NCBI RefSeq assembly: GCF_025997915.1 | Contig: NZ_AP026677.1 | Coordinates: 1,054,001 to 1,118,000, forward strand | DNA from: Aquiluna sp. KACHI24 | GTDB lineage: Bacteria; Actinomycetota; Actinomycetes; Actinomycetales; Microbacteriaceae | Direction: 5' to 3' | Length of the DNA: 64,000 nt | Shown here: positions 1 to 64,000 of the stretch, piece by piece | How positions within the stretch are numbered: position 1 is the first letter of the stretch | Layout: the number at the start of each line of letters is the position of its first letter | Notes under the pieces: generated by a model | Database searches by the model: none | Seen by the model: only the letters and a program-made list of their open reading frames with translations | What the model was told of the DNA's origin: nothing | Made by a program: the position numbers and the translations under genes

Positions 1-43
1 TGGCAGACTTATCAGGTAAATCTCTGACCTTGGGCGGTGAGCC

Positions 44-1378
44 ATGTCTTTAGAAATCGACTTCGCAGAAGCGATTGAAATGGGTGACCTCAAGGCAATC
101 TCCCAAAAGCTAGAAGAGCTCGCTCCTCACGAAATCGCGGAGGAGATCTTCCGCCTCGACACCGTGGAGAGCACGGTCATTTGGCGCTTGCTACCAAAGG
201 ATGTAGCGCTTGAGGTTTTTGAAGAACTGGACGCCGAGAATCAACAGCAGATTCTCTCGGGCATGCGCGAGCAAGCTTTCCGCGATCTCTTGGAGCGGAT
301 GGACCCGGATGACCGCGTTCGTCTTTTGGGTGAGGCACCGGCCAGCTTTGTCAAGAAGGTACTCGCGGGTCTAAGTCCAAAAGAGCGCAGGATGACGGCC
401 GAACTTTTGGGATACCCAGAAGAGACCGTTGGCCGCTACATGTCACCCGAGGTAATCAGCATTGCCGACACCACGACGGTCCCAGAGATTCTCAGCACAA
501 TTCGTCGCAAGGGCAAGACCGCAGAGACCATCTCGGTCATCGCGGTCGTGGATAAGTCCAAGAAATTCGTCGGACTTATCGAGCTAGAGCAACTAGTCCT
601 AGCCGAGGAGGAGCAAACCGCGGCCGATGTTGCCGATCAAGATGCGGCGACCGTACTGGTGACTGACGCTGCCGAAGATGCAGCCAGGCTGCTGCAGGAC
701 ACCAACTACCTGGCGGTAGTGGTTCTCGATACCGAGGATCGAGTGGTCGGTGTTTTGACCGTAGATGACGCTATCGACATCTTGGAAGAAGCCCACAGCG
801 AAGACATCGCTCGCCAGGCTGCATCGCTGCCATCCTCTGGCCACTATCTATCGGGCAAGGTATTCACACTTGCCAGACTTCGCATTGTTTGGCTGTTGTT
901 CTTGGTGGTGGCGGCAACCCTGACCGTTTCGGTGCTGCAGCTATTCGAAAACGAACTAGAACGCTATACCGCACTGGCATTGTTTATGCCCATGCTGATT
1001 GGAACCGGTGGCAACGTGGGTGCTCAGGCAGCCACCAGTGCCGTTCGCGCGATTGCACTTGGTGAGGTCAGACCTCAGGACGTGCTGCGCGTGGCCTGGC
1101 GCGAATCTCGAGTTGGACTGTTGCTGGGTGTCGGGCTAGGTCTAGTGGGCTTGGTGGCGGGCTGGCTCGTTGCAGGTTGGCAGGTTGGTGCCACAGTTGC
1201 AATTGCCATCACCGTGGTTTGTATGTGGGCAGCGACAGTAGGGGCCGTTATGCCACTGGCTGCTAAGGCCTTGAAGATTGATCCCGCTGTGATTTCGTCT
1301 CCGATGGTCACCACACTGGTTGATGCCACCGGATTGCTGATCTACTTCTTGATTGCGGGAGTGCTGCTGGGGCTTTAG
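44..1378 (+). CDS. mgtE: Magnesium channel/transporter MgtE
   Basis: Homodimeric inner-membrane Mg2+ channel gated by cytosolic Mg2+. The 444 residues show the usual order: an N-terminal helical MgtE_N domain (about 1-130), a CBS pair (about 130-255) and about five membrane helices from residue 280 on. The pore signature GTGGNVGAQAATS lies near residues 315-330. Length is normal for the family. The ATG follows GGTGAG at short spacing. An open frame entering from the left edge (bases 3-53, no start visible) overlaps this start and may be the tail of an upstream gene. The stop overlaps the convergent 40-aa ORF. Family assignment is firm. Confidence 0.95.
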   Translation: MSLEIDFAEAIEMGDLKAISQKLEELAPHEIAEEIFRLDTVESTVIWRLLPKDVALEVFEELDAENQQQILSGMREQAFRDLLERMDPDDRVRLLGEAPASFVKKVLAGLSPKERRMTAELLGYPEETVGRYMSPEVISIADTTTVPEILSTIRRKGKTAETISVIAVVDKSKKFVGLIELEQLVLAEEEQTAADVADQDAATVLVTDAAEDAARLLQDTNYLAVVVLDTEDRVVGVLTVDDAIDILEEAHSEDIARQAASLPSSGHYLSGKVFTLARLRIVWLLFLVVAATLTVSVLQLFENELERYTALALFMPMLIGTGGNVGAQAATSAVRAIALGEVRPQDVLRVAWRESRVGLLLGVGLGLVGLVAGWLVAGWQVGATVAIAITVVCMWAATVGAVMPLAAKALKIDPAVISSPMVTTLVDATGLLIYFLIAGVLLGL

Positions 1379-1497
1379 TTCTTGCCGCTACCAAACAGCG
1401 AGTCAGCAACTAGGTAAAGCATCATGCCAATTAGCGAAATGATTCCAACTGCGTTGATCGCAATTAGAACTGTTACCTCGTTCACCGGTAGTGACAT
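1375..1497 (-). CDS. Small single-span membrane protein, 40 aa
   Basis: I do not recognise this protein. A 40-residue ORF starts at ATG 1497 after a clear TAGGAG site about 6 nt upstream and ends in a TAA that overlaps the mgtE stop tail-to-tail. The product begins MSLPVNEVTVLIAINAVG, continues as one hydrophobic helix (about residues 8-30) and ends in a short polar tail (SGKN). It lies 18 bp downstream of the DUF998 gene on the same strand and may be the last gene of that transcript. The good ribosome site and membrane helix support coding; function is unknown. Confidence 0.6.
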   Translation of the reverse strand: MSLPVNEVTVLIAINAVGIISLIGMMLYLVADSLFGSGKN

Positions 1498-1515
1498 TTT
1501 TGCTCCTAAAACTAA

Positions 1516-2154
1516 TTAGCCGTAAAGCTCTTCGCCTTCAAGGCTAAACCCCGAGGCTGGCTTTTTCTTCCTTTGATGCAGATACTGCGCCCAAATCACG
1601 AAGCTCAGCCACAGCACCTGCATCACCGCGATCACGCGCTCCGATAGGCCGACCATCGGTTGTCCAGGTTCGAGCCACGTCATCAAAAACCACAGTGTTG
1701 TCAGACCCATTACAAGTGTCGCCGAAATAGCTCCGACCGGTCTAAGGCTCCAGTGGTAATCCTTGGAACGGTGAATTGCTAGCAAGGGCCAGATGCTGAA
1801 AAGTAAAAAAGCAATCGAGGCAAAGAGCCTATGGGCGTCGGAGTAGCTGGTTTGCGTTGGGGTGGCAAAAATGGTGAATCCAAAACTGGCAAGCCCAGCC
1901 AGGAACAAGGTTATGCGTGCCGGGTAGCCAAGTGCCTTACCGCTCCAAGCTGCAATCAGAGTGAGCGAGGATCCGAATAAAAAGAAACCCGTCTGCACCC
2001 ACTTCACCGGCGAGTCATCGGCGGCTAAATCAGAAATGGTTTTCGCGATCGGGTCATAACCTGGCCAAAGCGCGGCAGAGATGGTCCAGCCCAGAACGTT
2101 TTGAATCGGCCCAAGCGTTGCTGCAATGACCGCCCAAATACCTATTACAGGCAT
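1516..2154 (-). CDS. DUF998 family integral membrane protein
   Basis: Predicted 212-residue inner-membrane protein with about six hydrophobic helices. The family signature between helices 1 and 2, here DPIAKTISDLAA (about residues 34-45), identifies DUF998, a family of unknown biochemical function. The start ATG overlaps the stop of the upstream ABC ATPase by one base (TGATG), so it is translationally coupled to the amino-acid transporter operon. That position suggests co-expression, not a demonstrated transport role. The C-terminus is basic (QRKKK), consistent with a cytoplasmic end. Confidence 0.8.
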   Translation of the reverse strand: MPVIGIWAVIAATLGPIQNVLGWTISAALWPGYDPIAKTISDLAADDSPVKWVQTGFFLFGSSLTLIAAWSGKALGYPARITLFLAGLASFGFTIFATPTQTSYSDAHRLFASIAFLLFSIWPLLAIHRSKDYHWSLRPVGAISATLVMGLTTLWFLMTWLEPGQPMVGLSERVIAVMQVLWLSFVIWAQYLHQRKKKPASGFSLEGEELYG

Positions 2155-2903
2155 CAGCTATTTGCCATTCTTGCCAAGAACTCCTTGGTGCGTTCAAGCT
2201 TTGGATTCTCGAAAAAGTCTTTGGCTTCGCCCTGCTCGTAAATCTTGCCCTGCTCCAAGAAGATCACCCAGTCGGCCACCTCCTTGGCAAAGGACAGCTC
2301 GTGAGTGGCCATCAAGATTGTGGTTCCGCCGGACTTGAGGTCGCGAATCAAATCCAGCACTTCGCCGACCAACTCTGGGTCCAGTGCCGAGGTAACCTCA
2401 TCCAAAAGCAAAACCTTGGGATCCATCGCGACCGCACGAACAATCGCTGTCCGCTGCTGCTGCCCACCAGAGATTTTGTCAGGGTAAGAGTTAGCCCTAT
2501 CCCCCAGACCGATTCGCTCAAGCCAGGATTGCGCAATGGCCTCAGCCTGATTCTTTGCAATCTTTTTCACATGCCGAAGTGCCAGGGTGATGTTTTGCAA
2601 GATGCTCAAGTGAGCGAAGAGGTTGTAGGACTGAAATACCAAACCAACCTCGGCTCGAACCTTGTCTTGATTCACACCCGGTGCTGAGATCTCCTCGGTT
2701 TCCAAAAATATCTGCCCGTCAGAGATCTCCTCGATCAGGTTTACACATCGCAAAAGCGTCGATTTGCCAGAACCCGAGGCTCCGATCAGGGCAACGATCT
2801 GCCCTGGGAAGACTTCGAGGTCGATTCCATCTAGCACTGCACGGTCTTCGTAGTGTTTTTTGAGATTCACCACTCGAAGCCTTGGCTTGCTCCAGTCGAT
2901 CAC
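2154..2903 (-). CDS. Polar amino-acid ABC transporter, ATP-binding protein
   Basis: GlnQ/HisP-type ATPase that powers import with the permease and binding protein encoded just upstream. In 249 residues all motifs are intact: Walker A GASGSGKST (41-49), Q-loop Q91, signature SGGQQQ (145-150), Walker B VLLLDE with catalytic E169, and switch H201. The start is GTG 2903, overlapping the permease stop as GTGA. The substrate (glutamine, glutamate, arginine or other polar amino acid) cannot be read from the sequence. Confidence 0.92.
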   Translation of the reverse strand: MIDWSKPRLRVVNLKKHYEDRAVLDGIDLEVFPGQIVALIGASGSGKSTLLRCVNLIEEISDGQIFLETEEISAPGVNQDKVRAEVGLVFQSYNLFAHLSILQNITLALRHVKKIAKNQAEAIAQSWLERIGLGDRANSYPDKISGGQQQRTAIVRAVAMDPKVLLLDEVTSALDPELVGEVLDLIRDLKSGGTTILMATHELSFAKEVADWVIFLEQGKIYEQGEAKDFFENPKLERTKEFLARMANS

Positions 2904-3760
2904 AGTGTCACCCCGGCCTGCTCTTTTTCACTCAGTCGCTTGGTGACATAGTCCGCCAAACGAATAGTGGGGATCGCAAGCAGAACAAACATCAGTCCAG
3001 CAAGGACATACGGGGTGAAGTTGGCAAACTTCGCAACTTCAATTTGGGCGCCGCGAACCGCATCTATTGCACCCAGTACCGAGATAAGGCCAACATCCTT
3101 TTGCAGTGCAACAAAGTCATTCATCAACGGCGGCACCACCTTTCGTACCGCCTGAGGGAGAACCACCAGGCGCATCGACTGCGCATTGGTCAAACCAAGC
3201 GATCTGGCAGCCAGGCGCTGTGAAGAGTGAACGGATTCGATGCCAGCTCTAAAGACTTCGGAAACATAAGCGCTGTAGGTGAGGGTCAAAGCGATGGTTC
3301 CCAACACCTCAGCTGGGATGCGCCCCAAGAACTCAAGGCGCAAACCAGGGATACCAAAGCCCACCAGGTACAAAACGATAATTAGCGGCATTCCGCGAAA
3401 GAGGTCAACGTAACCCTTGGCAAAGACTCGCAGTGGGAAAAAGACCGGTGACTTCAAGGTCCGCATGACTGCCAGCAACAAGCCAAAAACAACTACCAGG
3501 ACAGCTGATACAGCCAGCACTCGGAGATTGAGCAGTAGGCCATCCAAAACCCGCGGCCATGCCTGCACGGCAACGTCCCAGGAGAAGAAGGACTCCTGGA
3601 CCCTCGACCAACCTGGGGTTGCGATTAGGCCGAACCAAACTGCGATGGCGAACACCAAGGTCGAGATAAAAGCAATCAGCACCGAGCGCGAGCGCTGGGT
3701 GCGACGAAACGCGCGCCGATCTAGCTCGGCTCTGGAGACCTCGGAATCAGACAATGCCAT
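2900..3760 (-). CDS. Polar amino-acid ABC transporter, permease
   Basis: HisM/GlnP-type membrane subunit of 286 residues. A charged N-terminal arm (RRAFRRTQRSRS) precedes a first helix near 28-50; the BPD_transp_1 core with four or five further helices follows. The EAA-type loop that docks on the ATPase reads ARSLGLTNAQSMRLVVLPQA. It overlaps the ATPase start by 4 bp and lies 62 bp after the binding-protein gene, with a strong hairpin in that gap. A single permease gene implies a homodimeric channel, which is known for this family. Confidence 0.92.
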   Translation of the reverse strand: MALSDSEVSRAELDRRAFRRTQRSRSVLIAFISTLVFAIAVWFGLIATPGWSRVQESFFSWDVAVQAWPRVLDGLLLNLRVLAVSAVLVVVFGLLLAVMRTLKSPVFFPLRVFAKGYVDLFRGMPLIIVLYLVGFGIPGLRLEFLGRIPAEVLGTIALTLTYSAYVSEVFRAGIESVHSSQRLAARSLGLTNAQSMRLVVLPQAVRKVVPPLMNDFVALQKDVGLISVLGAIDAVRGAQIEVAKFANFTPYVLAGLMFVLLAIPTIRLADYVTKRLSEKEQAGVTL

Positions 3761-3776
3761 GGTTACCTAAATGGAA

Positions 3777-3806
3777 GTGGGTGGGGTGGTATTCCACCCC
3801 ACCCAC
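3777..3806 (-). terminator. 13-bp perfect hairpin between binding protein and permease genes
   Basis: A perfect inverted repeat with arms 3777-3789 and 3794-3806 and a 4-base loop lies between the binding-protein stop and the permease start. On the transcribed minus strand it is followed by TTCCATTTA, which is only weakly T-rich. It is best read as a partial terminator or 3' stabiliser that lets the binding protein be made in excess over the membrane subunits, a pattern known from other ABC operons. Confidence 0.6.
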
Positions 3807-3822
3807 TATCGCAGATTTATTG

Positions 3823-4677
3823 CTACTTCAATACCGGTGCGTTGGCGTAGTCAGCAAGCCACTGCGCCTCTAGAGCGGCAAGGGTGCCGTTCTCGCGCAG
3901 GCGGTCAACTGCTGCCGATACCGCCTCAGTTAGTGGTGAGTCCTTGTCTAGAACTAGACCGAAGGAGTCGCCAGCCTCAGCGCCCTCAAGCTGACCCAGA
4001 ATTAGGCCGCCTTCGAGCTCAACTGCGGTTAGGTAGAAGGCGGTTGGTAGGTCAACCACGATTGCGTCTACCTGACCGTTAGCGAGCGCCGCCTTGGCAT
4101 CATCGTTCGAGTTGAATGCCTGAGCACCCTGAGTCGGCTTGATGATGTCCTCGATTGCCTTGAGGCTGGTGGTGCCGGTTGCGGCACCAATTAGTAGACC
4201 CTGAAGGTCCGCCAGGCTCTTGGCACCCTCAGCGGCAGAACCGGCAACGGTGATCACGGTCTGAGCGGTGTAGTAGTAAGGGGATGAGAAATCAACCGCT
4301 GCCTTGCGCCCCTCGGTGATCGAGTACTGCTGCAGGTTGAAGTCAAAGTTCTTAGCACCTGGGGCAATCGCCTCATCGAAAGTGGTGCGAACCCAGACCA
4401 CGTCTTCTGGTGCAAAGCCAAGCTCAGCGGCAATTGCGTATGCAACCGCTGCCTCGAAGCCCTCACCGGACTCAGGTGCATCGCCGACTACCCATGGCTC
4501 ATAGGCCGGTAGACCGGTTCCGATGGTTAGCTTGCCCTCAGTCAGGGTTGCAAGGGTGGTGCTGGTCTCCTCTGGAGCAGCGGTTTCTGCAGTCTCCTGA
4601 GGAGCACATGCGGAAAGGGAAATTACAACAGCTGCGGAAGCAGCCAGCGCCGTTAGGGCGCGGGTTAGTTTGGACAA
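3823..4677 (-). CDS. Polar amino-acid ABC transporter, substrate-binding lipoprotein
   Basis: Extracytoplasmic binding protein (SBP_bac_3 family, 284 residues) that delivers substrate to the downstream permease/ATPase. The start is TTG 4677, chosen because AAGGAGA sits 8 nt upstream. A signal peptide ends in the lipobox LSAC (about residues 20-23), so the mature protein is a lipoprotein. A Thr/Glu-rich linker leads to the two-lobed domain; the motif YSITEGRKAAVDFSSPYY is typical of the family. First gene of the 4-5 gene operon running toward lower coordinates, with its promoter in the gap shared with metH. Confidence 0.92.
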   Translation of the reverse strand: MSKLTRALTALAASAAVVISLSACAPQETAETAAPEETSTTLATLTEGKLTIGTGLPAYEPWVVGDAPESGEGFEAAVAYAIAAELGFAPEDVVWVRTTFDEAIAPGAKNFDFNLQQYSITEGRKAAVDFSSPYYYTAQTVITVAGSAAEGAKSLADLQGLLIGAATGTTSLKAIEDIIKPTQGAQAFNSNDDAKAALANGQVDAIVVDLPTAFYLTAVELEGGLILGQLEGAEAGDSFGLVLDKDSPLTEAVSAAVDRLRENGTLAALEAQWLADYANAPVLK

Positions 4678-4874
4678 AAGGATCTCCTTGGATAAATGTG
4701 CGTTGCTAATGGTTGAGATTCTGCCGAGATAACTCGCCGCACCAGGCCTGGTGACGATCTGTTACGACTAATTTACAAGCCCCAAAGCCTCAGGTAACCA
4801 ATTGTTACGGCAATGCCTTAAGCTTTTGAAACAAACGCAGGCCTGCGCCATCCCCCAAAATCTTTGGAGCTAAG
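4678..4874. promoter_or_regulatory. Divergent control region between amino-acid transporter and metH
   Basis: About 200 bp separate the two divergent starts. Two sequence dyads are visible: a perfect 14-bp palindrome CACCAGGCCTGGTG at 4740-4753, and GTAAC-N5-GTTAC at 4794-4808. Either could be a repressor operator; the regulator is unknown. I looked for a cobalamin or SAM riboswitch signature ahead of metH and did not see one. Confidence 0.35.
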
Positions 4875-7800
4875 TTGCATTTGCACGAGTGGAAAAAAGT
4901 AGCGCTTTCGCAAAGAGGCCAGAGCCTGATGAGTGCGCTTGCTGAGCGCGTGGTAGTTGCCGATGGCGCCATGGGAACCATGTTGCAAGATCGCAAGCCA
5001 ACCCTTGAGGATTTCCAGGGCCACGAGGGTTGCAACGAAATCTTGAACATCACCCGTCCCGACATCGTGATGGATGTCCACAATGCCTACTTCGAAGCTG
5101 GAGTCGACTGCGTTGAGACCAACACTTTCGGCGCTAACTGGTCAAACCTTTCCGACTACGGCATTGATGATCGAATTCAAGAGTTAGCGAGAGCTGGTGC
5201 AGCTCTCGCTAGGGCGAGCGCGGATGAGTTCACCGCCAAAGATGGCAAACCGCGTTGGGTGTTGGGGTCAATGGGACCTGGAACAAAGCTGCCATCACTT
5301 GGTCACACCAGCTACTCAAATCTTTTGGAGACTTTCAAGCTTCAAGCTATTGGCTTGATCGAGGGCGGTGCCGATGCCTTCATGGTTGAGACTTCGCAGG
5401 ATCTGCTGCAAACCAAAGCTGCCGTCAACGCCTGCCGTAAGGCGGTGGCTGAGACCGGTATCCGATTACCACTGTTTGTCGAGGTCACCGTTGAGACCAC
5501 CGGCACCATGCTGCTCGGTACCGAGATCGGTGCTGCACTGACCACCCTGGAGCCGCTGGGCATCGACATGATCGGGCTCAACTGCGCCACGGGTCCTGCC
5601 GAGATGAGCGAGCACCTCAGACAGCTTTCTAAACACGCGCAGATTCCAGTCATGGTCATGCCAAATGCTGGTTTGCCAGTACTTTCCGGCGACGGGGCCT
5701 ACTACCCGCTAACTCCGGACGAGCTCGCAACCGCCCATGAGCAGTTCGTCAAGGAATTCGGTCTATCTCTGGTCGGTGGCTGCTGCGGCACCACCCCTGC
5801 TCACCTGAAGGCAGTGGTTGAACGTATAGGTGGCAAACCTGCAGGGCTTCGCAAGCTTGAAATTGAGCCGGGAGTGGCATCGCTCTACCAGCATGTCAGC
5901 CTCAAGCAGGACAACTCATATCTGGCAATTGGTGAGCGCACCAACGCCAACGGCTCGAAGGCATTCCGCGAGGCCATGCTCGAGGAGCGCTGGGATGACT
6001 GTGTCGAAATCGCCAAGCGACAGGTACGCGATGGGGCTCACCTGCTGGATGTCTGCGTGGACTACGTGGGTCGCGATGGTGTGAGAGATGTCACTGAGAT
6101 TGTCTCCAGGTTCGCCTCAGCCTCAACGCTGCCTTTGGTGATTGACTCAACCGAGCCAGAAGTAATGAAGGCAGCACTTGAGCTAATTGGTGGGCGACCA
6201 GTTATCAACTCGGTGAACTTTGAAGATGGCTACAGCGAGACCTCAAGATTCAAAAAGACCATGCCGCTTGTCAAAGAACACGGAGCCGCAGTCGTAGCTC
6301 TAACCATCGATGAGCAGGGTCAGGCCAGAACCAAAGCAGACAAGGTGCGAATCGCATCCAGGTTGATTGACACCCTGATTCAGGACTGGGACATGCGAGT
6401 TGACGACATCATCGTCGACTGCCTCACCTTCCCAATCGCAACCGGTCAGGAAGAGACTCGTCGCGACGCCATAGAAACAATCGATGCAATTCGTGAGATC
6501 AACCAGCTTTACCCAGGTATCCACACCACACTTGGTGTCTCAAACGTGTCCTTCGGTCTAAACCCAGTTTCACGTTCGGTATTGAACTCGGTCTTCCTAC
6601 ATGAGGCAACCGAGGCAGGGCTAGACACCGCAATCATCGACGCAGCGAAGATCGTGCCGCTGGCATCAATTCCGCAGGATCAGCGCCAGGTAGCGCTCGA
6701 TCTGATTTATGACCGCCGAGAGTATGACTCCGAGGGCAACCTCAGCTACGACCCGCTATCCGAAATGCTGGAGATGTTTGCCGGTGTGAACTCGGCCGCG
6801 TTGAAGGACGCTAGAGCCGAAGCGCTAGCCGCCATGAGCGTCACTGATCGCCTGAAGCAACGCATCATCGATGGTGAGGCGAAGGGCTTGGAGCAGGATT
6901 TAGATCAAGCCAGAGCCGATGGCATCAAGCCGCTTGAGATCATCAACGACCATTTGCTCGAGGGTATGAAGGTTGTCGGTGAGCGCTTTGGCAAAGGTGA
7001 GATGCAGCTGCCGTTCGTGTTGCAATCTGCAGAGGTTATGAAGGCAGCTGTTGCGCTGCTGGAGCCCCACATGGAAAAGACCGACGAGGGTGGCAAGGGA
7101 ACCATCGTTCTGGCAACGGTTCGCGGTGACGTGCACGACATCGGTAAGAACCTGGTCGATATCATCCTCACCAACAACGGTTACAACGTTGTCAACATCG
7201 GCATCAAGCAACCAATCAACGAAATCATTGCCGCAGCAGAACAGCACAATGCCGATGTGATTGGTCTTAGTGGACTGCTAGTGAAATCAACCTTGGTCAT
7301 GAAAGAGAACCTCGAGGAGCTAACGTCGCGAGGTCTTGCAAAGAAGTGGCCAGTGATTCTTGGTGGTGCGGCGCTAACCAGATCCTTTGTTGAGGATGAC
7401 CTTTCATCGCAGTTCGACGGAGTGGTGCGCTATGCCAAGGATGCATTTGAGGGACTAGCCCTGATGGAGCCACTTGTTCAAATTGCTCGTGGTGCTGACC
7501 CAGACTCTGTTGGATTGCCTGCCCTGAAAAAGCGCATTCACGCCAAGTCTCAGTTGACCCTGACTGAACCCGAGGATTTGCCATCCCGCAGCGATGTCGC
7601 AACTGACAACAAGGTTCCAACGCCACCCTTCTGGGGCACCAGATTGGTAAAGGGAATTCCACTCGCTGACTATGCAAAGTTCCTCGATGAGCGAGCGACC
7701 TTTATGGGTCAATGGGGTCTGAAACCCTCGCGTGCCGAGGACGGCGCGAGCTATCAAGAACTAGTTGATACCGAAGGTCGACCACGACTGCGTTATTGGC

Positions 7801-8471
7801 TGGACAAGATCTTGGCCGAAGGCATCTTGGATGCCTCGGTCGCCTATGGCTATTTCCCGGTTTACTCCGATGGCAACGATGTTGTGGTGCTTGGTCATGG
7901 CGATGACCCCAGCGGCGTGCTGGGAGTATCAAGGCTGTTAGCTCCAGATGGTGGCGCAGGTGAGCTCGGTAAAGAGCGGCTCAGATTCAATTTCCCACGC
8001 CAGCGCAGAGATAGACACCTTTGCCTTGCAGACTTTGTGAAGGCCAAAGATTCAGGGCTTGTAGACGTCATGCCGGTGCAGCTCGTTACGGTTGGTGCGA
8101 ACGTGGACAACTTCACGGCAAAACTCTTCAAAGAAAACGCCTACCGCGAATACATGGAGTTGCACGGTCTAGCGATGCAGCTCACCGAGGCGCTCGCTGA
8201 ATACTGGCACTCTCGCATTCGCGAGGAGCTCGGTTTTGGAGCTGAGGATCCGAGCGAGATCGGTGATTTCTTTGACCTGAAGTATCGAGGGGCCAGGTTC
8301 TCACTCGGTTACCCAGCCTGTCCAGATATGGAAGATCGCAGGAAGGTAGTTGAGCTACTCAGACCAGAGCGACTGGGCATCGAACTATCCGAAGAACTTC
8401 AGCTTCATCCAGAGCAGTCCACCGATGCTTTCGTGTTCCACCACCCAGAGGCTAAGTACTTTTCGGTCTAG
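4875..8471 (+). CDS. metH: Cobalamin-dependent methionine synthase
   Basis: Transfers the methyl of 5-methyltetrahydrofolate to homocysteine via methylcobalamin. The 1198-residue protein has all four modules: a homocysteine/zinc domain (GLNCATG and GGCCGTT supply the three zinc cysteines), a pterin-binding domain (from about 350), a cobalamin cap and binding domain with DVHDIGKN, where H754 is the lower axial ligand, and a C-terminal reactivation domain (about 930-1198; GYPACPDMEDR). The start may be TTG 4875 (GGAG upstream) or ATG 4929 (product MSALAERVVVADGAMG); the latter fits the usual N-terminus better. Its B12 need matches the ECF system encoded convergently just downstream. Confidence 0.96.
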   Translation: MHLHEWKKVALSQRGQSLMSALAERVVVADGAMGTMLQDRKPTLEDFQGHEGCNEILNITRPDIVMDVHNAYFEAGVDCVETNTFGANWSNLSDYGIDDRIQELARAGAALARASADEFTAKDGKPRWVLGSMGPGTKLPSLGHTSYSNLLETFKLQAIGLIEGGADAFMVETSQDLLQTKAAVNACRKAVAETGIRLPLFVEVTVETTGTMLLGTEIGAALTTLEPLGIDMIGLNCATGPAEMSEHLRQLSKHAQIPVMVMPNAGLPVLSGDGAYYPLTPDELATAHEQFVKEFGLSLVGGCCGTTPAHLKAVVERIGGKPAGLRKLEIEPGVASLYQHVSLKQDNSYLAIGERTNANGSKAFREAMLEERWDDCVEIAKRQVRDGAHLLDVCVDYVGRDGVRDVTEIVSRFASASTLPLVIDSTEPEVMKAALELIGGRPVINSVNFEDGYSETSRFKKTMPLVKEHGAAVVALTIDEQGQARTKADKVRIASRLIDTLIQDWDMRVDDIIVDCLTFPIATGQEETRRDAIETIDAIREINQLYPGIHTTLGVSNVSFGLNPVSRSVLNSVFLHEATEAGLDTAIIDAAKIVPLASIPQDQRQVALDLIYDRREYDSEGNLSYDPLSEMLEMFAGVNSAALKDARAEALAAMSVTDRLKQRIIDGEAKGLEQDLDQARADGIKPLEIINDHLLEGMKVVGERFGKGEMQLPFVLQSAEVMKAAVALLEPHMEKTDEGGKGTIVLATVRGDVHDIGKNLVDIILTNNGYNVVNIGIKQPINEIIAAAEQHNADVIGLSGLLVKSTLVMKENLEELTSRGLAKKWPVILGGAALTRSFVEDDLSSQFDGVVRYAKDAFEGLALMEPLVQIARGADPDSVGLPALKKRIHAKSQLTLTEPEDLPSRSDVATDNKVPTPPFWGTRLVKGIPLADYAKFLDERATFMGQWGLKPSRAEDGASYQELVDTEGRPRLRYWLDKILAEGILDASVAYGYFPVYSDGNDVVVLGHGDDPSGVLGVSRLLAPDGGAGELGKERLRFNFPRQRRDRHLCLADFVKAKDSGLVDVMPVQLVTVGANVDNFTAKLFKENAYREYMELHGLAMQLTEALAEYWHSRIREELGFGAEDPSEIGDFFDLKYRGARFSLGYPACPDMEDRRKVVELLRPERLGIELSEELQLHPEQSTDAFVFHHPEAKYFSV

Positions 8472-8500
8472 AGCTTCGTTCTAGCAAGAATTGCCAAGAT

Positions 8501-9205
8501 CTAAGGTCCCAGCGTCAGAATGCTGATTGCCAAAACTATTGCTCTTACGCTGTCCCAGCCAAGCGTCGAGGTAGTGAGGGTATAAAGCAAAAAGCTTCCG
8601 AGATTCTCGCTCAGCGGTGCTCCCGGAACATAGGAGATGGTGCTGTCACCGGTCAGCGCAAATGGCCAGAACCATAGGTTCATAACTAACCCGAATAGGT
8701 ATGAAGAAAGCACTGCATAACCGGCTAGGGCCATCACTTTTAGCCTGAGGCTAACCTTCAGCTTTCCCACAATTCCCGCACCAAGCCCTACCCAGCCCAC
8801 AGCGAAGAGTTGGAATGGTGTCCACGGCCCAATCCCTCCAAAGAATATTGCGGAGGCCAAAATGGTCAGTGCTCCGAGCTGGAAACCAAATCCGGCACCG
8901 ATTGCGGCACCGCCCAAAATCACTATCAAAAACACCAGTTCAAATCCTGCGACGCCTGAGGTGGCGATTCGGGTAGCCGCCCCCAGGGCTGCCAAGGTCC
9001 CAAGCAGCGCAAGATAGTTGGCTCCAACCAAGCTGCGGTCGAAAATCCAAATAGCGGCGAAGGCGAGTGCCGCGACTGCCACCACGAATAAGTAACCGAT
9101 CTCCAACTCACTGATTGCTGGCACCAAAAGTGGCCAACAAAACCCAATTAGCGCGACGAGCGAAATCAGGGTGAAGAGGGACTGCTGCAACGCTTTCGAC
9201 CTCAT
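8501..9205 (-). CDS. ECF transporter substrate-specific (S) component, probable cobalamin uptake
   Basis: A 234-residue, very hydrophobic protein with about six helices. The stretch FFGGIGPWTPFQLFAVGW is typical of ECF S components of the group often linked to cobalamin or its precursors. The start overlaps the stop of the EcfT-A-A fusion gene (8501-9205 against 9202-10842). The cobalamin assignment is inference from three things: family resemblance, the DUF4430-like lipoprotein in the same operon, and the B12-dependent metH next door. Another vitamin is possible. Confidence 0.75.
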   Translation of the reverse strand: MRSKALQQSLFTLISLVALIGFCWPLLVPAISELEIGYLFVVAVAALAFAAIWIFDRSLVGANYLALLGTLAALGAATRIATSGVAGFELVFLIVILGGAAIGAGFGFQLGALTILASAIFFGGIGPWTPFQLFAVGWVGLGAGIVGKLKVSLRLKVMALAGYAVLSSYLFGLVMNLWFWPFALTGDSTISYVPGAPLSENLGSFLLYTLTTSTLGWDSVRAIVLAISILTLGP

Positions 9206-10842
9206 GTCCTCACCTGCCCCTGAATCTCGATTACTCGATCCGCAAGCGCCGCGAAGTTTTTGTCATGGGTTGCAAACACAATCGCACAACCCATTTCTTG
9301 GACACAGCCCAAGACCTGAGCCATTTGAACCCTAGAAGTTTGATCTAACCCCTTCACCGGTTCATCAATCAGCAATAGTTTTGGGCGCTGGGCGATAGCG
9401 ATCGACAGCGCGAGCGCGAGCTTGGTTCCCGAAGATAAATCTCTGGGGTGGGTGTGTAGTAGCGCCTCTGAATTCGGAATCAAGCTGTCGAAGGTTTCTT
9501 TCGTCACACCAGGTCGTGACTTACTGAGCCTGTCGCTTAGAGAGAATTCCTGACTGAGGGTTTGCCCGAGAAACAAGTCCTCCACTCGCTCTGGAACAAG
9601 CCTGGTCGGAAGCGATTGGACGTTTGCAAACCGCAGCAGTCGTTTCAGAAAACTAGTTTTTCCAACCGCATTTGCCCCCAGTAGGCACACCATCTCGCCG
9701 GCCGAAAGCGACTGTCCTTCGAACTCTAGAAGTTGGTCACCGCCAACCACCTTCGGCTTGACCCAATCGCCGGCAACACCCTGGTGCTGGCCCAACGACA
9801 AGTGCTTGGCAGCTGGCAGGTGGATTCGAGATAGATCATGCTCGGCTACCACGACTATGCCGCCGGCTGCCCTGAACTCACCTAGCACCTGGTTTAGCCA
9901 TGGCACCGCTTGATCATCTAGGGCTGCATAAGGTTCATCAAGAACCAGCAACTTTGGCTTTCGAAGCAGAGCTTTGGCAATTGCAAAACGAACTGCCTCA
10001 CCCTCTGAAAGCGCTGCAGTTTCCGAGCAAGTCAAAGAAATGCCGAGCTTGGAAAGTTCTTCGGGGGCTACCCGCCAACTCAGAAAGGTGTCGCGTGGTT
10101 GCTGTGGAACGTATTGCGTCAATGCGGCGACTGCCGCCGCGTTACCCTGAGCGTCATATCCGAAGACCTCAACTCTGAGCTGTCGATCTGATGCCTGAGG
10201 TCTCGCAACCAGCGACCTAAGCAGCGTTGTCTTGCCAGATCCAGTGGCACCAGTGACCAGGAGTGCATCACCAGGATCGAGCTGAACTAAGTCTGAAGAG
10301 TGCTGCTCGGAGCTGACCTGATAGATCAAGACATTCGTGGCCAGACAAACTGGTTGCTGGAGCGAAGTTAGGTTTTGTGAAATCGAATTCGCTCGTTCGA
10401 TTGCAGTCTCAAAAAGCGGAACTGCCAGGTATCGCTTTGGTGCCGACCTATAGCTCAGCGCCTCAAAAATGCGTTTAGTCGCCTCCGCCAAGGCGGGCAA
10501 GGTCGATAGCGAAACACCCAGCGCGCGCAGGAAGTTTGACTTGCTTGTTATGGCAAATCTAGAAACCTCGTCGGGGCCTACGAAATAACTCAAAACCCCA
10601 AAAGCCAAAATGGTCAGCGTGAATGGGACTGCGGTTTCTAAAACGTTGACCAGGCCCTCATAACCAACTGGGCCAAAGAGTCGGACATGAGAAAAGATTC
10701 CACCCAGCCTGAGACCTGGCAGGTCCAGAAGAGTCTGCCCCGCACTGGCACCTGTGAATAAGAAGGCGTAAATAAACCGAAACAGCACAAACCCAATCGC
10801 AAGCCAAAGGCTTGCGATTAGCCGACTGCTCGGTTTGGTCAT
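9202..10842 (-). CDS. ECF energy-coupling module: EcfT-EcfA-EcfA' fusion
   Basis: One 546-residue chain carries what is usually three proteins. Residues 1 to about 165 are membrane helices ending in an EcfT-like coupling segment (EALSYRSAPKRY). The first ATPase has Walker A GATGSGKTT, an LSEGE signature, LLVLDEP and switch EHD. The second has GANAVGKTS, a degenerate LSSGT signature, LLLIDEP and switch THD. Each part is shorter than the free-standing family members (normally about 260-290 residues each). It starts at ATG 10842, overlapping the lipoprotein stop (TAATG). The role is ATP-driven vitamin import together with the S component. Confidence 0.82.
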   Translation of the reverse strand: MTKPSSRLIASLWLAIGFVLFRFIYAFLFTGASAGQTLLDLPGLRLGGIFSHVRLFGPVGYEGLVNVLETAVPFTLTILAFGVLSYFVGPDEVSRFAITSKSNFLRALGVSLSTLPALAEATKRIFEALSYRSAPKRYLAVPLFETAIERANSISQNLTSLQQPVCLATNVLIYQVSSEQHSSDLVQLDPGDALLVTGATGSGKTTLLRSLVARPQASDRQLRVEVFGYDAQGNAAAVAALTQYVPQQPRDTFLSWRVAPEELSKLGISLTCSETAALSEGEAVRFAIAKALLRKPKLLVLDEPYAALDDQAVPWLNQVLGEFRAAGGIVVVAEHDLSRIHLPAAKHLSLGQHQGVAGDWVKPKVVGGDQLLEFEGQSLSAGEMVCLLGANAVGKTSFLKRLLRFANVQSLPTRLVPERVEDLFLGQTLSQEFSLSDRLSKSRPGVTKETFDSLIPNSEALLHTHPRDLSSGTKLALALSIAIAQRPKLLLIDEPVKGLDQTSRVQMAQVLGCVQEMGCAIVFATHDKNFAALADRVIEIQGQVRT

Positions 10843-11336
10843 TAGTTCGGGGTTGGGGTTGCCCCACCGGTTGAAAATGCCAAACCAATTGACTGTCCTG
10901 GCTTGAGGGTCAAAGTGCCAACACCCTCAGTGGCATAGTCCCACTTTGACTCAGCATCTGGCTTTACCCAAAGCGCCCAGTAGGCAAATGCCGGTGGCAT
11001 GTCTTTGCAGGTCTCGAGGTGAGGCTCCTGCCCCTCAACCTCGAATGCCTCCGTGGCTGACGGCAAGTTATTTACTCGGCAAACAATCTGGTCCCCGTAG
11101 GTCCCGGTCCCCTCAGTTACAAAACCAGCCTCGGCCAACAGCTCTTTGGCATTGATTTCTTTTTCAAGTTCAACACAGGTTGCCTCGCGCTTACCCAAAA
11201 TGCCGAAGTTCACAACCACCTCAACCCCGGAGCACTCACCACGGATTAGATATTCCTCTTTTGCTCCGAGCTCTTCAGCAGGAGCGCAGCCTGCTAGCAA
11301 CAAAGTGATCAAAGACAGCGCGGCGAGCTTTTTCAA
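10842..11336 (-). CDS. Lipoprotein with DUF4430/transcobalamin-like domain
   Basis: A 164-residue exported lipoprotein, first gene of the ECF operon. The start is TTG 11336, placed by AGGGAGA about 6 nt upstream; an in-frame ATG 39 bases further upstream lacks such a site. The lipobox LLAGC lies at about residues 14-18. The C-terminal stretch YWALWVKPDAESKWDYA resembles DUF4430 domains related to the C-terminal domain of transcobalamin. Four further cysteines may form disulfides. I infer a surface binding role feeding the ECF transporter; this is not demonstrated. Confidence 0.7.
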   Translation of the reverse strand: MKKLAALSLITLLLAGCAPAEELGAKEEYLIRGECSGVEVVVNFGILGKREATCVELEKEINAKELLAEAGFVTEGTGTYGDQIVCRVNNLPSATEAFEVEGQEPHLETCKDMPPAFAYWALWVKPDAESKWDYATEGVGTLTLKPGQSIGLAFSTGGATPTPN

Positions 11337-11424
11337 GTTTTTCTCCCTGGGGTTTGTTGTAAGTCTAAATTGCATGCTCGTGCTCGCCCATTTTGTTTCG
11401 GAAATAGTGCCGGATTAGAAGCTG

Positions 11425-12126
11425 TTGACCCAAAGCATGAATCTAAGCGGCAAGCGGTTTTTGGTTATCGGCGGATCAGGAGTACTGGGTGGAGAGCTAG
11501 TCAAGCTTCTGCACTCCAAAGGAGTGAGTGTGCTGGCAACTGCGACCAGCAATGACAGCGCTGCCAAAGTGCCCGCAGTTGCCGAAGTGCGACTGCTGTT
11601 GGATTACCAAAACCCAGACAGCGTCACCACGCTGACCGATTACCTCAAGGGTTCAACACAAATCGACGGCATCATCAATGCCTCAGGCGTGGTCGCCTTT
11701 GGCCCAGCCTCTGATCTGAGCCTCGAGACTATCAAGCGCCTTACCCAGGTCAACTTCTCTGGTCCAGTTCAGCTTCTAAGCCAGCTGCACCCGATGTTGG
11801 CTGCATCGGCTGCAGCTGGAAATGAACCGGTGATTGTCAATATCACGGGTGTGGTTGCAGAGTCACCGCTTCCAAACTTGGCTGCCTATAGCTCATCCAA
11901 GACCGCAATTGCTGGCTTCCTAGAGGCCCTGAAGCGTGAATGGCGCCGAGATGGAATTCGGGTTATCTCAGCTAACCCCGGTCATACCGAGACTGGTCTT
12001 GCGACTCGAGCGATTCAGGGTGTTGCACCTTCGTTCCCGCAGGGCATGACCCCGGAGCACGTGGCCGCGAGAATCGTTTCAGCTATTGAGGCTGATGAGA
12101 AAGAGCTAGCTAGCCGAGCATTCTGA
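11425..12126 (+). CDS. Short-chain dehydrogenase/reductase (SDR) family
   Basis: A Rossmann-fold oxidoreductase of 233 residues. It has the nucleotide-binding motif GGSGVLGG near the N-terminus, a catalytic Tyr-x-x-x-Lys in YSSSKTA, an upstream serine region (NITGVVAES), and a typical NPGHTETGL after the active site. Substrate unknown. The ORF opens at TTG 11425; ATG 11437 (MNLSGKRFLVIGG) is equally possible, and neither has a clear Shine-Dalgarno site. The 3' end overlaps galM tail-to-tail by 17 bp. Confidence 0.8.
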   Translation: MTQSMNLSGKRFLVIGGSGVLGGELVKLLHSKGVSVLATATSNDSAAKVPAVAEVRLLLDYQNPDSVTTLTDYLKGSTQIDGIINASGVVAFGPASDLSLETIKRLTQVNFSGPVQLLSQLHPMLAASAAAGNEPVIVNITGVVAESPLPNLAAYSSSKTAIAGFLEALKREWRRDGIRVISANPGHTETGLATRAIQGVAPSFPQGMTPEHVAARIVSAIEADEKELASRAF

Positions 12127-12976
12127 TCTGAAAAGCGAAGGTCTTAGCCTCTCCCGGTGCCAACAGGTGCTGATCCAACTCGCTGTTGAATGCGTTCGCA
12201 GGAGCAGACTGCGGCTCGATCGCGATGCCCTCAGAGCCGTCTTCAAAAAGCGACGGAGATGGTCGATACAGCATCAGGTGGTCGAGGTTCTGCTGGGTGA
12301 TTTCAAAGCCAAACTCTTCACCCACTAACCTCAGAGTCCAACCCTCGCCATAGAAGCCATTGTCCAGTTCGGTGGTTTGGGGCAGCTGAATCTCTAACCC
12401 CGGGATTTCTTGGCTCGCGATTGGAATCATGCGATCGTTGGTCTGGAATGCCTTTGTTACCGACGCCGTGAGCCTTGAGGTGCCTGGGATTTTGAAGTAG
12501 GGGTGAAAACCAATTGCAAAAGGTGCAGGTACTTCGTCAAGATTTTTCGCTACGGCCGTGACTTCGAGGCCAGTTCGAGTTAGCTCATAACGCACTCGCA
12601 AATCGATCTCAAAACCAAAATCGGTCTTCAAAAACTGGTGCACAAAAGTAATCGCTGAGTCTTCCAGCTGATACTCAAGCGGGGTCCTCAGCATTAGGCC
12701 GTGATTGAGGTTCTGATCTTTGTCCAATGGCCCAAAGGTATGAGTCTTGGACTCAAGTTGAAAAGTGCCGCCAGCGAGGCGGTTTGGCCAAGGGGCCAGA
12801 ATTGAGCCGAAAACCGCACTGATTGGATCTTCGATTCCGGGTCTCGGGATCAGCGTTCTTCCAAAAAGCGACAAATTCGTAACAGAACCACCAAAAACCG
12901 AAAATTCTGCAATACTTGTGCCATTCTCTGAGACCAGGGAAATGTGTGGTTGCAGTGGGGGTTTGCTCGGTATCAC
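12110..12976 (-). CDS. galM: Aldose 1-epimerase (galactose mutarotase)
   Basis: Interconverts alpha and beta anomers of aldoses, feeding alpha-galactose to GalK. The 288-residue beta-sandwich shows NRLAGGTFQLE, NHGLM (first catalytic His), GFHPYFKIP (second His) and a C-terminal EPQSAPANAF carrying the catalytic Glu. It is transcribed divergently from galT-galK with only 39 bp between starts, so all three Leloir genes probably share one control region. No galE is in the window. Confidence 0.85.
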   Translation of the reverse strand: MIPSKPPLQPHISLVSENGTSIAEFSVFGGSVTNLSLFGRTLIPRPGIEDPISAVFGSILAPWPNRLAGGTFQLESKTHTFGPLDKDQNLNHGLMLRTPLEYQLEDSAITFVHQFLKTDFGFEIDLRVRYELTRTGLEVTAVAKNLDEVPAPFAIGFHPYFKIPGTSRLTASVTKAFQTNDRMIPIASQEIPGLEIQLPQTTELDNGFYGEGWTLRLVGEEFGFEITQQNLDHLMLYRPSPSLFEDGSEGIAIEPQSAPANAFNSELDQHLLAPGEAKTFAFQIRMLG

Positions 12977-13015
12977 GCAAACACTCTAGTGACCTTCAGG
13001 TAAGAGGTAGATCAA

Positions 13016-14089
13016 GTGGCGAAGACGCGGATTAGAGCAAAGCTCTTTGATGGTCGGGATCTGTTCTATTTTGATGATGCAACTTCTACCCTTCCTCTGG
13101 AGCGCAAGCCGGATCTTCGAGAAACCGCTGAGCGTCCACAAACCGCTGACCTGAGATTTGACCCGCTAACGGGAGAGTGGATCACCATCGCATCTCACCG
13201 TCAGCAAAGAGTCTTCCTTCCGCCTGCTCACGCTTGTCCGCTTTGCCCAACCAGCGCTGAGAACCTCTCTGAACTTCCAGACAACTTTGACGTTGCGGTT
13301 TTCGAAAACAAGGGCCCGGCCTTCGGGCCAGCCGCTGGCGAAATTGAACAGCCAAGTTCGCCATTTGGTTTCTCTACCACCGCTTTCGGTAGGTGCGAGG
13401 TAGTGGTTTTCTCACCAGAGCACGAGGGCAGCCTCAGCGAAATGCCGGTTGAGAGAGTGCGAACCGTGATCGGTGCCTGGATGGACCGCACCCGCGAGCT
13501 CTACGAGATCGAAGGCGTCGTCCAGGTCTTCCCATTTGAAAACCGCGGTGAGGAGATCGGCGTAACGCTGCACCATCCGCACGGGCAGATTTACTCATAT
13601 CCATTTGTCACCCCGCGGACTCAGCGCTTAGTGGCAAATGTTTTTGCCCACGGAGCAAACTTTTTCCAGGAGCTACTTGATTTTGAACTAACCTCAGGTC
13701 GCGTTGTTCTGGAAAGCGAATACTTTGTGGCCTATGTGCCATTTGCCGCGCGCTGGCCAATTGAAATCCACGCCCTACCAAAGCGCAATGTCCAAGACCT
13801 TTCTGAGCTAACTGACGCCGAGGCGGACGATCTCGCAGTCTTTTACAAAAAACTGCTGGGCGGATTAGACAGGCTCTACCCCACCAGAACCCCATACATC
13901 GCAGCCTGGCATCAGGCACCAAAGATTCAAAACCGTGAGTGGCTAAGGCTGATGTTGCAGATCACCTCACCTAGACGTGGTGAGGACAAGCTCAAGTTCC
14001 TCGCAGGTTCCGAAGCGGCCATGGGTGCTTTCGTAGGCGACATCGCCCCAGAGGAAACCGCGAAGCGGTTGCGTGAGGTTTTGAGTTGA
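13016..14089 (+). CDS. galT: Galactose-1-phosphate uridylyltransferase
   Basis: Exchanges UMP between UDP-glucose and galactose 1-phosphate in the Leloir pathway. A 357-residue histidine-triad-fold enzyme. Zinc cysteines C74 and C77 lie in CPLC, and the active-site run HHPHGQ (186-191) carries the nucleophile H189. The start is GTG 13016 behind AAGAGG. Its stop overlaps the galK start (TTGA), so the two are coupled. Length matches bacterial GalT. Confidence 0.95.
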   Translation: MAKTRIRAKLFDGRDLFYFDDATSTLPLERKPDLRETAERPQTADLRFDPLTGEWITIASHRQQRVFLPPAHACPLCPTSAENLSELPDNFDVAVFENKGPAFGPAAGEIEQPSSPFGFSTTAFGRCEVVVFSPEHEGSLSEMPVERVRTVIGAWMDRTRELYEIEGVVQVFPFENRGEEIGVTLHHPHGQIYSYPFVTPRTQRLVANVFAHGANFFQELLDFELTSGRVVLESEYFVAYVPFAARWPIEIHALPKRNVQDLSELTDAEADDLAVFYKKLLGGLDRLYPTRTPYIAAWHQAPKIQNREWLRLMLQITSPRRGEDKLKFLAGSEAAMGAFVGDIAPEETAKRLREVLS

Positions 14090-15216
14090 TTGAAAAAGCA
14101 GTAGCGGGGTTCGAGGCAGCATTTGGATATGAACCTCTGGGAGTTTGGTCCGCGCCCGGTCGAGCAAACCTAATCGGTGAGCACACCGACTACAACGAGG
14201 GCTTTGTGCTCCCCTTTGGAATCGACAAGCGGACCTATGTTGCGCTGTCCCCTCGCGAAGACGCCACTTGCCGGGTTAGCTCGGACATCGACGGAAAGAC
14301 ATACGAGACAGACCTGACCACAATCCCAACCGACATAGACTGGGCGCTCTACCCGCTAGGTGTTGCCTGGGTGATTCGCGAGTGGGCCAAGGGCGGGTTT
14401 GACGCATTCTTCGTGTCCGATGTCCCGGTGGGCAGCGGACTATCTTCATCTGCTGCCATCGAGTGTGCAATCGGCATTGCTCTGAATGAAATTTGGGATG
14501 CCGGAAGAACCAAGCAAGAGATTGCGCTTTTGGGTCAAAAGGCAGAGAACCAGGTTGTGGGTGCTCCAACCGGCATGATGGATCAAACGGCTTCAATGCT
14601 GGCTGAAGCTGACTCGGCCGTATTTTTGGACTGCCAGTCACTCGAGGCAAAATCCATCCCACTTAACCTCGAACCAAGAAACTTGGTTGTCGCTGTCATG
14701 GATACCCAAGTTGCTCACCGTCATTCAGATGGTGGCTATCGTGTCCGTCGTGAGTCTTGCGAGCGCGGAGCGAAAACTATGGGTGTCAGCTCGCTGCGCG
14801 GCTTGAGTGTTGAAGATCTTCCCAGGGCTCAGTCAGAACTATCTGATGTTGACTTCCGGCGTGTTCGTCACATTGTCACTGAGAACCAGCGGGTGCTGGA
14901 CAGCATTCGGGCCCTGGCCGCAGGAGACATGAAGCAGTTCGGAGAGTTACTCCTCGCATCCCACGACTCAATGGCTCACGACTTCGAAATCTCCATCGAA
15001 GAGTTGGATCTAGCAGTCGAGGTCGCGATGCGAACCGGAGCTGTCGGTTCAAGAATGACCGGTGGCGGTTTTGGTGGTGCGGCTATCGCTGTCATCGACA
15101 AGGGATTGCTTCCTGCGCTTGAGGAAAACTGCAAGTCCGCCTTTGCCGCCAAGGGTTATGGCGAACCAAAGGTCTTTGCAGTTGTGCCCTCTGAAGGTGC
15201 ACGCAAAGAGCGCTAA
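14086..15216 (+). CDS. galK: Galactokinase
   Basis: Phosphorylates alpha-D-galactose with ATP. A GHMP-superfamily kinase of 376 residues with the three family motifs in place: GRANLIGEHTDYNEGF (25-40), the ATP-binding PVGSGLSSSAA (114-124) and GGGFGGAAI (from 326). The TTG start at 14086 overlaps the galT stop. The 3' end overlaps the nicotinamidase gene tail-to-tail by 4 bp with no terminator between them. Confidence 0.95.
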   Translation: MIEKAVAGFEAAFGYEPLGVWSAPGRANLIGEHTDYNEGFVLPFGIDKRTYVALSPREDATCRVSSDIDGKTYETDLTTIPTDIDWALYPLGVAWVIREWAKGGFDAFFVSDVPVGSGLSSSAAIECAIGIALNEIWDAGRTKQEIALLGQKAENQVVGAPTGMMDQTASMLAEADSAVFLDCQSLEAKSIPLNLEPRNLVVAVMDTQVAHRHSDGGYRVRRESCERGAKTMGVSSLRGLSVEDLPRAQSELSDVDFRRVRHIVTENQRVLDSIRALAAGDMKQFGELLLASHDSMAHDFEISIEELDLAVEVAMRTGAVGSRMTGGGFGGAAIAVIDKGLLPALEENCKSAFAAKGYGEPKVFAVVPSEGARKER

Positions 15217-15797
15217 GCCGCGGGAACTACCGAGATTCCTGCATCAACCATTTCATCTATCGCTGCCTCGATGCTTGCTGGTGCTACACCCGCTGTTAGC
15301 GATGTGATTACCCGTACCTCGAGACCTGCATTCTTGGAATCCAACGATGAGGCCCGCACGCAGTAATCCGTCGCAATACCGACGACATCAACCTGGGTGA
15401 TGTTCAATCTTTGAATGAGGTCTTTGAATGTTTCGCCGTCCTCGGCACTACCTTCAAAGATTGAATAGCCGTTTGCTCCCTGACCCTTTTTGATGTGGAT
15501 ATCGATGAGGTCAGCGCGCAGGTTCTCGTGATACTCAGCCCCTGGCTCTCCAGCTATGCAGTGCAGTGGCCAGGTCGTCACAAAATCTGGTTCTTCGCCA
15601 GCGGCTGGGAAATGCCCCTGGTTAGGGTGATTAGGTGTGTGCCAATCCCTAGAGGCAATCACAAAGTCATAGTCCGACTTGGACTCCACCAAATAGTTAG
15701 AGATGCGAGTTGCTGCCGCGGCTCCCCCGTTGCATGCAAGTGCTCCGCCCTCACAGAAATCAACCTGAACATCGATGATGAGAAGTGCCTTAGCCAT
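15213..15797 (-). CDS. pncA: Nicotinamidase (isochorismatase-like hydrolase)
   Basis: Deamidates nicotinamide to nicotinate for NAD salvage. The 194 residues carry the catalytic triad: D9 in IIDVQVDFCEGG, a lysine in HIKKGQ (103/104) and nucleophile C146 in GIATDYCVRAS. Metal ligands are likely D51 and H53 (SRDWHTP) plus a downstream His. The start ATG directly abuts the dacB stop (TAGATG), so translation is coupled to the upstream cell-wall enzyme; that pairing looks like simple gene packing. Confidence 0.9.
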   Translation of the reverse strand: MAKALLIIDVQVDFCEGGALACNGGAAAATRISNYLVESKSDYDFVIASRDWHTPNHPNQGHFPAAGEEPDFVTTWPLHCIAGEPGAEYHENLRADLIDIHIKKGQGANGYSIFEGSAEDGETFKDLIQRLNITQVDVVGIATDYCVRASSLDSKNAGLEVRVITSLTAGVAPASIEAAIDEMVDAGISVVPAA

Positions 15798-17159
15798 CTA
15801 CCTATCCCTCAATGCGGTGCCACAGTTGTAGAAACCTGCAACCAATCTATCTAGCGCAGCTCGGTTCTCAAGCGAGACCGAATCGGCCAGGTTGTAGGCG
15901 GTGAAAATCAACTGGTTGCCATCTGGCAGGTTGAGATACCCAGCCAAGGTGTAGCCGGTTCTGATCCAACCGGTCTTGGCCACCACATCCCCGGTTAGCT
16001 CGGTGAAGCGATCTGAGAGCGAACCAGGTGATCCGGCTACTGGAAAGCCGGTGAGCATTACCGATAGCTCAGGGTCTTTTGGAATAAGGGTGAGTAAGTC
16101 GTTTACAAGTGCTGGTGATACCTGGTTGTAGCGAGAGAGGCCAGAGCCATCTTCGAGCTTGATACCCGAGAGGTTCAGACCTGTGCCGCTAAGAGCCTTT
16201 TGAAACGCCTCAGTCAGAGTTCCAGATCCACCGCCAAGACCTAGGTCAATAGACACCAGTCGTGCCAGTGCCTCGGCGGTGGTGTTGTCGCTGACCTCGA
16301 GCATGTAGTCAATCCACTCGACTATTGGGCGAGAGGAAATCTTGGCAATCTCTTTGGCACTTGGTGGCGTGACACCCTTTTCGATGACAGCTGACTTCGC
16401 AGCACTGCCCAATGAACGTTTGAACCAATCTCCGGCTCGCTTCACTGGGTCAGTGCTGCGCTTTGAACTCAACTTGGCAGGATTCTCTCTGTCACCATCC
16501 ACTTGCAGTGCAGAGATGTAGGGCTGATAACCCTCACTCAAACCTCGCTTGTCCCAAACCGCAAGATATTCACCGGATGGGCCGCCATAGAGTGAGCTGT
16601 CAACCACGACCTTAGAAATTGATACACCGCCCAATGCACGAATCGCCTGAGCGGCCAGGACGTCTAGCTTGGGTGCGTTTCGATAAACAGATTGAGTACC
16701 CTCTGCGAGTCGAGTGATCGTCGGGTCGCCGCCACCAACCAGGTAAATAACGGACTTATTGGCCTGATCTTGATAGACCCTGGTGGTCGCGGTGTAGTTC
16801 GGACCCAAAACCTTCAGAGCAGCGGCTGCGGTTAGCAATTTTTGAACCGAAGCCGGCCTTGCAGCAATCGAACCGGAGCGGTCATAAATAACTGCTGAGG
16901 TTGATGCGTCTCTAACCTGCGCCTGCAGGTTCACGATTAGAGGATCCTCTTCTAGTTCGGTCACCAAACAGGGCTCAACCTCAACTGAGGTCGAAACTGG
17001 TTCACTCTCAGTAACTACCGCGGTGGCAGTTTCACTGGTAGTAGCGACCTGGGATTGTGATGGAGCGCGATTTGGGCTAAGTGGCCCCACAAGCAGCAGA
17101 GCCAAACCAACAAGTCCAACCACCAACCCCGAGGCAATTCCGATTAGTCTCTGCTTCAC
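15798..17159 (-). CDS. dacB: D-alanyl-D-alanine carboxypeptidase/endopeptidase (PBP4/DacB family)
   Basis: A peptidoglycan-trimming serine peptidase of 453 residues outside the membrane. An N-terminal membrane helix (about 5-28) and a Ser/Thr/Glu-rich linker precede the S13 domain. The three penicillin-binding motifs are present: S104-x-x-K107 (SVQK), S290-D-N and K395-T-G. The start is GTG 17159 with GGAGG just upstream. It is divergent from copC with only 24 bp between start codons. Confidence 0.9.
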   Translation of the reverse strand: MKQRLIGIASGLVVGLVGLALLLVGPLSPNRAPSQSQVATTSETATAVVTESEPVSTSVEVEPCLVTELEEDPLIVNLQAQVRDASTSAVIYDRSGSIAARPASVQKLLTAAAALKVLGPNYTATTRVYQDQANKSVIYLVGGGDPTITRLAEGTQSVYRNAPKLDVLAAQAIRALGGVSISKVVVDSSLYGGPSGEYLAVWDKRGLSEGYQPYISALQVDGDRENPAKLSSKRSTDPVKRAGDWFKRSLGSAAKSAVIEKGVTPPSAKEIAKISSRPIVEWIDYMLEVSDNTTAEALARLVSIDLGLGGGSGTLTEAFQKALSGTGLNLSGIKLEDGSGLSRYNQVSPALVNDLLTLIPKDPELSVMLTGFPVAGSPGSLSDRFTELTGDVVAKTGWIRTGYTLAGYLNLPDGNQLIFTAYNLADSVSLENRAALDRLVAGFYNCGTALRDR

Positions 17160-17183
17160 GATCCTCCACCTAAGCTTTTACGC

Positions 17184-17714
17184 ATGAAGCTTATTCGCGT
17201 TCTGCTTGCCCTGTCGCTGCTCGCTGCCCCCCTACCAGCGAGTGCCCATGAGCAGTTGGTTGACCAGACCCCAGCTGTTAATTCAGTGGTCGAAGCAGGT
17301 CGAGTAAAGATAAGCCTCGACTTCAATAATGACCTCTTAGTTCTTAGTGGTTCAGGTGCCGAGATTTTGGTAACCGGACCTGAAGGTGAGCTTTTGAACA
17401 AAGGCTGCGCCTTGGTCGATAAGCGAAACGCTTCTTTGGAAATCGAACTGGATCAACCTGGTGAATACCAGGTTGCGTGGCGGGTGGTCTCATCTGATGG
17501 ACACCCGATCACAGACAGCTTTGGCTTCACACTCGTCAACGGCACCGGCTTTGTAGCTGATCGAAGCTTTGAATCAGTGCCCTGCGAGGATCCGGTCTTG
17601 ATATCTGACGCCGCTGACTCGGCACCAGAGTTCGGTTACTGGCTGCTGTGGGTGTCGCTAGGACTCGTGGCTGTCGGTCTGTTTTTCTACCTTCGTCCCA
17701 AGCGCAAAAGCTAG
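17184..17714 (+). CDS. CopC-domain exported protein with C-terminal membrane anchor
   Basis: A 176-residue exported protein. The signal peptide ends at ASA before H22, so the mature protein starts with His-Glu (HEQLVDQTP), the usual copper-binding N-terminus of CopC domains. The second conserved His lies in SSDGHPITDSF. A C-terminal helix (YWLLWVSLGLVAVGLFFYL) with a basic tail anchors it. No copD/ycnJ partner is adjacent. No Shine-Dalgarno site precedes the ATG, and only 24 bp separate it from the divergent dacB start, so it may be translated from a leaderless mRNA. The last 57 bp overlap the convergent membrane-protein gene. Confidence 0.85.
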   Translation: MKLIRVLLALSLLAAPLPASAHEQLVDQTPAVNSVVEAGRVKISLDFNNDLLVLSGSGAEILVTGPEGELLNKGCALVDKRNASLEIELDQPGEYQVAWRVVSSDGHPITDSFGFTLVNGTGFVADRSFESVPCEDPVLISDAADSAPEFGYWLLWVSLGLVAVGLFFYLRPKRKS

Positions 17715-18038
17715 TAGCTGAGCCAGCAGAGTGAGCAGTAAACCTACTGCGATTAGCTCCCAGGGAAACCCAAACCGACCACCTGCAGGGGCTGCCAGAA
17801 TCGCGTAGCTGATGTCCATCGCCTGGGAGAACATAAGGCCTGAAACCAATCCGACAACGAGGGTTTTGAAGACACCTTGTAGCGATGTACCAAACCGCGT
17901 TGCGCTCCAGCTAACCACTACAAGAAGCAGGACCATGACCAGTGCACCGGCAATGCTGGTTTCAACACTGGGCTGGTAGTACCACTGTGAAGCGCTAACT
18001 AACCCAAGAGCCAGGGCTATTGCGAGAGCTAATCTCAT
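17658..18038 (-). CDS. Four-helix membrane protein encoded after ktrA, unknown
   Basis: I do not recognise a family. The 126-residue product has about four hydrophobic helices, an internal polar segment (TRFGTSLQG) and a polar C-terminal tail (TKVEKQTDSHES). Its start overlaps the ktrA stop by 4 bp, so it is coupled to the potassium uptake genes and could be an accessory subunit; that is inference from position. Its 3' end runs 57 bp into copC on the other strand. Confidence 0.65.
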   Translation of the reverse strand: MRLALAIALALGLVSASQWYYQPSVETSIAGALVMVLLLVVVSWSATRFGTSLQGVFKTLVVGLVSGLMFSQAMDISYAILAAPAGGRFGFPWELIAVGLLLTLLAQLLAFALGTKVEKQTDSHES

Positions 18039-18721
18039 TCGTGGTCTAGTTGGCAGAACTCATCCAACGGATCCTTTGGACCCGCTACAACTATTTGGTG
18101 CCCAGAGCGCAGGATGGTCTCTGGGAAAGCCGGGGTGTATTTGCCATCACCAGATGAGGTTGCTACCACCGTGACGCCGTAGGTGGCACGGATCTTGGCC
18201 TCGGAGAGCGGCATGCCATCAAAAACATGCGGGACGTAGGTCTTCACCATGACGAAGTCTTCGTCGATTGGGACGTACTCCAAAGTTTCGCCGGAGACCA
18301 TGTGAGCTACTCGCTTACCCATGTCATCCTCAGGGAAAATCACGTGGTGGGCACCGAGCTGGCGCAGAATTCGACCGTGCGACTCGGAGTTGGCCTTGGC
18401 CCAAACGTTCTTCACGCCAAGCTGCAGAAGTAGCGAGGTGGTCAAAATGCTGGCTTCGATGTCTGCACCAATTGCAACCATGGCAGTGTCAAAGTCCTTG
18501 ATACCTAGCTCGGTTAGCACAGCTTCGTCAGTGGTGTCCGCCTTGACCACGTGGGTTAGTTCAGAGGCGAGCTGCTGTACGAGCTTCTCATCAAAGTCGA
18601 TACCCAAGACCTCGTGACCTGAATTCACTAGTTCACGAGCCAAAGCCGAGCCGAAACGCCCGAGACCAATAACTACAAAGGTTGCGGAGTTGAAACTGCG
18701 ACGCTTGCGATTTGTGGACAT
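18035..18721 (-). CDS. ktrA: Potassium uptake regulatory subunit KtrA/TrkA
   Basis: Cytoplasmic RCK-domain protein that gates the KtrB channel in response to nucleotide. In 228 residues the TrkA_N Rossmann domain comes first (VVIGLGRFGSALA, acidic residue in GIDFDE), followed by a TrkA_C domain (about 140-220). It lies 27 bp downstream of ktrB and overlaps the small membrane-protein gene. Length and motif order are normal. Confidence 0.93.
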   Translation of the reverse strand: MSTNRKRRSFNSATFVVIGLGRFGSALARELVNSGHEVLGIDFDEKLVQQLASELTHVVKADTTDEAVLTELGIKDFDTAMVAIGADIEASILTTSLLLQLGVKNVWAKANSESHGRILRQLGAHHVIFPEDDMGKRVAHMVSGETLEYVPIDEDFVMVKTYVPHVFDGMPLSEAKIRATYGVTVVATSSGDGKYTPAFPETILRSGHQIVVAGPKDPLDEFCQLDHE

Positions 18722-18748
18722 GATTTGCCGTTCTGTTCTTTCTTGAAC

Positions 18749-20131
18749 CTAGCCGATTAACGGACGCTCTTGTGGATACTCAAAGTGTCGCTTGCTCTTT
18801 CTAAAAGCAAGCGAAGTCGCTACAACAACTGGTCCAAGGCGACCAAAAAGCATGAGCAGTGACAGCAGGAATTTGCCGTGATCCGGCATAGCAGCAGTTA
18901 TGCCAGTTGAGAGGCCGACCGTTCCCGTTGCGCTGACAACCTCAAACAAGATTTGATCCAGGGTGAAGTCGGTGGTCAAGCGCAACAGCATCGTTGCTGC
19001 GATCACAACCAAGGCTGCGATGGTGACGATGGCTAGCGCTTGGCGCTGCATAGAGCGAGGAAGGCGACGGTTGCCGATGTTTACCGCCGCCTCACCGCGA
19101 ATTTCCGTATAAACCACAAATAGCAGGACGACGAAGGTTCCCAGCTTGATACCACCGGCGGTCGAAGCACTGGCACCACCGATAAACATCAAGATTTCGG
19201 TACCGAGCCAGGTAGCCGGGTTCATTTGTGAAATGTCGAGAGCGTTGAAACCTGCAGTTCTTGGCATCACCGAGGCAAAGATTGAATCCCAGATTTTGTC
19301 CATCGTGTTCAATGGACCCAGAGTTCCAGGGTTATTCCACTCAAGCAACGCTACAAACAGGGTTCCCGATCCCAGCAGGGCAAAGCTAGACCAGAGAATG
19401 ATTCTTGAGTTTAGTGACCACTGTCTTGGGTACGTTCCCTTGAAATCTGAGTTGAAACGACCCTTGACCTTTTCGACAAGACGACCAATCACCTCAACCA
19501 ATACCGGGAACCCGAGGCTGGCAATAAAAACGATGGTGAAAACCGGAACAATCACCCAACCGTCGCGGGCAAAGCCCATCATGCTGTCGCTATAGAGCGC
19601 GAAGCCTGCGTTATTGAAACTAGAGATGGCATGGAATACGCCGTGGCCCAGAGCGTCTTGCCAGGAGTAGTCGTAGTGGGTCAGGAATCTGATGAAAAGA
19701 AAAACAAACAGCACAAGCTGAAACCCCAACATCAGTTGAGCAATGTTCTTTAGCAGTGACTTGATATCAGGTGCATTCAAAGAAGCTTCGGAGCTGGTTG
19801 AGAGCTTGTTTCTCAGCGAGATACGTCCATCAAGCAGGTATGCAACGAGCGATGCAAATCCAACAATTCCAAAACCACCAATTTGAATTAGCAGTCCGAT
19901 AACCACATGCCCAAACATGGTCCAGTGAAGCTCAGTGTCTATGGTGGCCAAACCTGTCACGGTGACCGCTGAAACTGAGGTAAATAGTGCGTCGAAGAAA
20001 TCTAATGAACGGCCGTCTTTGCTTGCGATTGGCAACATGAGTAGCGCTGTACCAATAGCGATGACCGCGGTGAAAGCGAGTGCAACAATGCGTGTTGGGT
20101 GCATGTGCTGCGAACTCTTTTGAGAACTCAC
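18749..20131 (-). CDS. ktrB: Potassium uptake membrane subunit KtrB/TrkH
   Basis: K+-translocating subunit of 460 residues with four MPM repeats. Filter-like segments include SVSAVTVTGLATID, FNNAGFALY, PRTAGFNALDIS and SATGTVGLSTG. The ORF begins at GTG 20131. No Shine-Dalgarno site is visible, but TATAGT sits just 6 bases upstream, so the message may be leaderless; ATG 20104 is an alternative start. Operon ktrB-ktrA-small membrane protein. Confidence 0.93.
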   Translation of the reverse strand: MSSQKSSQHMHPTRIVALAFTAVIAIGTALLMLPIASKDGRSLDFFDALFTSVSAVTVTGLATIDTELHWTMFGHVVIGLLIQIGGFGIVGFASLVAYLLDGRISLRNKLSTSSEASLNAPDIKSLLKNIAQLMLGFQLVLFVFLFIRFLTHYDYSWQDALGHGVFHAISSFNNAGFALYSDSMMGFARDGWVIVPVFTIVFIASLGFPVLVEVIGRLVEKVKGRFNSDFKGTYPRQWSLNSRIILWSSFALLGSGTLFVALLEWNNPGTLGPLNTMDKIWDSIFASVMPRTAGFNALDISQMNPATWLGTEILMFIGGASASTAGGIKLGTFVVLLFVVYTEIRGEAAVNIGNRRLPRSMQRQALAIVTIAALVVIAATMLLRLTTDFTLDQILFEVVSATGTVGLSTGITAAMPDHGKFLLSLLMLFGRLGPVVVATSLAFRKSKRHFEYPQERPLIG

Positions 20132-20183
20132 CCTGAAACTATACGCCTAGGCTTAGAAATAGTCGTCAGTTGGGGATGGCAAC

Positions 20184-21101
20184 TTGAAACCTATCGCGCT
20201 TGCGTTGGCCGCATTGCTGCTAAGCGGCTGCTCGATCACACCTGCTCCAACTCCCCCAACTTCAACTAAACCCCAACAAACCAAGACCTCGAACCCATCG
20301 CCATCCAGCACCGAACCGACAGTGGTCACCTCCTCGCAAACCGTCTCCCAAGCTGGCGAGCCAGGATCAGAAAACACGCTTGAGCTTCTTCTCAGTGAGC
20401 TAACAATCCAAGACGAGTTCACATCTGGCTACGATCGCGACCTATTCCAGCACTGGATAGATGCAGACTCGGATGGCTGCAACACAAGAAGAGAAGTTTT
20501 GATTATTGAGAGCGTTATCGAGCCTGGAGTATCAGGCAACTGCCAGGTGTCTGGCCGGTGGGTATCTGTTTATGACAATAGGTCGATTGCCGATGCATCG
20601 GATCTCGACATCGATCACCTAGTGCCGCTGGCTGAGGCATGGCGCTCTGGCGCTCACGCTTGGGATTCAAACACCAGAAAGCGATTTGCCAACGACCTTG
20701 GTTTTCCAGGGAGCTTGATCGCCGTAACGGCAGCGAGCAACAGGGCTAAGTCGGACAAAGATCCAGCTAGCTGGCTCCCCTATAACCAGAACTACCAGTG
20801 CCAATACGCCTTCGACTGGATGGCCGTGAAGTATCGCTGGAGCCTGAGCATTGATAGCCAGGAGGCTCTAGCGCTTGCCGAGATCGTGCCTGAGTGCGAC
20901 ATTGATAATGAATTACCCAATAAGGCTGAGGTGACCAAGGGTTCGCCTATCACCCAAAAGCCATCAAAAGGCGAACTCGATCCAAGATTCGACACTTGCA
21001 AAGCAGCTATTGCTGCAGGCTTTGGCCCATATGTTTCGGGAGTCGACCCCGAATATGACTGGTATCGAGACGGTGACTCTGATGGAACTGTCTGCGAATA
21101 A
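20184..21101 (+). CDS. Exported lipoprotein with HNH (DUF1524-like) nuclease domain and Excalibur domain
   Basis: A 305-residue lipoprotein. The start is TTG 20184; the lipobox LLSGC gives the lipidated Cys at about 17. A Pro/Thr/Ser-rich linker follows, then an HNH-type nuclease domain with LDIDHLVPLAEAW (catalytic DH), the downstream asparagine in TAASNRAKSD, and a KYRW segment. The C-terminus is an Excalibur calcium-binding motif (DGDSDGTVCE, with paired Cys). The layout suggests an extracellular DNase used for nucleotide scavenging or competition; activity is inferred. Confidence 0.85.
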   Translation: MKPIALALAALLLSGCSITPAPTPPTSTKPQQTKTSNPSPSSTEPTVVTSSQTVSQAGEPGSENTLELLLSELTIQDEFTSGYDRDLFQHWIDADSDGCNTRREVLIIESVIEPGVSGNCQVSGRWVSVYDNRSIADASDLDIDHLVPLAEAWRSGAHAWDSNTRKRFANDLGFPGSLIAVTAASNRAKSDKDPASWLPYNQNYQCQYAFDWMAVKYRWSLSIDSQEALALAEIVPECDIDNELPNKAEVTKGSPITQKPSKGELDPRFDTCKAAIAAGFGPYVSGVDPEYDWYRDGDSDGTVCE

Positions 21102-21104
21102 AGA

Positions 21105-21134
21105 AAACCCAGGGCCTGCCCGGGCCCTGGGTTT
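21105..21134. terminator. Bidirectional intrinsic terminator
   Basis: A perfect 12-bp stem (21105-21116 with 21123-21134) with a 6-base loop, A-rich on the left and T-rich on the right. It lies between the convergent HNH lipoprotein and 527-aa secreted-protein genes and can serve both. Confidence 0.85.
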
Positions 21135-21148
21135 CTCGAAGGAGTTGG

Positions 21149-22732
21149 TTACTCCCCGCTACGCATCGTGATCAGCACTTTGTTCTGGTAACCAGCAGAA
21201 CTAGATGCCTGAGCGAGCGAAGTGTATGAAAGCGACTTGTCTAACGATTTTGCGTAGGCACAAATCGCTTCAGCGCGCTTCTTGGCAATCGAAATCTCGG
21301 ATGCCGAAGCGTTGACCTTGTGGACACCGGTACAGATGAAGGTAGACGCCTCAGGGAAATTCTTCATGTAACCCTTGACGTTTGCCTGGTGTGCTGCGGT
21401 GATGGTGGACTTGGTGTTAGCAAAAGCGCTAGTCACGAAGTTCTGAACTGGCTTGGAGGGTGCCTTAGGGCATGCGTAGGCATCCTTGAAAACAGCCTTC
21501 TTCTTGGTCAGTGGGTCCACGCAGGTCAGAGTCTTCGGCTTCGCGAAACCCTTGTATGAAGCGACCTTCTTGATCTGAATCTTTGGCTTGGAGTACTCGA
21601 ATCCAGCAACCTCAATGATGATGTTTCCCTGCAGGTAAGAAATTCGGCGAGACTCAACAGCCGCAGCGCCACCGGCCTCCGCGGTAACAGTCAAGCTAAG
21701 AGCAGAGGCGACCTTCTTTGGGTCCTGAAGTCCCCATAGAAGTAGTGCATCGTTTGCTGGAATGATGGCCTTGTAGAAGCCCTTGTTTACGGTTACCCCA
21801 TCTGGGCCAAAGTGAGGGGCTGCAGCCTGCCAAGTGAGCGACTCACTGGCGTCATCCCAGACTGGTGAGGATGCGCCACAGGCAGCACCGTTGGTTGAAA
21901 TGGCCATTCTTCCGGAAAGTCCATCAACACCGAAACCGCTGGTCTCAGTCTCAACCACAACGAAGCCCTGCATCGTTGTGGTTACTGCAGAAGCTACGCC
22001 AGTCTCACCTTCACACTGACGGGATGATGAAACCTGTGGGACTGGAACTGGGGTTCCGCTCATGACGAGCTTGCCAGGATTAGCCTCGGTGCCAAGCTCG
22101 GTCTGCTTTGACAGGTTGTTAGCGATACCGATCGAGATACCAGTCTTGACTGCACCGATTCGCGCGACCAAGGTGATTTTGGTATCGACGTCCAGATCAA
22201 GTGCAAGCTGTGCAGCCCCTGGCTTTAGAGCAATTGACGGCTTCCCGGAGGCATCAAACATACCTGGGTAAGCGGTGAAGAAGATGTCGTTAGTAAACGG
22301 GGTCGCAGACTTAATGTCAATGATGAGTCCGTCGTAACCTGCCGCGTTCAGGCCATAGGTTTCCCAGTTTTCGTGGGTCCATACACCCGCTGAGCTCTTT
22401 CCTGCGACTCGCTCAACGACTGGAGTGATAGGAGTCGAGACGGTTGCTGAGCCAGAAACAGCATTTGAAGAGGTGTCTGGGACTGACGGGGTTGGGGCCG
22501 CAGCAACCTTGGTCTTCTCGAACTTGAGCTCAAGGGCGGTCTTGGTTCCAAGCGGCTGCACCTTCACGGACTCAATACAAAAATCAGTACGGAAATCGTC
22601 ACAGGCCGGCCAGGCGACCTTCGGAACATTTATGTCCTCTGCAGACGCTGGCAGTGATGAGGCGACCAGACCGGTGGCCAGCAACGCTGCTGTGGCTAGA
22701 CCGGCTGCAATTCTTCGAATTGATGAGCGCAT
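21149..22732 (-). CDS. Secreted protein of an unrecognised family, paralog 1
   Basis: A 527-residue exported protein with an N-terminal signal peptide ending near ASA (about residue 31). I recognise no catalytic domain. It shares an architecture with the two proteins encoded at 22877-25963: an N-terminal Cys motif (CDDFRTDFCIES), a central beta-rich part with APHFGPDG and GFEYSKPKIQ, and a C-terminal alpha/beta region of about 80 residues resembling an OmpA-like fold (FICTGVH ... KRAEAICAYAKSLD) that carries a conserved Cys pair. A long Pro/Ser/Thr linker lies at about 75-105. The start ATG 22732 follows GGGGGA. Divergent from paralog 2. Confidence 0.75.
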   Translation of the reverse strand: MRSSIRRIAAGLATAALLATGLVASSLPASAEDINVPKVAWPACDDFRTDFCIESVKVQPLGTKTALELKFEKTKVAAAPTPSVPDTSSNAVSGSATVSTPITPVVERVAGKSSAGVWTHENWETYGLNAAGYDGLIIDIKSATPFTNDIFFTAYPGMFDASGKPSIALKPGAAQLALDLDVDTKITLVARIGAVKTGISIGIANNLSKQTELGTEANPGKLVMSGTPVPVPQVSSSRQCEGETGVASAVTTTMQGFVVVETETSGFGVDGLSGRMAISTNGAACGASSPVWDDASESLTWQAAAPHFGPDGVTVNKGFYKAIIPANDALLLWGLQDPKKVASALSLTVTAEAGGAAAVESRRISYLQGNIIIEVAGFEYSKPKIQIKKVASYKGFAKPKTLTCVDPLTKKKAVFKDAYACPKAPSKPVQNFVTSAFANTKSTITAAHQANVKGYMKNFPEASTFICTGVHKVNASASEISIAKKRAEAICAYAKSLDKSLSYTSLAQASSSAGYQNKVLITMRSGE

Positions 22733-22876
22733 TTATCCCCCTAGGAATGAAACTTCTCTATGTCTACTACCTGAATAGCCCTCAAACAATGGATTGGCTG
22801 ATAAATGGCTGTCCCCTTTTTTGGCTAACGCGCAGGCTCCGAACATCAACTAACTTTTGGTCTGTGGAGGTTTGAA

Positions 22877-24652
22877 ATGAAAAGGTTCCTGGCTTTAGTT
22901 GTCGCCGCGGTCTTGGTGCCAACGCCAGCCTCAGCTGAATCATCTAGCTACGAGGTTCCCTCCAGCCAAACCGCGCAGGTGGGCCAGAGCATAATCAACA
23001 TCTGGGAACTCACAGAGGGGAACTGGGACTCTAGGCGAGAGGCACTAGTTTTTCCACCCGGTCAGTATGGCTACGAATCGGCAAACAACTACCTGTGCCC
23101 GAATGAGAAGATCCTGGCAGGAGACTACCCCTGCAATTTCGCAGCAAGTGGTGCAGATTTCTTCGGCTCAAACATACTTCCGGTCTGCGAATCAGAAGCA
23201 GACGAGTTTTGTGTTGAGTCTTTGACCTTTTCCTTATCCAACGTCGTTATCGAGGCCACTCACACGACCTACGCAGGCGGAGATAAGTTCGGTGCAATCC
23301 CGGAACTAGGGATTGAGCCTGGCGGTCTCGTATCGCTCTGGACTGTGCCGGGGGTAACTAACTCTGCAAGCACGGAAACCTATGCCGTCAGCGTCAGATC
23401 GAGGCAGAACTTCAACCAATTTGAAAAGAAGTTCCAGACCATCTCATTGGATTTAAGCATCACCCCTTATGCAGAAACAAAGGGAAACTTCAAGCCACCA
23501 TTTGATCGAGAAGGCAAGGACGTGAATGGCCTGACCAAGGTCTATGGTGGTCTACCGCCGGGTTGCATTTGGTCAGATGAAGGTTTGTGTGGCAAAGCCG
23601 CTGACTTTGTGGGGACACCGGATATCAAATTGACCATTCGTGCCTCCAACCAACTAAGTGGGTGGTTCCGGGGAAGAATTACCGAACCAGAACTCTCAAT
23701 TGAAAAATTCAGCAGCAAGGCAAATCGCATTTCCATTTCTGGGAAGCCAGTGCAAGTTCCAAGATTCCACGTCTACGCAGACGCTACCAACACACCCGAA
23801 TCTGTCCAAAAGCTCTTTCCTCGCGGAAGTGGCGGAGGTGGTGGCGAGCTATTCGAGGGCAATAGCTCAAAACAGGTCTTTGCAACCGGAGGTGAGAGGA
23901 CCTACACCGTTTTGGAGGGCATGCGCAACGCAGTTAACGACACTGCCGCCGGCACATCCACAATGTGGTCTATGGAGAGCATTCCCCTTGGAAACCAACC
24001 CTGTTTTGCGAAAGCTGAGGGCGTGCTCGGCGTAGTTTCAACAAATGCGACCGCATACGACGGGACCGCGCCCGGTTTCGAAAATGGGCAGTTGACCTAC
24101 AAGGTGGCTGGCCTCCACTATGCGCCTGATGGCAAAACCCTCAATCGTGGAACATATGACCTAGTGATGCGATCTGACATAGCTCGCTGTCTATACGGTT
24201 TCTCATCAGCACCTATTTCCGCGAAAATTCAAGTGCTGACAGAACAGGGTGAAGCGGTCGTGGCCTCAACTGTTGTGAATGAGAAGAATGGGTGGCTAAA
24301 TCTTGCAGCCTACGGATTCACCTTTTCCGAAAAGAACATCAAGGTAGAGCTGACTCAAGCCAAACCACCGACTCTGAAGTTGTCGCTGTCCCGCTTTGAC
24401 TCTAAGTCAGGCAAATTGAACTCCAAGCAAAAGCTAGAACTCACCGCTCTTGCATCCAAAGTGTCAGGCCACTCTGCGGTCTTCTGCACTGGCTGGTACT
24501 TGAGTCCACGCGACCGAGGCCTTGCGCTTCAGAGGGCGAAGACTGCCTGCGGACAGCTTTCTAAATCGAGCGGGGAACTTCAAACATCGATTGCCGCGCA
24601 ACTCACCAAGAATGCAACCCTGGGCAATAGAGTTTCAATAAAAATCGACTAG
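22877..24652 (+). CDS. Secreted protein of an unrecognised family, paralog 2
   Basis: A 591-residue exported protein; the signal peptide ends in ASA at about residue 21. It shares with paralogs 1 and 3 the CESEADEFCVES motif, the central LHYAPDGKTLNRGTY and GFTFSEKNI segments, and the C-terminal Cys-paired region (VFCTGWYL ... LQRAKTACGQL). It has a longer N-terminal half than paralog 1 and a Gly-rich turn (GSGGGGGELF). The ATG has GGAGG upstream. It is followed after 12 bp by paralog 3, so the two form an operon. Function unknown; a cell-envelope role is inferred from export. Confidence 0.75.
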   Translation: MKRFLALVVAAVLVPTPASAESSSYEVPSSQTAQVGQSIINIWELTEGNWDSRREALVFPPGQYGYESANNYLCPNEKILAGDYPCNFAASGADFFGSNILPVCESEADEFCVESLTFSLSNVVIEATHTTYAGGDKFGAIPELGIEPGGLVSLWTVPGVTNSASTETYAVSVRSRQNFNQFEKKFQTISLDLSITPYAETKGNFKPPFDREGKDVNGLTKVYGGLPPGCIWSDEGLCGKAADFVGTPDIKLTIRASNQLSGWFRGRITEPELSIEKFSSKANRISISGKPVQVPRFHVYADATNTPESVQKLFPRGSGGGGGELFEGNSSKQVFATGGERTYTVLEGMRNAVNDTAAGTSTMWSMESIPLGNQPCFAKAEGVLGVVSTNATAYDGTAPGFENGQLTYKVAGLHYAPDGKTLNRGTYDLVMRSDIARCLYGFSSAPISAKIQVLTEQGEAVVASTVVNEKNGWLNLAAYGFTFSEKNIKVELTQAKPPTLKLSLSRFDSKSGKLNSKQKLELTALASKVSGHSAVFCTGWYLSPRDRGLALQRAKTACGQLSKSSGELQTSIAAQLTKNATLGNRVSIKID

Positions 24653-24664
24653 CAGGGGGAAGTT

Positions 24665-25963
24665 TTGAAGTTTAGGTCGAGCCTTTTTGCCATGCTCTTG
24701 GGATTAGGAGCAGGCGCTGCCCCAGCTGTCGCAGTGCAGCCGGACTTGGACACAACCAAACCGATGACGGTCAATCTGCAGATTTGCACTAGCGACACTC
24801 AGCTGGACTGCATAGAGAGCTTCTCAATTCTTGAGCCTGAGTCAAAGGCCCTCAGCCACATCGGATTCAGGTCCAGCGATATTCGGACTGATGCTAATGG
24901 GAACGTTCACCACGGCGGAGTTGAGGTATTCGATTACCAAGGTCAGGAAATATCAATTGCTGTGGAGTTGCAATCTCCAAAGATGGTCATTGGCGTCAGG
25001 CCCGACGGTTCTAAGCATGTTGGTTCATCCTTGCGCACATACATCTCAGGACCTGAGCTGAAGGATCACCGTTTCGAGATTCGAATCAGGACCAGCTGGC
25101 TCAAGCCCCAGGATATCCAGCTACATGCAGTTGAGGCTGATTACGAAATTCAGAAGATTCCAGGAGGCACCCGATGGGTCTTCTCTGGCAGGCAGCAATC
25201 CATCTCCTATTACAACGGCGACTGGGACGAAAAGATGAAAAGCGATGCTAAGGCTGACTTCACCTCGCACCGACTTCACTTCCTAGTGCATCACCTTGGC
25301 AAGGGCGGAAGCTATTTCGATGAGACCTGCGGAGATAAGGGGTTTACGGTTGAATCGCACAATGCACCTGGGGCTGGAATGCCCTTTTGGGATCAATCTT
25401 CTAGGTCACTTAACTTCGCCATCCAATCACCCCATGCCGACGCTCTGGGCAAACCAGTAGTTGGTTATTTCAGACTTTGGATGCCAGAGTCCTACCTAAA
25501 CTGCAAGTGGCCTCAAAACTCGCTCAGCTCCGCCGCGTCAATTCAGGTTTTTGTTCAAAACGAGGACGGTAGCTACCAGACTGCCACGACTGTGGTTGGC
25601 AGATTCAAAGGCATGATTCGAATTGAAGCCCATGGCTTCCACTATTCCGCTCCGACAATTCAGGTTGTTGCTGCCAGTAAACCGGTTACCAAGTCCATCT
25701 CGTCGTTTGCGAAGAACTCCTCAAAGATTTCAAAGTCTCAGCAGGCTCAGGTTCGAACCATTCTTGGTCAAACAAAGGCCAGGTCAATCGTTTGCAATTC
25801 GACTTATCTTCAGTCGGAGAATAGAGAACTAGCGCAGCGGCAAGCCGGAGCAATCTGCGAATTCGCAAAGTTAATAGACAAGGACCTTAAGACGACCATC
25901 AATGTGGTTCAAGTCTCTAAATCGACAAGTGCAAATAAGATTTCTCTAATTTCCTCAAGGTGA
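24665..25963 (+). CDS. Secreted protein of an unrecognised family, paralog 3
   Basis: A 432-residue exported protein starting at TTG 24665 behind GGGGGA. It has a signal peptide (LFAMLLGLGAGAAPAVA). It is the shortest paralog but keeps all the landmarks: DTQLDCIES near the N-terminus, the central PHADALGKPVVGYF and GFHYSAPTIQ segments, and the C-terminal Cys-paired region (SIVCNSTYL ... RQAGAICEFAKLID). The C-terminal half aligns best with paralog 1. Function unknown. Confidence 0.75.
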   Translation: MKFRSSLFAMLLGLGAGAAPAVAVQPDLDTTKPMTVNLQICTSDTQLDCIESFSILEPESKALSHIGFRSSDIRTDANGNVHHGGVEVFDYQGQEISIAVELQSPKMVIGVRPDGSKHVGSSLRTYISGPELKDHRFEIRIRTSWLKPQDIQLHAVEADYEIQKIPGGTRWVFSGRQQSISYYNGDWDEKMKSDAKADFTSHRLHFLVHHLGKGGSYFDETCGDKGFTVESHNAPGAGMPFWDQSSRSLNFAIQSPHADALGKPVVGYFRLWMPESYLNCKWPQNSLSSAASIQVFVQNEDGSYQTATTVVGRFKGMIRIEAHGFHYSAPTIQVVAASKPVTKSISSFAKNSSKISKSQQAQVRTILGQTKARSIVCNSTYLQSENRELAQRQAGAICEFAKLIDKDLKTTINVVQVSKSTSANKISLISSR

Positions 25964-25996
25964 AATGCGCGACGAGTTTGAACGGTTTAGAGAGTC

Positions 25997-26359
25997 ATGA
26001 GCTCTCTATTCATCTTTGACGGCGACTGCTCATTTTGTTCAACATCGGCGCGGTTTTTGGAAAAAATCACAAGGCATCGAGTCCCCATCAAGCCCTATCA
26101 ATTCTTGAACCTAGAGCAAGTTGGTGTCCCAAGACAGGATGCCGAAGCTGCGGTTCAATTCCTTATCGCTGGTGAGAGATATCAAGGGGCGCGTGCCATA
26201 GCAGAGGCACTCATTGCATCAAAGACAACCTGGGTGCTAGCCGGATGGTTTATCAAGACCCCGGTGATTTTGAGCTTTGCCGAGTTGGTTTACTTGCTGG
26301 TGGCTAAGAACAGGCATCGTCTTCCTGGCGGGACACCGGCCTGCAAACTTGAGCGTTAA
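25997..26359 (+). CDS. DCC-family (DUF393) thiol-disulfide oxidoreductase-like protein
   Basis: A 120-residue cytoplasmic protein of the DUF393/DCC family, named for its DGDCxxC start; here FDGDCSFCS places cysteines at 11 and 14 in a thioredoxin-like position. A hydrophobic stretch near residues 82-100 is usual for the family. It begins 33 bp after paralog 3 and overlaps the convergent DUF1801 gene by 4 bp. Substrate unknown. Confidence 0.85.
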   Translation: MSSLFIFDGDCSFCSTSARFLEKITRHRVPIKPYQFLNLEQVGVPRQDAEAAVQFLIAGERYQGARAIAEALIASKTTWVLAGWFIKTPVILSFAELVYLLVAKNRHRLPGGTPACKLER

Positions 26360-26769
26360 ACCGTGATTGCTTGCTTCACCAAGGAAACAATCTGGGCTTC
26401 CACCGCAGGGGAAAGTTCAGTTAGCGCGTAACTAGTGGGCCAGAAAGTTCCGTCATCCAGGTTGGCAGCTTCTTGGAAACCGAAGGTTGAGTAGCGAACC
26501 TTGAACTTGCTTGCTGACTGATAAAAGCAAATGACTTTGTCGTTGACGTAGTAGGCAGGCATGCCATACCAGGTGCGAGTGGTGATCTTGTCCGATACTC
26601 CCAGCACGAGCTCATGGATTCGCTGGGCCAACTTTTGATCATGTGCGTCCATCTCAGCTATTTTGCGCTGGACTTGCTCCTCGCCCGAGAGCTTCTTGAA
26701 TTCGCGTGCCTCTCTGGCACGCTCTCGCATTGCGGCCTTTTCTTCATCGGTAAATACCTGGTCAGCCAC
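26356..26769 (-). CDS. DUF1801 (YdhG-like) domain protein
   Basis: A 137-residue cytoplasmic protein. The segment TRTWYGMPAYYVNDKVICFYQ is typical of the DUF1801/YdhG fold, implicated as a frataxin-like iron chaperone in Bacillus; whether that role applies here is unknown. An N-terminal charged helix (about 1-45, many Glu/Arg) is probably coiled coil. The start is GTG 26769. It lies just downstream of the left tRNA-Thr copy and so marks the left chromosomal flank of the mobile island. Confidence 0.8.
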   Translation of the reverse strand: MADQVFTDEEKAAMRERAREAREFKKLSGEEQVQRKIAEMDAHDQKLAQRIHELVLGVSDKITTRTWYGMPAYYVNDKVICFYQSASKFKVRYSTFGFQEAANLDDGTFWPTSYALTELSPAVEAQIVSLVKQAITV

Positions 26770-26802
26770 TTTGCCTCTTCCTTAGGAGCCTAATTCCCCC
26801 AG

Positions 26803-26875
26803 AGCCACCTGAGAGAATCGAACTCTCGACCTGCTCTTTACGAGGGAGCTGCTCTACCGACTGAGCTAGGGTGGC
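26803..26875 (-). tRNA. tRNA-Thr (CGT), left copy, hybrid att site
   Basis: A complete cloverleaf on the minus strand with anticodon CGT in loop CTCGTAA and a T-stem of GAGAG/CTCTC; CCA is not encoded. The acceptor 5' strand GCCACCC faces AGGTGGC, leaving a C-A mismatch at pair 7-66. Bases 26828-26868 are identical to 39129-39169 in the second copy. The mismatch fits a hybrid gene whose 5' part came from the integrated element. It may be poorly functional. Confidence 0.88.
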
Positions 26876-27122
26876 GAAAAAACAAAGTCCCGCCACATTC
26901 CTGGCGTTCCGGGCTTGTGGCCCTGCGTTCATTTTAGTTGGTGCGTACACCCCATCCAAAAGGGATCGTCGGACTGATTCAGGATGTCTCGCTGCGTTCT
27001 AATAAAGTGCTGAGTTTCTGCTTAATCTCGGACCTAAGAATTCCAGAGGCTAGGTTAGCCAAACCCAAGGGAGTGCAGCGGATAAGAATCCTGCCCACTC
27101 AGTCGGCACAGGAGATGCTTAG
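26876..27122. other. Left terminal non-coding segment of the island
   Basis: About 250 bp between the left tRNA copy and the first island gene. Apart from the arm-site-like repeat at 27005-27025 I see no convincing gene, terminator or RNA here. Confidence 0.4.
27005..27025 (+). repeat. Putative integrase arm-site repeat, left end of island
   Basis: Begins AAGTGCTGAGTTT, then CTG-CTTAA. It matches 39013-39034 at the other end in the same orientation, with one substitution and one 1-base gap. In the excised circle the two copies would flank the tRNA-derived core, as arm-type sites do in attP of tyrosine integrases. Confidence 0.5.
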
Positions 27123-28220
27123 TCACTCTAGGTACTCGGAAGCACCGTCAGGTATTTTGAACCATTCCCTACTTCCGCCAGTGAGCCCCGAATTTATGCT
27201 CATAAATATTGCACCCGCGGTCACAATCTCGTTGTTCACGATCCATAACATTTGATCCTCATCCGAATAAGGCGTCCCAACTAAGTTAAGCTCCGCTGCA
27301 ACCTTGTCAAACACTCTCCATCGAACTTCCTCTGTATCCAGGAGCTCGACGCCTTCCCAGACTGCTTTCTCAAGGAACTCTGCCTGTAAGAATTCTTTAG
27401 GAATGGACTCTGGGTCATCCCAAGAAGCCCCCTCTATTCCCCAATCCATTGGTTCGAGCGCCGATTCAAGATAACGGGTTGACCCTATTTTGAAAAGCCG
27501 GTCGTAAGATTCAGCTGCTTGCCAAATTAGGCTGTGGTAGTTGACGGCTTTGGGTTCTTCCCACTCTCTGAATGAGCCGACCGACGACTTCAGTAGGGAT
27601 TTTCCAGCAAATGAGAGCCACTGAAGATAAAAATCCAATGTCTCAACGTGGTCACCACTAAAACTCACACCCGAAGCAGCCAGTGAGACGCCTACAAAAC
27701 TACTTCCTTCCTCGTCCTCCCAAGTTAAGAACTCAAACTTGCCATACTCCTGAGCGTCGAGGATTGGAGCGAAATCCTCCCGGGCCCTTGCAATGTCCTC
27801 ATTGGCTCTTTCTGGGTGAATAATCTCCCCTAGCCCCATTTTCATCCGCAAGTCAGCCATAGGTCCGAAAGTGCGGAACATTGGGTCTATCTCGGCGGAG
27901 ACGAGACTAATCATCAACGGCCTTGCCTTGTAAACAGTTGTCAGTTCGCTCTCGAAAAGCAAGCTACTTGACCCTTCAGACGAGTTTCCATCTGTGGGCT
28001 CGAGTTCGTAATCTTCAATGCCAGATGGAATTCCCTTGAATTCTGCAAAGCTGTCTAATATCGCCCTTAGCTCAAGCATCTTTCCCCCTACTTTCAGCTC
28101 GTTCAAAAAAGAATTTATCCGATTTATATAGGTTCGGTGGAGTGAATTGTGCCTGCATGCTCGTTTGATAATTTCCTCATAAGCCTTGAGAAGACCTTTC
28201 TTCAAAACAATGTCGGACAC
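27123..28220 (-). CDS. Island protein of unknown function, 365 aa
   Basis: I do not recognise a family. It is a soluble, acidic 365-residue protein without signal peptide or membrane helix, rich in Trp and Glu, with a helical basic N-terminus (about 1-50) and a more acidic remainder. The start is GTG 28220 with GGGGAGG about 9 nt upstream. It is the left-most cargo gene, transcribed toward the tRNA. By position it could be a defence or accessory gene; there is no motif evidence for either. Confidence 0.6.
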   Translation of the reverse strand: MSDIVLKKGLLKAYEEIIKRACRHNSLHRTYINRINSFLNELKVGGKMLELRAILDSFAEFKGIPSGIEDYELEPTDGNSSEGSSSLLFESELTTVYKARPLMISLVSAEIDPMFRTFGPMADLRMKMGLGEIIHPERANEDIARAREDFAPILDAQEYGKFEFLTWEDEEGSSFVGVSLAASGVSFSGDHVETLDFYLQWLSFAGKSLLKSSVGSFREWEEPKAVNYHSLIWQAAESYDRLFKIGSTRYLESALEPMDWGIEGASWDDPESIPKEFLQAEFLEKAVWEGVELLDTEEVRWRVFDKVAAELNLVGTPYSDEDQMLWIVNNEIVTAGAIFMSINSGLTGGSREWFKIPDGASEYLE

Positions 28221-28345
28221 CTCGATTAGCCTCCCCGGAAGAATGTGCGAACGGAGTCACTGACTGTTGCTGACAAGGCCTGCAGAATTCAACAGAGTGC
28301 CGTCCTACCCGAGTGAGCATTATTGATTGAATAGAAAGGCAAGAA

Positions 28346-28852
28346 GTGATTGTTCAGATTCCCAACGGGCTAGTGAGACTAAGCAGAGAACCACAATTCT
28401 TGCTAGAAACATCAACCCCGCTCATCACCCTGCAAGTATCTGACTATGCGTCACTTGATTTGTTGGGACTGGATGAGCACGGAGACATGAGGCTGGATCC
28501 CAGAGATGAGCTTTTCCCTTTCTCGGTTCAGGTTTACCCAGATCAGCTGTTGCATCACTTTAGGGACATCGATTGGAATTCTCCAGATTTGATCTCGGAC
28601 TCCGATTTCACGCCTAGGCCCAAAGCATTCCGTTGGATTCGATGGTTTGACCAACTTCCCAATCGTCTGTACGGCGAACACTTTGGGAAGTACATGGTGG
28701 GCCATTGTTTTCCCGACGAAGTCAACAAAACCCGCTGGCTGCACTGCCTGCTAGATGACAAGTTTTACGCCTATCCGCTTGCTTCTTTCCCCAACGACTT
28801 TGACGACATTTGGATATACGAAGACGAGGAATCCGAAGACGAGGATGCCTAG
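28346..28852 (+). CDS. Island protein of unknown function, 168 aa
   Basis: No family recognised. A soluble 168-residue protein, rich in aromatic residues (WIRWFDQLPNRLYGEHFGKY) and ending in a strongly acidic tail (YEDEESEDEDA). It starts at GTG 28346 behind AAAGG and is divergent from the 365-aa gene across 125 bp. It ends overlapping the DUF4268 gene tail-to-tail by 4 bp. The acidic tail could mimic nucleic acid or mediate protein contacts; that is speculation. Confidence 0.55.
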   Translation: MIVQIPNGLVRLSREPQFLLETSTPLITLQVSDYASLDLLGLDEHGDMRLDPRDELFPFSVQVYPDQLLHHFRDIDWNSPDLISDSDFTPRPKAFRWIRWFDQLPNRLYGEHFGKYMVGHCFPDEVNKTRWLHCLLDDKFYAYPLASFPNDFDDIWIYEDEESEDEDA

Positions 28853-29805
28853 CCTACGGTTTTTATGGCTGATTTAAAGACGGGTGAGGACACGACTTTC
28901 CGAAGCTCCGCATATTCTTTTGCAAACCAGTTTCTATAGGTCTGCCAAGCCCCACGATCTTCCACGTCGGCAACGGAGCCATAGATTGAGATTCGCGATG
29001 CAATCTTTCCCTCTAGAGGCTCGAAAACGAGCTTGGAGGTCGTCAACTGTTGAAGCTGAGATTGGACTTCATTCACAGCATCAAAACGCTTTGCGCTCTT
29101 CTCCGGATCTCTGCTTCCGAAGTACAACTCGACCCGTAGCCCTTTTCCTGAGAAGACCAAGTTCAGCGAAAGGTCCGCAAATCCGGTGAATGTCGGGAAA
29201 TATGAGCGAGCCCAGGCAGTCCGCTCCCGAAGATCCGGATACTCATCGCCAAGCTCGGCAATTAGGCTTTCCCAGAATTCCCCGTAGGCATTCAATCGGT
29301 CGGAGCGGCTGGCCTTTGACGCGGATTCACGCACTTGTTTGCCCCAAACGTTTGGCTCGACAACCAAGTCCAGCATCGGCGCTGGAAGAGAATCTCCGAT
29401 TTTTATTGCCCGAACTTCAACCCCAAAAAAGTGAGTCTCATTATCGGTAACCGAATTCAGCCAGTTGAGAGCTGCTCGATGCTCTTCCCGGATTTGCTTT
29501 GCAACCCACACGACAATCTGAGGTCGAACGCCCCCGGCGTAGGTGAGCAGTTGACCAAGATGTGAGTGGTTTGACTTCTCCAATTGATTCTCGATTATCA
29601 CCGATCGACCGGAAGCCAGATCAGTGCCAACAAGGTCGAGAGAAAAAGAACCGATTGGATGTTCTTTGGAAAGGTCCAGGTCCAGACCTAGAAGTTCACC
29701 AAGTTCCTGTGGGTTCTCTTCAAGCCAAGGGGTGAAGGACAGCGCTTCGTGTGGCCACACTGACCGAAGATCGACTTCCTGAATGCGTCCAATTTTCGTG
29801 TTCAT
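28849..29805 (-). CDS. DUF4268-containing PD-(D/E)xK-like nuclease, last gene of defence operon
   Basis: A 318-residue protein. The N-terminal half carries a restriction-nuclease-like core: GSFSLDLVGTDLASGRSVIIE with D57, then E72-N-Q74 as an E-x-Q variant of the (D/E)xK motif, and SHLGQLLTYA downstream. The C-terminal half matches DUF4268, a domain found beside restriction systems. The start overlaps the helicase stop by 4 bp (29802-29805). A likely role is DNA cleavage, or target recognition with the helicase; this is inferred, as activity cannot be read from sequence. Confidence 0.75.
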   Translation of the reverse strand: MNTKIGRIQEVDLRSVWPHEALSFTPWLEENPQELGELLGLDLDLSKEHPIGSFSLDLVGTDLASGRSVIIENQLEKSNHSHLGQLLTYAGGVRPQIVVWVAKQIREEHRAALNWLNSVTDNETHFFGVEVRAIKIGDSLPAPMLDLVVEPNVWGKQVRESASKASRSDRLNAYGEFWESLIAELGDEYPDLRERTAWARSYFPTFTGFADLSLNLVFSGKGLRVELYFGSRDPEKSAKRFDAVNEVQSQLQQLTTSKLVFEPLEGKIASRISIYGSVADVEDRGAWQTYRNWFAKEYAELRKVVSSPVFKSAIKTVG

Positions 29806-32540
29806 CCCAACATCACCTGCTTTAGTGTCTTGTCCCCAAGCCTCCAGCTTTTCCAGGATTCTGTCTCATCATCTAAACCGAGTGCTTTCGCTGCTTCAAC
29901 GGGACCGGCATACCGAATTCCATCAATAAGCAAACCAAAGTCGTCGGTCACAAAAGCTGAAGTTCCGGCTGGGACAAACACAAGTTCGTCCCCTTCATTC
30001 AAAAGGCCACGCTGAATAAGGGCAGCGAACTTCTCTTCCCTGGTAAGTCTCCACCCGCCAAGGGTCTCCGGAGCTTCCTCGTGGAAGTATGAAAGGCTTG
30101 GATTCTCGAACGACCTAAATTTCCAGACAGCATCATCCATCTTGGAGTCATTGAAAACCCTGCAGTCGACAAGTTGCTTGAAGTCTTTAATCGACAGCCC
30201 GGTGACTTTCACAAAGAGATCTGGCTCGACCTGCTCAATGATGTCTTTGATGGTTCTCTCTCTGTCATCGGTGAGATACATAAATGCCGGGATTCGCGTG
30301 ATGAATCTTCTAAGCTTTTGCTTTAGATTCTCCCTGCGCTTCGCCGACTCATCCTTGATTTTCTTTTCTCTCTCGTTCAGTGGCTCTTTAGTGAGCTTCT
30401 TAGGCCTGAGTTCCTTGTGGCTGGAAATCATGGCGGTGAGGTCGTTACCAATGTTTCTAAACATCTCAATTTGCTCAAGTGACTCAAGCAGCCCAGGATT
30501 CGCGAGGATGTTTTCCATCGACTTGATGTCCAAGTTGATTAGCTCGGGTGAGTTCCACCTTCGAGCAAGCATCGAGGAGGAGACTCCGCGAGTTAGATAG
30601 TCGATGACATCGCCGGCTTTGAGCTGGCTCATCGCGTAACCATCAAAGCTCAGGACAGGTAAGAACTCCATGAATTCGGCGATGGCTTGCTCGTCGTCCT
30701 TCTCAGAGGCCACCTCGGACTTCAAGCGGGTTGCGTAGTCAACGATTTGGCGCAAGGCCCGGTTAGGAGAAAAGTCCAAGACGAAGCAACGTTCTTTTTG
30801 GACGACCTCTTTCTCACCGCCCAATTCAGTGTCGATGTAAGAAGTGACCCAAGGTGATTGAACTCGGAAAGCGGCCTGGAAGTAAGATTCTGGACTCTTT
30901 AGCTCTCTGAGCATAAAAATGCCCGTCCAAGCCTTGACAGTCACCCCAGTCATGAGCTTTCCACATGAAAGTGTGATTGACTTTCGATCCTGAGGTGAGG
31001 AGCCGATCGCTTTTTCAACTGGTGGGAGTGCTTTGTCACCAATTCCTGCCTTCGAACCGGCAGCCACGACTATTTCATAGTCTCTAAAGAAAGTGTTGTG
31101 TTGAGCCCTTAGGAGGTCAGCCATCGCATAGCAAGAGTCCACGCTTGGCAGATACCACACGGTGTGCTGAAGCGCGGTCAAGAGATCAAGATTCTCAAAA
31201 GGCAGTGGAGGCCTCTTCTGATTGGCAACATTTGCCCAAAGGGAGTTGAGGTCCTGTCCTCGGAGCAAGTCGAGCCATTTCTGAACGTCTCGTTCGTGCT
31301 TGAACTTAGGCGCTCCGGACTCTGATTTCTCTGTCTTGAAGAACTCGGTGAGTGAGAATTCAGACTTGTTATTCAGAGCCACCTCTCGGAGTGCATCAGG
31401 CATTTCATAGGTCATCAAGACCATCTCCGGAAGCCCGAGATACGGATTGGGTTTATCTTCTGACCAGTTCTTTTTTGCAGACTGCTCATCCGAGTAGGTC
31501 CAGTTGAAAACTTGATTCTCAAGGAATTCGCCTTCGGTGAGGGCCCTGAATGGGGTGCCCGACAAGTAAAGGTAGTGGTTTACCTTGAATGGGATAGTCG
31601 CCTCAAGGTCCTCCTTGAAGTCCGAATCCAAATCAGGCGTATCCAACTCCTTGGCTTCACTTGAGTCGCCAGAGGTCCCAGCCTCTTTATCCTCTAAATA
31701 GATAGATCTCGCTGCATCCCTCCATGCACCGAAGTGATACTCATCGACAATGACTGCATCCCACTCAACCTCATAAAGACCCTCATTTTTCGCCTTAGGT
31801 TGCCCATTGGCATCCTTCCCAAGAACATCCTGAAAGGAGGCGAACCAGACCAGCGGACGATTCATAGATAAGTCAGGAATGGGGTCGCTCTTCCCCTTGA
31901 ACTCCCAGCCCTCGAAATCAATGTGGCCATAAAGGTCCTCCCGCCAATTTGTCTCAACAGCAGGCTTATAAGTGAGAACTAGGATTCTCTTCCAACCCAT
32001 TTCTCTTGCGAGCTGGTAAGAGGTGAAGGTCTTACCAAATCGCATTTTTGCGTTCCACAGGAAATGAGGGGCGGACTCAGTCTGTGAAGCCCTTCGAAAA
32101 TAGGCAGCCGTTTCCCGAACCGCGCGCTCCTGCTCTGGCCTGGGCTTGAAGTCAAGCCTGGTTCTGACGCTTTCGAGTTTTGCGCCTGCTTTTACAGATG
32201 CTATTGCGGTCCTAACTTCGTCAACTGTGCACTCGAACCATTCACCATCTCTTCTGTGAACTCCCGCTTGTTGAAGTGCTTTGTGGACACTGTGATCCCT
32301 AAACGCCTCGCCTGACTCTGTTATGGCGGATTCCACAAGCAAAAGTTCATAGGGGGACTCCGCTGGCATTTTCACTGCATTTAACTGCTCGCGTATTCGC
32401 ACTGAAACATCCCTGTCGGTGTCACCAACCTTGACTAATCCAGTCCCTTGTCTTTTGCCTTGCCAGGGGTCCTCGGCGTAAGCGGGAAGTGAGTACACAT
32501 ATATTTTTGGGTACCTAGTAGACTGCCCTATCTTCGTCAT
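29802..32540 (-). CDS. SF2 DEAD/DEAH-type helicase with N-terminal GIY-YIG/T5orf172-like domain
   Basis: A 912-residue restriction-type helicase. Residues 10-120 resemble a GIY-YIG/T5orf172 nuclease fold (KIYVYSLP ... GLVKVGDTDRDVSVRI ... H ... GEWFEC). The SF2 motor follows: motif I AKMRFGKT (164-171), motif II DEYH (266-269), motif III LSGTPF (326-331) and a motif VI-like FQAAFRVQS. The C-terminal about 300 residues are charged and unrecognised. It overlaps the genes on both sides by 4 bp. It would translocate on DNA for restriction, with cleavage by its own N-terminal domain or by the DUF4268 partner. Confidence 0.8.
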   Translation of the reverse strand: MTKIGQSTRYPKIYVYSLPAYAEDPWQGKRQGTGLVKVGDTDRDVSVRIREQLNAVKMPAESPYELLLVESAITESGEAFRDHSVHKALQQAGVHRRDGEWFECTVDEVRTAIASVKAGAKLESVRTRLDFKPRPEQERAVRETAAYFRRASQTESAPHFLWNAKMRFGKTFTSYQLAREMGWKRILVLTYKPAVETNWREDLYGHIDFEGWEFKGKSDPIPDLSMNRPLVWFASFQDVLGKDANGQPKAKNEGLYEVEWDAVIVDEYHFGAWRDAARSIYLEDKEAGTSGDSSEAKELDTPDLDSDFKEDLEATIPFKVNHYLYLSGTPFRALTEGEFLENQVFNWTYSDEQSAKKNWSEDKPNPYLGLPEMVLMTYEMPDALREVALNNKSEFSLTEFFKTEKSESGAPKFKHERDVQKWLDLLRGQDLNSLWANVANQKRPPLPFENLDLLTALQHTVWYLPSVDSCYAMADLLRAQHNTFFRDYEIVVAAGSKAGIGDKALPPVEKAIGSSPQDRKSITLSCGKLMTGVTVKAWTGIFMLRELKSPESYFQAAFRVQSPWVTSYIDTELGGEKEVVQKERCFVLDFSPNRALRQIVDYATRLKSEVASEKDDEQAIAEFMEFLPVLSFDGYAMSQLKAGDVIDYLTRGVSSSMLARRWNSPELINLDIKSMENILANPGLLESLEQIEMFRNIGNDLTAMISSHKELRPKKLTKEPLNEREKKIKDESAKRRENLKQKLRRFITRIPAFMYLTDDRERTIKDIIEQVEPDLFVKVTGLSIKDFKQLVDCRVFNDSKMDDAVWKFRSFENPSLSYFHEEAPETLGGWRLTREEKFAALIQRGLLNEGDELVFVPAGTSAFVTDDFGLLIDGIRYAGPVEAAKALGLDDETESWKSWRLGDKTLKQVMLG

Positions 32541-34048
32541 TCAAGGACCATTTCCTTGATGCGACTGTCGATCAATTGCCATTCGCTGTCAGTTAGGCCG
32601 AACATATTAACCAACTCTGCATCTGTCCAAATCCTGTCGAAGGTAACTCTCGGAACCCATTTGTAGGTTCCGCGCGGAGCATCTTGACCAGCCTTTCGAA
32701 GGGATACAAGGAACCTAAAGAATTTGGTCGCAACGTAGCTAGCGACCGACTTTGCCTCATCTTCGCTTTTCAGAGGCCCAATTAGCAAAAAGGTTTCGGT
32801 ACAAACCCAATTCGGACCAAGCATTTCTGGCTTGAAAATTACCGTATCGAAGGCACTTTTTTCCCGTTCACGGCCAGACCCAGCTCTGCGGATCGCGACC
32901 TTCCAGGAGGGAACAAAATCTAGCCCGGTCTGAATCTCTGTTTTGGTAACCCATGTTTTTCCCGTCCTTTCGAGAAGAGGGAGATCTCCCGGCTTGCTGA
33001 CTTTGTGCCCAGAGAAATTTGTTGCTAGCCCAAATGGTTTTCTCGCCGAAACTAGGTCCTCGATGGACTCAAAAGTTGCCACTTTGTCAACGATAGCCTC
33101 CGCACGATAATCTCGAAGAAGAACGTCGTATTTATCCAGTTTCCTCAAAGCCGTTCGCTCTTCCCCCAGGAAGTGGGAAGTTACTGTGCAGTCGCCGTCG
33201 TGATTCGCTTCCCATAGGAAGTAACAAATGCCACCATTTATGCCGACTTGGGGAAATACCTCGGCGGCATTTTGGTAGTCAACAATCTTGACGAGGCGCT
33301 TATCCGACAACATAGACTGGCGAAACGAGTCCAGCCCCTTCCCCCCCACCATCCAACGCGAGGGAATAATCATGCTGAGGTATTGGGGAGACAGTCTCAT
33401 AGCCTGATCTACAAAAAGATTGTAAATTGGGGATGATGATGGTGAGTCTGACTCATCGTCTGATTGATACGGGGGGTTTCCAACCACAATATCAAACTTC
33501 AAACCAATCTCCTTCTCGATAAATCTTCGTCCTTCTTGGTGGAGAAGGGCGTAAGCATAGTTTTCTGTTTCAGCCCCTCCACCCTGGTCTGCTTCCGCGG
33601 CCAGGCATTCTGAGCACCTACCTCGAAAAAACACGTGTTCGACCCTTTTGTAAATCAAATTCCCTTGGTCACTTGGGAACTTGACGACTGACTTGTCGCT
33701 GTTTGCCCACTTTGAGCAATACAGAGAGCGCCGGCTCACAAGGCTAGTTAATTCTGTTATCGCCACTCCAAAAACCATGTTCCGCAGAATGTGTTCTAAG
33801 CGCTGCTGCTCTTCTGGAATCTCGTCCTTGAGGCCGACAAGCAATCGCTTGGTAATCTCACGAAGAAAGACTCCGGTCTTTGTAAACGGGTCAATCCAGC
33901 GGAGCGAGGGATTCCTCCAAACATCCGCTGGTAGAAGATCGAGCATTTGCTTCGCAACCGAGGGTGGTGTGAAGACCTCATCGTTAGATAAATCCGCGAT
34001 GACCTCAAGGATGTCTGGCTCTTTAGTGTTGTTGTAGGAATTCAGCAT
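32537..34048 (-). CDS. Eco57I-type N6-adenine DNA methyltransferase, catalytic NPPY subunit
   Basis: A 503-residue methylase-like protein. The N-terminus has EVFTPPSVAKQMLDLLP and a degenerate SAM motif I (DPFTKTGVFL, 53-62); the catalytic motif IV NPPY is intact at 191-194. C111, C145 and C148 (CSEC) could bind a metal. The C-terminal half is probably target recognition. The start directly follows the 264-aa methylase gene (stop 34049), and the stop overlaps the helicase start. It probably acts as a heterodimer with the neighbouring methylase. Confidence 0.8.
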   Translation of the reverse strand: MLNSYNNTKEPDILEVIADLSNDEVFTPPSVAKQMLDLLPADVWRNPSLRWIDPFTKTGVFLREITKRLLVGLKDEIPEEQQRLEHILRNMVFGVAITELTSLVSRRSLYCSKWANSDKSVVKFPSDQGNLIYKRVEHVFFRGRCSECLAAEADQGGGAETENYAYALLHQEGRRFIEKEIGLKFDIVVGNPPYQSDDESDSPSSSPIYNLFVDQAMRLSPQYLSMIIPSRWMVGGKGLDSFRQSMLSDKRLVKIVDYQNAAEVFPQVGINGGICYFLWEANHDGDCTVTSHFLGEERTALRKLDKYDVLLRDYRAEAIVDKVATFESIEDLVSARKPFGLATNFSGHKVSKPGDLPLLERTGKTWVTKTEIQTGLDFVPSWKVAIRRAGSGREREKSAFDTVIFKPEMLGPNWVCTETFLLIGPLKSEDEAKSVASYVATKFFRFLVSLRKAGQDAPRGTYKWVPRVTFDRIWTDAELVNMFGLTDSEWQLIDSRIKEMVLE

Positions 34049-34843
34049 CTATCTTGTCCCCCGACGAATAATGCCCTTTGGTTTCCAAGTTACACGAGGG
34101 GCAGAGCCCAAGTCACTCACATAGCCATCCCAGTGCATTTGAGGTTCAGAGGCTCCGAAAATGTCGAGCATCCCGTCATCCTTGGGTCGATTGGCCTCTT
34201 GAATCTCGCCCCACTTGTGAAAGCGAATCTCAACTCGCCCTTGCTCGAAGTCCCATTTGTACTCCGGGATTGGCATCTCATCCCGATTAGTTGGTTTGCC
34301 ATTGGAATCAGACTCCAGCATGTTGCCTATAAGCACATTGTGCTCAAGAATCCACTCCGCGGCAGCGGTGAGACTCTCAAGGTAGACAGGGTCAAATAGG
34401 TCAAGACAGAGGTGCCTGAAGTGCTCCAGAAGTCGCTTGCGAGCGCCGTCACTCTCAACGTCCTCATGACCCAGGATGTTGTCCTCTGAGATATCGATTC
34501 CGTAAATAGAAGCAAGGGCTTCAAGGGCGTAAGTCGCTTTGACTATTTCAGAGGACTCTGACTTCAAAACGCCCTTCAGTGCTGCGAATTTCCGGTAGAG
34601 AACAACAACCAAAAAGCGGCCGTTTCCACAACTCGGTTCTAGGTAAGTCTTGCTGGGGCGGTAACTCCAAGCCTCCTCAGGAAGCAGGTCAAGCATGTCT
34701 TCAATTATGTTGAAGGGAGTAAATACCTCTCCGGCATCGCGCACTCGCTCCGTGGACTTAACCAGCCCCTCATCCCAGTAGCGGGAGGTTGTTTCTCTCA
34801 TCAACCTAAATTTAGCGGCAGCATCGGACATTCCTTGAGCCAA
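34049..34843 (-). CDS. Methyltransferase-like protein with intact SAM motif and no NPPY
   Basis: A 264-residue protein, first gene of the defence operon. The N-terminus contains EVFTPFNIIEDMLDLLP, closely matching the next protein, followed by an intact motif I LEPSCGNGRFL (68-78) and IYGIDIS. No (N/D)PPY catalytic motif is present; the corresponding region reads VLIGNMLES. It thus complements the 503-aa partner, which has NPPY but a weak motif I. The ORF opens at TTG 34843; ATG 34831 and ATG 34801 are alternatives, and the true start is unclear. Confidence 0.7.
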   Translation of the reverse strand: MAQGMSDAAAKFRLMRETTSRYWDEGLVKSTERVRDAGEVFTPFNIIEDMLDLLPEEAWSYRPSKTYLEPSCGNGRFLVVVLYRKFAALKGVLKSESSEIVKATYALEALASIYGIDISEDNILGHEDVESDGARKRLLEHFRHLCLDLFDPVYLESLTAAAEWILEHNVLIGNMLESDSNGKPTNRDEMPIPEYKWDFEQGRVEIRFHKWGEIQEANRPKDDGMLDIFGASEPQMHWDGYVSDLGSAPRVTWKPKGIIRRGTR

Positions 34844-34862
34844 CTGCCTAAATCGTTTTCGA
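34835..34862 (+). repeat. Imperfect direct repeat, copy 1, left of the 400-aa gene
   Basis: Contains ACTGCCTAAATCGTTTTC. It matches 36274-36301 (ACTGCCTGAATCGTTTTC, with TTGAGC just before in both) in the same orientation. The two copies bracket the 400-aa island gene, and this copy overlaps the methylase start region. Confidence 0.6.
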
Positions 34863-35027
34863 CCCTCGCCCTTACGCAGGGCCCGTTAGAACCCTCACGC
34901 GGCTGATCCGCAGTACCTAATGATTCGAGTGTTGGCTCAATTGTTGGTCGATGAAATCGTTCACGGCGCAAAATTTCTAATAAGTTAATTTCCTGAGGTG
35001 ATTTTCATCTCGAAATGGGGGGTAATT

Positions 35028-36230
35028 ATGTCTGATGACCTATCGCGCGATGTATCTCGAGGCGTGCAGGATGCAATATACAGAGTCCGTATAAATGACA
35101 TGGCGTTGCAGGGGATTGACAATCTTGTCGATGGCGTCGCACAGCATCTTGATCGGAAAGTCTGGCTGGCGAAGGAAGCCTGGTATTGGAGCATCTACAA
35201 CATGTCGGTGCTTTCCGATCCCCATCTAGAGGGTAAGTTCACGTGGGAGCCCTGGCGACAGAAAATCCAGAGCTTCAAAAAACCTATGTTCGACCAGGAG
35301 GGCAAGGCTCGAGAGGTCGCAGCCCTTATCAATCAGGAATTTAGGGAAGCCGGGTATCCAGTTGATGAAATGATGCAGACCTTGGAAACCAGGCGAAGCC
35401 ATTACAGCAGTTATCTAGATCGGGTAGCTAAAGAGGAAGAGTCGATTGCCAAGTTCGGTCACCTGGTAGGTGTCGACTTTAAGAACTTCGATGAAATGGT
35501 CGCCTACATGGGTCAACCGAACATCTTCACAAAGTGGATTGGTGGCCCGCAGGAAATTTCGGATTTCTGCAAGTCCATTGGTTTTTTAGCCGACCCGGAT
35601 CAGTTAGTCGGGGTGTTTGTTCGGGAAACGGATTGTGACGAATGCACTACAAGTAGCACCGTGACACATGCTTTGCTCGTCAGAGAGATTGATCATCTCG
35701 CTGAGACCCAAATGTCTTGGTGGAAGGCACAGTTCGAGCCTCAGGATGACTTACTGCTTTTGGGTAACGGCTGGGGTGGTTATCTTTACAGGGCCCCTGT
35801 TTGCATTCACATGCCCTTTGAGAATATGAGCCTCCAAATCGCCCAGGGTCTCAAAGCGCTTACCTTTGGCTATTACTACCCGTTTAAGACTCTCAAAGAC
35901 CACTTGTCGCAGGTCGAAAAAGACTTCGAAGGCAAGTTCAACTTCAAGAATTGGGTTGGAATGGGAATTGACGATGAAGAGGAGACGGCCCTGAAGAATG
36001 GGCAGCTGCAAGTATTTAGCTACCAAGGACCGGAATCTTTGGGCAAACCAGTGGGAATCAAATTTAGGATTCAAGAGGCAGGTATGTATGACTTTTGGTA
36101 CACGGATTGGAGTTACTACATTGAAGGGGGCTGCCTCGATATCGGAATCGCGGGGGATACAGACGCGACGCTGAGTTTTGGGCAACAGTTCCATGAAGCG
36201 GTCGATGAGAAAATTCGGTCACAAAACTGA
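35028..36230 (+). CDS. Island protein of unknown function, 400 aa, flanked by direct repeats
   Basis: I do not recognise a family. It is a soluble protein, acidic and rich in Trp/Tyr/Phe, with no signal peptide. A Cys pair (DCDECTTSS) and an aromatic C-terminal segment (YDFWYTDWSYYIEGG) are the visible landmarks. The start is taken as ATG 35028 (MSDDLSRDVSRG) behind a GGGGGG run; the frame is open to GTG 34998. It is divergent from the methylase operon and bracketed by a 27-28-nt direct repeat, so it may have entered as a cassette. A defence role is inference from location only. Confidence 0.6.
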   Translation: MSDDLSRDVSRGVQDAIYRVRINDMALQGIDNLVDGVAQHLDRKVWLAKEAWYWSIYNMSVLSDPHLEGKFTWEPWRQKIQSFKKPMFDQEGKAREVAALINQEFREAGYPVDEMMQTLETRRSHYSSYLDRVAKEEESIAKFGHLVGVDFKNFDEMVAYMGQPNIFTKWIGGPQEISDFCKSIGFLADPDQLVGVFVRETDCDECTTSSTVTHALLVREIDHLAETQMSWWKAQFEPQDDLLLLGNGWGGYLYRAPVCIHMPFENMSLQIAQGLKALTFGYYYPFKTLKDHLSQVEKDFEGKFNFKNWVGMGIDDEEETALKNGQLQVFSYQGPESLGKPVGIKFRIQEAGMYDFWYTDWSYYIEGGCLDIGIAGDTDATLSFGQQFHEAVDEKIRSQN

Positions 36231-36482
36231 TCCCTCCCAGCACAGTTGAGGCACATCAAGAACAAGTTCAATTTGAGCTACTGCCTGAATCGTTTTCAGA
36301 CTTTCTGTGTGCGCGACCACCTTTCCAACCTTTTTCTGCACCTTTTTAATGGTTGATAGCCTCGGAGGCCTTATAAATAGAGGGTTTCAGATTCGGCTTG
36401 GATTTCCAGGTTTTTGCCTATTGGTAACTTCAAATAGCCCAGTTTCCGCTTTTTTGCTAGTTGGATTTTTCACTCATAGTTA
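36231..36482. other. AT-rich gap between the 400-aa gene and rep
   Basis: About 250 bp downstream of both convergent genes. It holds the second direct repeat (36274-36301) and three closely spaced ACCTTT runs (36319, 36328 and 36340). It could contain a replication origin for the Rep protein, but I see no convincing nick-site hairpin. Confidence 0.3.
36274..36301 (+). repeat. Imperfect direct repeat, copy 2, right of the 400-aa gene
   Basis: Partner of 34835-34862. A shorter related run, GCTACTGCCTGGAAT, recurs at 37385-37399 on the far side of the rep gene. Confidence 0.6.
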
Positions 36483-37343
36483 CTAATAAGCATCTAACCA
36501 ATTTCGGCTGAAGATATATCGCCTGATCCCTGATGATGCGATTTCATATGCCTGCCAGATCTCGAGATGATATGCGTCCCCAGACATAACGGCGGATATC
36601 AGGTAATCGAGTGGGGTTTTCATCCCCTGCTTGCTGAACTGACCTTCCTCGTCAATCTCCACCCGAAAAGACTTGAAGAGGTACTGCATTATGGGAACCG
36701 TGTTGGAGTCCAGCGAGTCCGAATGGAGAAGCCGAATAGAGGGCAATAAACCAAGTGTTTTTGACTGCAGGTTTCTCCATTTTGAGTTGAATTCGCCTAT
36801 AAAAGCGACTACCTCAACCTCACTAACATGCCGAGGAAACATCCAAAGTGCGTGGAAATGCGGGGTCCAAACACCGTTGATAAGCGTCTCCTCGGTAACT
36901 CTCATGTAGGCCACGCCTAGAGCTGCTCTAGCTCTCTTAATCCTGCGCGAGTTCAACACCCGAACCCAAAGGCGATTCAGTACTTCATAACGCTGCCGGG
37001 CTTCCAAAGAGACATCGAAACCCGCTTCAAGGGTTTGCCACCAGGGAGTGCAAGAGCCAGCAATGTATTGGTCGAAAGCGTAGGCGAATCGTTTACGCAT
37101 TTTTGCCTCGTGCACACGAGCGCAGACGGGGCAGGCGTTTCGATGCCCGCATCTTCCCGTGAGTCCGGGGGTTTTGGCCAACCACTCCTCTGCCAATTTT
37201 GGCTTGGGTGTTTTTGGCCCGTAAGGGAAACAGTTACCAACGGAGTGGAATTGCGTGATCTCTCGCAGGTGCTCCAACAGCAATCTGACTGCATAGGCTG
37301 CGAGGAGTGACCGGTTTGATTTTCGGAATTCGTAAGTGATCAT
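36483..37343 (-). CDS. Rolling-circle (HUH) replication initiator, RepSA/pIJ101-like
   Basis: A 286-residue Rep of the kind used by actinomycete integrative plasmids to replicate after excision. Visible: a zinc-like CGHRNACPVC (C65, C71, C74), the metal-binding HUH motif PHFHAL with H162 and H164, and a candidate nicking tyrosine Y266 in WQAYEIASSGIRRY. It starts with ATG at 37343. It sits downstream of the integrase on the same strand, matching int-rep modules. It is somewhat short against Streptomyces Reps (often over 400 residues). Confidence 0.8.
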   Translation of the reverse strand: MITYEFRKSNRSLLAAYAVRLLLEHLREITQFHSVGNCFPYGPKTPKPKLAEEWLAKTPGLTGRCGHRNACPVCARVHEAKMRKRFAYAFDQYIAGSCTPWWQTLEAGFDVSLEARQRYEVLNRLWVRVLNSRRIKRARAALGVAYMRVTEETLINGVWTPHFHALWMFPRHVSEVEVVAFIGEFNSKWRNLQSKTLGLLPSIRLLHSDSLDSNTVPIMQYLFKSFRVEIDEEGQFSKQGMKTPLDYLISAVMSGDAYHLEIWQAYEIASSGIRRYIFSRNWLDAY

Positions 37344-37453
37344 TTTTATTTACCTAAGAAAAGAACTGATGTGTGGGGTTGTTGGCTACTGCCTGGAATA
37401 AGACGGCATGCCTGATGGAGCGGTCTGGTTGACTCCCCAGGAACGTTTGGCTT

Positions 37454-37492
37454 AACCCACCCCCCCCGACTTGGATTTCGTTTGGGTGGGTT
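37454..37492 (-). other. Inverted repeat downstream of int
   Basis: Arms AACCCACCC (37454-37462) and GGGTGGGTT (37484-37492) enclose a 21-base loop, immediately after the int stop and 110 bp before rep. There is no T-tract on the transcribed strand, so it is a weak terminator candidate; a replication-origin hairpin is another option. Confidence 0.35.
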
Positions 37493-37496
37493 CGAC

Positions 37497-38636
37497 TCAC
37501 TCAAAGAGGATTGTTGAAACCTTCTTTGCAAATCGGTCTGAGAGCGCTTGAACAACCGAGGCGTAGGTGCGCTTTGTTATCTCCACTCCTGAGTGGCCAA
37601 AGCCTTGGCTAATCTCTTCCAACAAGACTCCAGCTTCCAGGGCAAGATGAGCAACTGTGTGGCGAAGATCATGAATTCGTATCCTTCGAAGGCCAGCTTC
37701 TTTGAGCTTTCTGTTGAATGCCCGTGTTAGATAACTTGGTGACATAGGAGCTCCGTTTGCTCCGAGGATTATGTGTTCATTCGTAGCCAAACCTCTTAGT
37801 TGGAAACGATGATTTCTAAGTTGAAGTAGCGAGGCAGCGAGTTCGTCGCTCATCGGTAGCGTTCTAACAGATGCTTGGGTTTTTGGCGCTCCCTCTGTCA
37901 ACTTGATTTCAACATCACCATTGAGCCCAAGCTGACGCCTCTCCCCTCTTGATCTCTGAATCTTCAAAGTTTGATTGGCGAAATTCACATCGCTCCAGCG
38001 CAAAGCAAGAATTTCACCTTTCCTCATGCCCGTGCTCAGGGCAATCAGCAGAAATGCCTCTAGGTCTGAGTCCCTGAAGGCAGCGAGCGCCGCACTTGCC
38101 TCCTCGAGCGTCCAAGGTGATTGAACTTGCGAGGGCTTGCCACCACTCTCCGAGTACCTGGGGACCTTTGCCACAGGGTTTGAATCCAGAATACCCTGAC
38201 GCACAGCGAAGGCGAATAAGGCATGCAGTTTTGCGCGAACTGTGTTTATGGAACTGGTCCGGAGATTCGATTGCGCCAACGAAGACATCAAGTCTTCTAT
38301 TGCAGCCGAGTCAACTTTCTCAATGCTTCGGTTCCCCATTACCGGGACAACGTAAAGCCGCAATAGATGGACACTATTTGCCAGAGACGTCGAACGAACG
38401 CGCATTTTTTGGAATTCGACATACCTTGCAATTAGGCCTTGAACATCTATTGCTGCATTCCTCCTTGACTTCAGGTTGGGTGACCGCGCCAGATCAATCG
38501 CCCTCCTCTCTGCCTCAGACTTGGTCTTGGCACGACGTTGAATAGCCCTTCTCTTGCCGCTACTGTCTCGGAACGAGACCTGGAAGATCCAACGCTTGTG
38601 TTTTTCTGAGTACCAAACAGAAGTACCGTCTCTCAT
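37497..38636 (-). CDS. int: Tyrosine-type site-specific integrase
   Basis: A 379-residue phage-type integrase that recombines attP with the tRNA-Thr attB. The start is ATG 38636, where GGAGG lies 6 nt upstream and ATGA overlaps the stop of the HTH gene; the frame is open 15 bases further. An N-terminal arm-binding region and a SAM-like core-binding domain (about 65-150) precede the catalytic domain with R205, H322-x-x-R325, H348 and nucleophile Y358. All catalytic residues are present, so it appears intact. Confidence 0.93.
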   Translation of the reverse strand: MRDGTSVWYSEKHKRWIFQVSFRDSSGKRRAIQRRAKTKSEAERRAIDLARSPNLKSRRNAAIDVQGLIARYVEFQKMRVRSTSLANSVHLLRLYVVPVMGNRSIEKVDSAAIEDLMSSLAQSNLRTSSINTVRAKLHALFAFAVRQGILDSNPVAKVPRYSESGGKPSQVQSPWTLEEASAALAAFRDSDLEAFLLIALSTGMRKGEILALRWSDVNFANQTLKIQRSRGERRQLGLNGDVEIKLTEGAPKTQASVRTLPMSDELAASLLQLRNHRFQLRGLATNEHIILGANGAPMSPSYLTRAFNRKLKEAGLRRIRIHDLRHTVAHLALEAGVLLEEISQGFGHSGVEITKRTYASVVQALSDRFAKKVSTILFE

Positions 38637-39037
38637 CGGTAACCTCCACACAGGCTGTCCACATAGGCCTCGATGGATTTAATTGGGATTCTTGCAGAGC
38701 CACGGACGTGGACTACTTGAATTGCTCCTTGCTCAACGAGCCTGTATACGGTGCTTTTTGAGACATGCAGGTAGTCGCGTGCTGCCTCTGGAATAGAAAT
38801 AAGCATCTCTGCCCTTTCGATAAAAAGGTTTACTGGGATGGCAGATTTGGCATTAGGCAGAATTGCCCGAGTGAATTCTCGGGATAAAAGAAAATCGGTT
38901 TCGACTTCTCTCTCGATCAAGTCGACTGAACTTGCGAGGTGAAGATATCTTCGCCCGAGTGAACCGGTAAGAGACCCGAAACGCCGAAGCATTTTTAAAG
39001 TTTTTTTGGATGAAGTGCTGAGTTTTTGACTTAACAC
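38633..39037 (-). CDS. xis: Excisionase-like helix-turn-helix protein
   Basis: The C-terminal about 55 residues form a MerR/HTH_17-type DNA-binding domain (SIPEAARDYLHVSKSTVYRL ... SIEAYVDSL), as in excisionases and recombination directionality factors. The full open frame is 134 residues from GTG 39037, but its first codons overlap the arm-site-like repeat 39013-39034 and lack a ribosome site. ATG 38806, with AAAGGG upstream, would give a 57-residue protein of classical Xis size. Coupled to int by an ATGA overlap. The start is unresolved; the HTH domain is clear. Confidence 0.65.
   Translation of the reverse strand: MLSQKLSTSSKKTLKMLRRFGSLTGSLGRRYLHLASSVDLIEREVETDFLLSREFTRAILPNAKSAIPVNLFIERAEMLISIPEAARDYLHVSKSTVYRLVEQGAIQVVHVRGSARIPIKSIEAYVDSLCGGYR
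39013..39034 (+). repeat. Putative integrase arm-site repeat, right end of island
   Basis: Begins AAGTGCTGAGTTT, then TTGACTTAA. Same orientation as the left copy at 27005-27025. It lies about 70 bp from the 3' end of the right tRNA. Confidence 0.5.
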
Positions 39038-39103
39038 GATTTGAACCCCTCCTTCAAATGGAGGGCCCGGGCCCGGAGGCCAGTAAATTCGTGGGACTCA
39101 GAG

Positions 39104-39176
39104 AGCCACCTAGGAGAATTGAACTCCTGACCTGCTCTTTACGAGGGAGCTGCTCTACCGACTGAGCTAAGGTGGC
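39104..39176 (-). tRNA. tRNA-Thr (CGT), right copy, functional att site
   Basis: A complete cloverleaf with anticodon CGT, a perfect 7-bp acceptor (GCCACCT with AGGTGGC) and T-stem AGGAG/CTCCT; CCA is not encoded. Its 5' flank is chromosome and its 3' end faces the integrase module, so the 3' half would be element-supplied. It shares 41 identical bases with the left copy and AGGTGGCTCT at the 3' end. This copy should be the working tRNA. Confidence 0.92.
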
Positions 39177-39198
39177 GCGCGAAAAGACTACCAAAAGC

Positions 39199-39230
39199 AA
39201 AAGGGGCACCATTGCCGTGGTGCCCCTTTT
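39199..39230. terminator. Intrinsic terminator (both strands possible)
   Basis: A perfect 13-bp stem, 39199-39211 with 39218-39230, loop TTGCCG, A-rich left and T-rich right flanks. It probably ends the GNAT transcript on the minus strand, about 140 bp after that gene and just ahead of the tRNA. Confidence 0.8.
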
Positions 39231-39369
39231 ATAGGAGGCCCTGAACCTGTCAGGGTTTTCACCCGCAGCAAAAACACTCGGAATTTACTGCGGGGAAGCT
39301 CGAAATCACTGAGTTAAATCTCGTGCCGTAGCGGTTTATTCCAAGCTGAAACTAACTGGCGAATTGGAT
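39231..39369. other. Structured non-coding gap after the GNAT gene
   Basis: Two further inverted repeats are visible: CCCTGA/TCAGGG (39239-39255, followed by TTTT on the plus strand) and CCCGCAG/CTGCGGG (39262-39294, 19-base loop). No ORF. It may be a long 3' UTR; a small RNA is possible but unsupported. Confidence 0.3.
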
Positions 39370-39891
39370 TTAGTTACAAGACAACTTCATCTGCAGAAAC
39401 ACCTGACCATCTTCTGTAATTTCTCCTGTTTTTAGGAATCCGCATTTGGTGTAGCTGCGAATGGCTCTTTCGTTGTGCTTGAGAACCTCAAGTGTCAGGG
39501 AGCTCAGGGAAAGAGATTCAAACGCGAACTTGATCACCATTTCAAGCGCCTGGGTACCAAGTCCTCGTGAGGTTTTTCCCGTTATGAGGGCAATCCTCAT
39601 GTTCATCGATTGCTGGTCAGCATCGAACTCGTTGAGCACGATTTCGCCCACGAATTCCTGAGTCGCGTTCTCTATGATTGCCCAGTCCAGGCGTTCGGTT
39701 GCTCCGGGTCTAGTTTGAAGCCAGTGAGTTAGCTGCTCGATCGTGAATGATCCACTACTGGCTGTCCATGCACTAGTTTCCTCATCGCCAATTAGCGCGA
39801 CATACTCCTCAAGTCTGGAAATCTCCAGCTGCACGAGAGTGACCTTGCTACCAGACAACGTGGGGGCCACAGTGGGAAAATCAACCGGCAT
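39370..39891 (-). CDS. GNAT-family N-acetyltransferase (RimJ/RimL-like)
   Basis: Transfers acetyl from acetyl-CoA to an unknown amine. 173 residues. The acetyl-CoA loop is in ALITGKTSRGLGTQALEM (Q/RxxGxG/A type), and EVLKHNERAIRSYTKCGF is the typical C-terminal GNAT motif. It is the first intact chromosomal gene right of the island. The substrate cannot be predicted. Confidence 0.85.
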   Translation of the reverse strand: MPVDFPTVAPTLSGSKVTLVQLEISRLEEYVALIGDEETSAWTASSGSFTIEQLTHWLQTRPGATERLDWAIIENATQEFVGEIVLNEFDADQQSMNMRIALITGKTSRGLGTQALEMVIKFAFESLSLSSLTLEVLKHNERAIRSYTKCGFLKTGEITEDGQVFLQMKLSCN

Positions 39892-39923
39892 AGAAAGAGG
39901 CTAGCGGTTGGCGACTGAGGTTT

Positions 39924-40838
39924 CTAATGCAACCCAGGCTGCCAGACCCCGGCCCGGATCAACCTCGCTCTGGCGGCATCTTCGATTGGTGACTCTGGGC
40001 CAATCGCAAACCTCATGAATCTAAGAAGCGAGGTTGTGACTGGGCGAGTAAACCAAAGCGGCAAGCCCTTGAGGCCAATCATCGCTCGATACTCCACGGG
40101 AAGTGTCGCGAGAGCTGATTGAAAAAGCAGGGCATAGACCGGCTTAGCCAGTGGCGGCAGTGGAGCCCTCTTAATCCAACTGATTACAGAACGAGTCTTT
40201 TGATTGACCACGAGCTCAGATTTGAAAGCGTCCAGAGTTTGAAATAACTCCGTTTCGGATTTAGGTGCCTGTTTTAGACCGAGTGGTTCTACGGAGCGGG
40301 CCCAGAGCCTCACATAGGCATCTGCTCCCCCGGGGATTTCACGCTTTGAGTAATTTTGGTGGGCTCTTAGAAAGCTCTCCATAAAGGCGATGTGAACCCA
40401 TAGCAAAAGGTGCGGGTCCGCTGCTCGATAGCTGGAGCGTTCGCCGTCTGCGGTTTCATACTCACCGCTGACTCTGTCATGCATTCGGTTCACGCGGCCA
40501 GCTTCGTTCTGGATGGCGGTGTGAGAACCAAAGGTCGTAACGGTGAGCCAGCGGATAGTGCCTGACAGCCTGCCGAGTGGATCCTGCTCATACCGCGAGT
40601 GCTGAGCAACACCGGCAAGTGAACCTGGGTGCAAGGCCTGCATCAGTAGCGCCCTGATGCCGCCAACTAATGTTGCGAAATCTGCGTGCACGATCCAAGG
40701 AGCATCTTCGGGTAGAAATAGACCCGGCTCATCGCCTTCGGCAACAATAGGCAACCAGGGTGGGATGCCCTGTGGGTCACCAGAGAGAAGTTTGCGAAAC
40801 CTTTTTGAAAGGTTTTCTTGTAACCGATTGTTGGGCAA
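39924..40838 (-). CDS. Oxygenase MpaB/DUF2236 family protein
   Basis: A 304-residue cytoplasmic protein of the DUF2236 family (latex-clearing/MpaB-like, heme-type in characterised members). Visible family features: WIVHADFATLVGGIRALLMQALHPGSLAGV near the N-terminus, HTAIQNEAGRVNRMHDRV, and the His-containing PHLLLWVHIAFMESFLRAH. Start at 40838. Divergent from the small membrane protein with 39 bp between starts. Substrate unknown. Confidence 0.82.
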   Translation of the reverse strand: MPNNRLQENLSKRFRKLLSGDPQGIPPWLPIVAEGDEPGLFLPEDAPWIVHADFATLVGGIRALLMQALHPGSLAGVAQHSRYEQDPLGRLSGTIRWLTVTTFGSHTAIQNEAGRVNRMHDRVSGEYETADGERSSYRAADPHLLLWVHIAFMESFLRAHQNYSKREIPGGADAYVRLWARSVEPLGLKQAPKSETELFQTLDAFKSELVVNQKTRSVISWIKRAPLPPLAKPVYALLFQSALATLPVEYRAMIGLKGLPLWFTRPVTTSLLRFMRFAIGPESPIEDAARARLIRAGVWQPGLH

Positions 40839-40877
40839 TTAGAACCTAATCTTTATGAAACTACCTACTGGAGAACC

Positions 40878-41246
40878 ATGACCGAGCAAGAACTAATCCA
40901 AGAGTTTCAGAAAAACCGACTACACATCATCCTCGCTCAACTAGCGCCTACGGCCCTGCTGGCATTTGCAGCCATCGCAACCCCGGGGATTGCTAGCTCG
41001 GATGAATACGTGAAGCACGCATTCGCATTGATCTTGTTAGCGTCGGGAATCTTGGGCGCACTTGCTGAATACTCGGCAGCCGCGCAGGCTCAGGCAGCAA
41101 TTGACGATTTGAAGGCGCTTCCAGGAGCGTCCAAGCTTCGCTCTCGCGTAATCGCATTCCGCCCCTGGCTTGAGATTGTGAAGTTTGTAACTCCGACGAT
41201 CTTTGTTGCCATTTTTGGCTTTATCCTGGCTGGTCTTTACCTCTAG
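40878..41246 (+). CDS. Small three-helix membrane protein, unknown
   Basis: A 122-residue protein with a polar N-terminus (MTEQELIQEFQKN) and three hydrophobic helices (about 17-35, 46-66 and 98-120) separated by a basic loop. The ATG has GGAGAA upstream. No family recognised. Ends just before a strong terminator. Confidence 0.7.
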   Translation: MTEQELIQEFQKNRLHIILAQLAPTALLAFAAIATPGIASSDEYVKHAFALILLASGILGALAEYSAAAQAQAAIDDLKALPGASKLRSRVIAFRPWLEIVKFVTPTIFVAIFGFILAGLYL

Positions 41247-41253
41247 AGACGAC

Positions 41254-41283
41254 AAAACCCCGAGGCATTCGCCTCGGGGTTTT
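41254..41283. terminator. Bidirectional intrinsic terminator
   Basis: A perfect 13-bp stem, 41254-41266 with 41271-41283, loop ATTC, with A- and T-runs at the ends. It separates the small membrane-protein gene from the convergent actP-like gene. Confidence 0.9.
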
Positions 41284-41295
41284 GCTTTAGCTTGA

Positions 41296-42945
41296 CTAGT
41301 GCTGGACTGCCTTAGCGATACCCGCACCGGTTAGGGAGCGAACCTCGAGCTCGGCATACTTCGCATAGTTACGCTCGTTGGAAGTCTTAGTTCCAAGCCA
41401 GCCCATGAAGAAGCCGAATGGAATTGAGATGATTCCGGGGTTTGCAAGTGGGAACCAGTTGAATGCAATTCCACTGTCGAATGGAATCAAGCTGGTTGCC
41501 GCACCTGACACCACTGGGCTGAAGACCAACAGACCAACGGCTGAGAACAGACCACCGTAGATGGCCCAAACCGCTCCGCGGGTGTTGAACTCTTTCCAGA
41601 ACAGTGACAAGAGCACTGCAGGTAGGTTTCCACTGGCTGCGATTGCAAAGGCAAGCGCAACCAAGAACGCTACGTTCAGACCCTGGGCGGCAATTGCCAA
41701 AACAATCGACAGACCGCCAATTACAAACGCTGCAATACGAGCAACCTTGACTTCTTCTTCAGCAGTTGCGTTGCCCTTCTTGATCACGTTGGCGTATAGG
41801 TCGTGAGCCAGCGATGACGAGGAAGCCAGGGTTAGACCCGCCACCACAGCCAAGATTGTTGCGAATGCAATCGCACCAACCACGGCTAGCATCACTGCAC
41901 CACCAACGGTTCCAGCACCACCACCGAGATACTCGGCGAGCATTGGGGCTGCCACGTTTCCTGCCTTGTCCTTGGCGGTAATGGCCTCAGCACCAACCAA
42001 AGCCGCAGCACCAAAGCCGAGGGCGATGGTCATTAGGTAGAAGGTTCCGATGTGACCAATGGCCCAGTTCACACTCTTACGAGCGTCCTTGGAGGTTGGC
42101 ACGGTGTAGAAACGAATCAGGATGTGAGGAAGACCCGCTGTGCCCAGAATCAGAGCCAGAGCTAGCGAAATAAGATCCAACTTTGAGAACAGGGTCTTCA
42201 AAGCATCTAAGTTTCCAGCCTCATCAAAGACATCCTTACCAAATCTCTGACCTGGTTCTAGGAAGCTGGGATTACCCGAGGCGGCTTGCGCAGCACCGAG
42301 TAGCTCAGAGATGTTGAACTGGAAGTGGACCAAAACCATGATTGTCATCACGGCTGCACCGGTCATCAGCAAGAAGGCCTTGATGATCTGCACATATGTG
42401 GTTCCACGCATACCACCAACGGTCACGTAGATGATCATCAGGACACCAACGCCCACGATTACCCAGTTCTTTGCAGCACCATCGGTGAAGCCGAGAAGCA
42501 GGGAAACCAGTGCACCAGCACCAACCATCTGAGCAAGCAGGTAGAAGACCGAAACCACAACCGTAGAGGTTGCGGCAGCGGTTCTTACCGGACGCTGCTG
42601 CATGCGGAAAGCCAGAACATCACCCATTGTGAATCGACCGGAATTGCGCAGTGGTTCAGCAACGAGCAGCAATGCCACGAGCCAAGCGACCAAGAATCCA
42701 ATCGAGTACAAGAAACCGTCGTACCCAAACAGTGCGATGGTTCCAGCGATACCTAGGAAGGAGGCTGCCGACATGTAGTCACCGGCAATGGCGAGACCGT
42801 TCTGGAAACCAGAGAAGTTGCCACCACCGTTGTAGAAGTCGGTTGCCTTGGTGTTCTGACGCGACGCGCGGAACACCACGTAAAGAGTTACCAAAACAAA
42901 GAGTAGGAACAGTGCACTTGAGACTGTTGTGTGGTCTAGATTCAC
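41296..42945 (-). CDS. actP: Cation/acetate symporter (ActP-like, SSS family)
   Basis: A 549-residue sodium:solute symporter with about 13 membrane helices. FYNGGGNFSGFQNGLAIAGD, the long GDVLAFRMQQRPVR loop and the IRFYTVPTSKDARKSV segment match the acetate permease subgroup. Its start overlaps the DUF485 gene by 4 bp, the usual yjcH-actP pairing. Together with acs at 51.8 kb it would let the cell take up and activate acetate or other short monocarboxylates; the exact substrate is inferred. Confidence 0.9.
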   Translation of the reverse strand: MNLDHTTVSSALFLLFVLVTLYVVFRASRQNTKATDFYNGGGNFSGFQNGLAIAGDYMSAASFLGIAGTIALFGYDGFLYSIGFLVAWLVALLLVAEPLRNSGRFTMGDVLAFRMQQRPVRTAAATSTVVVSVFYLLAQMVGAGALVSLLLGFTDGAAKNWVIVGVGVLMIIYVTVGGMRGTTYVQIIKAFLLMTGAAVMTIMVLVHFQFNISELLGAAQAASGNPSFLEPGQRFGKDVFDEAGNLDALKTLFSKLDLISLALALILGTAGLPHILIRFYTVPTSKDARKSVNWAIGHIGTFYLMTIALGFGAAALVGAEAITAKDKAGNVAAPMLAEYLGGGAGTVGGAVMLAVVGAIAFATILAVVAGLTLASSSSLAHDLYANVIKKGNATAEEEVKVARIAAFVIGGLSIVLAIAAQGLNVAFLVALAFAIAASGNLPAVLLSLFWKEFNTRGAVWAIYGGLFSAVGLLVFSPVVSGAATSLIPFDSGIAFNWFPLANPGIISIPFGFFMGWLGTKTSNERNYAKYAELEVRSLTGAGIAKAVQH

Positions 42946-43268
42946 TGAGCCAACTCCTTCTCCACCTGATCACGCAGCTTGTCGCTAGCGCCATCTAGGA
43001 CATGCGAGGAGTGACGTTCGTAGAGCCACATAATCACGAACGTAGACACAAACTGCAAGGTGCCCAGGATGAAGGCGATGTTGATGTTTCCGATAACTGG
43101 GGTAACTACAAAGTCACGAGCAAAGGCCGTGAGCAAAATGTAGATGAAATACCAGGAGAGAAAAGCCGCGGTCAGAGGAAATGCAAACCCCCTGAAGCTC
43201 TTTCTCAGCTGGGCGAATTCGGGACTGGACTGAGTAGTCTCCCAAACTCGTTGCTGCTGATCCGACAT
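42942..43268 (-). CDS. DUF485 membrane protein (YjcH-like)
   Basis: A 108-residue inner-membrane protein with two helices and the family opening QSSPEFAQLRKSFRGFAFP. DUF485 proteins are nearly always encoded beside ActP-type symporters, as here, and are thought to be accessory. A 9-bp hairpin (43285-43307, one G-U on the transcript) sits immediately upstream of its ribosome site. Confidence 0.88.
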   Translation of the reverse strand: MSDQQQRVWETTQSSPEFAQLRKSFRGFAFPLTAAFLSWYFIYILLTAFARDFVVTPVIGNINIAFILGTLQFVSTFVIMWLYERHSSHVLDGASDKLRDQVEKELAQ

Positions 43269-43351
43269 TGAACTCCTTTGTTCATTCGGCCGGTCCTACC
43301 GACCGAAGCATTGCTGCCTATCAGACTCTAGCGAAAAAAGTTGTTTGTAAC

Positions 43352-44824
43352 TCAACCAGCGCAGGTTTTATTCCCGGTACCGATATCTTCACCCCGGAAA
43401 TAGGCCTCGACAATTGCATCAACACAGACGTTTGAACCGTATGCGGTGTGGCCTTCACCCTCATAGGTCAGTAGCACCGCCCCATCTAGAAGTTCTGAAA
43501 GGGCAACCGCCTGCTGATAAGGAGTTGCCGGATCTCCCGTGGTACCCACCACTAACGGACCCTTGGCCAAATCAACCTGGTAGTCCAAAGTGACCATGGA
43601 CTTACCTTCTGGCCACGCTTCACAGGCCAAGTTTGGGTAGGCGAAATACTTACCGAAGACCGAGCTGGCTTCCAAAAACTCGTCATTCAGCCCCTGAGCT
43701 TCCTCGGCAGTAATTCTTGAATCTGCGCACGAGATAGCGAGATTCGCCTCGTTCAGGTTCGAAAGGTAGCCCTCGGCTACATCTCGGTCGTTGTAGTAAT
43801 CCGCAAGCAGCAGCATGGTGGTGCCATCACCTGTGAGCGCTTCTTTGAAAGCCTGGGATAGATAGATCCAAGACTCTTGGGAGTAAAGCGCTGCGAATAT
43901 GCCAGCGAGCGCCGACTGCAGAGTCAGCTCGCGATCAACCTGGGTCTCAAGCGGCGTGGTTTCGATCTTTTTTAGGAAATCCGCCACCACAGTTAGGGCA
44001 CTATCCACACTGCCCTGGAAAGGACACTCGGTGTCGCCAATACAGTCCGCAAGGTAGGCCCGGAAAGCTGAGTCAAAACCGACGACCTGGTTCAAGAGCA
44101 TCTCAGATTCACTCAGCTGTGGGTCCATCGCTCCATCTAGCACCAGGTTTCCAACCTTGTCTGGAAAAAGGGCTGCGTAGGTGGTTCCCAGCAGGGTTCC
44201 ATAGCTAAACCCCAAATAGTCAAGCTTTTCGGCACCCATAAGAACTCTCATCAGCTCGAGATCGCGTGCAGCCTGTTGAGTGTTGAAAAAACCGACATCA
44301 AAACCTGTTTCCTGACAGCTCAGGGCAAAGTCCGAAAGTACCTTCTTCGAGTATTCGATGTCTGCATCGCTACCAAACTCGTATGGCGACTGGCCATAGT
44401 AAACCTCGTCCTTGAGATCTACTGAGCTGCAGTTCACCGCGGTGGACTCCCCGACTCCACGTGGGTCAAAAGCCACCAGCTGAAAATCTTTACGCAGTTC
44501 TGCTGAGCCGATGGAGTCATAACCCTCGCGCATCCACTTCACAGCTGATACTCCGGGGCCGCCCGGGTTAACAAAGATTGCCGGCTTGTCCTTGGAGTTT
44601 GAGTCTCGCATGAGGGCAAGGGTTATGAAGTCCTTCTCGGGATTCAGCCAATCCAGCGGGGCGGCAATCTCCGCACACTCAAAGCTTCCCTCACAGGGAG
44701 TCCAAGAAATCTCTTGGCTCATGACCTCTTCGATCGAGTCGATTTCGGCCAAACCAGCATCCGCCGTGGGTGAGCAACCGGCAAGCAAAAACAGGGAAGC
44801 GAAGGCCAGACCTCTAATTCGCAC
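43352..44824 (-). CDS. Exported alpha/beta-hydrolase lipoprotein, tripeptidyl aminopeptidase-like
   Basis: A 490-residue secreted hydrolase. A signal peptide with lipobox LLAGC is followed by the alpha/beta fold: oxyanion region FVNPGGPGVSA, nucleophile Ser in GFSYGT, acid Asp in TTGDPATPYQ and His in GEGHTAYG. The C-terminal TAP-like domain (VCVDAIVEAYFRGE) matches the Streptomyces SlpD/TAP family. It probably trims peptides outside the cell for amino-acid supply. The start GTG 44824 has AGGAG 5 nt upstream and lies inside the 3' end of holB (11-bp overlap). Confidence 0.88.
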   Translation of the reverse strand: MRIRGLAFASLFLLAGCSPTADAGLAEIDSIEEVMSQEISWTPCEGSFECAEIAAPLDWLNPEKDFITLALMRDSNSKDKPAIFVNPGGPGVSAVKWMREGYDSIGSAELRKDFQLVAFDPRGVGESTAVNCSSVDLKDEVYYGQSPYEFGSDADIEYSKKVLSDFALSCQETGFDVGFFNTQQAARDLELMRVLMGAEKLDYLGFSYGTLLGTTYAALFPDKVGNLVLDGAMDPQLSESEMLLNQVVGFDSAFRAYLADCIGDTECPFQGSVDSALTVVADFLKKIETTPLETQVDRELTLQSALAGIFAALYSQESWIYLSQAFKEALTGDGTTMLLLADYYNDRDVAEGYLSNLNEANLAISCADSRITAEEAQGLNDEFLEASSVFGKYFAYPNLACEAWPEGKSMVTLDYQVDLAKGPLVVGTTGDPATPYQQAVALSELLDGAVLLTYEGEGHTAYGSNVCVDAIVEAYFRGEDIGTGNKTCAG

Positions 44825-45971
44825 CGGTTCTCCTAAAAATCAATTTCACACACAGCGCTTCCAGCACTAACAGGTCTCTAACGTTACTTGCCAGTCGCCC
44901 GCGCGCTGTCGAAATACCATCCAATACTGCAATAGTCATTTCCGCAGTCCCCGATTCTGCGCGAGCAACAATCTCACTTTGGTGCTCCGGGTTATAAAGC
45001 TCAGTCCCAGCGGCTAACTGAATTGAAAGCACATCTCGATAGATAGATTCCATATCAGTCAGGATTCGATCCAAACCATCTCGGAGCAGTCTGGTCTGAC
45101 GACGCTTTTGATTCTCTTCTAACTCTCTAAACGTGGACCTCACGGATGGCGGAAGTTTGTCACCCTCACTGAACCCGAATGCAGCGAGCAGTGCAGTCTT
45201 TTCCTGTTCATCGCGCTCGAGGGCAACCTGCTCGGCATCCTTCTTGGCAATCTGCAGAAAGCGCTCCGCTGCCATCATGGCGGAGGATAGATTGTTGATT
45301 CCAAGGGCCACCGAGATGGTGTCGCTTCGTCTATTTCTAGCCTCTGAACTGGTTGCAAGGCGCTTTGCCATACCGACGTGGTTTTGCGCCTGTCGGGCGG
45401 CAACCTTTGCAATCTCCAAGTCGATTCCGTCTCGCTGGTGCAGTAGCTGCGCCACCTCGGAGGTTGAGGGCAGTCGGAGATTTATGTTTCTGGTGCGGGA
45501 GCGAATTGTGGGCAACAGGTCAGAAACCGAAGGGGCGCAGAGAATCCAAATTGTTCCCTCGCTTGGTTCCTCGAGTTCTTTGAGCAAAACGTTCGAGGTT
45601 CGCTCCGTCATGCGATCGGCATCCTCCAAGATCAAAATTCGATACTTGGACATGCTGGTGGAAAGCGATGCCTTGCTCACCAGCTCTCGGACCTCGTCGA
45701 TGCTGATTTGGACTCGGTCTGTGGAAAAGAAGGTGACATCTGGATGCGCGGCTGCAATTACCAATCGACAACTTTGACACTCACCGCAGCCGTTACCCTC
45801 ACACTGCAGGGCAGCGGCAAAACTCAGGGCCAGATTTGACCTACCGGATCCGTGCGGGCCAGTGAACAGCCAGGCGTGGTGCACACCGCTTTCACGATTT
45901 TCAACCACGCGAACTAGTTGCTCGATTGCCTCTGGCTGTCCGAGCAATTCGTCCCAGACTTTGCCGCTCAA
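44814..45971 (-). CDS. holB: DNA polymerase III delta' subunit
   Basis: Clamp-loader subunit, 385 residues. The P-loop is degenerate (GPHGSGRSN, Arg for Lys), as expected of non-hydrolysing delta'. Zinc cysteines lie in CEGNGCGECQSC, and SRTRNINLRLPS matches the sensor region. The start is TTG 45971, overlapping the tmk stop (TTGA). The operon topA-tmk-holB is conserved in Actinobacteria. Confidence 0.9.
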   Translation of the reverse strand: MSGKVWDELLGQPEAIEQLVRVVENRESGVHHAWLFTGPHGSGRSNLALSFAAALQCEGNGCGECQSCRLVIAAAHPDVTFFSTDRVQISIDEVRELVSKASLSTSMSKYRILILEDADRMTERTSNVLLKELEEPSEGTIWILCAPSVSDLLPTIRSRTRNINLRLPSTSEVAQLLHQRDGIDLEIAKVAARQAQNHVGMAKRLATSSEARNRRSDTISVALGINNLSSAMMAAERFLQIAKKDAEQVALERDEQEKTALLAAFGFSEGDKLPPSVRSTFRELEENQKRRQTRLLRDGLDRILTDMESIYRDVLSIQLAAGTELYNPEHQSEIVARAESGTAEMTIAVLDGISTARGRLASNVRDLLVLEALCVKLIFRRTGAN

Positions 45972-46576
45972 GAAATGCCTAGCTCGACGAGTCGGTTTCG
46001 AATTGCTGCCTGGATTTGATCGACCGATTGATTGGCGTCGATCACCAAAAAACGCTGTTCTTTTGCTAGCTCGAGGTACATCCCTCGCGCTCGCTCAAAG
46101 AACTCAACCTTTTCGCGCTCCAACCGATCCGGCTCGGTGCCAGTCCTTGAGCGCCGCTGAATCGCATCTTGTGCAGGCAGATCAAGCAAGATTGTCAAAT
46201 CGGGCACCAGGTTGTCCACTGCCCAAAGGGATATGTCGCGGACCTGGTTAACATCTAGATCCCTGGCAGCCCCTTGATAGGCCACCGATGAATCAAAGTA
46301 GCGGTCGGTGAGCACAATCTCGCCACGCTCCAGTGCCGGTCTGATCTTGGTGGCAACGTGATGTGCACGATCAGCCGCATATAGCAGCGCCTCAGCTCGC
46401 GGAGCAACGTCGCCCTTGCGGTGTAGCAGTAGGTGACGGATTTCTTGCCCTAGTTCGGTGCCACCAGGCTCTAAGGTTCTAAGCACCCTGTGACCACGCG
46501 AGATTAAAAACTCCTGCAGGCTCTCCAACTGGGTGGACTTGCCCACACCATCGATGCCCTCAAATGAAATAAACAT
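45968..46576 (-). CDS. tmk: Thymidylate kinase
   Basis: Phosphorylates dTMP to dTDP. 202 residues with P-loop FEGIDGVGKST (4-14), the DRYFDSSVAYQG substrate motif and the lid RRSRTGTEPDRLE. The start overlaps the topA stop by one base (TGATG) and the stop overlaps the holB start, so it is coupled on both sides. Confidence 0.95.
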   Translation of the reverse strand: MFISFEGIDGVGKSTQLESLQEFLISRGHRVLRTLEPGGTELGQEIRHLLLHRKGDVAPRAEALLYAADRAHHVATKIRPALERGEIVLTDRYFDSSVAYQGAARDLDVNQVRDISLWAVDNLVPDLTILLDLPAQDAIQRRSRTGTEPDRLEREKVEFFERARGMYLELAKEQRFLVIDANQSVDQIQAAIRNRLVELGIS

Positions 46577-49149
46577 CAGCGCTTTTTGCGGGTGGTCTTC
46601 TTTTGAGTTTTTGGTGTTTCACCCGGCTCCACCCCAAGCTTCTCACGACGAATGGCCAGCAACTCGAAAGCGCGGTCGCTCGATAATTCATCCAGCGGCT
46701 CGTCCTTTGGAACAGTCGCATTGATGATGCCGTCAGTTACGTAGTTACCAAACTGGCCGGTCTTTGCAACCACTGCCTTGCCGGATGCTGGATCCTCACC
46801 AAATTCGCGGAGCGGAGTTGAAGCTGTTCGGCGAGCGCCGTACTTCGGTTGCTTGTAGATCTCGATGGCTTGATCGAGAGTGATGCTAAAGATTTCGCTC
46901 TCGCTGGTTAGTGACCTGGAGTCAACACCGCGCTTTAGGTATGGTCCGTATTTACCATTTTGAGCCGTGATTACCTGACCGCTCTCTGGATCAACACCGA
47001 CCTCGCGTGGCAGAGAGAGGAGCTTGAGCGCATCTTCCAAAGTGACCGTCGCTACGGACATGTCCTTGAAAAGCGATGCGGTCTTAGGCTTTGGATTGCC
47101 CTCGTCCACCAGAGTCACAAACGGTCCATAGCGGCCATCCTTGACGGCAATCTCCAAACCTGACTCTGGGTCGACGCCAAGAATCCGATCTGACGCCGGT
47201 GGAGCGGCAATTAGCTCAGCAGCCTTTTCGGGAGTTAGTGCATCAGGTGCCAGACCCTCGGGAATGTTTACGATTCTGCGCTCACCGGCTTCTTCAAGCT
47301 CGATGTAGGGGCCGTACTTACCCGTCCTCAGCAGAACTCCCGGAGAGATTTCAAAACTGTTGATCGCTCGTGGGTCAGACTCCCCCAACGATTCAACCGT
47401 CTGCTTTAGGCCGTGGTCCCCGAGGTAGAAGTCCTTGAGCCACCCGGTTCTATCCAGCTCGCCAAGTGCGATACGGTCGAGATCCTCTTCCATCTTGGCG
47501 GTGAACTCGTAATTCACAAGATCACCAAAGTTCTCCTCCAAGAATCTGGTGACGGTGAATGAAATCCACTCAGGAACCAAGGCACTGCCTTGCTTCACGG
47601 CATATCCCTTGGACAAGATCGTGGAGATAATTGCGGCATAGGTTGATGGTCTTCCAATCCCCTGCTCCTCAAGGGCCTTCACCAGGGAGGCCTCGGTATA
47701 GCGAGCAGGTGGTTGGGTGGAGTGAAGTTTGGACTCACTGCTCTCAACGACTAAAACATCCTTGTGGGAAAGGTTCGGAAGTTTGGCCTCGTCATCAGAT
47801 TCTTCCTCACGAGTTTCGTCATAGACCGCCAAGAATCCTTTGTAGGTGACAACGGTTCCGCTGGCGTTGAATACCAACTCGTCCGAACCAAGCTTGGTTC
47901 CAAGTCGAACCGAGGTGGTCGAAAGCTTGGCATCAGACATCTGTGATGCAACGGTTCTGCGCCAAATCAGTTCATAGAGAGCTAGCGATTTTCCGGATAG
48001 AACTGAACGAAGTTCATCTGGGTGCCTAAAGCTCTCTCCGGATGGACGAATTGCCTCGTGTGCCTCTTGAGCATTCTTCGACTTCGCTCCATATAGACGT
48101 GGAGCATCTGGAACTAAATCAGCACCAAAGAGCTTGGTGGCGGCAGCTCTCGCCGCCAGAGTGGCCTGCACCGAAAGCGACGGTGAGTCGGTTCGCATGT
48201 AGGTGATGTGACCGTCTTGGTAAAGCTGCTGAGCAGTATCCATGGCCTGCTTGGCACTCATACCAAGCTTGCGGGATGCCTCCTGCTGCAAAGTCGACGT
48301 AGTAAAAGGTGCATAGGGCTTTCTGGTTGAAGGCTTCGCCTCGACCGAGAGCACAGTTAGGTTTGCACCCTCAAGACCCTGAGAAATTTTGGTTGCGACC
48401 TCAGGGCTCAGAACTACAGCATCTTGAGTGAGCTTTCCATTTGCATCAAAGCTCTTACCTGTTGCCACCCGCTTTGAATTTTGCTCCAGTAGCTTGGCTT
48501 CAAACTTGGTGCCATCTTTGCTCAACTGAACGGTTACAGATCCATAGCTTGCAGCCACGAACGCCATGCGTTCACGTTCACGCTCAACAAGCATTCTCAT
48601 TGCAGGCGACTGAACGCGACCAGCGGAAAGACCACGGTTTATCTTTCTCCACAGCACTGGGGAAATTTCGTATCCAACTAGGCGATCCACCACGCGACGA
48701 GTTTCCTGGGCCGCGACTAGATCTTCGTTCAGCGCACGGGTGTTCTGGGCAGCTTGAGCGATTGCCTCTTTGGTGATCTCGTTGAACACCATTCGCTTTA
48801 CTGGAATCTTTGGCTTCAGGACTTCAAGCAGGTGCCAGGCGATGGCTTCACCCTCGCGGTCTTCATCGGTGGCGAGATAGAGCTCCTCGGCCGACTTCAT
48901 GGCCGATTTCAACTCGGAGACTGTCTTGGATTTCCCTGGGGAGATTACATAGTAAGGAGAGAAGTCATTCTCAACATCAATCGAAAACTTGGCCAGCGAG
49001 CCTTTTTTCTTCTCCGCTGGAAGTTCCTTGGGTTCAGCAAGATCACGAATGTGGCCGACGGATGCGAGTACCTCGAAGTCAGAGCCGAGGTACTTGGCGA
49101 TTGTCTTCGCTTTGGCGGGCGACTCAACAATCACTAGTTTTTTTGCCAC
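46576..49149 (-). CDS. topA: DNA topoisomerase I
   Basis: Type IA topoisomerase that relaxes negative supercoils; 857 residues. The TOPRIM domain opens with VIVESPAKAKTI and continues with TDEDREGEAIAWHL; the nucleophile is Y317 in YMRTDSPSLS. The C-terminus has several TOPRIM_C repeats (pattern DPxSGxxVxAKxGxxGxYV) and a Lys/Arg-rich tail, the actinobacterial form without Cys4 zinc fingers. The order next to tad genes and before tmk-holB matches the Mycobacterium neighbourhood. Confidence 0.96.
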   Translation of the reverse strand: MAKKLVIVESPAKAKTIAKYLGSDFEVLASVGHIRDLAEPKELPAEKKKGSLAKFSIDVENDFSPYYVISPGKSKTVSELKSAMKSAEELYLATDEDREGEAIAWHLLEVLKPKIPVKRMVFNEITKEAIAQAAQNTRALNEDLVAAQETRRVVDRLVGYEISPVLWRKINRGLSAGRVQSPAMRMLVERERERMAFVAASYGSVTVQLSKDGTKFEAKLLEQNSKRVATGKSFDANGKLTQDAVVLSPEVATKISQGLEGANLTVLSVEAKPSTRKPYAPFTTSTLQQEASRKLGMSAKQAMDTAQQLYQDGHITYMRTDSPSLSVQATLAARAAATKLFGADLVPDAPRLYGAKSKNAQEAHEAIRPSGESFRHPDELRSVLSGKSLALYELIWRRTVASQMSDAKLSTTSVRLGTKLGSDELVFNASGTVVTYKGFLAVYDETREEESDDEAKLPNLSHKDVLVVESSESKLHSTQPPARYTEASLVKALEEQGIGRPSTYAAIISTILSKGYAVKQGSALVPEWISFTVTRFLEENFGDLVNYEFTAKMEEDLDRIALGELDRTGWLKDFYLGDHGLKQTVESLGESDPRAINSFEISPGVLLRTGKYGPYIELEEAGERRIVNIPEGLAPDALTPEKAAELIAAPPASDRILGVDPESGLEIAVKDGRYGPFVTLVDEGNPKPKTASLFKDMSVATVTLEDALKLLSLPREVGVDPESGQVITAQNGKYGPYLKRGVDSRSLTSESEIFSITLDQAIEIYKQPKYGARRTASTPLREFGEDPASGKAVVAKTGQFGNYVTDGIINATVPKDEPLDELSSDRAFELLAIRREKLGVEPGETPKTQKKTTRKKR

Positions 49150-49165
49150 AAATTCTCCTTATATA

Positions 49166-49510
49166 TCAGCGTGGAGCGCCTGCCACCGCATAACTTTCCA
49201 GCTGAAAAAACGACACCATGCTATGGCCTCGAATCTCCACGCCGTCTCTGACAATACGACATTGGACCAAATCGAAGCCAACACTTTTGAGAATTTGCTC
49301 AGCATTGGAGCACACCACACCGGAGATCAAACCTCGATGGGTATCCGCGGCCGATAGCGCTGCAAGATCTGTAGCTACCTGCAATTTTTTGTCTTCAATG
49401 AGTGCCGAAATGCCAACGGCACCCACCAGCGCGGCCGATGTTAACCCCACCAGAAGAAGTGCAAGCGCCGCGGTAACTGCTCCCTTTTCTATCCGAGCGA
49501 AATGCCACAT
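49166..49510 (-). CDS. TadE-like pseudopilin (Rv3654c type)
   Basis: A 114-residue protein of the helicase/secretion-neighbourhood TadE-like group. EKGAVTAALALLL at the N-terminus resembles a class III prepilin cleavage site followed by a single hydrophobic helix. Two Cys (CSNAEQIL..., QCRIV) may pair outside. Last gene of the tad operon, overlapping the preceding gene by 22 bp and 17 bp ahead of topA. Confidence 0.78.
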   Translation of the reverse strand: MWHFARIEKGAVTAALALLLVGLTSAALVGAVGISALIEDKKLQVATDLAALSAADTHRGLISGVVCSNAEQILKSVGFDLVQCRIVRDGVEIRGHSMVSFFQLESYAVAGAPR

Positions 49511-49788
49511 TGCTCAGTCCTAAGGGTCACTAATCCCGGCTTTACCAAAGCCAGGCAACTAAGTCGCCCTTTGCCGTATAGCTCGAGGGATAGATCACTT
49601 GCAACGTCTAACTCCTTGCCGATTAGGTGATTCCGTAAGAGGTACCCGGCATCTTGTTCGAGTCGAAGTTGAGCGGAAGCCAGAGACAACAACCAGGCGA
49701 TCAGGCTGATGCCCAACAACAGGGTGGGCATCAGCACGATCAGCTCGGCGGTCACGGCACCTCGGTCAGATTTCAAGACCAAGCGCAC
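49489..49788 (-). CDS. TadE-family pseudopilin
   Basis: A 99-residue minor-pilin-like protein. SDRGAVTAELIVLMP carries the prepilin-like G-A...E signature, followed by one hydrophobic helix and a short extracellular part with two cysteines. The start GTG 49788 lies inside the flp-like gene (23-bp overlap); internal TTG starts just before SDRGA are possible. Confidence 0.75.
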   Translation of the reverse strand: MRLVLKSDRGAVTAELIVLMPTLLLGISLIAWLLSLASAQLRLEQDAGYLLRNHLIGKELDVASDLSLELYGKGRLSCLALVKPGLVTLRTEQCGISLG

Positions 49789-49933
49789 GCCCCACCAACT
49801 TAAACAGCATCGAACGAACTTCTTCGCTTCTGAGAACCAAGAGCATCAATCCGGCAAAGGCAACACCTGCAAGCGTTGCGATTGCATACTCCGCTGTGAT
49901 GGCACCGTCATCTTTATATATGTCTAGTTTCAT
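49766..49933 (-). CDS. Flp-type pilin, DUF4244 family, 55 aa
   Basis: A short gene: ATG 49933, TGA at 49766-49768. The product has MKLDIYKDDGAITAEYA with the G-A cleavage site and E5, then one hydrophobic helix and a basic C-terminus. DUF4244 proteins are the probable major pilin of actinobacterial tad loci. The ATG overlaps the tadC stop (ATGA), and AGGAGA lies upstream. Confidence 0.85.
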   Translation of the reverse strand: MKLDIYKDDGAITAEYAIATLAGVAFAGLMLLVLRSEEVRSMLFKLVGRALGLEI

Positions 49934-50670
49934 ATTTCTCCTTTGGTTAGTGCCCCAAGCAAAATTGGTGCCACAGTCAGTAGCAAAAAGGCGGGGAGAG
50001 TGGTGAGCCCCAAAGGCAGCATCAATCGAACCGAAAGCTGCTTGGCAATCACAAGGCTTCGGTTTCGCCAGGCTGCCAAATCGCTCTCAATCTGGGACTG
50101 CAGTAACAGTTTGAGATTGGCTCCGCTTCGCAGGGCAAATTGTATTAGCTCACTCTGCTTTGGAATCTCGCAAAGCTTGAGTGCCTCGCCCAATTGAATT
50201 CCGGTCTGGATAAAGATGGCCAGTCTCAAGATTGGCTGCTGCGGGGGCTTTGAAGTGTCGATTGCAGCCTTGATCATGCGCTCTGAGATGCGATGGCCCA
50301 GGTAGCTCAGGCCAGCCGAAATTCCCAAAAGCACTAATCCGAGCGGCGAGAACAAGGCATGGACAACCTCGAGGCCGGTCAGCTCTGCAAGCATCAATCC
50401 AAACCAGGGCAACCAGAGCATCAACTTCTTGGTCGAGATTGGAACCTGTTGGGCCTGCTCGATTTCATCTCGAGTATCGCTCTCAATCCTCTGCACTTTT
50501 GCAAGCACCCGAGCGGCATCAATTGCTGGGGAGCCCGCCTCGATTGCCAAGCGCAAGGTTGAAAAGTGGGGTTGGTTTCTCACCCCCGAGAGATCGATAG
50601 CTTGCTGTTGACTCACCCCAGCTGCCAACAGGGCAGCAAATTTCTCAAAGCTCAATCGGGACCACCTCAA
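49930..50670 (-). CDS. tadC: Tad pilus platform protein (TadC-like, T2SF domain)
   Basis: Inner-membrane assembly protein, 246 residues with an N-terminal helical segment and T2SF-type membrane helices (about 95-135 and near the C-terminus). Only one such gene is present, where many loci have TadB plus TadC, so it may work alone as a homodimer. It overlaps tadA by 26 bp and the flp gene by 4 bp. Confidence 0.8.
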   Translation of the reverse strand: MRWSRLSFEKFAALLAAGVSQQQAIDLSGVRNQPHFSTLRLAIEAGSPAIDAARVLAKVQRIESDTRDEIEQAQQVPISTKKLMLWLPWFGLMLAELTGLEVVHALFSPLGLVLLGISAGLSYLGHRISERMIKAAIDTSKPPQQPILRLAIFIQTGIQLGEALKLCEIPKQSELIQFALRSGANLKLLLQSQIESDLAAWRNRSLVIAKQLSVRLMLPLGLTTLPAFLLLTVAPILLGALTKGEI

Positions 50671-51544
50671 ACGGATCCAATTTCAATTTGCCAATCTCCG
50701 ATACCCGCCGGGTCTCGCGATTTTCAAGCTGCACCACATAGTCGATGCCCATGGCTAGTTGAGCAACTAGCTCTCTGTCGATGTTTGCAAGTTGTCCAAG
50801 TAGCAAGAGACGACTTGGCACCTCAGCTAGTGATCTAGCGTGAAGAGTTGCGAGCGCGGGATGGCCATTGTTCACGGCCTGCAAAAGTGCCACAAACTCT
50901 GCACCGCGAACTTCGCCCAGCACCAACCGATCCGGTCGCATTCTCAGTGCCGCGGTGAGGAGTTCTGATTGTGAGATAAGGCCCACTCCCTCTTGGTTAT
51001 TGGGCCTCTCTAGAAAGCTAAATGAGGGTGCCGAAACTTTGATCTCGGGTGTCTGCTCGATGACTGCACAGCGTTGAGCGCTTTGGTGAACCAACGCACC
51101 CAACAGTGTGGTTTTGCCAGAAGATGTTGCCCCCGAGATCAAAACTGTCTTTTCAGTCCTGACCGCTTCGCTCAAGAAATTAGCTTGAGACTGAGTCAAC
51201 ATAAGAGTTGTCAATAGATGCTCCAGCGTGATTTGGCTTTTGGGGTGACGCCTGATGGTGACCATGGGGAGGGTCGAAACCGCACTTCGTAGCTGAGCGC
51301 TGAGTCGAAAATTCGAAATAGAGAAGTCCGCCATTGGTTTGGCTAGGTCAAGTCTTGAACCGCTCTCCAGGGCAAGTTCAATTAGCAAACTTGAGAGCTC
51401 TGCATCTGAATCAAAGGGGCTGCGCACACGCTCTAAAGCACCACCGCGGTCAATGAAGCAGTTGTCTGAACCAATCAGCATCAGCTCAGTGACTCCCTTG
51501 GTGAAGAGCGCTTCTAGCTGTGCTGGTATCTCCATGAACCCCAT
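50645..51544 (-). CDS. tadA: Tad secretion ATPase (TadA/CpaF-like)
   Basis: Hexameric ATPase powering pilus assembly, 299 residues. Walker A GATSSGKTTLL, an Asp-box-like IEQTPEIKV, a Walker B region in LVLGEVRGAEF and a His box (ALATLHARS) are all present. It is shorter than typical TadA (about 400) because the N-terminal region is reduced. ATG 51544 or 51535 are both possible. First gene of the tad operon; no CpaE/Ssd partner lies upstream, only the 6C RNA. Confidence 0.88.
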   Translation of the reverse strand: MGFMEIPAQLEALFTKGVTELMLIGSDNCFIDRGGALERVRSPFDSDAELSSLLIELALESGSRLDLAKPMADFSISNFRLSAQLRSAVSTLPMVTIRRHPKSQITLEHLLTTLMLTQSQANFLSEAVRTEKTVLISGATSSGKTTLLGALVHQSAQRCAVIEQTPEIKVSAPSFSFLERPNNQEGVGLISQSELLTAALRMRPDRLVLGEVRGAEFVALLQAVNNGHPALATLHARSLAEVPSRLLLLGQLANIDRELVAQLAMGIDYVVQLENRETRRVSEIGKLKLDPFEVVPIEL

Positions 51545-51589
51545 GCTTCAGCTAAAGAGAAGTGGATGTGGGGCTCAAAGAAAGTCTGT

Positions 51590-51682
51590 GGAAAATAAAA
51601 GGGGCGGCAGGTTTGGGGGAAACCTGCCGCCGGGCGGTGCAAACATGGGGGGACGTTGCACCGCGGCTGAACTAGTCAGCAA
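51590..51682 (-). ncRNA. 6C small RNA
   Basis: Two adjacent strong hairpins on the minus strand expose C-rich loops. The first is 51634-51664, a 9-bp stem with loop containing CCCCCC; the second is 51603-51631, a perfect 12-bp stem with loop CCCCC. A CCTTTTATTTT terminator tail follows. Paired hairpins with C-run loops define the actinobacterial 6C RNA (B11 in M. tuberculosis, also beside the Rv3654c-Rv3660c tad-type locus). TAGAAT at 51688-51693 is a good -10 box, giving a transcript of about 90 nt. It should regulate mRNAs by C-loop pairing to G-rich sites. Confidence 0.85.
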
Positions 51683-51824
51683 TCAAGATTCTATGCGGAA
51701 AAACGAACATTTTGTCCCCCTTTTGGGGATTTTCAAAAAAAGTAATCCCATGAATGCGGAACCGAGTGCAAGAAATGCAGTGAATTTCTGGCATTATGAA
51801 GCCGTCAACACCTGGAGGACAATG

Positions 51825-53798
51825 ATGTCTGTTGCACCTGAAATAGAGAATTTGCTGCACGAAACAAGGCGTTTCGCACCAAGTTCAGAGTTCGTGGCCG
51901 ATGCGATTGCAAAGCCTGAACTGTATGAAAAAGCCAAAACTGATCGGCTCCAGTTTTGGGCAGAACAAGCCAATGAACTTCACTGGCACAAACCCTTCAC
52001 CCAAGTCTTGGATTGGTCCAATACACCATTTGCCAAGTGGTTCCACGATGGTGAAATCAACGTCAGCTACAACTGCCTAGATCGCCACGTTGAGGCCGGT
52101 TGGGGAAAGCGCGTAGCGCTGTTCTTCGAGGGCGAGCCCGGCGATAGCAAGGTCTACACATACTTAGACCTACTCATTGAGGTCAAAAAGGCAGCCAACG
52201 TGCTGTTGAAACTGGGTGTTCAACCCGGTGACCGAGTCGCCATTTACATGCCAATGATTCCTGAGGCAATCATTGCGATGCAGGCCGTTGCCCGCGTGGG
52301 TGCTGTGCACTCGGTTGTCTTTGGTGGCTTCTCTGCCGACTCTCTGGCTGCTCGCATCGAGGACGCAGAGGCAAAATTAGTCATCACTGCCGACGGAGGA
52401 TTCCGCAAGGGTAAGGCATCACCGCTCAAGCCAGCGGTAGACGAGGCCCTCTCCGGTGGCAAGTGCCAGACCGTTGAGAATGTGTTGGTCGTGAAGCGAA
52501 CCGGAAATGATGTCGACTGGACTTCCGGCCGCGACATGTGGTGGCACGAGGAGCTTGGTGCGGTAGAGACCGAGCACGTTGCGCAGGGCTTCAACGCCGA
52601 ACACCCACTCTTCATTCTTTACACCTCGGGCACCACCGGTAAGCCAAAAGGTATCTTGCACACCACCGGTGGTTACCTCACTCAAGCGGGCTATACCCAT
52701 CGAAACGTCTTCGATCTTCACCCAGGTCAAGACATCTACTGGTGCACCGCAGATGTCGGCTGGATCACCGGTCACTCATACGTTGCATATGGCCCGCTTG
52801 CAAACGGGGCCACTCAGGTTATCTACGAGGGCACCCCAGACTCCCCTGACTGGGGCAGATGGTGGGACATCGTTCAGAAGTACCACGTCTCAATCCTTTA
52901 CACCGCACCAACTGCTATTCGCAGCTTCATGAAGATTGGCCGCTCCGTGACCACCCACTACGACCTGAGTTCAATCAGAGTGCTGGGCAGCGTTGGCGAG
53001 CCAATCAACCCTGAGGCTTGGATGTGGTACCGCGATGTGATCGGAGGCAACAAGGCTCCGATTGTGGATACCTGGTGGCAAACCGAAACCGGCGCAATCA
53101 TGATTTCACCGCTACCAGGCATCACTGCAACCAAGCCAGGTAGCGCCCAGGTTGCACTGCCCGGTATCGAGATGGCGGTCATTGACGACGATGGCAACAA
53201 GGTCGGTGCCGGACACGGCGGCTACCTAACCATCACCGAGCCATGGCCTTCAATGCTCCGCGGTATCTGGGGTGACCCAGAACGCTACAAGGAGACCTAC
53301 TGGTCTCGTTTTGAGGGCAAGTACTTTGCAGGCGACGGGGCCAAGCTCGACGAGGATGGTGATTTGTGGCTTTTGGGCCGCGTTGACGATGTGATGAATG
53401 TCTCAGGTCACCGACTTTCGACCGCAGAGATTGAATCCGCATTGGTCTCTCACCCATTCGTAGCTGAAGCTGCTGTGGTAGGAGCCAAGGATGAGACCAC
53501 CGGTCAAGCGGTAGTTGCGTTTGTGATCCTGCGCCGCAGCCACATGGATGAAATTGGTAGCGATGCCGACACCTCAAAGATCCTGCGTGACCATGTCGCG
53601 AAGGAGATCGGTCCAATCGCAAAGCCGAGAACCATCTTTGTCGTAAGTGAACTACCAAAGACTCGCTCCGGCAAGATCATGCGTCGTCTGCTTCGTGATG
53701 TTGCTGAAGACAGACCGATCGGTGATGTCACCACGCTGGCCGACACCTCAGTGATGGACACCATTACCGGCCGCATCAACGCAGGTGCTAACGACTAG
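51825..53798 (+). CDS. acs: Acetyl-CoA synthetase (AMP-forming)
   Basis: Activates acetate with ATP and CoA; 657 residues. The adenylation P-loop YTSGTTGKPKG (266-276), WWQTETGAIM and the C-terminal SGKIMRR with K617, the regulatory acetylation site, are present. The start is ATG 51825 (GGAGG 6 nt upstream; ATG 51822 also in frame); the frame is open far upstream but without a ribosome site. Downstream is a strong terminator. Works with the ActP-type symporter encoded at 41.3 kb. Confidence 0.96.
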   Translation: MSVAPEIENLLHETRRFAPSSEFVADAIAKPELYEKAKTDRLQFWAEQANELHWHKPFTQVLDWSNTPFAKWFHDGEINVSYNCLDRHVEAGWGKRVALFFEGEPGDSKVYTYLDLLIEVKKAANVLLKLGVQPGDRVAIYMPMIPEAIIAMQAVARVGAVHSVVFGGFSADSLAARIEDAEAKLVITADGGFRKGKASPLKPAVDEALSGGKCQTVENVLVVKRTGNDVDWTSGRDMWWHEELGAVETEHVAQGFNAEHPLFILYTSGTTGKPKGILHTTGGYLTQAGYTHRNVFDLHPGQDIYWCTADVGWITGHSYVAYGPLANGATQVIYEGTPDSPDWGRWWDIVQKYHVSILYTAPTAIRSFMKIGRSVTTHYDLSSIRVLGSVGEPINPEAWMWYRDVIGGNKAPIVDTWWQTETGAIMISPLPGITATKPGSAQVALPGIEMAVIDDDGNKVGAGHGGYLTITEPWPSMLRGIWGDPERYKETYWSRFEGKYFAGDGAKLDEDGDLWLLGRVDDVMNVSGHRLSTAEIESALVSHPFVAEAAVVGAKDETTGQAVVAFVILRRSHMDEIGSDADTSKILRDHVAKEIGPIAKPRTIFVVSELPKTRSGKIMRRLLRDVAEDRPIGDVTTLADTSVMDTITGRINAGAND

Positions 53799-53813
53799 GT
53801 TCCAGCTAAAGGA

Positions 53814-53843
53814 AAAACCGCCGGTCTTCTGACCGGCGGTTTT
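53814..53843. terminator. Bidirectional intrinsic terminator after acs
   Basis: A perfect 13-bp stem, 53814-53826 with 53831-53843, loop TTCT, with A-run and T-run flanks and a further TTTTT. Shared by the convergent acs and ridA genes. Confidence 0.9.
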
Positions 53844-53850
53844 CTTTTTG

Positions 53851-54309
53851 CTATTCGAATTCGACGATTAGTTCAACCTCTACTGGGGCGTCAAGCGGCA
53901 AAGAGGCAACGCCAACAGCACTTCGGGCGTGCTTTCCTGACTCACCAAACACTGCACCGAGAAACTCAGAAGCTCCGTTTAGAACGCCTGGCTGACCTGT
54001 GAAGTCTGGGGTTGATGCCACAAAACCAACCACCTTGACCACGCGCTTCACGCGGTCGAGATCACCAATGACGCTCTTGACCGCAGCCAAAGCGTTTATC
54101 GCGCATCGCTGCGCAATTTCCTTGGCAAACTCTGGGGAAATCTCTTCGCCAACTTTTCCGGTCGCCATCAGCTGACCGTCAACCAAAGGAATTTGACCGG
54201 CAGTAAACACCAAGTTCCCGGAAACAATGGCAGGGACGTACGCTCCCGCTGGAGTTGCAACTGGAGGCAGACTCAGCCCGAGTGCTGCGATCTTGCTCTC
54301 TACCGACAT
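53851..54309 (-). CDS. RidA family deaminase-like protein
   Basis: A 152-residue YjgF/YER057c/UK114 protein. [15 protein letters not shown] and [20 protein letters not shown] are family landmarks; the latter carries the conserved Arg that binds carboxylates in imine-hydrolysing members. Its ATG abuts the stop of the DUF4177 gene (TAGATG). Typically removes reactive enamine/imine intermediates; the substrate here is unknown. Confidence 0.9.
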
Positions 54310-54462
54310 CTACTGGGCCTCTCTTTTAAAGAATGCAATAAGTCCACCCTGAGGCCCGGTTGTGATCTGAACCAACTCCCAGCCCTGAGCGCCCCAGGTG
54401 TTGAGAATCTGGGTTTCTTTGTGCAAAAGAAGTGGTGTGGTGACGTATTCCCACTTGGTCAT
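54310..54462 (-). CDS. DUF4177-like small protein, 50 aa
   Basis: A short gene from ATG 54462 to TAG 54310-54312, product MTKWEYVTTPLLLHKETQIL followed by GWELVQI and FFKREAQ. The WEY...LN.WG..GWELV pattern is typical of DUF4177, often encoded just before ridA and divergent from a PonA-type gene in Actinobacteria. Function unknown. A GGAG lies upstream. Confidence 0.8.
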   Translation of the reverse strand: MTKWEYVTTPLLLHKETQILNTWGAQGWELVQITTGPQGGLIAFFKREAQ

Positions 54463-54503
54463 TTTCAGCTCCGTTTCAGCCTGCAAAAGGTAACCTAGAG
54501 TCT

Positions 54504-57047
54504 ATGTCCGCAAAGCGCCCCTCAACTGCATCGAACATTTTCAAGTTCGGCATTCTCAGCGCGGTAGCGGGTGTTCTATCGGTTGCAATCCTGGCTCCCG
54601 CCATCGCGGTCGCAGGTGCAGTTGGAACCGCCGGCGTTAGCGCATTTGAGTCGCTGCCGGCTTACATCAAACCGGTCAACGCTTCCCAAGCTTCAAATAT
54701 CTATGCGCTGCGCGATGGCAAGCCGGAAAAGATAGCCACCTTCTTCCACGAAAACCGCGTTGAGGTTCCATTTGAGGAGATGTCGGAAAACCTGATCAAC
54801 GCAGTTATTTCGGTTGAGGACCCTCGGTTTTACCAGCACGGTGGCGTGGACATCATTTCGCTACTTCGTGCGACGTTGACCAACCTCGCCACCTTCGGCG
54901 AAGGTCCTGGAGCATCCACCATCACAATGCAATACGTGCGTCAATCGCAGGTAGAGGCCGCCAATCTCTCGGGCGACGCAGAGGCAATTGCGGCTGCGAC
55001 CGAGGTGACCATTGAGCGCAAGCTCAAAGAGATTCGCCTAGCCATCGCACTAGAAAACCAAGTTTCAAAAAAGGACATCCTGGCCGGTTATCTAAACCTC
55101 GTCTTTTTGGGCAACCAAATCAACGGTGTTGAAACCGCATCACAGTATTACTTCGGCACCAGTGCTAAGAACCTGACTGTTCCTCAGGCTGCCTACTTGG
55201 CAGCCATGCTCAAATCTCCAAACGACTACAAGCCAGACGAGGCTGACAATCTAGAGCGCGGTATTGGTCGTCGCAACTACGTAATTCAGGCCATGGCCGA
55301 TGAGGGGTACCTCACCCAGGAACAAGCCGACACCTATAAAGCCGCTCCGGTTCAGACCAAGATCACCAAGTCCAAGCAGGGCTGCGAGGCAAACCAGACC
55401 ACTGCCTTCTTCTGTGATTTCACGGTTTGGACTATTCGCAACTCGCAGGAGTTTGGCTTCAGCTCGGAAGAGCGTGAGATGCTGCTTCGCCGCGGTGGTC
55501 TTGAGATCTACACCACCTTGGATCTAGATGTTCAGCAGGCTGCATTCGAAGCCAGCATGGAACTTCTTCCACCTGATAACGAGTGGTCTTTTGGAACCGC
55601 TTCGGTATCAGTGGAAAGCGGCACCGGGCGAGTAATTGCAATGGCACAAAACCGCTACTTCGATCAAAGCGACACCCCGGCTCCCGGTCGGACCAGCGTT
55701 AACTTCAACACTGACAAGCCCTATGGTGGCTCATCCGGATTCCAACCAGGATCTACCTACAAGATTTTTACCCTAGCCGAATGGCTGAAAAACGGTGGCA
55801 CGTTGGGTGACATTGTGGATGGTCGCATCTACAACGGTGAAGACGTCGATCAAAACGGCGAGATTGACAAGGTCAAGATTTGGGACGTTGCCAGGGAGTT
55901 CAGGGCAAGTTGTGGAGATGTTGTTGGCTTCTGGGAAGTAAACAACTCCGGCGATAAAACCATCAACGAGATCAGTGTTGCGAAGGCAGTAGTCACTTCG
56001 CAGAACACTGCATTTGCAGCCATGGCATCAAAGGTTGACCTTTGTGCAATTCGCGATACCGCTAAGGCCTTTGGTGTTCACAGAGCCGATGGTCAGGAGC
56101 TTTTGTATGTTCCAGCAACCATTTTGGGCACGAACGAAATTGCTCCACTAACCATGGCTGCTGCATATGCAGCACTTGCCAACAACGGTGTCTACTGCTC
56201 TCCAGTTGCAATCGACAAGGTCGTGCTTCGCAAGACTGGTGAATCGCTTCCAATTCCGCAAACCGCTTGTTCCCAGGCGGTGACCCCAGACATCGCAGCC
56301 GCAATGACTCACGCACTTCGCGCTGTGATGACCGGTGGAACCGGTACTGCCGCAAATCCAAACGATGGTACACCGCTAGCTGGTAAAACCGGTACGACAG
56401 ACAACAGAATCCACACTTGGATGTCGGGTTACTCCTCCAAAGTCGCTACCTCTACCTGGGTGGGCAACGTCTCGGGACTCACAACACAGTCCGGCAAGAG
56501 CGTTGATGGTCTTGCGGTTTCCAGCGTTCGCCATGCCGTTTGGAAGCGAATCATGACGGTCGTCAACGGCAAGTATCAAGGAGACCCATTCCCCGCCGCT
56601 GATCCAAAATTCATCGCCGCAACACAATTGGTGGTTCCGAATGTTGCGACTTTCACTCCAGAGAGTGCGAAGACTCAGCTGATTGCCGATGGTTTCAACG
56701 TGCAGCTAATTTCTAATTCCGTTGCCTCTGCAGCGCCGGCAGGAACCATCGCCTACACCAAGCCAGCAATCGGCTCTACTGCTACCAAGGGTTCAATCAT
56801 CAAGCTCTACGTCTCAGCCGGTGGCCGAGTTTCGGTTCCGATCGTCAAGGGGCTCAGCATCGAAGAGGCATCCGCTTCGCTTCAGGCGCTTGGACTAACA
56901 GTCACATTGCCACAGCCTTCCCAGACCAACCTTCTAAAGTGCGACCCAGCACTACCGAACGGTGTTGCCTATGGCACGAACCCTGAGGCGGGTAAGGCGG
57001 TCTCTCCGTCCAGCGCAATAGTTCTGATTCCAAACACATGTGGCTAA
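54504..57047 (+). CDS. ponA: Bifunctional penicillin-binding protein (transglycosylase/transpeptidase) with PASTA domains
   Basis: Class A PBP that polymerises and cross-links peptidoglycan; 847 residues. One N-terminal membrane helix precedes the GT51 domain (VEDPRFYQHGG catalytic Glu; GASTITMQYVRQ; RKLKEIRLAIALE). The transpeptidase has S417-x-x-K420, SQN and K628-T-G. Two C-terminal PASTA repeats (about 712-775 and 776-846) may sense wall fragments. The stop region overlaps the metallophosphoesterase gene by 10 bp. Confidence 0.95.
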   Translation: MSAKRPSTASNIFKFGILSAVAGVLSVAILAPAIAVAGAVGTAGVSAFESLPAYIKPVNASQASNIYALRDGKPEKIATFFHENRVEVPFEEMSENLINAVISVEDPRFYQHGGVDIISLLRATLTNLATFGEGPGASTITMQYVRQSQVEAANLSGDAEAIAAATEVTIERKLKEIRLAIALENQVSKKDILAGYLNLVFLGNQINGVETASQYYFGTSAKNLTVPQAAYLAAMLKSPNDYKPDEADNLERGIGRRNYVIQAMADEGYLTQEQADTYKAAPVQTKITKSKQGCEANQTTAFFCDFTVWTIRNSQEFGFSSEEREMLLRRGGLEIYTTLDLDVQQAAFEASMELLPPDNEWSFGTASVSVESGTGRVIAMAQNRYFDQSDTPAPGRTSVNFNTDKPYGGSSGFQPGSTYKIFTLAEWLKNGGTLGDIVDGRIYNGEDVDQNGEIDKVKIWDVAREFRASCGDVVGFWEVNNSGDKTINEISVAKAVVTSQNTAFAAMASKVDLCAIRDTAKAFGVHRADGQELLYVPATILGTNEIAPLTMAAAYAALANNGVYCSPVAIDKVVLRKTGESLPIPQTACSQAVTPDIAAAMTHALRAVMTGGTGTAANPNDGTPLAGKTGTTDNRIHTWMSGYSSKVATSTWVGNVSGLTTQSGKSVDGLAVSSVRHAVWKRIMTVVNGKYQGDPFPAADPKFIAATQLVVPNVATFTPESAKTQLIADGFNVQLISNSVASAAPAGTIAYTKPAIGSTATKGSIIKLYVSAGGRVSVPIVKGLSIEEASASLQALGLTVTLPQPSQTNLLKCDPALPNGVAYGTNPEAGKAVSPSSAIVLIPNTCG

Positions 57048-57865
57048 CCTCACACGCCGGTCCATTTAGGCTCAACCGACTGAGTATTGCTGGAATCTCA
57101 CATCAGCCAATTCGGGTGCTACACATTTCGGACCTACACTTTGCCCCTGGTCAAAACAAAAAAGCCGAGTTTCTAAAGCAACTAGCTGAATTAGAGCCAG
57201 ATTTGGTTATCAACACTGGCGACAACCTCGGTCACAAAGACGCTATCAACCCTGCCCTTTCGGCCCTCGGGCCACTGGCAAAGTTTCCTGGAGTCTTTGT
57301 AAATGGCTCCAATGATTACCGATCACCTGAGCTCAAGAATCCATTTCGCTACTTTGTTGCACCATCCAAGGTCCCCGAAAGACGAGACATCGACACCGCT
57401 AGATTCACAACCGAACTAGAAAACTTTGGTTGGCTGAATCTCAATAACCACTCCGGGAAGCTTGATATTGCCGGAAAAACGATTGGATTTATCGGGGTCG
57501 ACGATCCGCATGAAAACTTGGATGACCTGGATTCACTTGATGCTCAGGTCAAAGAGATTGCGGATGCAGATTTGACCCTCGGTATCGCTCATGCGCCATA
57601 CCTTCGAGTTCTGGAGGCAATGACCAAATCCGGAGCGAGCATGATCTTTGCCGGTCACACACATGGTGGGCAGCTATGTCTTCCCGGACAAAGAGCACTG
57701 GTTTCAAACTGCGATCTTCCAACTGAATACGCGTCTGGGCTTTCGGGTTGGCAGTTCGGCGATAAAGAGTCAATACTTCATGTCAGCGCAGGACTGGGCT
57801 GTTCAATTTACGCTCCGGTGAGGCTTTTCTGCCCACCGCAGGCAACACTTATCGAACTGAACTAA
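57038..57865 (+). CDS. Metallophosphoesterase
   Basis: A calcineurin-like phosphoesterase of 275 residues with the metal-binding motifs [25 protein letters not shown] (in place of GNHD) and AGHTHGGQ. It resembles the YkuE-like membrane-associated subgroup. It overlaps ponA by 10 bp and is commonly encoded after it in Actinobacteria. Substrate unknown. The 3' end overlaps asd tail-to-tail by 4 bp. Confidence 0.88.
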
Positions 57866-58929
57866 GCAAGCTCCTGAGCCACAAGCTCAGCGATCTCGTA
57901 GGTGTTCAGAGCAGCTCCCTTGCGAAGGTTGTCGCCAACCACAAACAGGTCAATGGTGTTCGGGAAATCCTCAGCCTGACGGATGCGACCGACAAAGGTT
58001 GGATCCTGACCGGCAACGTGAGCTGGGGTTGGGTAAACACCATTAGCTGGGTCATCCATCACCACTACTGTTGGCTGAGCCTCAAGCTCTGCCCTCACTT
58101 CATCGACGGTGATTGGCTTAGCAAAGGTTGCGTGAACTGCAAGCGAGTGAGAAACCTGAACCGGAACACGAACACAGGTTGCCGCCACCTTTAGGTCCTT
58201 GATACCCAGGATCTTGCGAGACTCATTGCGAACCTTTAGCTCCTCAGAGGTGTGACCACCGTCTTTCAGGCTGCCGGCAACTGGAATCACATTTAGCGCA
58301 ATCGGGGTTGCCCATGGTGAGTCAGCCTGAGAAACACCCTGAGCATCCAAGGTCTTGGCAACCGAGTCGGTGCTCAAACCTGCAGCTGGGTTGGTTGCGA
58401 CAGCGGCAATCTCGGCCTGCAGGCGATCAATACCAGGTGCACCAGCGCCTGATACCGCCTGATAGCTCGAGACCACAAGCTCGGTGAGCTGCCACTTTGC
58501 GTGCAATGCACCAAGTGCGGCCATCATGGTCAAAGTCGTGCAGTTTGGGTTTGCGATGATGCCGAGTGGTCGAGACTTTGCAGCAAATGGGTTCACCTCA
58601 GGCACCACAAGCGGAACCTCTGGGTTCATGCGGAATGCCGCAGAGTTGTCAACGCAAACCACTCCCTTGGCAGCTGCAATTGGAGCCCAAACCTCAGAAA
58701 CCTCATCTGGAACATCGAACATGGCGATGTCAATTCCATCGAACGCCTCTTCGGAGAGAGCGACCACGGTGTGGGGCTTTCCGTGAACCATGATCTCCTT
58801 GCCCGCAGAGCGAGCCGAGGCAATCAGGCGAATCTCTCCCCAGATGTTTTCACGGGAGTTGATGATGTCGATCATTACGGTACCGACGGCACCGGTTGCA
58901 CCAACGAGAGCGAGGTTTGGCTTGGACAT
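57862..58929 (-). CDS. asd: Aspartate-semialdehyde dehydrogenase
   Basis: Reduces aspartyl phosphate to the semialdehyde for lysine/DAP, threonine and methionine. 355 residues from ATG 58929 (AAGG 6 nt upstream; a TTG one codon earlier is possible). NADP motif [10 protein letters not shown], the nucleophilic Cys in NPNCTT (about 130) and [10 protein letters not shown]. It follows lysC by 3 bp, forming the classical lysC-asd operon. Confidence 0.95.
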
Positions 58930-58932
58930 CAA

Positions 58933-60198
58933 TTACCTTCCGGTTCCGGCGTAGACCACAGCGGTGTCAGCTGCGTCTAGCTCAAAAGCTGAGTGGACAA
59001 TACGGGTGGCTTCCTTGAGCTGGTCGGCTCTGGTGACAACCGAGATGCGAATTTCTGAGGTGGAGATCATCTCGATGTTGATCCCGGCTCGAGCCAGTGC
59101 ACCAAAGAGCTTGGCCGAGACTCCCGATGAGGTCTTCATACCCGCACCAACGATTGACAGCTTTCCGATCTCATCGTCATAGGTAACGTCCTTGAAGCCG
59201 ACTTCACTCTGCTCGGTCTTTAGCGCTTCCACCACACGGTGACGATCAGCGTGAGGGAGGGTGAAAGAAATGTCACTTAAGTGAGTCTCGGTGGTGGAGA
59301 CGTTCTGAACAATCATGTCGATGTTTGCGCCAGCCTCTGCCACGATCTGGAACAGCTCGGCCGCCTTGCCTGGACGGTCTGGAATACCAATCACAGTGAT
59401 CTTGGACTGAGTGTCATCTGCTGCAACACCTGAAACTACTGGCTCTTCCATGTCATCTCCTGGATTGGTGGTGTAAACGAGGGTGCCCGGGTCGAGGCTG
59501 AAAGTTGAACGAACGCGAAGTGGAACCTGGTGGCGGCGAGCAAACTCAACGGCACGAATGTAAAGAATCTTCGCTCCCGAGGAAGAAAGCTCAAGCATCG
59601 AGTCGATGTCGATTTGGGCTAGCTTGTGAGCTCTTGGGACAACACGAGGATCCGCAGTGTAGACACCGTCAACGTCTGAGTAAATCTCACAAACATCAGC
59701 CTTGAGCGCTGCTGCTAGCGCAACAGCAGTGGTGTCAGAGCCACCTCTACCCAATGTGGTTACATCTCCAGATTCAAAACTGAAGCCCTGAAAACCTGCA
59801 ACGATTGCAATCTCACCCTGGTCCAAGGTTTCGCGAATTCGAGTTGGTTCGATCTTCCAAATCCGAGCTGAACCGTGAACGTTGTCAGTTGAGATTCCTG
59901 CTTGGAAACCGGTGAAGGACTTGGCCTTGCCGCCCATTTCCTGAATTGCCATGGCTAGCAGCGACATCGAGATTCGCTCACCAGCGGTGAGCAGCATGTC
60001 CATCTCGCGAGATTGACGACGGGTGGAGACCGAGTCGGCTAGGTCAATTAGTTCATCGGTGGTGTCACCCATGGCGGAGACCACAACACACACCTGGTGA
60101 CCAGCAGCTTGGGTCTCTAGAACGCGGTTAGCGACGTGCTTGATCTTCTCGGCATCTGCTACAGATGAACCGCCGAACTTTTGCACGATTAGCGCCAA
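58933..60198 (-). CDS. lysC: Aspartate kinase
   Basis: Phosphorylates aspartate, the committed step to DAP, Thr and Met. 421 residues starting at TTG 60198 (AGGAG 7 nt upstream). Kinase motifs [23 protein letters not shown] and the [15 protein letters not shown] segment are followed by two ACT domains (about 260-421; [23 protein letters not shown]), so feedback inhibition by Lys/Thr is expected. An internal start for a separate beta subunit, known in Gram-positives, is plausible at Met 250 ([10 protein letters not shown]). Confidence 0.95.
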
Positions 60199-60255
60199 CG
60201 GACACTCCTCAAGAAATTTGTGGGGATTGCTGCCGCCAGTGGCATTCAGAGCATT

Positions 60256-60852
60256 CTAGTTGACTCGACGCCTGCCCTCAAAGGCCCGACCCAAGGTCAT
60301 ATCATCGGCGTATTCCAGATCTCCACCGACTGGCAATCCAGATGCCAGCTTGGTGACATTGATTTCCATAGTGCCAAGCATTCTCGAGAGATAGGTCGCG
60401 GTGGCCTCACCCTCAAGATTTGGGTTGGTTGCCAAGATCACTTCGCGAATCAGAGGATCCGCCAAGCGCTTCATCAAATCCTTGATTCTGAGCTGATCAG
60501 GGCCGATTCCGGCAATCGGGGAAATCGCTCCGCCCAGCACATGGTAGAGACCTCGGTACTCTCTGGTGCGCTCGATTGCGGCTATGTCCTTGGACTCCTC
60601 AACTACACAGATCAGCCCCAGATCACGTTTTGGATCGGAGCAGATGGAGCAGCGAATCTCCTGCGAGATATTTCCGCAGAGCTCACAGAACTTAACCTTG
60701 GCCTTCGCCTCAACAACCACCTCAGCCAATCGATTGGCAACCTCAACCTCAGCCTCGATTAGGTGAAAAGCAATTCGCTGCGCGGACTTTGGTCCAACTC
60801 CGGGCAATCTGCCCAGCTCATCAATCAGATCCTGGATAACGCCTTCGTACAT
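60256..60852 (-). CDS. recR: Recombination mediator RecR
   Basis: Part of the RecFOR repair pathway; 198 residues. Helix-hairpin-helix [17 protein letters not shown], a zinc finger CELCGN...CSICSD and a TOPRIM domain ([12 protein letters not shown]). The start overlaps the dnaX stop by one base, the conserved dnaX-recR arrangement. Confidence 0.95.
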
Positions 60853-62573
60853 TACTGCTCATCCCTTAGTGGCTGAGCACCGAGCATTTCGCGCAGCATG
60901 AACTCGCCTGACTTCTCCGTCTCAACTGGAGGAAGGGTCTGAATCACTTCGGTGACTTCCTCCTCGCGTTCTTCCTCTGAGACAAACTCGTCTGGCTCGG
61001 AAGGCTCAATTACTGGGGCCTTTGGAGCAACCGAAGGTGCATCGGCAACCTTTGCCTTGTACTTCACTCGAACCCCGTAGGTCTCGAGGATTACTTGGCG
61101 GAGCACCTCGGATGCGCCTTGCGAGTTCTTGAAGGCGTCGACATCTTTTTGACTCTGGAATAGGAGAGTCAGCACTTCATCTTGGTAATCCAAAACTTTG
61201 GTGGTGAAGGCCACTGCCCAGGCAGATCGTGACTGCTTGGCAAGTGAATTGAGAATGTCTTGCCAACCGTTTTTGAAAGTAGCAACTGTGATTGTGCCGG
61301 ACGTAGATGGCTTTGGATCAGCAGCAGCTGCAGCTGGCGCTACAGCCTCTACCTTGGCAGGCTGCGGCTTTCTATCCTCGTCTCGCGGTGCCTCAACCAG
61401 CTTGGTGATTGACTCAACCTTCGGTGCAGGTGCCGCCAGCTTTGGAGCGGCAGGAGCAGGGTGGCTAACCTCGATTGCCGGTGCAAGCACGCGCGCGCAG
61501 AGCAGTTCAAGTTGAAGGCGAGGATTAGCTGATCCAGAAGTGTCGGCCAGCGCCTTTGAGGTTGCTTCAGCGGCTGCGGTCAACTGCGGCAAACCAAAGC
61601 GATTGGCTTGAACCGCAAGCAGATCAAACTGCTCTGGGCCTAGCCCACGCAGAATTGCCCTAGCTCCCTCACCCAAAGAGGTAACCAGCATCAAATCGCG
61701 CAGTCGCTCAAGTAGGTCCTCGAGGAAGCGTCTCGCGTCTTGACCAGACTGAATCACTTTGTCCACAGCCGCAAAGGCCTTGGCAGCGTCGATTTCAGCA
61801 AATGCGTCAATGACCTCGCTCATCAGCTGAGCGTGAGTGAAGCCCAGAAGAGCGACCGCGCGGTCGTAACCGATTTCCTTGGAGTCACTGCCTGCTATCA
61901 GCTGGTCAAGAAGCGAAAGGCTGTCTCGAACTGAGCCACCGGATGCTCTTACTACCAAAGGCAGGACTCCGCCTTCGGCCGAGTAACCCTCTGAGGTTAG
62001 AACCGTGTCTAAATACTCCAGTAGCTCTCCCGGAGGAACCAAGCGGAAGGGATAGTGGTGGGTTCTGGAACGAATGGTGCCAATTACCTTTTCAGGCTCC
62101 GTGGTAGCGAATATGAACTTCACGTGAGCTGGTGGCTCTTCAACGATCTTTAGAAGGGCGTTGAATCCTTGAGTGGTAACCATGTGAGCTTCGTCGAGGA
62201 TAAAAATCTTGTAGCGATCTCTGGCTGGAGCGAATATGGCTCGCTCGCGGAGCTCGCGGGCATCATCAACACCGTTGTGAGATGCGGCGTCGATCTCGAC
62301 AACATCAAGTGATCCAGAGCCACCGCGAGCTAGCTCAACGCAGCTTGGGCACTTGCCGCATGGGGTGTCTGTAGGGCCCTCAGCACAGTTGAGACACCTG
62401 GCCAAAATGCGAGCGGATGTGGTCTTGCCACAACCTCTGGGTCCAGAGAAAAGGTATGCGTGATTCACGCGATCGCCCCTGAGTGCAGCCATCAAAGGCT
62501 CGGTCACCTGGGTCTGCCCAATCAGCTCAGAGAAGGACTCTGGGCGGTATCTGCGATAAAGGGCTGTGGTCAC
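60852..62573 (-). CDS. dnaX: DNA polymerase III gamma/tau subunit
   Basis: Clamp-loader ATPase, 573 residues. Walker [12 protein letters not shown] (about 44-54), zinc cysteines CLNCAEG...CGKCPSC, Walker B LDEAHM and sensor [11 protein letters not shown] Pro/Ala/Lys-rich linker (about 370-430) leads to a C-terminal domain. I see no programmed frameshift signal. Coupled to recR; upstream lies the SRP RNA. Confidence 0.95.
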
Positions 62574-62637
62574 ACCGAAAGCCTAATTGCTTGGGGAGAC
62601 ATTGAAGCCCTGTGTGCGTTACCTGTGGTTAAAAAGG

Positions 62638-62724
62638 GACCCCCCGTGCACCCGTCAGAGCTCAGTTACCCTTGCTACCTCTCGGTCCTGGGGGATTAGC
62701 CAAGATGACGCCACACGGGGAGTC
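62638..62724 (-). ncRNA. ffs: Signal recognition particle RNA, small bacterial type
   Basis: On the minus strand the apical SRP helix reads CCAGGACCGAGAGGTAGCA followed by AGGGTA, matching the conserved Ffh-binding loop. The outer stem pairs CCCCGTG (near 62720) with CACGGGG (near 62641), and a CCCTTTTT run follows the 3' end. The length of about 85-90 nt and the position between dnaX and the next gene are usual for Actinobacteria. Ends are approximate. Confidence 0.9.
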
Positions 62725-62743
62725 GATGAAAGTTTACCTGCGA

Positions 62744-64000
62744 TTAGTTCTGCGGGAAACCAAGATTTAGACCACCGTGTGAGGGGTCGAGCCACCTTGA
62801 GGTGACTACCTTGGTTTGGGTGAAGAAGCGGAATCCCTCTTCACCATGCGCGCGGGAATCACCAAAGAGTGAGTGCTTCCAGCCTCCAAAGGAGAAGTAG
62901 GCAACCGGCACCGGAATCGGGACATTGATGCCGATCATGCCAACCTCAACCTCATTCTGGAATTTGCGTGCTGCTCCCCCATCGTTGGTGAAGATTGCAG
63001 TGCCGTTGCCAAAGGCACCAGAGTTGATCAAGGCAAGCCCCTCGTCATAGCTCTGCACTCGAACCACTGATAGCACTGGGCCGAAAATCTCTTCTTTGTA
63101 AACCTTGGAGCTAAGTGGCACCCGATCAATCAAAGTCGGGCCAAGCCAAAAACCTCCAGCATCTCCGTCTGGGTTCACTGCACGACCGTCAACCACAACC
63201 TTGGCTCCGTCTTGCTCAGCAATCTCGATATAAGAGGCGACCTTATCGCGGTGCTCCTTTGTAACGAGTGGCCCCATGTCACAGCTTCTGCGACCATCGC
63301 CAACCTTGATCTGGGCCATGCGGGAAGCAATCTTCTCGATCAGCTGATCAGCGACCGGCTCGACCGCAACCACAACTGAGATAGCCATGCAGCGCTCGCC
63401 CGCTGAGCCGAAGCCCGCATTCACCGCTGAGTCTGCGACTAGATCTAGGTCTGCATCCGGCAGGACCAGCATGTGGTTCTTGGCACCACCTAGGGCCTGA
63501 ACTCGCTTTCCGAAGTGAGCAGCAGTTTCATAGATGTATTGAGCGATTGGGGTAGAGCCAACAAACGAGATAGATGCCACATCTGGGTGAGTCAAAAGAC
63601 CATCAACCGCTTCTTTGTCTCCATGCAAGACATTGAACACACCGTCTGGAAGACCAGCTTCTTTCCATAGCTCCGCCAGCCACATTGCGGCCGAAGGGTC
63701 TTTTTCACTTGGCTTCAAAACCACACAGTTCCCAGCCGCAATCGCCACCGGGAAAAACCACATCGGCACCATCGCTGGAAAGTTGAACGGGCTGATGATT
63801 CCGACAACACCCAAAGGCTGCTTTAGCGAGTAAACATCCACATTCGTCGAGGCATTCTCGGAGAATTCACCCTTGAGTAGCTGTGGTGCACCGCAGGCAA
63901 ACTCCACCACCTCTTGACCGCGGGTGATCTCTCCCAGTGCATCGGACAAGACTTTGCCGTGCTCGCGGGTGATGATTTCGGCAAGCTCAGACTTCTTGTT
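62744..64000 (-). CDS. mmsA: Methylmalonate-semialdehyde dehydrogenase (CoA-acylating), 5' end outside window
   Basis: Oxidises methylmalonate or malonate semialdehyde to propionyl- or acetyl-CoA in valine, inositol or beta-alanine breakdown. The frame stays open to the window edge (ELAEIITREHGKVLSDALGE precedes the first in-window start), so the N-terminus is missing. FNFPAMVPMWFFPVAIA, GGAKNHMLVLPDA and catalytic Cys in SAGERCMAIS identify the MmsA subgroup of ALDH. The C-terminal SFGGWKHSLFGDSRAHGEEG is typical. Confidence 0.92.
   Translation of the reverse strand, partial: NKKSELAEIITREHGKVLSDALGEITRGQEVVEFACGAPQLLKGEFSENASTNVDVYSLKQPLGVVGIISPFNFPAMVPMWFFPVAIAAGNCVVLKPSEKDPSAAMWLAELWKEAGLPDGVFNVLHGDKEAVDGLLTHPDVASISFVGSTPIAQYIYETAAHFGKRVQALGGAKNHMLVLPDADLDLVADSAVNAGFGSAGERCMAISVVVAVEPVADQLIEKIASRMAQIKVGDGRRSCDMGPLVTKEHRDKVASYIEIAEQDGAKVVVDGRAVNPDGDAGGFWLGPTLIDRVPLSSKVYKEEIFGPVLSVVRVQSYDEGLALINSGAFGNGTAIFTNDGGAARKFQNEVEVGMIGINVPIPVPVAYFSFGGWKHSLFGDSRAHGEEGFRFFTQTKVVTSRWLDPSHGGLNLGFPQN

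Follow-up and report, generated by a model that had tools for sequence, protein, structure and literature searches.

The window analysed here is a 64,000-nucleotide stretch of the genome of Aquiluna sp. KACHI24 (NZ_AP026677.1, positions 1,054,001 to 1,118,000). ARAGORN finds two tRNAs in it, both full-length tRNA-Thr(CGT) copies on the minus strand, and between them lies a 12.2 kb element encoding a tyrosine integrase, an excisionase, a Rep_1-like protein and a putative restriction-modification cargo (Table 1). The GC content is 49.6% inside the element and 53.4 and 53.5% outside.

Table 1. Features of the element and its borders, in window positions
Feature	Position	Strand	Remarks
Host gene 3' of left tRNA copy ("DUF1801" in the first-pass annotation)	26356..26769	-	No Pfam match at E<=0.001
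Left (far) tRNA-Thr(CGT)	26802..26875	-	Full length; C7/A66 mismatch; read as element 5' half + displaced host 3' half
Terminator-like hairpin just upstream of left tRNA copy	26891..26906	-	1 found vs 0.8 expected in shuffles, weak
Candidate integrase arm site	27005..27017	-	13 nt identical to 39013-39025, direct orientation
ORF, 365 aa	27123..28220	-	No family match
ORF, 168 aa	28346..28852	+	No family match
DUF4268 protein	28849..29805	-	PADLOC candidate PDC-S11
T5orf172 - helicase - RAMA protein, restriction-modification-like	29802..32540	-	RAMA and ResIII matches below Pfam cut-offs
Eco57I-type DNA methyltransferase	32537..34048	-	Family match
Second, short methyltransferase-like protein	34049..34843	-	Weak matches, best 3e-5; no Pfam match
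ORF, 410 aa	34998..36230	+	No family match
Rep_1-like replication protein	36483..37343	-	Pfam E 3.9e-6, 27 bits, below Pfam cut-off of 33.2
Tyrosine integrase, 384 aa	37497..38651	-	Pfam Phage_integrase 1.9e-23
Excisionase-family protein	38633..39037	-	Overlaps integrase start
Candidate integrase arm site	39013..39025	-	Partner of 27005-27017
Right (near) tRNA-Thr(CGT)	39103..39176	-	Acceptor and T-stems fully paired; read as host upstream region/5' half + element 3' half
Host terminator-like hairpin upstream of right copy	39198..39231	-	1 found vs 0.7 expected
Gene called GNAT in the first-pass annotation	39370..39891	-	Absent from the locus in relatives
Conserved host neighbour on the tRNA 5' side	39924..40838	-	Homologues at related loci

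Gene content of the element

The integrase, which the first-pass annotation had correctly placed 3' of the right copy and which lies there together with the excisionase, contains R210, H327-x-x-R330, H353 and a candidate Y363. Near both ends of the element lies a direct repeat of 13 nt, a length reached in 0 of 500 shuffles; when up to 3 mismatches were allowed, the pattern had 3 matches in the window, a number that 21 of 100 shuffles also reached, and only the two candidate arm sites were exact. The Rep_1-like protein is 24–27% identical to the rep proteins of four actinobacterial plasmids and, judged from its family, would be of the rolling-circle type. No FtsK/SpoIIIE-type Tra protein was recognised among the ten element ORFs with NCBIfam, nor in nine of the ten with Pfam, and the element was therefore not filed as an AICE.

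Single-protein searches with the integrase returned no relative from viral contigs or genome contigs, those with Rep none from viral contigs, and the element DNA had no megablast match among plasmids. Phage integrase relatives were all less than 60% identical, the best reaching 28–29% among the matches listed. The cargo genes (short methyltransferase, Eco57I methyltransferase, helicase) have the order of a DrdVI-like restriction-modification system, which is also that on pDrdVI of Deinococcus wulumuqiensis, whose helicase is 45.7% identical to that of the element, but was not seen around the homologous helicase of pCRULAC2 in the PLSDB gene table, which is incomplete.

Anatomy of the two tRNA copies

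Both copies passed the Rfam RF00005 model, the left with 56.6 bits and the right with 64.7. They share 41 identical bases (26828–26868 and 39129–39169, tRNA positions 8–48) and differ on both sides of this block, as the first-pass annotation had described. The differences are at position 7 and from position 49 on, until identity resumes at 66–74. The C-A mismatch it had seen in the left acceptor stem proved to be C7/A66, and the right copy has T7/A66. The T-stem is of the AGGAG type in the right copy, which also has A57, and GAGAG in the 3' half of the left copy. A non-standard anticodon-stem pair, 31–39 in the numbering used here, is common to both.

The genome has 42 tRNA matches in total. 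The right tRNA with its edges, used as a query, matched three places in the genome: the two copies themselves, and with 76% identity a tRNA-Ala(TGC) at genome positions 9687–9748. A promoter scan detected no promoter-like site in front of the left or the right copy and so does not tell which is expressed; probably it is the right one that works.

The locus in related genomes

The first-pass annotation had expected a relative lacking the island to carry a single tRNA between the DUF1801 and GNAT genes. In G002 (locus L054), DUF1801, one tRNA-Thr(CGT) and the conserved host neighbour, which we take to be DUF2236, follow each other with nothing between; the single tRNA stands beside DUF1801, and its other neighbour is DUF2236, not GNAT. 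The tRNA of G002, which is a different species, is of the C7/G66/AGGAG type and differs from the predicted hybrid. GNAT was rejected as a conserved neighbour, since it was detected in 0 of 20 related stretches at E<=1e-4; of the 18 related loci with a full-length tRNA, 16 have DUF2236 on its 5' side. Homologues of DUF1801 lie near the same tRNA in relatives; the gap from the 3' side of the tRNA to this gene is within 32 bp at the left copy and 31 bp in G002.

The outer flank of the right copy is host-like: by local alignment, 7 of 17 relatives have upstream of this tRNA a sequence similar to its 110 nt of upstream sequence (0 of 300 shuffles in each case) and the other 10 do not, whereas the sequence upstream of the left copy resembled that of the host tRNA in none of the 17. 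With blastn, the left and right flanks matched only the window's own sequence. The relatives are 70.6–76.3% identical over DUF2236 and orf40878, and a tree of this region leaves the window's genome unplaced (support 0.27–0.31).

Position of the crossover

Displaced tRNA copies at the loci of five integrase relatives, which are only about 30–39% identical to the present integrase, start at positions 28, 29, 31, 32 and 32. In G007, which has the same tRNA and an integrase of 39% identity, the displaced copy spans 32–74; it lies on a different contig from its integrase. Two displaced copies derive from tRNA-Arg, 32–76 in G028 and 31–74 in G118, the latter accompanied by a second, decayed copy also starting at 31. 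The remaining two, a tRNA-Lys copy of 29–75 in Geodermatophilus and a tRNA-Thr(CGT) copy of 28–76 in Plantibacter, came from an alignment-based search of genome contigs that yielded distant integrases, of which the best 80 of 555 were kept.

Of the 49 loci examined, 5 had a displaced copy: 3 of the 6 in one set (none at G175, G211 and G016) and 2 of the 43 in the other. The latter set consists of loci with a tRNA within 1.5 kb of the integrase, 43 among the best 80 of 555; its low yield of 3'-half copies (L113 and L114) is explained partly by the loci ending 10 kb from the integrase. Within the same best 80 of 555, L175 and L179 had only 19–20 nt matches to the 5' part of the tRNA.

Intersecting the starts of 28–32 with the identical block of 8–48 places the inferred crossover at positions 32–48. 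In Plantibacter, position 36 of the anticodon loop is not the same in the near and far copies, a misfit with an unchanged identical overlap at 32–38. The view that the crossover lies unusually far 5' in the tRNA was not borne out, anticodon-centred sites being the commonest class (2083 of 3919) in the available part of the Islander report (PMC4383910). What is unusual is the full-length far copy, the usual form being a 3' fragment: ten other displaced copies in the genus, not counting the left copy, all start at position 24 or later.

The tRNA types support a swap of halves. Among 17 other copies in the genus, the AGGAG T-stem is paired with C7 in 10 of 10, a count from related genomes that does not amount to 10 independent events, and other T-stems accompany T7 in the six genes that have it. 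In the right copy T7 and AGGAG occur together, a combination seen in 0 of the 17, as is A57, and swapping the halves removes the T7/AGGAG oddity. The reconstructed attP and attB are 2 and 4 changes from the nearest genus tRNA, the copies as found 3 and 5. The first-pass annotation had drawn its case for the swap from stem pairing. The swap does give paired acceptor and T-stems, but this was rejected as proof, since the right copy is already paired unswapped and the complementary join (attP) keeps the C7/A66 mismatch.

Proposed mode of integration and alternatives

We consider it very probable that the element integrated by a crossover within positions 32–48, from an attP with an essentially complete tRNA, and so made two full-length hybrids. 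The proposal that integration occurred inside tRNA-Thr(CGT), with a left copy made of an element 5' part and a host 3' part, agrees with the outer flanks, the arm-like repeats, the integrase relatives and the tRNA-type linkage. A presumably mobile 12.2 kb integrative element, in which no transfer gene was recognised, would enter the tRNA gene by a crossover in the anticodon loop, the 3' anticodon-stem strand or the variable region. Its attP would comprise, beyond the usual 3' half, an essentially complete tRNA-Thr(CGT) sequence with flanking arm-like sites, and because the tRNA in attP would be complete, two full-length hybrids would result. In the right copy, the upstream region and 5' half would be those of the host, and the T-arm and 3' acceptor strand would be new, supplied by the element. 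The left copy would consist of the element's 5' half, with C7, and the displaced 3' half of the host, with its GAGAG T-stem, a combination that would produce the C7/A66 mismatch. A 43-nt piece of the reconstructed attP and a 39-nt core were absent from viral contigs.

By sequence alone, the renewed identity at 66–74 is compatible with a crossover at the 3' end of the tRNA (66–76), by which the right copy would be the untouched host gene, its acceptor and T-stems paired as they stand, and the left tRNA would be element-borne except for its last bases. T-stem/junction sites are common in Islander (1836 of 3919 in the available part of PMC4383910). Such a crossover does not fit the displaced-copy starts of the five integrase relatives, distant as these are, and needs a host gene combining T7/A66 and AGGAG with A57, whereas neither T7 with AGGAG nor A57 occurs in any of the 17 other genus copies; we regard it as improbable. 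That both copies are recognisable full-length tRNAs would also follow if the host had two tRNA-Thr(CGT) genes beforehand and the element merely came to lie between them. Against such an old duplication, two full-length copies occur in 0 of 20 related stretches (3–18 kb long), the left upstream region resembles that of the host gene in none of the 17 relatives, and insertion into the right copy should have left an extra 3' fragment, for which a genome search at E<=0.001, able to miss a short one, gave no match; this history is very unlikely. Gene conversion, by which an ordinary displaced 3' fragment on the left would have regained its 5' half from the right copy, would account for the identity at 8–48. 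It needs similarity on both sides, yet by eye the two sequences appear unrelated before position 1, and at position 7 the left copy has C against the T of the donor; this explanation is scarcely credible.

Discussion

Islands in tRNA genes are textbook knowledge, and att cores that span an entire tRNA gene have been described for SLP1 and HP1, so that a whole tRNA in attP, as in the anticodon-region crossover favoured here, probably has precedent. We found no description of an island with two full-length tRNA hybrids in the available text of the literature searched, including PMC9897764 and PMC8371274. In the accessible sections of the Islander survey, the definition of a tRNA island asks for a full tRNA at one end with a fragment at the opposite one, and matches inside a full-length tRNA are discarded (PMC4383910), so whole-tRNA elements may be under-counted. 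The class A islands of that survey, whose att sites are anticodon-centred, resemble the present element, as far as its available part describes them, in having a tyrosine integrase by a reconstituted tRNA with an element-supplied 3' part, and in carrying at the far end the 3' part displaced from the host; they differ in that their far copy is a 3' fragment (PMC4383910).

AICEs of the pSAM2, SLP1 and pSE211 types likewise combine an integrase, an excisionase and a plasmid-type Rep in a tRNA gene, with a Rep match here below the Pfam cut-off, and six closely related pSE211-type integrases use tRNA-Thr according to the available part of PMC3218068; the present element differs in that no FtsK/SpoIIIE-type transfer protein was recognised. 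Within the genus, the tRNA-Thr(TGT) elements of G014 and G010 have integrases 31% and 29% identical to ours and also carry a tRNA 5' part, and the Rep of G010 is 28% identical. Unlike the present element, they appear to restore the tRNA from its 5' side, with the upstream region repeated at the far copy and the near-copy match stopping at position 56–61. The archaeal integrase IntpTN3 recombines two full-length tRNA genes in vitro, the crossover there too being read from mismatches, but the product is an inversion between host tRNA genes instead of an element integration (PMC5495485, available part).

The T-arm of tRNA-Thr(CGT) is about nine times as diverse in the genus as that of two other threonine tRNAs. 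G021 has two displaced 3' halves with different T-stems, and in the G008 assembly the same 5' half runs into two different T-arms. Tentatively, the elements of the genus may be carriers of tRNA modules, whose anticodon-loop crossover would repeatedly give tRNA-Thr(CGT) another T-arm and 3' acceptor strand. A core gene would then have a 3' half that evolves as mobile-element cargo, and some elements would carry a complete tRNA and leave two hybrid genes behind. In this small-genome actinobacterium, and in contrast to the related insertions examined, a complete tRNA copy appears to have arrived with the element of about 12 kb. Two questions can be put to the test at this site: do integrating elements rewrite the T-arm of a housekeeping tRNA, and is a hybrid that carries an acceptor mismatch expressed or silent?

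The integrated element and its host locus

The window contains two tRNA genes, both tRNA-Thr(CGT), which bound the 12.2-kb element; the right (near) copy adjoins its integrase side and the left (far) copy closes its other end. The coordinates and sequences of both copies in the first-pass annotation agreed with the window. The copies are identical at tRNA positions 8–48 and again at 66–74, and differ at position 7 (C in the left copy, T in the right), in two T-stem pairs (left GAGAG/CTCTC, right AGGAG/CTCCT) and at position 57. The genome is a single contig of 1.46 Mb with 42 tRNA matches; queried with the right tRNA, it returned both window copies and one 76% match, a tRNA-Ala. In both window copies the anticodon-stem pair 31–39 is a C/A mismatch, which occurs in the reverse A/C form in four relatives.

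Coordinates of the tRNA copies and element features in the window
Feature	Position	Strand	Remark
Left tRNA-Thr(CGT) copy	26802–26875	-	passes Rfam tRNA model
Right tRNA-Thr(CGT) copy	39103–39176	-	passes Rfam tRNA model
Identical block (8–48), left copy	26828–26868		
Identical block (8–48), right copy	39129–39169		
AAACTCAGCACTT, left end	27005–27017		direct orientation
AAACTCAGCACTT, right end	39013–39025		direct orientation
Restriction-modification-like cargo	28849–34843		

The host locus was compared in 20 related stretches from the genus, 18 of which carry a full-length tRNA-Thr(CGT) (two of these from one genome, G008). A DUF2236 gene lies on the 5′ side of the tRNA in 16 of the 18, and in G002 the order is DUF1801, tRNA, DUF2236 with nothing intervening. 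The GNAT gene, which the first-pass annotation had expected beside the empty host site (attB), had no match at E ≤ 1e-4 in any of the 20 stretches. By local alignment, 7 of 17 relatives had similar sequence to the right copy's 110-nt upstream stretch at the corresponding place (0 of 300 shuffles for each); for the left copy's upstream 110 nt the count was 0 of 17. Blastn at E ≤ 0.05 found similarity for neither. The 3′ side of the left copy runs into DUF1801, which, together with the relatives' gene order and the right copy's upstream likeness, identifies the outer flanks as host. The element starts and ends inside or adjoining the tRNA.

The GC content is 49.6% within the interval, compared with 53.4% and 53.5% outside. 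Inward from the right copy, the genes encode an excisionase-family protein, a tyrosine integrase, a Rep_1-like protein (24–27% identical to the rep proteins encoded on four plasmids of Rhodococcus and Pseudonocardia), a 410-aa ORF, and a restriction-modification-like block comprising a short methyltransferase-like protein, an Eco57I-type methyltransferase, a T5orf172-helicase-RAMA protein, and a DUF4268 protein; the 410-aa ORF and two further ORFs past the DUF4268 protein have no family matches. Family scans recognised no transfer protein among the element ORFs. The cargo includes the short extra methyltransferase-like gene and the DUF4268 gene (PADLOC candidate PDC-S11). Plasmid pDrdVI of Deinococcus wulumuqiensis shares the cargo's methyltransferase-methyltransferase-helicase order; in the incomplete gene table of pCRULAC2, that order was not seen near the homologous helicase. 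Close to each element end lies the 13-mer AAACTCAGCACTT. When the two 250-nt flanks were shuffled 500 times, no shuffle reproduced this repeat. The two sites are candidate arm sites of the integrase; a looser pattern matched three times in the whole window, an unremarkable count reached by 21 of 100 shuffles.

Probable exchange of tRNA halves and likely position of the crossover

The first-pass annotation had read exchange of halves between the copies from restored stem pairing. Pairing does not carry this point, as the acceptor and T-stems of the right copy are already paired unswapped, and after the swap the C7/A66 mismatch simply sits in attP, the element's joining site before integration, instead of in the left copy. 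In 17 other genus copies the 7–66 pair is always paired (11 C-G, 6 T-A). The AGGAG T-stem is accompanied by C7 in 10 of 10 genus copies, which are not independent, and T7 genes have other T-stems; the right copy alone combines T7 with AGGAG. After the swap, C7 goes with AGGAG in the element and T7 with GAGAG in the host. Changes to the nearest genus tRNA number 4 and 2 for the swapped pair and 3 and 5 for the observed pair, mild support for the former.

The ten displaced tRNA-Thr(CGT) copies found in other genus members, 3′ parts pushed to an element's far end, start at positions 24, 26, 27, 28 (four copies), 32, 40, and 52, and none has a 5′ half. Because the window's far copy, unlike these, is full-length, a 5′ half must also have come with the element; this half equals the C7-type gene of six relatives at 31 of 31 bases. 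Islander discards matches inside a full-length tRNA gene (PMC4383910), so a layout with two full tRNAs would presumably be filtered out there.

Among 49 loci of integrase relatives, five had a displaced copy (3 of 6 in one set, 2 of 43 among the best 80 of 555 matches). A G007 relative, 39% identical and in the same tRNA, has a copy of positions 32–74 on another contig; the others start at 32 (G028) and 31 (G118) in tRNA-Arg, 29 in Geodermatophilus (tRNA-Lys), and 28 in Plantibacter (tRNA-Thr(CGT)). All five fit an anticodon-region site; against it, the Plantibacter near and far copies differ at position 36, within the loop. Overlapping these starts with the identical block puts the probable crossover at 32–48. 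The crossover had been called unusually far 5′, a view at odds with Islander's counts, in which anticodon-centred sites outnumber T-stem/junction sites by 2083 to 1836 of 3919 (PMC4383910). On these other grounds, we consider it quite probable that an island occupies tRNA-Thr(CGT) between half-swapped copies; this central picture of the first-pass annotation stands, without its pairing, crossover-position, and GNAT statements.

G118 has two displaced copies of tRNA-Arg(ACG) in a row (L103:8199–8224 and 10466–10509), the integrase-proximal one decayed; both start at position 31 and are preceded by GAATAGA, an arrangement suggestive of related elements inserted in tandem.

Other elements and possible T-arm turnover in the genus

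Two elements in tRNA-Thr(TGT) appear to restore the tRNA from its 5′ side, supplying the upstream region and the 5′ tRNA part themselves. The G014 element (L248, L245; C1:142268–148533; integrase 31% identical to that of the window) is flanked by a 151-bp exact repeat of 95 bp of upstream sequence plus tRNA positions 1–56, its integrase-adjoining copy being cut at about position 56. The G010 element (L249, L247; C1:726714–735314; integrase 29%, Rep 28% identical) has a similar layout, but a different upstream flank at the near copy. In the two elements the near-copy match ends at position 56–61 and the far copy is complete. At six loci in several genomes (L057, L058, L059, L060, L067, L097), the displaced tRNA-Thr(CGT) fragments follow either an inverted repeat similar to AAACA...TGTTTTCAGGGG or CCCGAGGCTAAAGGGATCAT. 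Both motifs recur and resemble the left ends of further element families.

The diversity comparison left out partial copies, the second copy from G008, and those of the window genome itself. The mean pairwise difference at positions 49–65 was 0.189 for Thr(CGT) (n=17), 0.022 for Thr(GGT) (n=18), and 0.021 for Thr(TGT) (n=17); at positions 1–48 it was 0.036, 0.000, and 0.056, respectively. Thr(TGT) is not a clean control, since elements integrate into it as well in G010 and G014. The simplest alternative explanation for the T-arm diversity is relaxed constraint on tRNA-Thr(CGT). One G021 locus (L057, C37; 7724–7771, 9602–9648, 13683–13756) holds an intact tRNA-Thr(CGT) and two displaced 3′ halves whose T-stems differ (GCCAG and AGGAG), which may reflect several integrations, one after another, into a single site; no relative of the window integrase was found in this genome, which is 64% complete. 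Two G008 contigs (L073, C6 end; L101, C16:2363–2436) have exactly 55 bases in common (7 upstream plus tRNA 1–48) and then diverge into AGCGG and GCCAG T-arms with different surroundings; a mixture of strains probably caused the assembly to branch here. Collectively, the T-arm diversity and the G021 and G008 loci suggest, short of proof, that integrating elements repeatedly replace the T-arm of tRNA-Thr(CGT).
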